From a virus, in IMG/VR virus record IMGVR_UViG_3300005753_000022, positions 1-34,776 of that record: DNA of 34,776 bases; one strand, given 5' to 3'. The notes under the pieces are model-generated. The model did not search any database. It was not told the DNA's origin and was given only the letters and a program-made list of their open reading frames with translations. The position numbers and the translations under genes are program-made. Within the stretch, counting starts at the first letter, position 1, and the number at the start of each line of letters is the position of its first letter. This document shows, piece after piece, positions 1-34,776 of the stretch.

Positions 1-34
1 TACGCGAATATGCCTTTGTATAATTGTGTAGGGC

Positions 35-70
35 GACTTTTTAAATGTGATTTTTTACACTTAGAAAGTC
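35..70 (-). repeat. nested imperfect inverted repeat at left phage end
   Basis: GACTTT at 35-40 pairs with AAAGTC at 65-70. Inside it AAATGT (43-48) pairs with ACACTT (57-62) with one wobble on the minus-strand transcript. It lies 18 bp inside the putative left terminus and beyond the last leftward gene. It could be a second terminator hairpin or part of a transposase-binding end. The sequence cannot decide between these. Confidence 0.35.
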
Positions 71-77
71 CAAGCAT

Positions 78-105
78 TTAAAGCTACAAATCTAAATAGC
101 TTTAA
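78..105 (-). terminator. hairpin ending the leftward late operon
   Basis: A perfect 9-bp stem, TTAAAGCTA at 78-86 with TAGCTTTAA at 97-105, surrounds a 10-nt loop. It overlaps the stop codon of the last leftward gene (92-94). No clean U-tract follows immediately on the minus strand, so termination is plausible but not certain. The hairpin at 35-70 may act with it. Confidence 0.4.
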
Positions 106-625
106 GCTCTTCTATGCTTTTGCAAGCATTTGCCTTGCGTTCTCTTTTTTTCTTTCTATAAAAAGCTGCCTGAAGATAATTACCTATATGTACTGCTTCA
201 GCTAGGGCTTCGTCTTTGGGGATGTTGGGATCGACTTTTAAAGTAACAACCTTGTCATCAGTGTCACTGAACTGCATCGAGCTTTTCCCGTCAGCTATTG
301 CCATCGCTCTTACACTTTCTATTCGTCTCCCTGTTTGCTCAATACCTCCTGTTTTGTCTGACTGCCACGTATGACCTGCATCGGTCTTTACATTAGAGCT
401 AACCTCTACAATGTAATCCAATTTAATCTTACGAACCTTTTCTTCTGTTGCTTTTACTAGGTTTACGTCTAGTAACTCGGAAGATAATAGAACTCTGGGC
501 GTGCCATTAACGAGCTTGTATGTTTGGTCTGGGTTGTCAATTTCGTAGTAACCGTGCAAAGGCGTATCAAGTGTAGTAAATCCATCTTGATTGCCAGCAG
601 CATCAAATGTTGCATATATTGTCAT
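92..625 (-). CDS. putative tail fibre accessory protein, DUF4376-like
   Basis: A 177-aa protein and the last gene of the leftward late operon. The start at 625 is chosen because AAGGAGA sits just upstream; an in-frame ATG 21 nt earlier adds seven residues without a better ribosome site. The N-terminus (MTIYATFDAAGNQDGF) resembles the start of small phage proteins encoded next to tail fibres. The C-terminal half, with regularly spaced hydrophobic residues and a basic tail rich in Lys/Arg, resembles DUF4376 proteins found in tail-fibre cassettes. It slightly precedes the phage terminus and follows a fibre-like gene. A role in fibre assembly or tip decoration is inferred from position; the family match was made by eye only. 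Confidence 0.6.
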   Translation of the reverse strand: MTIYATFDAAGNQDGFTTLDTPLHGYYEIDNPDQTYKLVNGTPRVLLSSELLDVNLVKATEEKVRKIKLDYIVEVSSNVKTDAGHTWQSDKTGGIEQTGRRIESVRAMAIADGKSSMQFSDTDDKVVTLKVDPNIPKDEALAEAVHIGNYLQAAFYRKKKRERKANACKSIEELKAI

Positions 626-636
626 ATATCTTCTCC

Positions 637-1728
637 TTAGTTCCACAGCTCGTAATCATTTGCCACAGGTTTTTGCTGGCAAGCTAGAGTGAGCGGGATA
701 TTAATTTCTAGGCCATTCCCTAGGAATGACTTCATATTGTAAAATTCGTGATGTTCTATGAATTGATAGCCACTTGAGCTTGCAAAGTAGTGAGCGGGAT
801 TCTGTTTGACTAGTACAACAGTTCTTCCTGCGGGAATTTGGATTGATACGGTTGATTCTTTCTTATGGTGAGAGCTTGTATTTTTCTCTACAAGCGCCCA
901 TGTTATTGAATCAATGATATCGCCATCTTTTGCATTGGGCGTACCCACAGAGACAGATGCAGGGGCATAAGATCCACCATAATTTGAATACGCATGAGAT
1001 AAGTTACGTGTAATCGTCGAATCTGTTGTATTGCTGAGAAACATAGCTGATACAAAAAAGGCTGGATAATTGTAAATATTACCCGAGTAAGCGTATTTAA
1101 CTTCTTGGTCGCGTAATGCCCATGAATCATTTTTGACAAATTCAATGCGCGGCGGTTCTGCAAATTGCGTTTGCTTGCGGTTATTAACGCCGATTCCTGC
1201 CAATAATTTAAAGGGCATGGAGGCATTGCTAGCATTGTGAAATTGACCCATCTCGGTTGTATAGCCTCCACCTGAACAATCATATCGATGCATTTTAGCA
1301 AGCAAAAATGGATTAGCTCCTTCCAAGATATAACTTGAATCTTTCGGTTTTATGAGTGACTTCCCCGCTTGATCAATTAAATCAAGTTGATCTTGCGTGG
1401 TTGTTTCAGCGAAAGCCTTAAATGCTAATGTTCTCTCAACTGCTATCTGTTTTAGAGACTTTGCAGAACCTTCCACTAACACTTTCAGAGCTGCGCCTTC
1501 GGTTGCAAGGATGCCTGAAATCAATAATAAACCTGCTGCAGATTCGGTTTTAATTGCCTCGACTTGCTCATCTCCGAATTCTATTAGCATCATTGCAGAG
1601 ACTTGCAGTTCTAATTTTTCGATAGATGAAACAATATAGGCGATAGTCTTGGCATCCGCATCAGGTGCTAGGTTTTTTAGTCGCTCTTTTAGTATGACAA
1701 TAACGTCAATAATTGTTTTTGTACTCAT
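637..1728 (-). CDS. putative tail fibre / host-recognition protein
   Basis: A 363-aa protein whose ATG overlaps the upstream gene's stop (ATGA type), so it is translationally coupled. The N-terminal third (about residues 1-110) is helical and Ala/Leu/Glu-rich. The rest is rich in Ser, Asn, Tyr and Gly with beta-like alternation and short aromatic patches, as in receptor-binding domains. No catalytic motif is visible. Its position at the distal end of the tail cassette, after a series of coiled-coil proteins, suggests the receptor-binding tip. I do not recognise a named family; the function is inferred from context and composition. Confidence 0.55.
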   Translation of the reverse strand: MSTKTIIDVIVILKERLKNLAPDADAKTIAYIVSSIEKLELQVSAMMLIEFGDEQVEAIKTESAAGLLLISGILATEGAALKVLVEGSAKSLKQIAVERTLAFKAFAETTTQDQLDLIDQAGKSLIKPKDSSYILEGANPFLLAKMHRYDCSGGGYTTEMGQFHNASNASMPFKLLAGIGVNNRKQTQFAEPPRIEFVKNDSWALRDQEVKYAYSGNIYNYPAFFVSAMFLSNTTDSTITRNLSHAYSNYGGSYAPASVSVGTPNAKDGDIIDSITWALVEKNTSSHHKKESTVSIQIPAGRTVVLVKQNPAHYFASSSGYQFIEHHEFYNMKSFLGNGLEINIPLTLACQQKPVANDYELWN

Positions 1729-2705
1729 AAAAATTCAAATCCCATGTGGTTTTCAAAAGCACTATCATTCGCATCTTCGAGCAATTTTAGTGCTTGCGGT
1801 GATATAGCCTTAGTGTGTGATGTTGCGATGGCTGCTGCTTGTTGTGATAATTCCATTGATTTATCTGCTGAGGCTTTCATTGCGGCGGTTTTGTAATACA
1901 GTTTTTCTGTATCATTTAGAATGGATTGGCTTTCTGCTTTATCGGTTTCAACTTGATTTTTGTGTTCTTTTATCGTTATTTCAAGCGCGTAAATTTGGTT
2001 TTTGTAGTTATTAATCAGATTTTCATAATCTGAAATTTTCTTAATGTTTTCTTGATTGGCCTCTGATTGTGCCTTGATATCAATTAAGATATCACTCACA
2101 TCTTGCTTGTTTTGATCTGTATCTTCTTTGTGTTGTCGGATTACTTTCTCAAGCTTCACAGCCTCTTGTGTGTACTTCAGTATGGTGTTTTGATAGATAT
2201 CAATTATGGCGATATAATCTGAAATATCGCTATCGTACTTAACTGTCTTATTGTACGTTTCGTCAGAATGTTTTCTGTTTTCTTCTACTGACTTTCTATG
2301 TGCTTCAATGGTTATTTCAAGATCAATTATTGTATTTTTATAGTTTGATATGGCTTGCCTATAAGTCGCCACATCCGACAAATAACGTGAAACTTCGGTT
2401 GCACTTTTTGCAATGGATTGCTCGGATGCTTGAGCGTATGACACAAGTTTCTCAAGCAAGGTTTTAACTTGATTTGACCAGCCTTTTGCATCACCGAGTA
2501 GATTGATCAGAAATACACCGTAATGCGGGATGAGTACCTCACTCCACTGCTTTAGGGCGGCATCTCTTCCTTCTGTTTTTTCGATAAAGGCGACCGTATC
2601 ACCGATTTCATAGGCAAAACTTTGCAAATCCAAACCTAAATCTGGCATTGCATAAACACTACCATCCAGCAGATTAACGTCGATGTACTTCACATTATCA
2701 GCCAT
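1725..2705 (-). CDS. long coiled-coil tail fibre shaft protein
   Basis: A 326-aa protein. The first 90 residues look globular; residues about 90-300 are a nearly continuous predicted coiled coil, with three related segments built round Y-x-N-x-I followed by LE-x-x-I-x-x-HK. Overlaps at both ends (8 bp with the upstream gene, 4 bp with the downstream one) place it in a tightly coupled fibre operon. Long helical shafts with internal repeats are typical of trimeric tail fibres or whiskers. The C-terminus ends in a short Phe-rich tail. No homologous family is recognised; the structural role is inferred. Confidence 0.55.
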   Translation of the reverse strand: MADNVKYIDVNLLDGSVYAMPDLGLDLQSFAYEIGDTVAFIEKTEGRDAALKQWSEVLIPHYGVFLINLLGDAKGWSNQVKTLLEKLVSYAQASEQSIAKSATEVSRYLSDVATYRQAISNYKNTIIDLEITIEAHRKSVEENRKHSDETYNKTVKYDSDISDYIAIIDIYQNTILKYTQEAVKLEKVIRQHKEDTDQNKQDVSDILIDIKAQSEANQENIKKISDYENLINNYKNQIYALEITIKEHKNQVETDKAESQSILNDTEKLYYKTAAMKASADKSMELSQQAAAIATSHTKAISPQALKLLEDANDSAFENHMGFEFL

Positions 2706-3078
2706 TTAAAAACTCCAAATTACTTAATTGATTGGAAAGCACAGTCAACGTACTTACAAGGCTGTCTGTATCACGATTTGGGTCAATGGTAGGTATATTA
2801 ATTTCAGGCGAACCAAAGATGGAAGGTGGGACAATCACTGTGACACTATCTGCCTCTTTAGCTATTGCTGTTGTCAGTATTTCAGGCGATGCAGGGTTAC
2901 TTGCATCCGCACTCTTTATATCGCCCACCACGGTATTAATTGACTTATTTCTTGTTTCTAAACGTTCTAGACGTTCAACAATTTCATTATTGCGATGATT
3001 AATAACAACCGCGATTTGCTGCGCCATTATTTGACTATGACGGCTTTTTTCTTGCTCAATATTAATTTGACTATTCAT
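2698..3078 (-). CDS. small tail-fibre-region protein, unknown
   Basis: A 126-aa protein. The N-terminal 50 residues form a charged amphipathic helix (Glu/Arg-rich, ending around ERLERLETRNKS). The centre is Val/Ile/Pro-rich and could be a beta linker. The C-terminal 25 residues again look helical. It lies between two coiled-coil fibre genes and overlaps the next gene by 8 bp. It may connect fibre segments. I recognise no family. Confidence 0.5.
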   Translation of the reverse strand: MNSQINIEQEKSRHSQIMAQQIAVVINHRNNEIVERLERLETRNKSINTVVGDIKSADASNPASPEILTTAIAKEADSVTVIVPPSIFGSPEINIPTIDPNRDTDSLVSTLTVLSNQLSNLEFLNG

Positions 3079-3149
3079 GTATCACCCATCTAAAGATCAG
3101 GGGTAAAAATCCCAACTACCCCATCACTTAAATACAAATGTTATCGCTG

Positions 3150-3959
3150 TTACTGAATTAACGCATCGTCACCCATTTCAATTCCCAGCCCAACATATAG
3201 CGCGGCAATCCCTGCATTTGTTGATGATTTGCTAACCTCAACGGACTGAGCGTGTGTTACAAAGCTATCGGCACGATTAAGCAATGCATCAAGGCGTTCA
3301 CGCTCTGTAATCGCTGCATCTCTTAAATGACCTTCAATGCCTTTCGCGCGCAAATATTCGTCTTCAATGGCTTTTTTATGTGCTGCTAATGTCTCAAGCA
3401 TCTGTGCAACTGTAGACTTATTCGTGGTGCTGTCTTTTTCTAGAACAACCACACGCGCATCCAGCAAAATCTTCCATGACTCAATTGCTTCTAAGCGCGC
3501 ATTATGATCAGCTAACTTTTGATCTTGAGCGGTTTCAGTGAGAAGTGACTTGGCAGTTGAATTAGAAATATCACTTTCATTTTTAGTGATACGCTCATCC
3601 AGCGCTTTTCGTGCAATACGACCTTCTTCCTGCACCGTTGTGATTTTACCCGAAAGTGCTGTTAACTCACTTTCAACGGCTGATTTTAACGCTGTCAAAC
3701 CTGCCGTATTGGTATCTGATGTGACTTTAATTGCATTGATCTTTGTTTGTAGCGTCAACAACATATCTTCATCAATTAGCTCATTGTGCGCTTTAATTGA
3801 TGCAGCAAGGGCTTCATGGTCAACTTCTAAAACTTCCATCATGTTTGCATTGACTGCTTTGATGACGGTTGCAAGATGACCAGAGAAGGCCGCAGAATGT
3901 GCATCTAATGCCGCTTGTGCTTGTGCTGCGGTTAATTGTGTTTCTGTTAATTCTGGCAT
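3150..3959 (-). CDS. coiled-coil tail fibre-like protein
   Basis: A 269-aa, Ala-, Leu-, Thr- and Glu-rich protein with heptad-like spacing through about residues 10-230 and few aromatic residues. This suggests an elongated helical trimer. It starts 1 bp from the preceding small gene's stop (3961) and is followed by 71 bp with no gene, where GGGGTA and TACCCC could form only a weak hairpin. Its place between distal-tail and host-recognition genes fits a fibre or tail-tip connector. No enzymatic motif is visible and the family is not recognised. Confidence 0.55.
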   Translation of the reverse strand: MPELTETQLTAAQAQAALDAHSAAFSGHLATVIKAVNANMMEVLEVDHEALAASIKAHNELIDEDMLLTLQTKINAIKVTSDTNTAGLTALKSAVESELTALSGKITTVQEEGRIARKALDERITKNESDISNSTAKSLLTETAQDQKLADHNARLEAIESWKILLDARVVVLEKDSTTNKSTVAQMLETLAAHKKAIEDEYLRAKGIEGHLRDAAITERERLDALLNRADSFVTHAQSVEVSKSSTNAGIAALYVGLGIEMGDDALIQ

Positions 3960-3960
3960 G

Positions 3961-4167
3961 TTATTTATCCATTTTATTTAAATTTAAAAGTGCGATTACG
4001 CCCGTATTGAATTCAGGATAATCGGTTTGTGTGTAGGCTAACCGCCATTCTTTTCTTGTCTTGCTTGATTCAAAAATGTAGGTTTTATCCACGGCTTTTT
4101 GAATCAATTTTGCACCCTTCATTTTCATGAATTGTGCGAATCCTGCGTCTTTTGTTTTAACGTGCAT
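3961..4167 (-). CDS. small protein, DUF5659-like
   Basis: A 68-aa basic protein. The pattern (TKDAGFAQFMKMKGAKL, then YIFES, then a Y-x-Q-x-D segment followed by a helix) resembles DUF5659, small phage proteins of unknown function in which a helix is followed by an F-x-F strand and a second helix. It sits between distal-tail and fibre genes and is probably co-transcribed. The assignment was made by eye and is weak; the gene itself is well supported by operon spacing. Confidence 0.5.
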   Translation of the reverse strand: MHVKTKDAGFAQFMKMKGAKLIQKAVDKTYIFESSKTRKEWRLAYTQTDYPEFNTGVIALLNLNKMDK

Positions 4168-4199
4168 TTAATCCCCTTTAACCTCTTCTTAAGCCCTGT

Positions 4200-5033
4200 T
4201 TAAACTTCTCTGAATGTCTGCTCAAGCGCATGTATATCTACGTCATTATGCGAAAACCCTGAGGGCACAATATTTGCAATAAATGCGTTTTGCTGCTCGA
4301 ATGCAACATTATCGTTATCGGGATACAGATTAATAAAAGCACCCTTTCCGCCTGTTTCCTGTAAATCATTCCAATATCTGACGCGTTCTTGCGTGCTTAG
4401 CTTTGCGAACGATACCGATAGCTCGCGCCATTTCGCTTTATTTCCCACACTCAGCAGTGACCCGCCACGGGTGCGGCGATCTGATTGGGAAAAATTAGGC
4501 GTTAATACTGCCCCAAAGTTCGCGCCCGTTTGCGGTACAAATGATTGACCCAATGCGGCAAAATAAACATCTAAGTCAGCGCCCTCTTTGGGTGACTTTT
4601 CATTGCAGATAATTCGCCCTGAGCGATAAATTACAGGCTTATCGAAATATTGAACCAAAATATTATCCGCGTTATTAACCGTCGCACCATAAGCATCAAT
4701 CCCCACCCGCCACAAGCCCAAGGGGATTAGATATGACACATATTTAACGCCCGAATCGTGGACAATCTTTCCTGTTTGTCGATTACCTGCATATAGCAGT
4801 AAACGAGCTGTTACGAGCTTTCCGTCCATCTTGAGATAAAATGTGTCAGCTATTTCAGGGTTGATACGATCAAATAAAATAGATTGACTTTCATTTTCAT
4901 CAAAACGCGCAAAGCGTGAACGCCATGTGTTGACAATATTTTTCAGCGGTTTGCCTGCTTGCGTTTTATCGCCTGTAATTGTCGCACTTAGCATCTGATT
5001 TTTAATCAAAATTCTAATATTTTCACAGGTCAT
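4200..5033 (-). CDS. distal tail protein of unknown family
   Basis: A 277-aa protein. The start at 5033 is chosen because its ATGA overlaps the upstream gene's stop; an ATG 36 nt further upstream would overlap more and adds a Cys/His-containing extension without a ribosome site. The sequence mixes beta-rich stretches with many aromatic residues (for example WRVGIDAYG near residue 107). There are no Cys-rich or membrane segments. Its place directly after the tape measure and tail-tip assembly gene matches distal-tail/tail-tip proteins of siphoviral Mu relatives. The function is inferred from position. Confidence 0.55.
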   Translation of the reverse strand: MTCENIRILIKNQMLSATITGDKTQAGKPLKNIVNTWRSRFARFDENESQSILFDRINPEIADTFYLKMDGKLVTARLLLYAGNRQTGKIVHDSGVKYVSYLIPLGLWRVGIDAYGATVNNADNILVQYFDKPVIYRSGRIICNEKSPKEGADLDVYFAALGQSFVPQTGANFGAVLTPNFSQSDRRTRGGSLLSVGNKAKWRELSVSFAKLSTQERVRYWNDLQETGGKGAFINLYPDNDNVAFEQQNAFIANIVPSGFSHNDVDIHALEQTFREV

Positions 5034-5818
5034 TCTGTCACCTCTATTATGACAATTTGATCTGTCCACACTTTTTCAAATCCCAGCACAATTACATCGG
5101 CCGACAGCATGGGATCATCGATTGTTATTGTGTCGCCCAGTTGTACCGTTATTGCAAGCGCATAGGCTTCTATCTTCCAATTGCGTCGAATATGGCCGTA
5201 ATCACTTTCTAAGTGCTTCAATTCTGCTTCGGCTTGCTGCTGATCTGTGAGCACTGTATCTACTCGGAATGTTGCATCATTGCTTAATGCCGATTTACCT
5301 GTTTTTGCGCTCAATACGGCATATTCTTGCTGATAGTGTGCGTGGTCTTCCGGCTTTAATCCTAAATCATCAATTAGCGCCAATGAGCCATTACTTTGCA
5401 CTGAAAAATTGCGATTATATGCTAGCTCTACGGTTACTTTTGTCGGTTCAATACCTGATGCTGATATTGTAAAAATATCATCAACATCCAGTGTTAAAAC
5501 GGGCGTTGATTTGCGGATAGCGATAAGCTCATGCTCGCCCAAACGATTACGGCGCAAGCTAATACCTAGCGGTGATATTATTGCGTCAATGACATCACGA
5601 TAGGTATTTTTATCACGCGAATACCAGCCTATTTTATAATCCTGTTGACCCCTAAAATTAATTAATCTAATCGCTGATTGACTGATTCCTGCCAATGACA
5701 ATAAGTACTCTATTGCCTGCTTTAATGTGTCGTGCTGCTCAATAATATCCCCTGTGATTTGCCCCGCAGGTGATTGCCCTAATGCAACTGTCCCCTCTAG
5801 ATAATTGGGCAGTAACAC
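5030..5818 (-). CDS. distal tail/baseplate hub-like protein, C-terminal part (frameshifted from 5739-6389)
   Basis: A 262-codon frame with no ribosome binding site before its nominal GTG at 5818. It overlaps the preceding frame by 80 bp. Its true beginning is probably the continuation of that frame: if one G of the GGGG run at 5792-5795 is skipped, the reading passes ...AQLSRG into TVALGQSPAGQITGD, giving one protein of about 452 aa. The segment GTVALGQSPAGQITGD resembles the mid-region of phage tail-tip proteins in which a G-T-x-x-L-x-x-x-P-A-G-x-I-T-x-D motif precedes the second domain. The remaining 250 residues are beta-rich. Whether the break is a sequencing error, mutation or recoding cannot be told here. 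Confidence 0.6.
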   Translation of the reverse strand: MLLPNYLEGTVALGQSPAGQITGDIIEQHDTLKQAIEYLLSLAGISQSAIRLINFRGQQDYKIGWYSRDKNTYRDVIDAIISPLGISLRRNRLGEHELIAIRKSTPVLTLDVDDIFTISASGIEPTKVTVELAYNRNFSVQSNGSLALIDDLGLKPEDHAHYQQEYAVLSAKTGKSALSNDATFRVDTVLTDQQQAEAELKHLESDYGHIRRNWKIEAYALAITVQLGDTITIDDPMLSADVIVLGFEKVWTDQIVIIEVTE

Positions 5819-6389
5819 TGCTTGGTGTTATCCCTATATCTCTGACTGCAACAGAATCAATTTTATCGTTATTAAACTGATAAATCTGCTGGCCGTAATC
5901 AATTAATATAGGCGCACAATTAAAAGGCGACCCCAGCGCAAAGGGAACTAACTGATTATCGATATATTCTGTTTCAATTTCTTTATCAAGCCGATAATCT
6001 GTGTTGTCGAAGTTGATGCGATAAACGTTATCATCCACGGGTTCGATATCGGCAATAACAGCATCCACTAGCAGTTGAAACTGATCCCGCGACCATGATA
6101 AATCACCCATAAATAGCTGGCATTTTTGTCCTGAAAAATCCGTTTTCGCCCAATGATTGCGCCGATCATCAATGAACGTTAATTCTCCCACTCCTGATGG
6201 ATTATCGATGCTTTCGATGATCTCTATATCGCCCTCAATTAGTGCATCATAAATTAGATCATCGGAGGCGTAAGGGTAATCTGATAAGCCATAAACCACA
6301 TCATCTTTATGTATCTCTACTAAAATAATACGGCTATCTGAATAGCGTAAATCCTTTAGCCAGTCGAGATAAGATTCAGGGTAACTCAT
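5739..6389 (-). CDS. distal tail/baseplate hub-like protein, N-terminal part (frame breaks at 5792)
   Basis: A 216-codon frame whose last 17 or so codons after 5792 look like out-of-frame read-through (Cys/His/Arg-rich, ending ...GANHRGYY). Residues 1-199 are acidic and beta-rich with several Tyr/Trp, in the style of phage tail-tip proteins related to DUF2163; this was judged by eye. The start overlaps the tape measure's stop by 4 bp. Together with the following frame it should encode one structural protein of about 452 aa at the tail tip. Confidence 0.6.
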   Translation of the reverse strand: MSYPESYLDWLKDLRYSDSRIILVEIHKDDVVYGLSDYPYASDDLIYDALIEGDIEIIESIDNPSGVGELTFIDDRRNHWAKTDFSGQKCQLFMGDLSWSRDQFQLLVDAVIADIEPVDDNVYRINFDNTDYRLDKEIETEYIDNQLVPFALGSPFNCAPILIDYGQQIYQFNNDKIDSVAVRDIGITPSSVTAQLSRGDSCIRAITCGANHRGYY

Positions 6390-9300
6390 GCGGCTTTCCC
6401 CTGCTTATTGACGCGAATATTGAGACGATTTTTACGCTTTTGGCTTGCTTGATTTTTGATTATTTCGCCCCCTTGATTGAGGGATATTTTTGCGTATTGC
6501 TGCTGCGTCATATGCAGCGATACCACTTCTTTTTTAAGTGATATCACCTCACCCGTTAAACGCTCAATTTGAGCCATTAGCGCTTGGTTTAACTCATTTG
6601 ATTCTGTCGATCTCGACGGCGAACGTGCGACAGTCGCTTTAAAATAACGCTGTATTGCAAAGCGTGATTGGGCATCCACAACAATTTCATCTTTATGTAA
6701 ATTCGCAGGAAAATCGTCATAAGGAATCCCTTCGCTATTGCCTGTCTTGTAGCTTGTTTTTTCGCCTTTAATGCCGCCCGTTTTACGTCCACCCTGTGTA
6801 TTAATTCCGTCGCCATTGGTATTTTGTGCAGTGACAAGTATCGTCTTACCTTGCGAGCTGGTAAATGAGCTAATATCTGACTGTAAAATCTGATTAGATG
6901 TATAGCCTGCTGACAACAGCTTATTAACATCTGACGCAACGCCCGCTGATGCGGCTTGTGATGTTACTTGTGCTCTTTCTGCAACTTGTACTTGTATGTT
7001 TGCTATTGACGCACTGAGTGCACCAAACAGCGGGGTTAATACACCCGCTAATTCATTCGGCAATGACCCTAAACTGCTGTTGATAATGCTTAGCCAGACC
7101 TCTTGATCTAGGTTGGATTGATACAGGTCAGTAATACGCAAATATTCTGTTTTTGCTTGAGCCAATAAAGCCTCTTGCTTTCTGAGCAAATCAATTTGCG
7201 GGTCATGTAAATTTTCTATCTGCGCCGCTACACTTTCTAAACCTGTTTTTACGAAACTTTCGTCCTGCTGATACGTGTCACTGCTGCCGTAAATTTGACG
7301 GGATAACTCAAGGACGGTTTGCCCCGCTTTTGTTATTAATGCAGCCGATTCTGGATTGTTGCTATCCGCTTTTAGCTGCTCAAATTCTTTGCGTGCTGCG
7401 GTTAATTTATCAATCGGTATTAAACTCGACAGGTCGCTAAATTTAAGCTCCATTAAATAACCGCGTATATCTTTTGCGGTCTCTTTTAGGGTCTCAAATA
7501 CTTCAATTTGCTCACTAAAACTTTCCGTTAAAATATCTTTATTACGTTGATAATTATCACCCACCGCTTGTAGTTGTGTTTCAAATAATGACACGGTATT
7601 TGTGTAAGCATCGTTTGCGGCTTGCAGGCTGTGCAGCTCAATAATCATCGTGTCGCTCAAGCCTTCCACTTGCCATTTGTAATCCTGCAAGGCTTGCTTG
7701 CCGTGGATTAGCTCAATTCTTTGCTGCTTGATTTGCTCTTTGTAAGCATCAAACGCTGTACCAATACGCTGAGTCTCGACTAGTGAATCATTTGCAGCTT
7801 GTAGTGATTCAAGGTCATCTATCATTGAATCTGTTAGGTCATCAATACTGTATTTGTAATCTCGCTGCTGCTCTGTGCTTAGTGTTAATGTGCGGTTTGT
7901 TGCTTCAAGCTGCTGCTTATATTGCTCATATGTTGCCGTAATCGCCTTTTCTTTTTCTAAGGCACTTATTTGTAAACTGATTTCTTGCAAGCTTTCTTTC
8001 ATTGCTTTGCTGTATTCTTTTTCAGTCCAGATTCTGTTTTTTACACCATCTGTGGTATTGCTCAACTCAAAGTAATAGTCCTGCAATCCTTTTATCTCAC
8101 TATTAAAGCCATCGGTAATTTGCTGTGCTTTTTCCAGCGTGCTGAGCGTTTGACTGAGCGTTTCAAGGGTTGAAATCATTGCGCTGGTGTAATTCTGTTC
8201 TTGCCACGCTCTGCGGCGCACAGCTTTTTCTGAGTTTTGCAAGGCAAATATGCTGTCTTCGATGCCTCTTTTTGTTTGTTCGTATGACTCTTGCAGCTTG
8301 TTTAGTAAATCTTGTTCTTTTTTGAGTGCGGCGATGCGGTCTTTTTCGGCTTGTGTTTGTTCTTTGGTTGTATTTGTTGTGGCTTTGATTGCCTCGTTAG
8401 CAGCTGCCGTTGATGCTTTAAGGGTCGTGAAGGTGGATCGCAGGTCAGATAGTTGATCTATCATGTCGTCGGTTAAGCCTGACCCACTCCACTGCTGATT
8501 TTGAAATTCATCATCGCCTAGATCAATCTTGTCAATACTGTCTTGAATACTTCTTGAGGTGTCATTAAATGCATCTTTAACGATGCCTAAGCTGCTTGTT
8601 AATGTGTGAATTTTTGCGGGAACACCCTCTACTTCTTGACCGACCGATTTTGTACTCACCAGCAGGCTTGCTAGCTGCAAATCATAAACCTCGGTGATTT
8701 TTGCTAAATCCTGAGTTGATGCACCCAGCTCTGTAGCCGCATCGATTTGCTGCTGATAATCAAAATCCAGTTTTTGTTTAGCAAAGCTGCGTTTATCCAT
8801 TGTGAGTGCATTGTATTGGCTTTGCACGCCTGACATTAATAATGATAATTGAGATGCTGCATTAGATGCTTTTTGCGCGGCTATAAGTGCCGCGTCACCC
8901 AGCAAATCTAGCGCAGGGATAAACGCATTAAGGGAAACAAAGCTATCTTGCCCTGCTTGAGTTGTTAAATCCAAGCTCTGAATTAGGCTTTTTAGTCCTT
9001 CTACTGTTGTAATATTTGTATTGTTTTGGAGGTTCAGCACATCCAGTTGCGCGTGAGCTTGATCAATAAGCATTTGCTTTTGCTCGGCTTCGGAGTAAAG
9101 CAAATTAAAGTAGCTAGCAGATATACCGCCCAATGCATCCAAGCCACCCGCTGTAGCCACCAATGAACCTGCCGCCTGTATTGCATCTTTGCCCGTCAAT
9201 CCAAACTGTAGCCCTAGCGTCTCAGCCATTGCCGTGACAGATTGCACCTCTTGAAAAACGCGCCCCAGTGTCTCTGCTAAATTTTCACCCTGAAGCGTAT

Positions 9301-12300
9301 GTTGATCAAAATCAGTTCCAATTACGCCCTCAAATATTCCTGAAATTGTGTCACTTAACCAGTCTTGTATGCGGCTAGTCGCTTCTTCTTCTGATATATC
9401 TTGACCATTCTCTGTTAGTTGTATTTTAGCTAATGCATCTGTCGCGGCCTGCGAAATAGACGAACCAAACTTATCAACGACACTATTTACGCCTGTTTTA
9501 AGTTGATCAAGACCAATATCTGCCTCTTTAAACTGACTTAAACCTGTTATTAAACCGCTTTCAACGTCGCTTAATTGCGTGCTAATGACGCTCTCTGCAA
9601 AGCCCTCAATCGATGTTGGGTCTATTTTTTCGATGCCGTTTTTAAAGCCAAAAATGGCAGCGTCTGCGCCTTCGTAGCCGAAATATTCTGTAGCCTGCTT
9701 GATCGCTTCAACACTGCTATCAAATTGTGCTTGCAGTCTTTTTTGTAATTCTTGCTGCTCTTCATTGGTTTCTGTCCAATCCGTGCCGCGTTTTGTGCCA
9801 CCCACCCAACCCTTATTAATTGAGTAATCTTGCCAGTTTTGAGTCGTTACCTGACCATTTTCAAAACCTAAACCCACCCCTCTTGCATCATTATTTTTTT
9901 TGTGACCGCCTAGACCACCGAGCAATCCGCCCAGCAATCCGCCTGCCAGTGCGCCAATTGGACCCCCTATTGCCGCCATGCCAGCCATTGCACCTAGACC
10001 TCCACCGATGCCGCCGTTACCGCCAAACATTTTGTCACCAAAAAATCCACCAAGTGCGCCTGCTGCTCCAAACGCTAAGTTTGAAGTACCAACACCCTTG
10101 GAAAACATTTTTCCTGCCGTTGCACCGAATTTGTCGGCAAAAGTAACGATTCCTTCACCAATGGAATGCCCAAACAATAGACCGCTTTCACCAAATATAC
10201 TGCCGCCTTTACCTAGCAAGCCACCCATGCTACTCAAGCCACCTATGCCGCCACCTTGAGTTTGCATTCCTGCGCCACCATAACCTCCCGCGCCTGAAAT
10301 CATCCCCGTGACCGAACCCGTAATCGCACCCGTAAAAGGCTGGATTAGTGGCTGTAAGATATTTTTAGCAAAGAATGATTTTATATCACCCCACCAATTT
10401 TTAAGAATATCCGACCAAGATTGCGTACCGCCTAGCAATTTATCCGCAATACCGCCTGCTAAATCATCACCGATACTTGTAATTTCTTCGGCAATCTTTT
10501 TTGCTTGCTCTGTGCGCTTTTTGTCAACTTCAATTTGTTTTTCGAGGGCGGTTACTGCGTCGTAACGGGCTAAGATTTCAGCCTGAAGTGAAGGATTCAG
10601 GTTTTCTTGTGAGACTTTTAATTCTTTGTAAGCCCGTTTGCTTAGGTTTAATTTTGCAAACTGATCGTCTAGGCTTTTGAGTTGATCCTTGTAATATTTT
10701 TGGGCTTCTTTTTTAAGTTTGTTGGTCTCTTCGAGGGCTTTGTTAACGTTTTTCATGGCTAACAGCTCAGTAATCATTGATCCCGTGAGTCCTTGTTTTT
10801 CTTTTTTGAATTCGTACGCGGCTGCTTTACCCTTGGTTAGCTCGATGTGGTGTGCTTCGATGCTATTTTTTTCATTTTCGTAGGCTTTTTGTATGCGTTC
10901 GTGTTCTTTGGCTAGGTCGCTGGTGGCTTTCTTTGCGGCTTTTTGGGCGGTGGTTAGTTTATTGGTTGCCTTTTTGGTGGCTTTACTTGCACCTGTTAAT
11001 TTCTTGGCTTTTTTGGCGGCTTCTTCCATCGCACCTGCTGCATCTGAGTGACCTTTTTTTGCAAGATTCGCAGATTTTTCGCTGATTCTTTGCGCTTGAT
11101 CGAGTGCGCCTTGCGCTTTAACTGCGCTGTAATACTCGTTGTTTAGTTCAGCCTTAGCTAGCTTTGCGTCAATACTCGCCTTTCGATCCGCCTTTGCATT
11201 TTCAACCCGCAAGCGAGATTGATTGTTCGCTTTTTCTAGGATTGATTCGTGCTTCTGTATTTCTGCATTATTTGCAGATAAGGCAGCGTTGTAATTAACT
11301 TCCTCTTCCTCAGCCTTTGCCTTTGCATTCGCAACATTATTTATTGCACTTTCGTATTGCTTGGCTTTTGCTATTGCCGCTGCTGCCGTCTCAGTTGCAC
11401 CAATGGCATTTAATAAACTGGCTCGCGCATTTTCCAGTTTTGCAAATCCCGATAAAATAAAATCAATCGCGTGCGCTGCCGCAAGACGCAGGCCATTCAT
11501 TGCGACATTCCATGCATGTTTTATATGCACAAAACCATTGTTTAGTCTAATGCCCATCACGCTAAACCATGTGTCTATTTTATTTACGGTTCGATGTGCA
11601 AACTCCCCAACAATGATAAATGCAAGCTCGACGTTTACAGGTAAATCAAGAAACGCATTGATAATACCCTGCACACTTAAAGAATAATCTCTTTCTCCTT
11701 GATTTGCTGAATCTGCAACAATACTGTTTAGCAGTGAAAAAACAGTACTTACATTGCTAACAACATCATTTGCCCCGCTGCTAATGCTGTCAAATAAATC
11801 GATCCAGCTGCTAAAATCATCAGCAAGACTATCGCCAAATTGTCCACTGTCAATTTCCGAGGCCAAATTCCCAATTGACCCAATAAACCCATCAATTGCG
11901 TCTCGATGGCCATCAATCCACTCGGTGATTTCAGGGGCAAACGCCACGGCAATTTCGCTGCCCGCCAAACTAACCTGTTTACCTACGGCAGATACAGATG
12001 ATTTTAGCTCTTTTAGCTCTACATTTGCGCGTGACAGTAAATCGGAATCTTCTGCGGTAATAATTGACTTTCTTTGCTCTGCAACCCTTTGCACTTCTTC
12101 CAGCGCCGCGAGATTATCCTTAAGTATGGGTAGGAGCTTTGAGCCATCGTTTGCCAATGACTCCAATAAAAAGATCTCTTCAGCGCGGGATATTTCTGTT
12201 GTATTTTGCAGTGCCTCATTGACTGCTGTGAGTATTTCTACAGGATTTTGATTAACTAATTCTTTTATATCAAGATTGAGTTTTTCAATTATGTCTTCCG

Positions 12301-13042
12301 CTTCACCCCCGCCCGTAATCGAAAAGTCACCTATTTTGTCTGACACATCTTGTAGTATGTCGCGCATTTTCTCGCCCGACAAACCCACTTTATCGGCGGC
12401 CATCTGCCAGACTTGTAGCTCTTGTGCATTTACACCAAGCTGTTCACTGGCTCGCATTAACTCATTATTTAGCTCTATAAAATGCGTTGTTACTTTTACC
12501 AAGCCAATTGCGGTCGCAGCGACCGCAACGGCTATAAGGGCATTTCTTACATTAAATAGTGAAGGGGTAACTTGATTGGATTGATTTGCCAATCGTTCAG
12601 ATGCCCGCGCTGCATTATCTGCTTGCTGTGCATAGTTTATGCTGGCTTGATTAATGATCTCAATGGCTTGTCTTAAATCCCGAAATGAATCATTTGAGGC
12701 GCGATTGCTGGTGGCTAGGCGCTGTGCGGATTGTGCGGCACTATTAGTAGCATCGGTATAATACTGACTCTGGTTTGCTGCTTGCTGTACTGAGCGTGCG
12801 TAGGTGTTAATGCCCGTATCGTTGGCAGCTAGACGCTGACTGTAGTTTGCAGCATTATCGAGATGACCGCCGAGTGATCGACTGGAGGTTGATGCAAGGT
12901 CAAGAGCGTGACTGTAAGCGCCTGTACCCTCTGCCGCTGTTCGTGACGCAGTTGCAATATTTGACACAGACGCATTGAGCGCGGCGATATTTCGCTGTGC
13001 TTCCTGCGTGTTTGCATCAATTCTTATTGCAATATTTGCCAT
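6386..13042 (-). CDS. tape measure protein
   Basis: A 2218-aa protein filling 19% of the phage. Long Ala/Gln/Lys/Glu-rich helical regions flank a Gly-rich hydrophobic centre (about residues 925-1050, DNA 9890-10270), the usual tape-measure layout. Near the C-terminus the segment NLHKDEIVVDAQSR resembles a conserved motif of tape measures from siphoviral Mu relatives. Residues about 1520-1810 carry five diverged copies of a ~58-residue unit. The length fixes tail length; at about 0.15 nm per residue it implies a tail near 330 nm. It follows the G/GT chaperone cassette, as is normal. Many Pro-rich frames opposite the Gly-rich part are shadows. Confidence 0.93.
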   Translation of the reverse strand: MANIAIRIDANTQEAQRNIAALNASVSNIATASRTAAEGTGAYSHALDLASTSSRSLGGHLDNAANYSQRLAANDTGINTYARSVQQAANQSQYYTDATNSAAQSAQRLATSNRASNDSFRDLRQAIEIINQASINYAQQADNAARASERLANQSNQVTPSLFNVRNALIAVAVAATAIGLVKVTTHFIELNNELMRASEQLGVNAQELQVWQMAADKVGLSGEKMRDILQDVSDKIGDFSITGGGEAEDIIEKLNLDIKELVNQNPVEILTAVNEALQNTTEISRAEEIFLLESLANDGSKLLPILKDNLAALEEVQRVAEQRKSIITAEDSDLLSRANVELKELKSSVSAVGKQVSLAGSEIAVAFAPEITEWIDGHRDAIDGFIGSIGNLASEIDSGQFGDSLADDFSSWIDLFDSISSGANDVVSNVSTVFSLLNSIVADSANQGERDYSLSVQGIINAFLDLPVNVELAFIIVGEFAHRTVNKIDTWFSVMGIRLNNGFVHIKHAWNVAMNGLRLAAAHAIDFILSGFAKLENARASLLNAIGATETAAAAIAKAKQYESAINNVANAKAKAEEEEVNYNAALSANNAEIQKHESILEKANNQSRLRVENAKADRKASIDAKLAKAELNNEYYSAVKAQGALDQAQRISEKSANLAKKGHSDAAGAMEEAAKKAKKLTGASKATKKATNKLTTAQKAAKKATSDLAKEHERIQKAYENEKNSIEAHHIELTKGKAAAYEFKKEKQGLTGSMITELLAMKNVNKALEETNKLKKEAQKYYKDQLKSLDDQFAKLNLSKRAYKELKVSQENLNPSLQAEILARYDAVTALEKQIEVDKKRTEQAKKIAEEITSIGDDLAGGIADKLLGGTQSWSDILKNWWGDIKSFFAKNILQPLIQPFTGAITGSVTGMISGAGGYGGAGMQTQGGGIGGLSSMGGLLGKGGSIFGESGLLFGHSIGEGIVTFADKFGATAGKMFSKGVGTSNLAFGAAGALGGFFGDKMFGGNGGIGGGLGAMAGMAAIGGPIGALAGGLLGGLLGGLGGHKKNNDARGVGLGFENGQVTTQNWQDYSINKGWVGGTKRGTDWTETNEEQQELQKRLQAQFDSSVEAIKQATEYFGYEGADAAIFGFKNGIEKIDPTSIEGFAESVISTQLSDVESGLITGLSQFKEADIGLDQLKTGVNSVVDKFGSSISQAATDALAKIQLTENGQDISEEEATSRIQDWLSDTISGIFEGVIGTDFDQHTLQGENLAETLGRVFQEVQSVTAMAETLGLQFGLTGKDAIQAAGSLVATAGGLDALGGISASYFNLLYSEAEQKQMLIDQAHAQLDVLNLQNNTNITTVEGLKSLIQSLDLTTQAGQDSFVSLNAFIPALDLLGDAALIAAQKASNAASQLSLLMSGVQSQYNALTMDKRSFAKQKLDFDYQQQIDAATELGASTQDLAKITEVYDLQLASLLVSTKSVGQEVEGVPAKIHTLTSSLGIVKDAFNDTSRSIQDSIDKIDLGDDEFQNQQWSGSGLTDDMIDQLSDLRSTFTTLKASTAAANEAIKATTNTTKEQTQAEKDRIAALKKEQDLLNKLQESYEQTKRGIEDSIFALQNSEKAVRRRAWQEQNYTSAMISTLETLSQTLSTLEKAQQITDGFNSEIKGLQDYYFELSNTTDGVKNRIWTEKEYSKAMKESLQEISLQISALEKEKAITATYEQYKQQLEATNRTLTLSTEQQRDYKYSIDDLTDSMIDDLESLQAANDSLVETQRIGTAFDAYKEQIKQQRIELIHGKQALQDYKWQVEGLSDTMIIELHSLQAANDAYTNTVSLFETQLQAVGDNYQRNKDILTESFSEQIEVFETLKETAKDIRGYLMELKFSDLSSLIPIDKLTAARKEFEQLKADSNNPESAALITKAGQTVLELSRQIYGSSDTYQQDESFVKTGLESVAAQIENLHDPQIDLLRKQEALLAQAKTEYLRITDLYQSNLDQEVWLSIINSSLGSLPNELAGVLTPLFGALSASIANIQVQVAERAQVTSQAASAGVASDVNKLLSAGYTSNQILQSDISSFTSSQGKTILVTAQNTNGDGINTQGGRKTGGIKGEKTSYKTGNSEGIPYDDFPANLHKDEIVVDAQSRFAIQRYFKATVARSPSRSTESNELNQALMAQIERLTGEVISLKKEVVSLHMTQQQYAKISLNQGGEIIKNQASQKRKNRLNIRVNKQGKAA

Positions 13043-13066
13043 TTACTTAACTACCTGCTTTAAAAT

Positions 13067-13459
13067 TCAGTCTTGGTTTTGTTGGCGGATTTCTTCGACA
13101 TAGCCCGCCGCGATTTGTTGTACTTGTCGATAATATTTCTTGGCCTTCTTGGTATTACGGGGCATATCATCCTTAATCCACTGGTATGCAAATGCACCGT
13201 TCAAGGCCACTAACTCGCCCATTCCCGCATAAAGCCATTGGTCGTTTAGCTCTGAAAAATAGCGATAGGCTCGCCAGTTTTTTTTCCATAAATAAAATTC
13301 GATGACCTCAGATTCTTGGGATATTTTCTTTATGACTTCTTTGCCTACCAAGATGCTAGCGATAGAAACGAGGCTAGCAGGGAGTCGTGATAAACGATGT
13401 CGATGACGATTAGCAGCATGATGATCTTCAGGTCTACCGCCCGCCAAAACAACTCCCAA
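13067..13459 (-). CDS. tail assembly chaperone, T extension (expressed by -1 frameshift)
   Basis: This frame lies exactly in the -1 frame relative to the upstream chaperone ORF. Its nominal TTG start (13459) has no ribosome site. The heptamer GGGAAAC at 13474-13468 is in the correct phase, immediately before the upstream ORF's TGA, so a -1 slip yields a fusion of about 259 aa: 126 residues of G followed by 133 residues encoded from 13468 to 13067. The extension is basic and helical with WxAYRYF and YQWIKDD segments, similar in flavour to DUF1799-type proteins before tape measures. The product would be the GT chaperone that coats the tape measure during tail assembly. Confidence 0.75.
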   Translation of the reverse strand: MGVVLAGGRPEDHHAANRHRHRLSRLPASLVSIASILVGKEVIKKISQESEVIEFYLWKKNWRAYRYFSELNDQWLYAGMGELVALNGAFAYQWIKDDMPRNTKKAKKYYRQVQQIAAGYVEEIRQQNQD

Positions 13460-13464
13460 TTCTT

Positions 13465-13845
13465 TCAGTTTCCCAAGCGTTCTTGTTTATATTTGCTGTC
13501 CGCTGCGGAAGCATACATTGCAGAAATTAAGGGGGTGACATAGGCAGGATGCTCATAAATCCAATCAAACACTTCATCACCAAAAGGATAGGCTTTTTGG
13601 TTATCGTCATATAATGTAATGCTGATAACACGGGCTTTAATGATTGCTTTGATCTTGTCTTTGTCGCCCGCTGCGGCATTGATTTTATCTGACAGTGCAT
13701 CACGATCTTTCTCACCATCGCCGCGCACCACGGTTGCAAAATATTTTTCACGGGTGTCTGCGGTTTCTGCAAATAGTTTATGTTCAACGTGGTTGCTGCG
13801 GTTCATGCCTTTTTTGATGATTAGCTTTGGTTTTTCTGTTGCCAT
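13465..13845 (-). CDS. tail assembly chaperone, G protein
   Basis: A 126-aa protein. The start at 13845 (MATEKPKL) is preferred over 13884 because the longer form would run into the upstream gene, which ends at 13851. It is a soluble, charged protein encoded between the tail tube gene and the tape measure, the invariant position of G-type chaperones in long-tailed phages. It ends at a TGA directly after a GGGAAAC slippery heptamer, so most ribosomes make G and a fraction make G-T. The role as chaperone is known for lambda gpG/gpGT and inferred here from position and the slippery site. Confidence 0.75.
   Translation of the reverse strand: MATEKPKLIIKKGMNRSNHVEHKLFAETADTREKYFATVVRGDGEKDRDALSDKINAAAGDKDKIKAIIKARVISITLYDDNQKAYPFGDEVFDWIYEHPAYVTPLISAMYASAADSKYKQERLGN
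13468..13474 (-). promoter_or_regulatory. programmed -1 frameshift slippery site GGGAAAC
   Basis: On the minus strand the codons read TTG GGA AAC TGA, so G-GGA-AAC is a canonical X-XXY-YYZ heptamer in frame, abutting the zero-frame stop. The -1 frame is open to 13067. Lambda uses the similar GGGAAAG between G and T. No strong downstream stem-loop was seen by eye. Confidence 0.8.
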
Positions 13846-13850
13846 GATTT

Positions 13851-14819
13851 TTACTCTTCGATAATGACTGCTGCGGTTAAGCAACGGAATTTTTGGTTAA
13901 TAAAGGTGTTGCTGCCTGCGCCTGCCTCTCGGGTTGTTTCGCCCGATACCTCGACTGAATCGCAGGTGATTTTGATTCTTTTGCCTGCTTCTGATCCACA
14001 GCCAAAGCTGATCGCAATGCTTTTACCGTCCAAACTCCAAGGATTAAATTCACTGGAAAAATCAGGTAGCTTGTATTTAATGCTAAACATGGATTCGGCG
14101 TTGGTCGCTTCTGCACCCGCTTGACAACCTGCTGTGGGGCTAATTGCAATGGTCATTGCGGCAATATTGTCATTGTTCATTTTTTCAAGGCAAAGATTAT
14201 GCGTTGTATCATCGATAACAATGTGGCAATCGTATCCGATTTCGCCTTCCCAACTTTCGCCAATATTCGTTTTTTGAGCCTTCCAATCTGGCGTGATTGT
14301 TGTTGTTTCTGATGGGGGCATATAGCTTGCTAGCAGATTGGTAATATTAAAACGGGGGACTTTTGCGGCTTCCCACGTTACCCCAACCTGTCCACGACCG
14401 TTGAACCCTTGGTACTCATAAGCCTTGTCGCCATCAATGTCTGCAATCATTTTTACGGTAGCTGAAGGTAGATCATTAATATTGCCGCGCGTATATGTAA
14501 CATTTTTATCCGCTTCAACTAGCGAGTTCATGCCGCAGATATTTAATACACCCTCCAGAACCGAAGGCGTACCTGCCGCACCCGAGTAATTCCATAAAAT
14601 ATCAAAACCAAATACATTACGGAGATTGGTTTTTCGGACGGGCTTATAAAGTGGATCATCAGAGACAGGATTCATTTTATCTTCATCGCTGACTCCGACT
14701 TGTTCTTTTAGATTTTCCACCAATAGCGCTGTACCGCCATTGAGCGTCGCAGCTTGACCCCATGCTGTCTGCACAGAAAATAGCAAGAGTGCTTGTTCAT
14801 ACGATACGGTCTTAGGCAT
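13851..14819 (-). CDS. major tail tube protein-like
   Basis: A 322-aa protein located between head-tail connector genes and the tail chaperone cassette. Composition is beta-rich (Gly, Thr, Ser, Asn) with a C-terminal strand-rich half (for example KIKITC-like stretches and GETTREAGAG), consistent with tail-tube proteins of siphoviral Mu relatives such as the B3/D3112 group. There is no sheath gene beside it, so the tail is non-contractile. At 322 residues it is longer than lambda gpV. The identification rests on position, length and composition, not on a recognised signature. Confidence 0.65.
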   Translation of the reverse strand: MPKTVSYEQALLLFSVQTAWGQAATLNGGTALLVENLKEQVGVSDEDKMNPVSDDPLYKPVRKTNLRNVFGFDILWNYSGAAGTPSVLEGVLNICGMNSLVEADKNVTYTRGNINDLPSATVKMIADIDGDKAYEYQGFNGRGQVGVTWEAAKVPRFNITNLLASYMPPSETTTITPDWKAQKTNIGESWEGEIGYDCHIVIDDTTHNLCLEKMNNDNIAAMTIAISPTAGCQAGAEATNAESMFSIKYKLPDFSSEFNPWSLDGKSIAISFGCGSEAGKRIKITCDSVEVSGETTREAGAGSNTFINQKFRCLTAAVIIEE

Positions 14820-14822
14820 TTT

Positions 14823-15254
14823 TTATCCTTCCCTATAGCAATAATTTTGCTGTGTTTCAATTAATGTGGAGACGCTGCAAATAATATCGTATTGCCATAC
14901 GCCATCGGTTTGCTTTACGAAACGGTCTGATTTAATTGTGAGCGCATTGCGCCAGTCGCTTGCTTTATAGCCTGCCAGCGCTGTAATCACATGCTCTAAT
15001 GTTGACTCTGCTGTATTTGATGCACGCAAATTTCTGAGCAATACCGTAATTAATATATTCATTGCCCGTCCTTGAGTCGGCGCAGAATTACCGTATTGAC
15101 TGCCGTGGTATGCAACCAATACAACCCCTTGCGGCTGAATCAGTTGATAGGTTTCAGGGCGGTCAGGGTACGATTCTGCGGTTAATTCAACACTCGAATC
15201 GTCGTTTAAGTGTTCAATAATTTGATCGATGGAGCGACTGTTGTTAAAACTCAT
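14823..15254 (-). CDS. Mu gp37-like / tail terminator-type protein
   Basis: A 143-aa protein overlapping the upstream morphogenesis gene by 11 bp and ending 3 bp before the tail-tube gene. Its pattern (IDQIIEHL at the start, YQLIQPQGVVLVAYHGSQYG in the middle, LRNLRASNTAESTLEHVITALAGYK, then ...DIICSVSTLIE) matches the gp37-type family of Mu-like phages. That family occupies this slot and probably serves at the head-tail or tail-terminator joint. Family recognition by eye is moderate; the order DUF1320, gpG-like, gp37-like is the one expected in this lineage. Confidence 0.7.
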   Translation of the reverse strand: MSFNNSRSIDQIIEHLNDDSSVELTAESYPDRPETYQLIQPQGVVLVAYHGSQYGNSAPTQGRAMNILITVLLRNLRASNTAESTLEHVITALAGYKASDWRNALTIKSDRFVKQTDGVWQYDIICSVSTLIETQQNYCYREG

Positions 15255-15756
15255 GCATCAGATACTCTTGCATCATGTGTTTTATTTCAGCCATGTTTTC
15301 GCTGCTTACCCCTAAAAATGGACGCGCAGGAATATCGGAGCCGGGGTGATTAACCGAATTTGCAAATACGGTTCTTCCGCCTAGGTTAAATCTTAATGCA
15401 CCGTGTGCCGAGGTGATGGTATGCGGGCGGGTTTTGCCACCGAATTGATGGATTGCGGCGTAGACAATATTGCTTGACCCGACGGTTACAGAAGTTGTTG
15501 TGGTGGAAAAATTAATGCTGTCGCGTAGGTGTCCGTGGTCTAAGAGTGTTTTACCGCCTTCTTCTTGCGCTCTGGCACTTTCTTTCCATGCCGAGCCGTC
15601 GGGGGCTATGTTCGTGTAAAAACGGTCTTTTGTTGTTTCAAGTAAGTAGCCGCCGATATTTCGCATTAGCGGTTCAAGGTCTTGAGTGCGCCTTAAAAGT
15701 GATTCAAGGTCAGTTTGAAGGCTGTTTGTATCGACATTAATCGTAATCGAAGCCAT
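15244..15756 (-). CDS. phage virion morphogenesis protein (Mu gpG-like tail completion)
   Basis: A 170-aa protein with the hallmarks of the phage virion morphogenesis family (PF05069): PDGSAWKES near residue 52, then LLDHGHLRDSI, then IHQFGGKTRPH and the C-terminal IPARPFLGVS motif. In Mu the gpG gene lies beside F; here F is on the opposite arm, 18 kb away, while this gene stays with the other connectors. It is thought to act in tail completion or head-tail joining. It overlaps the gp37-like gene downstream and directly follows the DUF1320 gene. Confidence 0.88.
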   Translation of the reverse strand: MASITINVDTNSLQTDLESLLRRTQDLEPLMRNIGGYLLETTKDRFYTNIAPDGSAWKESARAQEEGGKTLLDHGHLRDSINFSTTTTSVTVGSSNIVYAAIHQFGGKTRPHTITSAHGALRFNLGGRTVFANSVNHPGSDIPARPFLGVSSENMAEIKHMMQEYLMHEF

Positions 15757-16191
15757 TTAATATTGCTCCCATTTGAACTGACTGTTCGATTTTTTTACGA
15801 TATAACTGCCTGCGTTATCTTGTGAACCTGTCTGATCATCCAGACTGACAATATTGGCTTTACGGTCACGTACCTGCTTTAGCCAACTAATGACTTGATT
15901 TCTACGGCTGATAATATTATCGGTATCGCCGCGCTGCCTGCGATTAAACAAGCGGTAGATAGTTAAATCTGCACAGGCTTCGCGTAATTGCCCGATTGCA
16001 GATTCTTCTATTGCTGCAATCGGCAAGGGATAACGCACGGATAAATAGCTGTCAATTTCATCGCTGGATGATTGCATATAGACTTCTAATAGCGTCTGGT
16101 CAATTTGACCTGCATTCGTATCATCTGTGAGCTGCAATACTGTTGACTCTGTAATGCTATTGATGATGTCTTGGGTTTGACAGTAAGCCAT
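15757..16191 (-). CDS. DUF1320 protein (Mu gp36-like head-tail connector)
   Basis: A 144-aa protein with the DUF1320 layout: a short N-terminal helix starting MAYCQTQDI, a region IDSYLSVRYPLP near residue 55, the helix ADLTIYRLFNRR, and a C-terminal segment beginning VISWLKQVRDRKANI. In Mu, gp36 follows the major capsid gene, as here, and is believed to be a connector at the capsid vertex. It is followed without a gap by the morphogenesis gene. Confidence 0.88.
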   Translation of the reverse strand: MAYCQTQDIINSITESTVLQLTDDTNAGQIDQTLLEVYMQSSSDEIDSYLSVRYPLPIAAIEESAIGQLREACADLTIYRLFNRRQRGDTDNIISRRNQVISWLKQVRDRKANIVSLDDQTGSQDNAGSYIVKKSNSQFKWEQY

Positions 16192-16210
16192 GCGGTTTTT
16201 CCCTTAGTCT

Positions 16211-17143
16211 TTATGCCAGCACATCTATCATAAGGTAACCAAGGTCTTTGGCGGCCACCACTTCTTTGACTGATTCGCCTACTCGCACGCGTTGTCCGCC
16301 GCGTAGCCCAATATTTTTATCTTCCCACTGACCTGAAACCCGTTGCCCAAATTGAGCCGTGAAACCCCACGTTGTGCCGTTGCGGTTATCTGCCATCGCA
16401 TCTTGATAGTGCATTGCGAGCATATCGCCCCATGTTCTCTCTAACTTGACCGCTTGGCCTTTTTTGGCAGTATTGATATTTGCACGTCCTACGAGCAATT
16501 GATCAAACTCTAGCAATTCCGCAACCTGTGCCTGACTTGCCATGCCTGAATCGCCTGAATTACCGTGTACCGCTTTTACAATCTGCGGGTGCATTCGCAT
16601 CGCTGACCAGACTGATTGGCCCAACGTTAAGGTATTGGGAGTCATCACTACTTTATTCTTGGCTGCTTCGATCATGCCGAGAATATCGGTATTGGGATTA
16701 TTAAAGCCTTTACCTGCCTCAATTTTTTGCTGATTATCGTCTGCATAATTATCAGGATCGTTAACGATGTTTGATACACGCACTTCACGATCCAACTCAA
16801 TTAAGTTAGTTAATTGTTCTGTACTGCGATTGACGGGACTAAAACGGGCATCTGCATTATTAATATCGGACTGGGGAATTGCATCCTCCAAGCCATAATC
16901 TGCGGTACTTTCTGTTACCTCTTCGCCTGAAAAGCTGATTTCAGGGGTGCGACTCTTTCTACCCACCTGCGTGTTCGGCACTGTGAAGCCTTCAGCTAAA
17001 TCAAATCGCGTGTACTTAAATTCAGAACGGGCGAGGGGGGGAATACGGGGCATTAATAGGTCGGCAATCAAACTTTTATTAACATAGGCAATGGCAATGG
17101 CGGTTAAAATGGGATCGACGGGAAACGGATAACGTTGTGGCAT
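16211..17143 (-). CDS. major capsid protein
   Basis: A 310-aa protein preceded by AGGAA at good spacing from its ATG. It follows protease/scaffold and the decoration-like gene and precedes DUF1320, the capsid slot of Mu-like phages. The N-terminal part (MPQRYPFPVDP, then a Pro-rich LMPRIPP segment) and the middle ELDREVRVSNIVNDPDNY region followed by a helix-rich domain fit the HK97-fold capsids found in this lineage. It carries no long N-terminal delta domain, in agreement with a separate scaffold made from the protease gene. Confidence 0.85.
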   Translation of the reverse strand: MPQRYPFPVDPILTAIAIAYVNKSLIADLLMPRIPPLARSEFKYTRFDLAEGFTVPNTQVGRKSRTPEISFSGEEVTESTADYGLEDAIPQSDINNADARFSPVNRSTEQLTNLIELDREVRVSNIVNDPDNYADDNQQKIEAGKGFNNPNTDILGMIEAAKNKVVMTPNTLTLGQSVWSAMRMHPQIVKAVHGNSGDSGMASQAQVAELLEFDQLLVGRANINTAKKGQAVKLERTWGDMLAMHYQDAMADNRNGTTWGFTAQFGQRVSGQWEDKNIGLRGGQRVRVGESVKEVVAAKDLGYLMIDVLA

Positions 17144-17203
17144 GATAAAATTCCTAACTAATTTTAATGATTTTTACGGGTTACTGCTGGGCAGGTGACG
17201 AAA

Positions 17204-17554
17204 CTAGGAAAGACTAATGAGCACTTCGCCGATGTCGCCTTTAATGCCTTTTAGTAGGGCAACCCCGATTACACGCTCTCCGTCTGCTGCAACTACGGCT
17301 CTTCCTTCTGCATCACTGCTGAGTTTGTCACCAAATTTAATCGGTTCGCCGTATTCGATATCTGCCGATCCGCCTTGAATGACATCCAGCACATCGTCTT
17401 TATTGTCTGCGCCTAAATCCGATACACCTAAGATCGGGTCTGTCGCAGTGGTGGCTTGTTTGACTAAGCCTGTCTCGTCATCGGCGGCAACTATTCGATG
17501 CGCTTCAATTGCACCAAAGGCGAGATAGGTTAAAATTAATTCATTCGCGGCCAT
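17204..17554 (-). CDS. DUF2190-like capsid decoration protein
   Basis: A 116-aa protein whose ATG overlaps the protease stop (TAATG). It is a small beta-rich, acidic protein with the DUF2190 pattern: a first strand pair, HRIVAADDETG, DPILGVSD, a DVIQGGSADIEYGEPIKFGD core and VIGVALLKG near the end. Proteins of this type sit between the protease and major capsid genes and decorate or stabilise the shell. The 60 bp between it and the capsid gene hold only the capsid ribosome site. Confidence 0.75.
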   Translation of the reverse strand: MAANELILTYLAFGAIEAHRIVAADDETGLVKQATTATDPILGVSDLGADNKDDVLDVIQGGSADIEYGEPIKFGDKLSSDAEGRAVVAADGERVIGVALLKGIKGDIGEVLISLS

Positions 17555-18069
17555 TATTTTGATTCCTGCTGTGTGACTTGATAAACCGCTTCGGATACGG
17601 AAATTACCACGCCTTTATCGGCTTGTTCTTTTTTGAATTGCACCGCTTTTAGTGCGATGGCATCGGCATCGGTATTATCTAATGCGGCATCTTTACTGCT
17701 GCTCGACCCGTTGGCATTGCTTTGCATGGCAACTTGCACAGGGAGTTCTGCCACAAAGTCTGCAAACCATGTTTTATTGGGTTTGTTAACTTTACTTTTA
17801 TCGGCTCGACTGAATTCAAAGGTTGTCTTATCGTCCAGTGTTGATGTGAACTCTAAGGCTCCTTCTGCTTGGGCGGGGGTTAAGCGTCCTGCGGTAATGG
17901 CATCGGCAAGGGTTTTTTTCCATTCAGCCGTTTCACGTTTTTTGACTTCGGCGGCAAAATCTACTTTATTTTTTGTTTCAAGTGCATTGAGTTTGCCTTG
18001 ATAGGTTTCTTCTGCGAGCTGGCGGCCTGCTTCTTTGGCATCGTCTAATTCTTCCCGAGTCGCTGGCAT
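17554..18069 (-). CDS. internal-start scaffold protein (Mu gpZ equivalent)
   Basis: Within the protease frame, ATG at 18069 (MPATREELDDAKEA) is preceded by a perfect AGGAGG at 18082-18077 with a 7-nt spacer, a far better ribosome site than the one at the gene's own start. The 171-aa product would be the helical, charged C-terminal portion alone. In Mu, the scaffold gpZ is produced the same way from inside gene I. The internal start is seen directly; its use is inferred. Confidence 0.7.
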   Translation of the reverse strand: MPATREELDDAKEAGRQLAEETYQGKLNALETKNKVDFAAEVKKRETAEWKKTLADAITAGRLTPAQAEGALEFTSTLDDKTTFEFSRADKSKVNKPNKTWFADFVAELPVQVAMQSNANGSSSSKDAALDNTDADAIALKAVQFKKEQADKGVVISVSEAVYQVTQQESK

Positions 18070-18726
18070 CGCAGACCCTCCTGTTTGTTTATTGAAATTT
18101 AGGACGGGGTCGCCCTGTGATTTATTGTCTTCTGCGGTGGCTTCTTCTATGCGTTTGGCGTTCCATTCCATATCTTCTATTTCGTATTCTGGAATGACTT
18201 TATCGGCGGTGGCAATATCGAATTTATCAATGACAAAATTACGCATCGCCCGCGCCAAGCGCTTTAAGGAATACGGGGTTTGTGTATCGATAAACTGAAA
18301 ATCAAAATACTCTTGTGCCGCACTGAATGAAACCGCTTCTAGCCCTTCGACCGCAGGCGGCTCTGCACCGAGCCACGCAATGTGGTCGAGCTTCCAGCCC
18401 ATGCTGTCTTTAATTAAGCGCACGGAGCGTTCAAACAGTGCGCCCGATTCGATTAATGCTTGGAACTGTTCGTTGATATTGATTGATTTAACGTAGAGTG
18501 AATCGCCGTCGCGCTTTAGCTCCACCCCTTGACCGTAGGCAAAGGGTGAATACAGTTGGTCATGTGTAATGATGTGCGGAATGGGGTTTTTACTGATGTC
18601 GCGGTTTGCTATTTGATCGAGATCATCACGCGTAAACGTCAGGTGCTCTGCATTTTTACCCGCATGTTTTCCCGTGCGAAAAATTTCGATCCATCCGTCT
18701 AAACCTGCCATACCTTCTGCCATCAC
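17554..18726 (-). CDS. Mu gpI-like prohead protease with C-terminal scaffold
   Basis: A 390-aa protein and the first gene of the leftward late operon. GTG (18726) and ATG (18723) are adjacent possible starts; neither has a strong Shine-Dalgarno. The N-terminal ~170 residues match the Mu-like protease family (PF10123): WIEIFRTGKH, FTRDDLDQIA, IPHIITHDQ (likely including the catalytic His), LFERSVRL and LGAEPPAVEGL. The C-terminal half is charged and helical, a scaffold. A separate scaffold can be made from an internal start at 18069. The upstream 60 bp contain the shared late activator motif. Confidence 0.88.
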   Translation of the reverse strand: MMAEGMAGLDGWIEIFRTGKHAGKNAEHLTFTRDDLDQIANRDISKNPIPHIITHDQLYSPFAYGQGVELKRDGDSLYVKSININEQFQALIESGALFERSVRLIKDSMGWKLDHIAWLGAEPPAVEGLEAVSFSAAQEYFDFQFIDTQTPYSLKRLARAMRNFVIDKFDIATADKVIPEYEIEDMEWNAKRIEEATAEDNKSQGDPVLNFNKQTGGSAMPATREELDDAKEAGRQLAEETYQGKLNALETKNKVDFAAEVKKRETAEWKKTLADAITAGRLTPAQAEGALEFTSTLDDKTTFEFSRADKSKVNKPNKTWFADFVAELPVQVAMQSNANGSSSSKDAALDNTDADAIALKAVQFKKEQADKGVVISVSEAVYQVTQQESK

Positions 18727-18741
18727 AACTCATGAAAAACG

Positions 18742-18747
18742 AGTGTA
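18742..18747 (-). promoter_or_regulatory. candidate -10 box of leftward late promoter
   Basis: TACACT on the minus strand lies 25 bp downstream of the dyad core of the late activator motif and about 16 bp before the protease start. No -35 box is seen at the proper distance, as expected for an activator-dependent Mu-type promoter. The equivalent box at the rightward late operon (27419-27424) sits 27 bp from its motif. Confidence 0.4.
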
Positions 18748-18765
18748 TCGCTGGGACTTCCGCGA

Positions 18766-18787
18766 AATAAGACGAAATTTTTCGCAG
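18766..18787 (-). promoter_or_regulatory. late activator site upstream of leftward late operon
   Basis: On the minus strand this reads CTGCGAAAAATTTCGTCTTA, an inverted repeat CGAA-n4-TTCG in a conserved frame. It matches 16 of the first 18 bases of the repeat at 27377-27394 before the other late operon (only the central AA/TT differs). A weaker copy may lie upstream at 18800-18815 (12 of 16 bases). The Mor-family protein encoded at 26468 is the likely ligand. Confidence 0.6.
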
Positions 18788-18988
18788 ATACATTTTTTTG
18801 TGAAATAAATCGATGGGGATGCTTTGCTTGCTAATATGACCCGATTCAAAACCGATTCAAGATTCCCGCCATCAATTCAAGTTTTTTTAATTATGGCATT
18901 GCTTGTATTGTGATTGATCGTCGTTTAGGAGGGCTTATTTTTTATACTGGGGAAGGCAGAGCAGAGGCTTCTGCTTGCCCTGTACTTT
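18788..18988. other. non-coding control region between late promoter and zinc-ribbon ORF
   Basis: No convincing gene lies here. GGCAGAGCAGA at 18955-18965 can pair with TCTGCTTGCC at 18970-18979 (one bulge, loop GGCT). On the plus strand a T-run follows seven bases later, which would suit a weak rightward terminator; on the minus strand there is no U-tract. Repeated GATTCAA (near 18842, 18853, 18860) is noted without a known role. Confidence 0.4.
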
Positions 18989-19162
18989 TTATTCCACGTC
19001 TTTAGATGCTGTCACAGAAAAACGATAGCCACAAAAGTAACATTGATTAGGATTAGCGGAGTGAAGGGGTGTTTTTATTTCACAGCGTGGACACTTTTCA
19101 GGATGATTTTTATGGCCTGAAACAATGAATTCAAATGAATTCATTGTTTCAGATATTTTCAT
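18989..19162 (-). CDS. small zinc-ribbon protein, 57 aa
   Basis: An open frame of 57 codons starting at an ATG that overlaps the 3' end of the repressor gene by 14 bp, or alternatively at an ATG six codons later. It contains two knuckles, KCPRCE and QCYFCGYRF, spaced 17 residues apart, the geometry of a zinc ribbon, so selection on this frame is plausible despite its length. It would be co-transcribed with the repressor. Mu encodes a small zinc-binding translational regulator, Com, but not in this position and I see no convincing similarity. There is no good ribosome site, so expression would rely on coupling to the repressor. Function unknown. Confidence 0.55.
   Translation of the reverse strand: MKISETMNSFEFIVSGHKNHPEKCPRCEIKTPLHSANPNQCYFCGYRFSVTASKDVE
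19118..19151. repeat. 16-bp perfect inverted repeat over the repressor stop codon
   Basis: TGAAACAATGAATTCA at 19118-19133 and its exact reverse complement at 19136-19151 are separated by only AA. The centre contains ATTCAAATGAAT (19129-19140), the same element found in the operator region on the other side of the repressor. It includes the repressor stop codon. No U-tract follows, so an operator role is more likely than termination. Confidence 0.65.
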
Positions 19163-19168
19163 TTGAAT
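19129..19168. promoter_or_regulatory. downstream operator pair OD1 (19129-19140) and OD2 (19157-19168)
   Basis: ATTCAAATGAAT at 19129-19140 and, on the opposite strand, ATTCAAATGAAA at 19157-19168 are 28 bp apart centre to centre. They match the elements at 19604-19676. Placed at the 3' end of the repressor gene and toward the leftward late operon, they could let the repressor loop DNA across its own gene or block leftward read-through. Confidence 0.5.
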
Positions 19169-19586
19169 ACGGCTTAAGCATTGTTTTAATCGCTGCTTGT
19201 ATTTCCACAGGTGATTCTTTGAATTGATTATAAAGCTTTATTGATTCACTATTTTGCGCTTCACGATAATAACGCGGAATTTCTTCCTTGACCTTTAAAA
19301 CCACTTTACCGATTTCATTCAACTTACAAATACAGGCATCTAGTGCATCACTAGGGTTTTCTTTTTCGCAATTTCCCGACTCAAGGTGTGTCTCAGTCAG
19401 AATGTAAACAATATCAACATTATTCTTATAAAGATTAACCAGATAAACAGTATTTGGGAACCGCTCACCTTTTTCGTAGTTAGCTTGAGCTAATCTTTGA
19501 ACTCCCCCCATTTTACCAAAATCATCCTGATTAAGTCCAAGCTTTAACCTTTCCTTTTTTATTCTTTCATGCACTGAACTACCCAC
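19149..19586 (-). CDS. phage repressor, XRE-family HTH
   Basis: A 145-aa protein. The GTG start at 19586 is supported by AGGAG six bases upstream. Residues about 5-60 form an XRE/Cro-CI helix-turn-helix (ERIKKERLKLGLNQDDFGKM, then QRLAQANYEKGERFPN). The C-terminal part is helical and too short for an S24 peptidase, so RecA-triggered self-cleavage is not expected. It is transcribed away from the early operon and flanked by ATTCAWATGAAT-like sites. It should hold the early promoter silent in the lysogen, the role of Mu c, though Mu c is of another DNA-binding family. Confidence 0.82.
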   Translation of the reverse strand: MGSSVHERIKKERLKLGLNQDDFGKMGGVQRLAQANYEKGERFPNTVYLVNLYKNNVDIVYILTETHLESGNCEKENPSDALDACICKLNEIGKVVLKVKEEIPRYYREAQNSESIKLYNQFKESPVEIQAAIKTMLKPYSNENI

Positions 19587-19603
19587 TTTTCACTCCTAAT
19601 AAC

Positions 19604-19676
19604 ATTTAAATGAATACAAAAAAAATAAATAAATTCATATGAATCACAAAAAACACTTGATTGAATTCAAATAAAT
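19604..19676. promoter_or_regulatory. early operator region: three ATTCAWATGAAT-like sites
   Basis: Sites: ATTTAAATGAAT (19604-19615), ATTCATATGAAT (19633-19644, a perfect 12-bp palindrome) and ATTCAAATAAAT (19665-19676). The spacings are 29 and 32 bp, about three helical turns, so all sites face nearly the same side. The third lies between the -35 and -10 of the early promoter. They share their sequence with two sites at the other end of the repressor gene. The repressor is the likely ligand. Confidence 0.65.
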
Positions 19677-19685
19677 ACATATTAT
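19657..19685 (+). promoter_or_regulatory. early promoter (Pe)
   Basis: TTGATT at 19657-19662, a 17-bp spacer, and TATTAT at 19680-19685 make a good sigma70 promoter. The expected start, about 19692, is the base before a 24-bp palindrome. An operator lies within the spacer, so repressor binding would exclude RNA polymerase. It drives the early operon from ner to mor. Confidence 0.65.
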
Positions 19686-19692
19686 CCACTTC

Positions 19693-19716
19693 ATCAGGTA
19701 TACATGTATACCTGAT
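19693..19716. promoter_or_regulatory. 24-bp perfect palindrome, candidate Ner operator
   Basis: The sequence begins ATCAGGTATACA and continues as its exact reverse complement, giving a 24-bp perfect palindrome. It lies at about +1 to +24 of the early transcript and about 32 bp before the ner-like gene. Its sequence differs from the repressor operators, so a second regulator, most simply the Ner-like protein, is the probable ligand. Confidence 0.6.
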
Positions 19717-19748
19717 AGAGCAAAATTATACACATTAACGAGTTGACT

Positions 19749-19994
19749 ATGAAAAAGGTTACAGCAGTTCTTCTAATGAGAGACATAAGCATACATGACC
19801 GTATTCATGCTCTGTCATTAAGTGGATACAGCCAGCAAGATGTAGCGAGAAAATGCGGCGTCACGAGAGGCGCAGTAAATCGAGTCATTCGCAACACTGG
19901 GAAAAGCGCATTTATTGCCAGAGAAATATCCAGCGTTACGGGGCTTTCAATACAAACACTTTGGCCTGACGGTCGATATAAAAAAGGAATATAA
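19749..19994 (+). CDS. ner: Ner-like early regulator
   Basis: An 81-aa DNA-binding protein, first gene of the early operon. ATG at 19749 is preferred over TTG at 19743; neither has a strong ribosome site. A helix-turn-helix (about residues 20-45, GYSQQDVARKCGVTRGAVNRVIR) is followed by a helix and the terminal LWPDGRY, the same ending style as Mu Ner (IWPSRY). Ner represses the early and repressor promoters after induction, steering the phage to lytic growth. The palindrome at 19693-19716 is a likely target. Confidence 0.78.
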   Translation: MKKVTAVLLMRDISIHDRIHALSLSGYSQQDVARKCGVTRGAVNRVIRNTGKSAFIAREISSVTGLSIQTLWPDGRYKKGI

Positions 19995-20001
19995 AAATAC
20001 T

Positions 20002-20316
20002 ATGTCAACAAACAAAAAGCAGCGCAATGCTTACAAAAAGATTGCCGCGCAAATTCAGACAATACGCGAAAAATTACCTCGCAGTAATTTTGATCCACAA
20101 GATCAGCAGCGCATTGACTCTGCGCTAATCTGGCAACAGGCACGCTTACATTTAATGCTTAATCGCACCGAAAAATTACAGCGCAATGTTAAGCGTCAAT
20201 CGATAAAAGGGGCAACAAGCACGCCCTTAATCGACTGGACTATACGAAAATTATATGGGGTAAAAAACTGGAAGGCAGCAAAAAGCCGCACTGCAATGGT
20301 GCGTTATTATGACTAG
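20002..20316 (+). CDS. early protein of unknown function
   Basis: A 104-aa, strongly basic protein rich in Lys, Arg, Gln and helix-formers, lacking membrane segments or Cys. The start at 20002 avoids overlap with ner; the same frame is open upstream but would overlap it. Its stop overlaps the next gene by 8 bp, so the two are coupled. The basic composition suggests nucleic-acid contact but no fold is recognised. It lies in the semi-essential early region of Mu-like phages, where genes are very diverse. Confidence 0.6.
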   Translation: MSTNKKQRNAYKKIAAQIQTIREKLPRSNFDPQDQQRIDSALIWQQARLHLMLNRTEKLQRNVKRQSIKGATSTPLIDWTIRKLYGVKNWKAAKSRTAMVRYYD

Positions 20317-21469
20317 TGAACTTGATGATTTTAGCTTATCTGCCGTCAAAAATGCTGAAGCAGAAAAACTAGCCAAGGATTTAGCCAACATTACTGCAAG
20401 CTCCCACAGCGGGCGCAAAGGCATCCAACTTAAAGATGCTGATCTTTTACCTGTAGCAGGTATTGCAACTTCAACGATCCCGCCAGAAAAAGAACTGGAA
20501 AGCACGCAATATCCAAACCCCCGACATGGCGGGGATTTGGATTTAGCAGAAGAATTAGGAGTTGACCTATCACAATCTCCTCAAGATCTAGTTCACAGTG
20601 CAGCGCTAAATATGAATCGCGCAGCAACTTTGATTGTTAAAGCGGGCTTAGAACTAAGGTCTGCAAAAGATCGCTGTGAAAGAGGTCAATTTGAAGCATT
20701 CTGCAAAAGCACAGGGGTAAGCAGCCAGAGAGCCTCAGAAGCAATGCGCTATGCAAAATACGCTAGCCAAATTCCTGCCGATCAACGTCATCGCTATTTA
20801 ATGCTTCCTAAAAAATCAGCCTTGCTATTAGGTAATGCTGATCCTGAAGTGATTGAATTTTTACTGGAAGATGATCAGCTTGCTATGACCAAGCGTATTC
20901 GCACTAAAACACAATTATCAGAATTGGCGCGTGAACTGGTTGACACAGAGGATGCACTGGATCGGCACGCCAAGGAAAATGAGGCGCTGCACTCTGAAAT
21001 AAAATCGTTAAGGGATCAGCAAGAAGCAGCGGTTTCAGGTTCAGAATACCCCGCCTCTGTGGTCATGCTACGCAAAGAAAGCTCGGTTCTCGCTGATGAA
21101 GCGATTGCCGCGCTTAGTAGCATTCGCACCAATGCCGAACGTTACGCAGCGGATCGAATCGGTTTTAGTGATGAAGCACGCAAGCGGAATCATATCGCGG
21201 CCGTGCATCCTATGCTTGCCAATATCGCCGTCGTCATGAAGGAAGCACAAAATTTATTTATGGAATTAACGCAATATCATGATGTGCGCGCCGAAGACAT
21301 TGCCACGTTTAGCAATATCCCTTTTAGTGAACATGAGTTAACGCTGATTGAGTCGGCACGTCAAAATATGTTAGCGCGTAAAAAAGGCATCACAGCCACA
21401 CGGCAATCCTTGTATGCCGAAAAAGGCCAGCTTAAGCGCAAAAAAGGGCGGCAAGAAACGCCTGCTTAA
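20309..21469 (+). CDS. DUF3102-like early protein
   Basis: A 386-aa protein. Residues about 95-150 carry the DUF3102 pattern: helix AATLIVKAGLELRSAKD, then RGQFEAFCKSTGVSSQRASEAMRYAKYA, a helix-turn-helix-like motif seen in Mu-like and mobile-element proteins. A coiled coil follows at about 210-240 (Glu/Leu/Lys-rich), then a helical C-terminal half and a Lys/Arg-rich tail. The first 80 residues look disordered. It is translationally coupled to the gene before it and precedes the transposase by 52 bp. DUF3102 proteins have no settled function. Confidence 0.7.
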   Translation: MTSELDDFSLSAVKNAEAEKLAKDLANITASSHSGRKGIQLKDADLLPVAGIATSTIPPEKELESTQYPNPRHGGDLDLAEELGVDLSQSPQDLVHSAALNMNRAATLIVKAGLELRSAKDRCERGQFEAFCKSTGVSSQRASEAMRYAKYASQIPADQRHRYLMLPKKSALLLGNADPEVIEFLLEDDQLAMTKRIRTKTQLSELARELVDTEDALDRHAKENEALHSEIKSLRDQQEAAVSGSEYPASVVMLRKESSVLADEAIAALSSIRTNAERYAADRIGFSDEARKRNHIAAVHPMLANIAVVMKEAQNLFMELTQYHDVRAEDIATFSNIPFSEHELTLIESARQNMLARKKGITATRQSLYAEKGQLKRKKGRQETPA

Positions 21470-21521
21470 GCTTGTTTTTTACGGTGTTTCTTATTTTAAT
21501 TTTTTAAGTGAGGTTTTTATT

Positions 21522-23228
21522 ATGGGACAAGTTGTGTCTTTAAACAATAGCACGCCCTTGGCAAGCCTACCCGAGCAGGGTCAGGCGGCGGTGATTGATC
21601 CTAACAAGATAATCATAGCCCGACAACGGGTGCGTTTAGTGGCGGCTGTTAATGAAGCGATTAACGGCATGGGTTGGAGCCTTAGCCGTGCGGCTGAACA
21701 TATCGCAGTCCTGGTTGGTTCTCCCTCGAATCAACTGCACGATACTGCTATACGGCTGGGGAAATCAGGCAAAACCGTGGGAAAAGCGCAGATAGCTCGG
21801 TGGTTTAAGGTGTATGAAAAGCAGGGGCTAAAGGGTTTAATTGATCAGCGCAGCGGGAGAAAGAGAAAAATAGAAGACTGGGAGTTGCGGGCAAAGTCTT
21901 TGTATTCCAAACCACAGAAGCCCTCTTTTCAGATTGTGACAGATCAACTGGAAGATGAAGGGTTTGAAAAAGTGACGAGCGGTAAAGTGCGACGCTATCT
22001 TAAGTCGCTACCCACGGATCAAACCAGTCATTCTAATGGTCGAAGGGGCGCGCATTTTAATCAGTTAAATCACCGCAAGTATGTGCATCGTGATACGGAA
22101 TCTTTGCCTGTGGGCTTTATCTATCAGGGTGATGGTCACACTTGCGACGTATATGTGGCCCACCCGAATACGGGTGATATTTTCCGACCCGAATTGACAG
22201 TGTGGATTGATGTAAGAAGCCGCTACATTACAGGCTGGTGGCTGGGGGAGGTGGAGAATTCTACCGACACCTTATTTTCTCTCTCTCATGCGATGACGTT
22301 ACATAATCATGTTCCCGCGATGTTGCATGTGGATCATGGGGCGGGGTATCGCTCGCATCTGATGAATGATGAAAGCGTGGGTTTTTACCATCGCTTTGAT
22401 ATGGAAACTATTTTCGCCATCCCGGGCAATGCGAAAGGCAAGGGGCAAGTGGAACGCTGGTTTGGCACGATGGAACGTTCTTACGGCAAACGTTGGGACA
22501 GTTATTGTGGTGCAGATATGGCGGGTGATGCGCTGCGAAAGATTACCAAGGGTGTGAAACGGGGTACATACACTTTGCCCTCCTTAGATGAATATCGGGA
22601 AGGCTTGCGGACATGGATTGAACGCTATCACAACACCAAGCATCGTGGCCTAAAGGGGCAAACGCCTGCGGCAGTTTGGGCGCAACTTGAGCCTGTGGTG
22701 TTGGATATGAGTATGGATGCGGTGGTACTGCCTGTGGCAGAACGCAAGGTGCGCCGTTTAGAAGTGCATTTGCATAATCGGGTGTATCGGCATGATGAAT
22801 TGCTACACCACGAAGGACAAACCGTGCATGTTCAATACAGTGTGCATACGGATCAGGCGGTGCGGGTATTGAGTACGGATGGTTACTGGATTTGCAATGC
22901 GAACATTGTGGTGAAGAAAGCGTATTTACCTGATAGCCGCTTACAAGAAGCAAAGCTAAAACGTTTGAAAGGACAGCAGAAACGCTTGCAAATTAAGGCG
23001 GATGAAAATGTACGACGGGCGCTGATACAAGGTGATGTTAATTCAACCGAACAGTTAATTGAGAGCGATTTAGTGGTGTTGGATACCCCAACACTGAGTG
23101 AAACCTTACTGGAGGACTTATCTGATGATGACAGTGTAATCAGTGAATCGCCCATGATTGATGTCTGTGACACGGCATGGGCGATTACTGATAACGAAGA
23201 AGACGCAAATGAATTCGACTTCGTTTAA
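21522..23228 (+). CDS. MuA-like DDE transposase
   Basis: A 568-aa protein. The start at 21522 (MGQVVSLN) is chosen over the far upstream ATG at 21414, which would lie inside the preceding gene. Helix-turn-helix end-binding region at about 20-165, RNase H-like catalytic core with D204 (QGDGHTCDV), D271 (LHVDHGAG) and E311 (KGQVERWFG), then a beta-barrel at about 390-470 and a basic C-terminal segment (KLKRLKGQQKRLQIK) of the sort that contacts MuB and DNA. MuA is 663 aa with D269/D336/E392, so about 65 residues are missing from the N-terminus, corresponding to its enhancer-binding domain. It catalyses strand transfer in integration and replicative transposition. Confidence 0.95.
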   Translation: MGQVVSLNNSTPLASLPEQGQAAVIDPNKIIIARQRVRLVAAVNEAINGMGWSLSRAAEHIAVLVGSPSNQLHDTAIRLGKSGKTVGKAQIARWFKVYEKQGLKGLIDQRSGRKRKIEDWELRAKSLYSKPQKPSFQIVTDQLEDEGFEKVTSGKVRRYLKSLPTDQTSHSNGRRGAHFNQLNHRKYVHRDTESLPVGFIYQGDGHTCDVYVAHPNTGDIFRPELTVWIDVRSRYITGWWLGEVENSTDTLFSLSHAMTLHNHVPAMLHVDHGAGYRSHLMNDESVGFYHRFDMETIFAIPGNAKGKGQVERWFGTMERSYGKRWDSYCGADMAGDALRKITKGVKRGTYTLPSLDEYREGLRTWIERYHNTKHRGLKGQTPAAVWAQLEPVVLDMSMDAVVLPVAERKVRRLEVHLHNRVYRHDELLHHEGQTVHVQYSVHTDQAVRVLSTDGYWICNANIVVKKAYLPDSRLQEAKLKRLKGQQKRLQIKADENVRRALIQGDVNSTEQLIESDLVVLDTPTLSETLLEDLSDDDSVISESPMIDVCDTAWAITDNEEDANEFDFV

Positions 23229-23296
23229 ATACAAAACAAGCAGCAGCAACCGCCGCTTATTTTCTACCCCTATTGATTCTAAAAGCGAGAAAAACT

Positions 23297-24436
23297 ATGC
23301 CTAGGAAAACTGAGCAAACGAGCAAGAATGCAACACCAACAAGCAAGAATACAACGCTAATAAGCAAGAACACAATAACGGTATCTGATGATACTAACGC
23401 AAAAAACATGAGGAAACAAATGAGCAAGAATACAGCAACGAAAACACCCGCATCGGTACGCACTGAAGCTGCCACTTATACGGCTACTTATACTGTCCCT
23501 GCCGTCCTTAATGACACGTATACGGACAGTGATCGTTTGATGCTGCACGAAATATACCATTGGTTAAATTCTGAGGGTGAAACGCATAATAAAAAGTGGC
23601 TGGCGGATCGGTCGGGAATGCCCACGGGAACGCTTTCTAGCGTCTTGAGCGGTAAATATGCGGCTAATCCGAGTGCTAAGTTGAAGCAAATTCAACAATC
23701 TACCAAGCGGGAAGAAGAGCGGGAAATACGGGGTATTAACGAGAAAGTTATTGTTGACACATCGGTGTATCGCTTGGCGAATAATATCTTTTTGTCGGCT
23801 CAGTTAGAGGGTGAGCTAACGATGGTGTGTGGTATGGCGGGTATCGGTAAAACGGTGGCGGCGAAAGAATTTGCTACAGCGCATGATAATGCGATTTATT
23901 TACGGGCTTTACCGAATATGGGCATCTCTACGCTACTGCGTAAGCTTATTAATATATCGGGTGCGGTGGCTTATGGTCGCACTAATGACGCGTTGTTGGA
24001 TGCGGTTATCGACGCTTTCAAAAAACGAGATTCGGTGCTGTTGATCGATGAAGCCGAGAACATGCAAGATTCTTGCTTTGAAGCCTTACGGGTTTTACGC
24101 GATGAAGCTGGAACAGGACTGTGCTTGATCGGTGAGTCGGCTTTGCATTATCGCATCAAACGTAACCAGCGTTTTAATAAATTAGAGTCTCGCTTGGGAC
24201 CTAACACAGGGGTGATTAAATCTATCACGCGGGCTGATTCTGACAAAATTGTTAAAGCTCACTTTGGCGAAACCACAACAGCGATTTTGAATGCGTTCTG
24301 GAAAGTGTGTGGTGGTAGTGCGCGACGTTTGGAAGAGAAAGTTATTCGTAAGATTAAGAGCCGTAATGCGTTGCAAGATCGGGCATTAAGTGCGGCGCTT
24401 ATTCAGTCTATTTCTCGTCAACTATTACAAGACTAA
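23297..24436 (+). CDS. MuB-like AAA+ target-selection ATPase
   Basis: A 379-aa protein. The start may be ATG 23297, TTG 23273 or one of the later ATGs up to 23420. Residues 1-50 are low-complexity with SKN repeats. Residues about 80-130 form a helix-turn-helix (KKWLADRSGMPTGTLSSVLSGKYA), as in MuB. The AAA+ core has Walker A GMAGIGKT at 179-186 and Walker B LLIDEAEN with D251/E252. The C-terminal helical domain follows. MuB coats target DNA in an ATP-dependent way, activates the transposase and gives target immunity. It sits directly after the transposase, as in Mu. Confidence 0.93.
   Translation: MPRKTEQTSKNATPTSKNTTLISKNTITVSDDTNAKNMRKQMSKNTATKTPASVRTEAATYTATYTVPAVLNDTYTDSDRLMLHEIYHWLNSEGETHNKKWLADRSGMPTGTLSSVLSGKYAANPSAKLKQIQQSTKREEEREIRGINEKVIVDTSVYRLANNIFLSAQLEGELTMVCGMAGIGKTVAAKEFATAHDNAIYLRALPNMGISTLLRKLINISGAVAYGRTNDALLDAVIDAFKKRDSVLLIDEAENMQDSCFEALRVLRDEAGTGLCLIGESALHYRIKRNQRFNKLESRLGPNTGVIKSITRADSDKIVKAHFGETTTAILNAFWKVCGGSARRLEEKVIRKIKSRNALQDRALSAALIQSISRQLLQD
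23318..23440 (+). repeat. degenerate 21-bp repeats encoding SKN units in the ATPase N-terminus
   Basis: Three adjacent 21-bp units (23318-23338, 23339-23359, 23360-23380) encode TSKNATP, TSKNTTL and ISKNTIT. A fourth (23420-23440, MSKNTAT) lies 39 bp further. The common DNA core is AGCAAGAAYRCA. The units keep the frame because 21 is a multiple of three. Confidence 0.7.
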
Positions 24437-24448
24437 GGAGCGCGTATT

Positions 24449-24805
24449 ATGTCAATTCCTCGTTTTAATTATCGCTATCGGTATAAAAACACGGGCACTG
24501 AATACACTCCGAGTGTAGGTGTTATTCAAAAAAATTACATCAATGCGGCAGATTACGCAGAAACTTTGATCGAAAAACAAGGTGACTTTGTCAGTGCACA
24601 TCAGCGCAGCTGGTTTCACATTGCTAATGCAAAGCAGCTTTGCTTGCATTTTAAGAGCACTAAGAATCCTGTGGTCAAACAGCGCATAATCTGGAGTCTA
24701 AAGAATTTGCGCCCGCGTATTCACTCTATGCTGTTCGTCCAAAGCTTGAACCGTACTATTCAAGAATTTCAAGCACAGTTGAAAGGAGTAGCACATGAGT
24801 CTTGA
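24449..24805 (+). CDS. early protein of unknown function, 118 aa
   Basis: A 118-aa basic protein preceded by AGGAG. The N-terminal 35 residues are Tyr/Arg-rich (FNYRYRYKNTG); the remainder is helical and carries WSLKNLRPRIHSMLF near residue 85. No membrane segment or metal site. It overlaps the next gene by 11 bp. Lying directly after the MuB-like gene, it belongs to the early operon, but I recognise no family. Confidence 0.6.
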   Translation: MSIPRFNYRYRYKNTGTEYTPSVGVIQKNYINAADYAETLIEKQGDFVSAHQRSWFHIANAKQLCLHFKSTKNPVVKQRIIWSLKNLRPRIHSMLFVQSLNRTIQEFQAQLKGVAHES

Positions 24806-25433
24806 GATGATTTGCCCGTGTTGCGGCGAAGCTTTTATGCTGCGTGAAGCCCGCAGCGAAGCCCAGTGGCAAGACACAATGGAACTGCTATTAACATTGC
24901 CTTCTGTTATTCAGGGTTCTTTTTTGCAATACGGTGAACTATTTAAGCCACCCAAGCAACGTTCTGTCCGCAGTGCGACGTTGCTTAAGCTACTTAAAGA
25001 ATTGCAGCCGTTGATTTTGTCGCAGCAATTGTTACGAAATCGAACCACCTACCAAGTAAGCTTTGATACGTGGTCGCGGGCGATGGTTTATCTATTTGAA
25101 CGACGCTCTTTAATGCAACTACCATTGAAGGGCAATGGTTATCTTTTTTCGACCATTGCGAATTATGCCGAAAAACGGGACGCAGAGGCGGAACAAGGGC
25201 GCATGGTTGAACAACGCCAAGTGCCGCCTTCTGAGCGCCACGATCAAGGTGGATTTAAATCCATTGGCGCGGTGATGGGCAACATAAGCACTCCTGTCGA
25301 TCCGCACTACGATCCTTATAAGCCTGCTGAGTCGGATTATGTTACAGCGGACTCTTCTCTCAAGTTAAGCGAGGAAGAAATGGCCGCAAATAGCACTCGG
25401 CTTACTGAGATATTGAAGGGCTTAACGGGTTAG
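24795..25433 (+). CDS. early protein with N-terminal zinc-knuckle motif
   Basis: A 212-aa protein preceded by AAAGGAG. The N-terminus carries ICPCCGEAFM, a single CPCC-G knuckle; a second Cys pair is absent, so metal binding would need dimerisation or another ligand. Residues 25-115 are helical and basic. From about 130 on the chain looks disordered and acidic, ending in a short helix (LTEILKGL). Comparable C-x-C-C proteins follow MuB in some Mu-like phages, but I know of no tested function. Possibly a replication or nucleoprotein accessory factor. Confidence 0.6.
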   Translation: MSLEMICPCCGEAFMLREARSEAQWQDTMELLLTLPSVIQGSFLQYGELFKPPKQRSVRSATLLKLLKELQPLILSQQLLRNRTTYQVSFDTWSRAMVYLFERRSLMQLPLKGNGYLFSTIANYAEKRDAEAEQGRMVEQRQVPPSERHDQGGFKSIGAVMGNISTPVDPHYDPYKPAESDYVTADSSLKLSEEEMAANSTRLTEILKGLTG

Positions 25434-25445
25434 TGACTTAGACAG

Positions 25446-25475
25446 CTTAGTGGTTTAGGCCACTGAGCCTTTTTA
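25446..25475 (+). terminator. weak intrinsic terminator inside the early operon
   Basis: CTTAGTGG (25446-25453) pairs with CCACTGAG (25460-25467) with one G-U pair and a 6-nt loop; CCTTTTT follows. It lies in the 66-bp gap before gam and may lower expression of gam-gemA-mor rather than stop it, as no other early promoter was found. Confidence 0.45.
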
Positions 25476-25499
25476 GACTTTTACAAAGAGAACTATTAC

Positions 25500-26015
25500 A
25501 TGCGATTAAAAAATAAAACATTAAACGTCCCCGCAGACAAAACGGAAGCCACTGCGATGCTTAAGTCAATTGGCGAGATGCAGCGGTGTGTTGTACACAT
25601 TCAGGCAGACATGAATGATCAATTAGTTGCTATAAAAGGTGAGTTCGGTGCTAAAGCCAAACCCTTAAATGCTGAGATTCAGGCTAAATTTTTGGGATTG
25701 CAAGCATGGGCTGAAAGCAATAAATCTGATTTACTGACGGGTAAAGCAAAAACAGCAAGATTAGATACGGGCAAGATCGGATGGCGTATGCCTCCTCCTT
25801 CTGTCCGCATTACAGGAGGTATTAAAGTGGCACTAGAGCGACTAAAACGCATGAACCTTAATCGCTTTATTCGCCAAAAAGATGAAATCAATAAAGACGC
25901 TATTTTAGCGGATACAGATGCGGTGAAGGATATTAAAGGCGTGAACATTATACAGAAGGAAGAATTCTGGATTAAATCATTTGAATCTGAAATTGAAAAA
26001 GCGGGGAAAGTATAA
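25500..26015 (+). CDS. gam: Gam-like host-nuclease inhibitor
   Basis: A 171-aa protein, close to Mu Gam in length (174). The layout is the family's: N-terminal helical hairpin (about residues 15-75), a turn RLDTGKIGWRMPPPSVRI near 90-110, a second helical region and FWIKSFESEIE near the end. Gam dimers ring double-stranded DNA ends, block exonucleases and resemble eukaryotic Ku. It overlaps the start of gemA by 1 bp. Confidence 0.9.
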   Translation: MRLKNKTLNVPADKTEATAMLKSIGEMQRCVVHIQADMNDQLVAIKGEFGAKAKPLNAEIQAKFLGLQAWAESNKSDLLTGKAKTARLDTGKIGWRMPPPSVRITGGIKVALERLKRMNLNRFIRQKDEINKDAILADTDAVKDIKGVNIIQKEEFWIKSFESEIEKAGKV

Positions 26016-26467
26016 TGGCTATTAACTATGGGAAAATCCGCCAAAATTCATTGGCTAAAATTCATATTGCAAAAAAATCGGTCGGATGGATTAAACCTGA
26101 CGATACTATTAATGGTGAAAGCTATCGCGTGATGCTATTCAGGATTACAGGTAAAAACAGTACGGCTAACATGACGGATGTAGAACGTCGACAGGTGTTG
26201 GCTGAGTTTAAAAAAATGGGTTGGGTGGCTAAGGTAACTTACCCCAAACCTAAAACGGGCGATTGGCGCAAAAAACGCATTGCTTATATTGTTGGGATGT
26301 GGGCGCAATTGGGGGCATTATCGGCATTAAATAATCCTTCTCCAGCGGGTCTTGCTTTATTTTGCAAGACAAGAATGACGGGTGATGATATAAAGTGGGC
26401 TAGTTCTGCTGAATTAAATCGTATTATTGAAGCGCTAAAAGACTGGCTGGCACGTAAAGGAATTTAA
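26015..26467 (+). CDS. gemA: GemA-like regulatory protein (Mu gp16 family)
   Basis: A 150-aa protein with family features: N-terminal basic helix NSLAKIHIAKKSVGW, then the block ESYRVMLFRITGKNSTANMTDVERRQVL, and a GWVAKV strand near residue 70; the second half contains a conserved YIVGMWAQLGAL helix. In Mu, GemA alters host gene expression and DNA supercoiling in the early phase. It lies between gam and the Mor-type activator, the same order as in Mu relatives. Confidence 0.88.
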   Translation: MAINYGKIRQNSLAKIHIAKKSVGWIKPDDTINGESYRVMLFRITGKNSTANMTDVERRQVLAEFKKMGWVAKVTYPKPKTGDWRKKRIAYIVGMWAQLGALSALNNPSPAGLALFCKTRMTGDDIKWASSAELNRIIEALKDWLARKGI

Positions 26468-26791
26468 ATGACATCGCTTGGCACTATGAGAGAAATAAGT
26501 TTGATTATTGGCGTGCAAGGCGCTAACAATCTTACTCATGCTTTTTCAAAGCAAAACTTATACATCTGTAAGAATCCTGACTGCGCTCACGATTTGAAAG
26601 ATATATTATCTTGCCAAGCGCTGTTTGAATTATGCCGCTGCTTTGGCGGAACAACTGTGTATATACCTTCCGCCAAATCTTATCGAAATCAGCGCATCAG
26701 AGAAGCGGGAAAATCAAAAACCACACGGCAACTCGCCGTTGAATATCAACTGAGTCAACGCATGATTCAGTTGATATTATCTACGTCATAA
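26468..26791 (+). CDS. mor: Mor-family late transcription activator
   Basis: A 107-aa protein starting directly after the gemA stop. It has the Mor/C pattern: an N-terminal helical dimerisation half, the beta strand GGTTVYIP near residue 60, RNQRIREAG, and a C-terminal helix-turn-helix (LAVEYQLSQRMIQLIL). In Mu, Mor activates the middle promoter and a second member, C, the late ones. No second member is present, so this protein probably controls late transcription directly. Candidate binding sites stand upstream of both late operons. Confidence 0.85.
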   Translation: MTSLGTMREISLIIGVQGANNLTHAFSKQNLYICKNPDCAHDLKDILSCQALFELCRCFGGTTVYIPSAKSYRNQRIREAGKSKTTRQLAVEYQLSQRMIQLILSTS

Positions 26792-26806
26792 TATTTTATG
26801 ATGTAG
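26781..26806. terminator. bidirectional terminator between mor and membrane gene
   Basis: CTACGTCATAA (26781-26791) pairs over 11 bp with TTATGATGTAG (26796-26806), one wobble, loop TATT. It carries the stop codons of both convergent genes. The stem is AT-rich, with only a short T-run on the plus side. Confidence 0.5.
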
Positions 26807-27254
26807 TTTCATCTCTTACAATAATCACTTCCTTATCTTTCCCCACGGAAAATCCTATCACTAAAAATACCACGCCCATAAAGAACCCTAAAAAACCTGA
26901 AATCATTGTCATAATTCCACCCCCAATCACTGCCCCTGCCGCTGCTGCAGCGCTATTTTCTATATCCGCATTAATTGCGACTTCACTCACACTGACACCT
27001 GCAAACAAGAATGATGCCAACGGCAACAAAAACGCCAGCACTGCTGATAAGAGTAATGCCCGTCTCCATGCTTTTCCGCCTGTTTTTGCCGTAAAAGACA
27101 AGACTGCAACCAATAACCATACAATACCAAACGCCGCAGGGGCGACCTGACTGCTTGCCTCTGGGTTGTTTGCAAACGGTAAACCTATTACCATTGCTCC
27201 TAACGATGCCGCTATCAAGCCGCCTATTATTGTCGCTATAATTTTTCCAAACAT
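26796..27254 (-). CDS. multi-spanning membrane protein, probable moron
   Basis: A 152-aa protein. The start at 27254 (MFGKII) is preceded by AAAGG with 9-nt spacing; an extended frame to 27287 exists. There are three to four hydrophobic segments: residues about 5-25, 36-55, 68-90 and 115-142, the last long and Gly/Ala-rich and perhaps two passes. Short acidic/polar C-terminus. It is the only gene facing left on the rightward arm, with its own promoter upstream and a bidirectional hairpin downstream. That arrangement is typical of morons expressed in the lysogen, for example superinfection exclusion proteins. A holin is less likely given the orientation. No family recognised. Confidence 0.6.
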   Translation of the reverse strand: MFGKIIATIIGGLIAASLGAMVIGLPFANNPEASSQVAPAAFGIVWLLVAVLSFTAKTGGKAWRRALLLSAVLAFLLPLASFLFAGVSVSEVAINADIENSAAAAAGAVIGGGIMTMISGFLGFFMGVVFLVIGFSVGKDKEVIIVRDETTS

Positions 27255-27285
27255 GCCTATAAACCTTTTATTAAAGTAAAAGCAC

Positions 27286-27314
27286 AATCTAATGTGCCGT
27301 CATTCAAATTACAA
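27286..27314 (-). promoter_or_regulatory. promoter of the membrane-protein gene
   Basis: On the minus strand TTGTAA (27314-27309), 17-bp spacer and TAGATT (27291-27286) form a reasonable sigma70 promoter, 32 bp before the chosen start. It points away from the rightward late promoter and should work without the late activator. Confidence 0.4.
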
Positions 27315-27338
27315 TATCTATAAAATTAACCCAAACTT

Positions 27339-27405
27339 CTGCGAATTATTTCGCTTATTCTTGCATTAGTTACGTCCTGCGAATTATTTCGTCTATTCCT
27401 GCGTT
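27339..27405 (+). promoter_or_regulatory. duplicated late activator site of the rightward late operon
   Basis: Two 29-bp direct repeats, 27339-27367 and 27377-27405, agree at 25 of 29 positions and start 38 bp apart. Each opens CTGCGAATTATTTCG, containing the dyad CGAA-n4-TTCG. The second matches the motif upstream of the leftward late operon at 16 of 18 bases. They are likely binding sites for the Mor-type activator. Confidence 0.65.
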
Positions 27406-27418
27406 GCAAATAGCAGCA

Positions 27419-27424
27419 TATTAT
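27419..27424 (+). promoter_or_regulatory. candidate -10 box of rightward late promoter
   Basis: TATTAT lies 27 bp downstream of the proximal dyad and 31 bp before the muramidase start. There is no -35 consensus at the proper distance. The geometry places the dyad near -45, close to where Mor sits at the Mu middle promoter. Confidence 0.45.
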
Positions 27425-27455
27425 TTCTTACGATAAGAGGAGGAGATAATATGTC

Positions 27456-28391
27456 ATGGCAGCAAAAACAAATTGGGCGGCAATCGACCGCTTGGACGGC
27501 TCACTCGATGGTGTGTTTGATGGTGTAGAAGTGACTGCACTGCAAGCCGTTCTTGCGGTTGAGTCACTGGGTGACGGCTTCCTGAGCAATGGGCGGCCTA
27601 AAATTTTATTTGAAGGTCATCAATTTTATCGGGCGCTTAAAAAGCAAGGTATTGATCCTAATACTCACATGGCTGGCAATGCAGATATTATTTATCGGCG
27701 CTGGACTAAGAAACACTACAAGGGCGGATCAGCAGAATATGGACGTTTAGCCCGTGCAGTGGCAATCAATGAAACCGCTGCGCTTGAATCTGCCTCTTTC
27801 GGCATCGCACAGGTAATGGGCTTTAATCATCGTTTGTGTGGTTACAACACCGTGCAAGCCTTTGTTGAGGCGATGAATGACCATGATAAGCAAGTGATGG
27901 CTTTTTTGTCTTACCTTAAAAAGACAGGTATCTGGAAACATATTCGTGCTAAAAAATGGCATACCGTCGCACGGATGTACAACGGGCCGGGTTATCGCAA
28001 GAATCGTTATGCCAGTAAGTTAGCCCGCGCCTATCGCGCTGCTAATTATGACCCGCAGGCAGAATTTCCCAACCTGATGAAATCTAAAACTATACAGGGT
28101 GGTTTAGTCACGGGAGGTGGCATTGGCGCGGTGCTACTTGAAGTCGGTTCAGGGGTGCAATCTGTTTCACCCGAATTGGTTTCCGATGCGGTTAGTGCGT
28201 CTCTTTCTGATCAACCCGTTTTAATCAATCCTGAACTTATCGATACGGTACAAACCGTGGCTTCTTACGCTTTAGATGCTCAATTGCATCAAACATTGGG
28301 TTATGCGGGTTTAGCGGCACTGGTGGCAGTGGCAGGGATTGCGTATGTGCTGTATGCCCGCTTTAGTGATCGTTTAACGGGGGTTAAGTGA
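27456..28391 (+). CDS. endolysin: N-acetylmuramidase with C-terminal membrane anchor
   Basis: A 311-aa protein, first gene of the rightward late operon. AGGAGG at 27438-27443 lies 12 nt before ATG 27456; the nearer ATG at 27451 is out of frame. Residues about 25-190 match the N-acetylmuramidase family (PF11860): AVESLGDGF with likely catalytic E36, PKILFEGHQFYR, ESASFGIAQVMGFNH and WHTVARMYNGPGY. It cuts glycan strands. After a linker, the last ~30 residues contain one hydrophobic segment (YAGLAALVAVAGIAYVLY), an unusual C-terminal anchor. No N-terminal signal is seen. Confidence 0.88.
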   Translation: MAAKTNWAAIDRLDGSLDGVFDGVEVTALQAVLAVESLGDGFLSNGRPKILFEGHQFYRALKKQGIDPNTHMAGNADIIYRRWTKKHYKGGSAEYGRLARAVAINETAALESASFGIAQVMGFNHRLCGYNTVQAFVEAMNDHDKQVMAFLSYLKKTGIWKHIRAKKWHTVARMYNGPGYRKNRYASKLARAYRAANYDPQAEFPNLMKSKTIQGGLVTGGGIGAVLLEVGSGVQSVSPELVSDAVSASLSDQPVLINPELIDTVQTVASYALDAQLHQTLGYAGLAALVAVAGIAYVLYARFSDRLTGVK

Positions 28392-28729
28392 TGCTTAAAG
28401 GGCTGGGGTTTGCGTTTTTATTGGTTCTGATTATTGGGGCTTATGCGCTGGGTCAATGGTCTAAGGTTTGCGCGGTTTGCGTTAAAACGGCGGTTATTTC
28501 CTCCGAAAAGGGGGTAAAAATTAACATGGAGAAAACTGCTAAGGCGCGTAATTGTCCTGCGGCGGCTTTACCTCAAACGATTACTAAGACTGTGCATGTT
28601 CCGCGTAATTGTCCTGCGGTTTCATGCCCTTCTGTGGGGCAAAAACCGTGTCCTGTTTGTTCTTGTAACGAGTCAAATATTCTTGATTCAAAAAATGTGG
28701 ACACTATCAATAAATTAGGGGATTCCTAA
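28391..28729 (+). CDS. Cys-rich inner-membrane lysis-cassette protein (possible i-spanin)
   Basis: A 112-aa protein; its ATG overlaps the endolysin's TGA by one base. One N-terminal transmembrane segment (residues 4-21) precedes a periplasm-facing tail with nine or so Cys residues, including VCAVC, RNCPA twice, and PCPVCSC. Its position between the muramidase and a lipoprotein is that of an Rz-type spanin, but it lacks the coiled coil usual for Rz and is Pro/Cys-rich instead. Disulfide cross-linking may replace the coiled coil. Function inferred from position only. Confidence 0.55.
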   Translation: MLKGLGFAFLLVLIIGAYALGQWSKVCAVCVKTAVISSEKGVKINMEKTAKARNCPAAALPQTITKTVHVPRNCPAVSCPSVGQKPCPVCSCNESNILDSKNVDTINKLGDS

Positions 28730-29133
28730 TGTTTTTATCTCGTTTTTTTATATCAGCGCTTGGTTGTATATGGCCGTTTCTTTCTACTGTTATTACTGCC
28801 GTACTTATCTCTGTATTTATATTGTATTTTACGTCAGGTTGCTCGGCTATTTCGAGCCGTGATGCGGGTGCTAACACTCAAATCTCTGTACCTGCAAGGC
28901 AACGTATTTTAATTGTACCCCCCAAGGTTATGGGCGAATGTCAGACTTTAACGCCCTTGGATTCAGGGCAAGGTGACAGTGTGGTGCAATGGGCAACTAT
29001 CAACTACGGCAAACATAATCTGTGTGCTTTCCGCAAAGATTTGAGTGATGATTTTTTACGCGCCGCCTCGATGACAGGAGCGGGAGTTGAGCTATTGGAG
29101 GACATGGAAAATGGACACACACAACAACCTTAA
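28729..29133 (+). CDS. Rz1-like outer-membrane lipoprotein (o-spanin candidate)
   Basis: A 134-aa protein, start overlapping the previous stop (TAATG). A long hydrophobic N-terminus leads to a lipobox-like FTSGC near residue 38. The mature part has ILIVPPKVMGECQTLTPLDSGQGD and VVQWATINYGKHNLCAFRKDL, like the P-x-L...C...W-x-x-x-x...C pattern of Rz1-type or LysC-type proteins. With the preceding gene it may span the periplasm and fuse the membranes in the last step of lysis. The start is uncertain; a shorter form would still include the lipobox. Confidence 0.6.
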   Translation: MFLSRFFISALGCIWPFLSTVITAVLISVFILYFTSGCSAISSRDAGANTQISVPARQRILIVPPKVMGECQTLTPLDSGQGDSVVQWATINYGKHNLCAFRKDLSDDFLRAASMTGAGVELLEDMENGHTQQP

Positions 29134-29389
29134 AACTGTAAAAAGAAAAGCCTATGGCTGGCGTTTGCTGATTGCACTTGATCAGTTTTTTAATGTGCTG
29201 CTATCGCCAATTTTAAATTATTTTTTGCCGTTTAATTCTTTGAATTATTTTGGTAATGAAGATGAAACTCTGAGTAGTGTTTTTGGTAAAAATGCAGGGC
29301 TGTGCCGCTGGTGTTTTTGGTTGTGTCGTGTATTGCATCTTGCGGATAAAAATCATTGCAAAAAGAGTATTGAATATGACGAACAGTAA
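29111..29389 (+). CDS. small lysis-region protein with DETLSS motif
   Basis: A 92-aa protein. The start at 29111 overlaps the previous gene in another frame. A hydrophobic amphipathic region (about residues 18-45) is followed by NEDETLSSVFGKN and a Cys/Trp-rich stretch (LCRWCFWLCRVLHL). Small proteins with a DETxSS motif recur beside lysis genes of many prophages, but I know of no tested function. It could be a membrane-associated lysis helper. Overlaps the next gene by 14 bp. Confidence 0.55.
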   Translation: MDTHNNLKTVKRKAYGWRLLIALDQFFNVLLSPILNYFLPFNSLNYFGNEDETLSSVFGKNAGLCRWCFWLCRVLHLADKNHCKKSIEYDEQ

Positions 29390-29615
29390 AGAAACCCTGC
29401 GAGAAATATTGCTGGGCATGGGGCGATTAGAGGGCAAGGTTGATGCAATGTCGTCTACGCAAGATAAGATGCATCATACGGTTAAAGAGATGGATACACG
29501 CCTGCGGCAGGTAGAAAAAAATGCGGTGTTTTCGGGGGGACTTTCAGGGGGTGCTGTCAGTATCGGTATTTCACTTTTTATTGAGTCAATGAAAGTCAGT
29601 AGCATGGGGCAATAG
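29376..29615 (+). CDS. small coiled-coil membrane protein (possible holin partner)
   Basis: A 79-aa protein. Residues 5-50 form a charged helix (LREILLGMGRLEGKVDAM, then MDTRLRQVEKNA). A hydrophobic Gly/Ser-rich segment (FSGGLSGGAVSIGISLFIE) follows. A coiled coil followed by a single C-terminal transmembrane segment recalls XhlA-like haemolysin accessory proteins. No other clear holin gene exists in the cassette, so this or the preceding gene may form or help form the membrane lesion. Confidence 0.55.
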   Translation: MTNSKETLREILLGMGRLEGKVDAMSSTQDKMHHTVKEMDTRLRQVEKNAVFSGGLSGGAVSIGISLFIESMKVSSMGQ

Positions 29616-29620
29616 AGCAT

Positions 29621-30121
29621 ATGGCGTACGGAAAACATAAGCATAATGATTTACGCAATCTGTATGTAATTAACCGTTGGAATATGAAACAGGTGTGCCA
29701 ATCATTAGGCATAAGCTACATCACGGGCTGCAAGTGGAAAACCAAGGCTAAAGCATCGGGGGATGATTGGGATTTAGCGCGTAATGCATACACCATCTCG
29801 CAAGGCGGGCTGGGAGAATTTACGCAGGCTATTTTGGAGGATTTTCTGATTCAATTTAAGAGCGCAAATGAAGCACTAAAAAATGATGCTGCATTGTCTG
29901 CACAAGAACGGGCTGTAACGATTGCACGTCTGAGTGACGCTTACGTTAAGGTCGTTCGCGCCGCGTCTTCTAGTCATTCTGAGTTGTCTAAATTATCGTC
30001 TGCGTTAGAGATGTTAAAGCTGCTTACTGTGTTTATTCAGCGTGAATTCCCGCAGCATAGCGCTATTTTTCTTGAAATTTTAGAGCCATTTGGGCGAGAG
30101 GTAAGCGCCCAATATGGCTAA
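29621..30121 (+). CDS. DUF1804 protein, small terminase subunit candidate
   Basis: A 166-aa protein. N-terminal helix-turn-helix (about residues 5-45: LRNLYVINRWNMKQVCQSLGISYITGCKWKTKAKA, mostly visible as the MKQVCQSLGIS helix pair), then helical DUF1804-type region with DWDLARNAYTIS near residue 45. This family stands directly before the large terminase in Mu-like phages, as here with an 8-bp overlap, and probably recognises the pac site at the phage end. Confidence 0.82.
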   Translation: MAYGKHKHNDLRNLYVINRWNMKQVCQSLGISYITGCKWKTKAKASGDDWDLARNAYTISQGGLGEFTQAILEDFLIQFKSANEALKNDAALSAQERAVTIARLSDAYVKVVRAASSSHSELSKLSSALEMLKLLTVFIQREFPQHSAIFLEILEPFGREVSAQYG

Positions 30122-31841
30122 TGAAAAGCATGATTTTGAGGCTGAACTCGTGTCAATGGCGACGGTTCTGAGGCAACAAATTGAGGCAAATGCAGAGGGT
30201 ATTGATGCGTCTAAAGCGGTGATTACTGCACGGCGTAAACGCGTATTGAAGGGTGATTTTGAGTATTTTTCTTGGCATTACTTTCCGCATCATGTGTGGG
30301 GTAAGCTGTCGATTTTTCATACGCATTTTGTTAAGCGGTTTCCGCTACTTTTAAACACAAAACAAGGATGTAAGGAATGGTGGGTTGCACCACGGGGCGA
30401 ATCTAAATCTACACTGCTGACTAAGATTGGGCCTGTGTTTGTTGCTGTTTTAGGTTTGTTACAAAAAGCCTCTGTTCGTAAGGAAATCGATTGGACAAAA
30501 GCAACCCCGAAATTTTTAGATTACATTGTTTTGCTGGGTGCAGAATCAAAGCTACCCACAAAATTATTAAACGTGGTTAAAACAGAGCTTGAATCGAATG
30601 CTCGTTTAGCGATGGATTTCCCTGAAATTGTAGGACGCGGCAAAACATGGCGAATGTCAGATATTCTCACAACAAACAATGTTCTTATAGAAGCTTTTGG
30701 AGCTGAGCAGGCGGTTCGAGGCACTTTTCATGGTGCTTCTCGTCCCAAGGTTTTGCTTGGTGATGATCTTATTACTGACAAAGAAGCCAAATCACTCAAG
30801 GAACGCAATAACCGATGGGATTGGCTCGAAAAAGCGATTGATTATTTAGGACCGCCTGATGGGTCGGTTAAATACCTAGGCATGGGCACTATCTTAAATC
30901 AAGATGACCCGATTTCACGGGCTAAAAAATCTTTAGATCATGTTGTGCATCACTTTAAAGCTATCGAGCAGATGCCCTTTAATATGCACTTGTGGAATAA
31001 ATGCGAGGAATTGATACGCAACGATGACAAAATATTTAAACGCGAACAAACTGCTAAAGATTTACTGGTTAATCAAGAGGATTTACCGAGCCATGTGTTT
31101 TATCTTAAAAATAAGATTTTAATGGATGAAGGTGCGGTGATTTCGTGGCCTTCAGTACGCGATCTTTATCATTTAATGGTGCAGCGTATTGTTAAACCTG
31201 TGGCGTTTAAAACAGAGATGCAGGGCGAGGCACGCAGCGATGAAGATCGGGTGTTTACCGATTTGCATTTTTGGGTTTCTCGACTGTCACATTGGGTGTA
31301 TTTTGGGGCGTGTGATCCGTCTATGGGGCGGGGTGAAAGTGCTGATCCCAGTGCTATTCTGGTGGGTGGTTTTGATCCGCAAGTTAAAAAACTTCACTTG
31401 GTTCACGCTGAAATTAAACGACGGGTTGATAGCAAGTTGTATGCCGATTTAATTAAGGCGCAAAAAGAATTTTCTTGCGCCCGATGGGGCTTTGAAAATA
31501 ATAATAGTTATGAATATATGCGGACTTCTTTTATGCAACGGGCATTAGCAGAGCAGGTTGTTTTGTCCATGATTGGTGTTACTGCGACTGTACCGCAAGA
31601 TATTCGGATTGATTCATTAGAGCCGCATATTGTCGGGATTGATCCTGATATCTTGTTTCATCATTCGCAGGTGGGTATTTTGGACGAGCTGGACACATGG
31701 CCAGAATCGCAACAGCATCACCACTATGATGGACTAACTGCACTGCACATTCTATGGATGATTTCCGTTTCACGTTCGGGGGGTATTCCTCAAATTCACA
31801 CCCCCACACAGCGTTCTTCTGTGCGATGGCAAGGTTACTAA
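30114..31841 (+). CDS. large terminase subunit (Mu gp28-like)
   Basis: A 575-aa packaging motor. ATPase domain: Walker A-like PRGESKST at residues 93-100, Walker B KVLLGDDL with D217/D218. RNase H-like nuclease domain: GACDPSMGRGESADPSA with D401 as first acidic residue, and FENNNSYEYM further on. It drives headful packaging of phage DNA joined to host DNA. The overlap with DUF1804 upstream and 1-bp gap to the portal gene downstream reproduce the Mu order. Confidence 0.93.
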   Translation: MANEKHDFEAELVSMATVLRQQIEANAEGIDASKAVITARRKRVLKGDFEYFSWHYFPHHVWGKLSIFHTHFVKRFPLLLNTKQGCKEWWVAPRGESKSTLLTKIGPVFVAVLGLLQKASVRKEIDWTKATPKFLDYIVLLGAESKLPTKLLNVVKTELESNARLAMDFPEIVGRGKTWRMSDILTTNNVLIEAFGAEQAVRGTFHGASRPKVLLGDDLITDKEAKSLKERNNRWDWLEKAIDYLGPPDGSVKYLGMGTILNQDDPISRAKKSLDHVVHHFKAIEQMPFNMHLWNKCEELIRNDDKIFKREQTAKDLLVNQEDLPSHVFYLKNKILMDEGAVISWPSVRDLYHLMVQRIVKPVAFKTEMQGEARSDEDRVFTDLHFWVSRLSHWVYFGACDPSMGRGESADPSAILVGGFDPQVKKLHLVHAEIKRRVDSKLYADLIKAQKEFSCARWGFENNNSYEYMRTSFMQRALAEQVVLSMIGVTATVPQDIRIDSLEPHIVGIDPDILFHHSQVGILDELDTWPESQQHHHYDGLTALHILWMISVSRSGGIPQIHTPTQRSSVRWQGY

Positions 31842-31842
31842 T

Positions 31843-33291
31843 ATGTTAGATGGTATGAAAAAAGGCTTATTAAAAGCCTTGAATTTTCCTAATAAAATCG
31901 TGACGCGTGACACCGATCCCAATTTTATGATCAATTTTGGGGTACTGCCTAATCCTGACCCTATTCTTGCAAAAATGGGTAAGGATCAGGATGTCTATGC
32001 GGCGATGCAATACGACCCGCATATTATGGGCGAGTTGCGTTCTTTGCGGTCGGGCTTGCTAGGTTATGAATACCGCTTTGTGGCGGGAGCAGATGATGTT
32101 GAAAGCCTTAACGCGGTTAACGTTATTCAAGACGCTATCGGCAAACAACCCGCAAAGGGGATGCGCTGGAATGATTTTCATTGGGGTATTTATAAAGCCA
32201 TTTTGGAAGGACAATCAATTTATGAGATGGCTTGGGAGTACACGGCTGATGGTTTGTTGTTACCGAGTGTTTTGTTTGATCGGCCTGCTCGGCGTTTTCG
32301 GTATTCTATTGATAATGAGCTACGGTTTTTAACCCAAAATAGCCCTTTGTTTGGTGAAGATGCACCGAGTGAGAAGCGTTTTTTAGTGACGCGACACATG
32401 TCTAGTTATGATAATCCTTATGGCGTGGCGGTGATGTCCGCGTGTTTTTGGTCTTATACATTTAAGCACGCGGGGTTCAAATGGTTTGCGAAATTTGCGG
32501 AAAAATATGGTATTCCGTGGGCGATTGGTCGATACCCAGAAGGGAGTGACACCAAGGTGCAAAATGCGTTAGCTGAATCATTGCAGGCAATGATTGAGGA
32601 TGCAGTGGCGGCAATTCCAGAGGGCAATAGTGTCGAGCTGATCGAGCCAAAAACGTCGGGCGATCCTGTCCAAGAACGGCTGATAAATTTATGCAATCGT
32701 GAAATGTCAAAAGCATTAACGTCACAAACATTGGCGACGGAAATACAAGGTAATGGTTCACGGGCGGCAAGTGAAACACACCAAGCGCGACAGGATTCTA
32801 TTGCTAAATCGGATCGGACGATGGTATCGGATACGGTGAATCAGTTGCTGGAGTGGATTACAGAGCTGAATTTCAAAGGGGCAACCGCTCCGTACCATGA
32901 GTTCTATCAGGAAGAAGAAGCACGGAAAGAATGGGCGGAGGTACTGGATTTAGCGCGGCATTATTTGCCTATTTCTACGGACTTTGCTTATAAACGATTG
33001 CAGATTACACCGCCTGAAAAGGGTGCTGATTTGTTGGGTGTGGGTGAATCTGCATCGTTGTCGTTTGGACGTTCGCTGAATTTTGGAAAAGAAGGGGGTG
33101 ATGCTAGCAAGGGGTTAGCGGTGGATGATCTGGTTGATCCTATTTTTTTTCTACTGGGACAGGCCAATAATTTAGAAGATTTTCAAGATCGTTTGCTTGA
33201 GGTTTATCCTGAATTGGATGATTCAAAATTTGCTGATTATATGGCGCTAGCCTTGTCACAAAGCTACTTACAGGGGGTGAACAATGCCTGA
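31843..33291 (+). CDS. portal protein, DUF935 (Mu gp29-like)
   Basis: A 482-aa protein. DUF935 features include DPHIMGELRSLRSGLLGYEY near residue 60, the wing/stem area with KFAEKYGIPWAIGRYP near 215, EIQGNGSRAASETHQ near 300 and a LPISTDF segment near 370. Twelve copies would form the ring through which DNA enters and leaves the head. Overlaps the MuF-like gene by 8 bp. Confidence 0.93.
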   Translation: MLDGMKKGLLKALNFPNKIVTRDTDPNFMINFGVLPNPDPILAKMGKDQDVYAAMQYDPHIMGELRSLRSGLLGYEYRFVAGADDVESLNAVNVIQDAIGKQPAKGMRWNDFHWGIYKAILEGQSIYEMAWEYTADGLLLPSVLFDRPARRFRYSIDNELRFLTQNSPLFGEDAPSEKRFLVTRHMSSYDNPYGVAVMSACFWSYTFKHAGFKWFAKFAEKYGIPWAIGRYPEGSDTKVQNALAESLQAMIEDAVAAIPEGNSVELIEPKTSGDPVQERLINLCNREMSKALTSQTLATEIQGNGSRAASETHQARQDSIAKSDRTMVSDTVNQLLEWITELNFKGATAPYHEFYQEEEARKEWAEVLDLARHYLPISTDFAYKRLQITPPEKGADLLGVGESASLSFGRSLNFGKEGGDASKGLAVDDLVDPIFFLLGQANNLEDFQDRLLEVYPELDDSKFADYMALALSQSYLQGVNNA

Positions 33292-34513
33292 AATTGATGT
33301 TGATTTCACTACTGTTCCAAATCAAGCCGCCATCGATTTTTTAAAGCAGAAGTTAAATATCACAACGAATGCATGGGACGATACTTTGAAAGAAGTTCAT
33401 GCTAAAGCGTTTGTGGTGGCAGGCGCGACTAAGTTAGCACTCTTAAAAGATTTGCGGGAGGCTGTTGCTCATGCCGTTGAAGATGGTGAGAGTATCGGAC
33501 AGTTTCGTAAGCGTTTTGACGCGCTGGTTCAGCAGCATGGCTGGGATTATAAGGGACAAAGAGGCTGGAGAACGCGGGTTATTTATGATAACAATATGCG
33601 CTCTGCTGCAATGGCAGGACAGTGGGATCGTATACAGCAAAACAAGGTTAGTCGTCCGTATTTGATGTATCGCACAGCGGGTGATAGTCGTGTGAGGAAG
33701 CAGCATAAGGATTGGGACAGGGTTGTTTTGCCTGTGGACGATGAATTCTGGGATAGCCATTATCCTGCGAATGGCTATGGTTGCCGCTGCGATGTGCGGA
33801 CGTTATCTGAGCGAGAAATGACACAAAAAGGGTTGAGTGTGAGTGATCGACCTGAAATTAAAACTACGCATCGTACAAATAAAATTACAGGCGAGGACTA
33901 CGGCGATGTGCCTGATGGTATTGATACAGGATGGGATTATAACGTTGGCAAAGCTTGGATGGGAGGCGAAAAGGCGTTGGGTGATCAGCTTGTTAATGCA
34001 CCAAAGCGGATTCAAGAGCAGTTTGATTTGCATTCAACGGTGATTCAAGAGAGGCTCGAATCTAACTTTAAGCAATGGGCGGAGAAGGTTGTTGCTAAAG
34101 ATGATGGTAAAGCTAAGGGCGAGAGTAAAGGTAAAGACAGTGAAAGCAAAGATAGTAAAAACAATGACAGCTTTCGTGATGTTGCGGTGATTGGGTATCT
34201 TAAATCGGGGGTGATTCGGTTTTTGCGGGCTAAAGGGGTTAAAGTTAATACGTCGGCGGTGGCTGCTGGTCGGAGCGTAATCAGTGGATCGACCTTATTT
34301 GATATTGATATGCCAAAATTACCTGCACGATTTAATCATCCTGACGCTCTCAAATGGGATCCTAAAATAGGACGGTTGGTGATGGTTCTGGGCGACAACG
34401 AAACTGATGACGATAAAAGCGTTGTGTCGGAATTGGTATTTTCTGCGAATGGTGTCATTACTATGGGCGCAGCTGAGGTGGTTGATAGCACTATTTTATA
34501 CAGTATCAGCTAG
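33284..34513 (+). CDS. MuF-like head morphogenesis protein with C-terminal extension
   Basis: A 409-aa protein. Residues about 60-180 form the MuF domain (PF04233), ending in YRTAGDSRVRKQHKDWD and YPANGYGCRCDVRTL. A Lys/Ser/Asp-rich linker (about 268-300, encoded by KGESKGKDSESKDSKNND) separates a further domain of about 110 residues with LPARFNHPDALKWD and GRLVMVLGD. MuF-linked C-terminal domains are often nuclease toxins (PBECR group) or related effectors injected with DNA; the similarity here is only suggestive. It is the last gene before the right end; in Mu the protease gene would come shortly after. Confidence 0.88.
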   Translation: MPEIDVDFTTVPNQAAIDFLKQKLNITTNAWDDTLKEVHAKAFVVAGATKLALLKDLREAVAHAVEDGESIGQFRKRFDALVQQHGWDYKGQRGWRTRVIYDNNMRSAAMAGQWDRIQQNKVSRPYLMYRTAGDSRVRKQHKDWDRVVLPVDDEFWDSHYPANGYGCRCDVRTLSEREMTQKGLSVSDRPEIKTTHRTNKITGEDYGDVPDGIDTGWDYNVGKAWMGGEKALGDQLVNAPKRIQEQFDLHSTVIQERLESNFKQWAEKVVAKDDGKAKGESKGKDSESKDSKNNDSFRDVAVIGYLKSGVIRFLRAKGVKVNTSAVAAGRSVISGSTLFDIDMPKLPARFNHPDALKWDPKIGRLVMVLGDNETDDDKSVVSELVFSANGVITMGAAEVVDSTILYSIS

Positions 34514-34520
34514 AATGGGC

Positions 34521-34576
34521 TTCCTATATTCAGGTTACAAGAAAAATATAACTTTCTTGTAACCTGGATATAGGAA
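34521..34576 (+). terminator. strong hairpin after the rightward late operon
   Basis: A 24-bp stem, 34521-34544 with 34553-34576, has one mismatch and an 8-nt loop. It lies 7 bp after the MuF stop. A T-rich stretch follows some bases later (34585-34590). The stem is long for an intrinsic terminator and could also guard the mRNA 3' end. Confidence 0.7.
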
Positions 34577-34765
34577 TAACTATAGTTTTTCTATATTTAA
34601 ACACTAGTAAATGTATAGTTTACTATACAAATATTCACATTCTATATATAAATTAGATTTCTCTTATATTCTTTATATCTTCTTGTTTTTAATAAAAAAA
34701 TCGACAAAATTCATTACCTTTATCTTTAACTTTATTAATACCCCCCTATAAATTGGTGTCATACA
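34577..34765. other. AT-rich right phage end with TATAG repeats, no gene
   Basis: No open frame of note. TGTATAG at 34612-34618 and CTATACA at 34623-34629 form an inverted repeat with a TTTA centre and echo the terminal TGTAT. Several other TATAG/CTATA copies occur nearby (34581, 34591, 34654). They are candidates for transposase-binding sites at the right end. The terminal ATACA is at 34761-34765. Confidence 0.4.
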
Positions 34766-34776
34766 AAGATTACGTT

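Follow-up and report, generated by a model that had tools for sequence, protein, structure and literature searches.

In phage Mu, the activator Mor binds to a dyad in the middle promoter Pm that is centred at -43.5 and consists of 5-bp repeats separated by a 6-bp spacer, and this complex replaces the -35 element (PMC4390567). The late promoters in front of lys and in front of gene I are both activated by C, with only a 10-bp match in common (PMC4461284); the common match that we found in these two promoters is TCCCGCACCT. For the Burkholderia phage KS10, its authors proposed a DksA-like protein to coordinate two head modules (PMC2628397), and the question how split, opposed head-gene operons stay in step was left open.

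The DNA analysed here (the window, 34,776 nucleotides, IMG/VR record IMGVR_UViG_3300005753_000022) belongs to a Mu-like transposable phage, and the record is possibly incomplete. Its late genes form two opposed operons that flank the early region (Table 1). An assembly chimera was considered as the source of this divided layout and could be ruled out by the occurrence of the same layout in six other records. Among the IMG/VR records searched, no close relatives of the window were found by Mor or protease sequence. A gene on the opposite strand occupies the gap that separates Mor from the right late promoter, and extra DNA is also found in this gap in two of the relatives discussed below (G005 and G011). 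It is likely, with a probability of roughly 0.82, that a single activator of the Mor type switches on both late operons directly, via dyads at the two late promoters, as judged from the sequences compared below.

Table 1 Coordinates of the main features of the window
Feature	Position	Strand or direction	Remarks
Tail, capsid and protease genes	1-18726	leftward	
Head maturation protease, Mu gene I type	17554-18726	minus	phrog_976, E 8e-55; first gene of the leftward late operon
-10-like box TACACT	18742-18747	minus	31 bp from the left dyad centre
Left activator dyad (putative), CTGCGAAAAATTTCGTCT	18770-18787	minus	16/18 to right copy; before protease-capsid-tail operon
Weak second left copy, CATCGATTTATTTCACAA	18798-18815	minus	11/18; 28 bp upstream; doubtful
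HTH regulator gene, probably repressor	19149-19586	leftward	
Small HTH protein, may be Ner	19743-19994	rightward	
Transposase	21414	rightward	
Transposition ATPase-like protein	23273	rightward	named from position and sequence
Gam and GemA, then Mor	Mor at 26468-26791	rightward	3' of the transposition ATPase-like gene
Mor-family transcription activator	26468-26791	plus	presumed binder of both dyads; PF08765 31.3 bits (cut-off 24.9); phrog_836
Terminator-like hairpin	26781-26806	plus	11 pairs and T-rich tail; at Mor gene end, apart from the dyads
163-aa hydrophobic protein	26796-27287	opposite strand	between Mor and right late promoter; no family match
Second right copy, CTGCGAATTATTTCGCTT	27339-27356	plus	16/18; 38 bp upstream of right dyad
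Right activator dyad (putative), CTGCGAATTATTTCGTCT	27377-27394	plus	before lysis-packaging operon
-10-like box TATTAT	27419-27424	plus	33 bp from the right dyad centre
Endolysin, N-acetylmuramidase	27456-28391	plus	PF11860 E 1.9e-60, phrog_1224; first gene of the rightward late operon
Endolysin, small DNA-binding protein, terminase, portal, gpF	from 27456; DNA-binding protein 29621	rightward	

The position and strand that the initial annotation had assigned to the left motif, as well as its agreement with the right repeat, were all exact, and the two differences between the copies both concern spacer bases. When the window was searched with the right 18-mer, allowing at most three mismatches, three matches were obtained, i.e. 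both right copies and the left copy, and there were none in 30 randomised windows (order-2 Markov). A combined shared-site score, composed of 20-mer identity, palindrome and -10, amounted to 27.4 for the two promoter regions of the window as compared to a null maximum of 26.6, by which all 40 shuffles were beaten, narrowly. The similarity that is shared by both fronts stops at the dyad edges. The strong second copy on the right-hand side is real; the second left copy that had also been annotated is indeed present at the indicated distance, and its match is marginal (p about 0.04, composition shuffle), so that this part of the annotation is doubtful. A further CGAA-N4-TTCG, some 90 bp away from the left dyad, falls within the coding region of the protease (18677-18688) and is probably a coincidence because it spells conserved IEIFR codons.

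The Mor-type protein is the best candidate for the binder of both dyads, because it is the sole Mor/C-family protein in the window and this family binds such dyads at these positions in Mu. Its score places it in PF08765 above the curated Pfam cut-off, and the phrog_836 family that it matches is that of a late transcriptional activator. In a profile search against solved proteins, Mu C and Mor were closest (E 2e-7 and 4.6e-5). An AlphaFold2 model with a pLDDT of 92.8 has a C-terminal HTH, and a Foldseek search with this model ranked Mu C first, with an E value of 0.31 that is not significant. There is one PF08765 match each in the window, G001, VW-6B, B3 and KS10 and there are two in Mu; a separate C protein under Mor control, as in the Mu-type cascade, was not found in the window or in these four phages.

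A terminase search of GTDB genomes yielded 42 loci, and the divided layout of the window, in which the capsid genes lie past the early region on the opposite strand, was found in six records (L005, L028, L043, L047, L054 and L057; also G001, G005, G007, G008, G011 and G012). These six phages are deep branches on the terminase tree and not one tight clade. The motif search in related phages that the initial annotation had suggested gave a clear outcome: all six carry their own matched dyad, both before the protease and after Mor. G001 has two copies of GGCGGGAAACATTTCCCGCC and G007 has two of GTGGAAGTGTTTCCCCCT; the dyad of G012 is GGCGTGAAAYATTTCACGCC, which recurs a third time in front of the tape-measure gene, whereas G008, G005 and G011 have GTGAA-N4-TTCAC forms. 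For G005 and G011, the right site came from a genome scan for the left dyad or its core. By identity alone, the pairs of G001, G012 and G007 beat all 200 shuffles; the G008 pair did not beat all of them (10 of 200). Extra copies are rare within each of these genomes, and a scan of IMG/VR for the tandem motif pattern gave two matches.

A GAA-N4-TTC core is common to the window and all six relatives, whereas the outer bases of the dyad (TGCGA, GGGA, GTGGA, GTGA) vary among the phages and match inside one phage, which points to a phage-encoded binder. This bears on the idea that the dyads are operators of another regulator, such as the phage repressor, a Ner-like protein, or a host factor like CRP. 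The CRP consensus is TGTGA-N6-TCACA, and exactly this sequence is carried by G008. However, matched outer bases that are specific for each phage argue against a host factor, and the early and repressor promoters of the window carry no copy of the dyad. Thus, we regard an operator function as unlikely.

With respect to promoter architecture, each of the 14 sites of the window and its six relatives has a -10-like hexamer that begins 31-33 bp past the dyad centre, and these sites had been located without the use of any -10 box. None of 1000 shuffles gave an offset peak as strong, and no -35 hexamer was found at any of the 14 sites. The left box of the window has the top -10 score in the stretch downstream of its dyad, at the same position as in the six relatives; the nearly equal distances that had been annotated for the two window sites are borne out, including the 2-bp difference between them. 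If the start site is assumed, the dyad centres of the window come at about -43.5 (left) and -45.5 (right), and those of the 14 sites near -44 to -46, in agreement with the annotated position near -45 and its likeness to the -43.5 of Mor at Pm. With this assumed start site, the arrangement is that of a Mor/C-like promoter, with a dyad near -43.5 and a -10 but no -35, and a matched element is present at the lysis and the protease I promoters in the window as well as in the six relatives. Two loci that had been kept out of the derivation of this architecture, L022 and L023, carry GGAGTGAAGCGTTTCACTCC and TCAGTGAAACGTTTCACCCC at 47 and 55 bp after Mor, respectively, with the -10-like sequences CAGTAT and CATGCT, both at an offset of 33.

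The dyads could also be imagined to be intrinsic terminators of the early (Mor) operon and of the repressor transcript instead of activator sites. One of them follows Mor and the other follows the repressor gene, in an orientation that is right for terminators, and in G012 and G005 a T run follows the palindrome, which in G012 folds at -16.2 kcal/mol; in these two phages, a single element may serve as both activator site and terminator. However, the combination of a stable stem and a T run that defines an intrinsic terminator was not found at the window dyads: the left dyad has no terminator-like site, the right dyad folds no better than shuffles, the copy at 27341-27354 is listed with a five-pair stem, and the Mor gene of the window is ended by a separate terminator-like hairpin. 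T runs are also absent from G001, G007, G008 and G011. Furthermore, terminators require neither a matched sequence at two loci nor a -10 at a fixed distance of 31-33 bp, and we consider this explanation improbable. Chance, or a duplicated stretch of shared ancestry without function, is hardly credible: the motif is AT-rich and the combined score of the window beats the shuffles only narrowly, but no match of such similarity is expected, the common stretch stops at the dyad edges, and the repetition of the pairing with different sequences in seven of seven divergent phages needs continued co-selection.

The same pairing, with other dyads, occurs in relatives with collinear late genes, namely VW-6B, B3, a Serratia phage and several phages of Burkholderiales. 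The VW-6B pair agrees at 18 of 18 positions, and the Serratia dyad is TGACGAACCCCATCATCTG. By the combined score, 15 of 31 loci (window and six relatives excluded) beat all 40 shuffles, a tally that includes near-duplicate pairs and a score that contains a -10 term; roughly half of the collinear loci have no significant pair by this measure. Because of this term, the -10 peak in the collinear set is partly circular, and the claim on spacing is therefore drawn only from the 14-site set. In KS10, GTGAA-N4-TTCA is found at three intergenic places only, before the protease, before the operon for holin, lysis and packaging, and before gp44, and these sites form a weaker set as they are less alike (12/20). 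An 18/18 pair score for KS10 was rejected as an artefact: Mor and the protease adjoin in this phage, so the compared regions overlap. The protease start annotated for KS10 (18120) slightly precedes the dyad (18126), and therefore the true start is probably an ATG near 18177, about 57 bp further downstream (locus L020). The tail gene block of KS10 (L020:31109), of G012 (L072, at the start of the tape-measure gene) and perhaps of B3 (L019:26819) contains the phage's own dyad once more, as a third copy; in B3, this site precedes the tape-measure gene and lacks a clear -10. The similarity of the Mor helix tracks that of the dyad, but the N-terminal half does so almost equally well, and for this reason the covariation was not used as evidence for contacts.

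An unexpected regularity concerns translation. In 18 of 20 phages, the protease has an in-frame start codon at a distance of 43-46 bp from the dyad centre, some 7 nt beyond the -10; start codons had played no role in the choice of sites, and for G011 we took the frame from the sequence itself. Examples are L005 (G001), L043 (G007) and L020:18126-18177, and the start codon of the lysis-side gene is likewise positioned in G001, G007, G011 and L023. This suggests that the protease mRNA is leaderless, and a start position that is nearly constant would predict leaderless late mRNAs in Gram-negative transposable phages. The two exceptions are G012 and the window. In the latter, an ATG does occupy the leaderless position (18733-18731), but not in the reading frame of the protease, which begins 7-10 nt further on, at GTG 18726 or ATG 18723; this start lacks a clear Shine-Dalgarno sequence.

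Control of both late operons by one Mor-type activator, as the initial annotation had envisaged, is thus supported by matched dyads with a -10 at 31-33 bp in seven of seven phages with a divided layout. Motif rarity, the seven matched pairs, the spacing of 31-33 bp at 14 sites, the two held-out loci, the collinear pairing, the single Mor-family protein and the likeness to the Mu promoters in geometry and in the genes served all count in its favour, whereas the 2-bp spacing difference between the window sites, the weak second left copy, the lack of any specific signal of the Mor helix in the covariation with the dyad, the share of roughly one half of collinear loci with no significant pair and the possible double role of some G012 and G005 dyads as terminators count against it. 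We infer that Mor binds to both sites, activates transcription from them and sets the timing. A dimer of the sole Mor-family activator of the phage, bound at about -44 to -46, would stand in for the absent -35 and recruit the host RNA polymerase to the -10 box alone, at a promoter in front of the endolysin that would be the equivalent of Mu Plys and at one in front of the protease that would be the equivalent of PI. As the early operon ends with the Mor gene, the two oppositely oriented late operons, one on each side of the early region, would be switched on together. We lean slightly towards a wider generalization, namely that in transposable phages of the B3/D3112/KS10 type all late promoters are served directly, via a phage-specific dyad, by a single protein of the Mor family. 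This would collapse the Mor-to-C cascade of Mu to a single step and would have allowed late genes to split and invert without losing co-regulation, with a leaderless protease mRNA. Such pairing may offer a sequence-level answer to the question of how split, opposed head-gene operons stay in step. It exposes the presumed Mor site of each phage without footprints, and from these presumed sites the specificity of the whole activator family could be read from genomes.

The comparison with described phages starts with B3 and VW-6B, Pseudomonas phages whose head and packaging proteins are related to those of the window (49-58%; major capsid protein of B3, terminase of VW-6B). Like the window, each has a single Mor-family protein and a common dyad before the lysis genes and before the protease, but their late genes are collinear and their dyads are different (TTTTCG-N6-CGAAAA in B3, GTGACGAACCCCGTCCCC in VW-6B). 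KS10 shares with the window a single Mor-family protein and two opposed head-gene modules around the early region, and is its mirror image: in KS10, the operon that comes after Mor is the protease-tail one, and it is the lysis-packaging operon that is inverted. A Mor site shared by the two modules would be a simpler proposal than a DksA-like protein. The third dyad copies in the tail genes of KS10, G012 and perhaps B3 recall the PP promoter of Mu.

With Mor at Pm of Mu, the window sites share the dyad design (TGCGA-N6-TCGTC) and its position, but the spacer is G/C-rich in Mu and A/T-rich in the window, and Pm is one middle promoter from which C is expressed, whereas the window dyad stands at two late operons. 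The action of Mu C at Plys and PI is the closer analogy, because the window sites precede the endolysin and protease I, the right one in the place of Plys and the left one in that of PI. In both systems there is one Mor/C-family activator, predicted to act as such in the window, together with a -10 box and a weak or absent -35. In Mu, however, C is a second protein under the control of Mor, the late genes run in one direction and lys and I lack a long dyad, whereas the window has one Mor-family protein and two opposed late operons. Control of both late operons by one activator is thus best read as a variant of the C-dependent late promoters of Mu.
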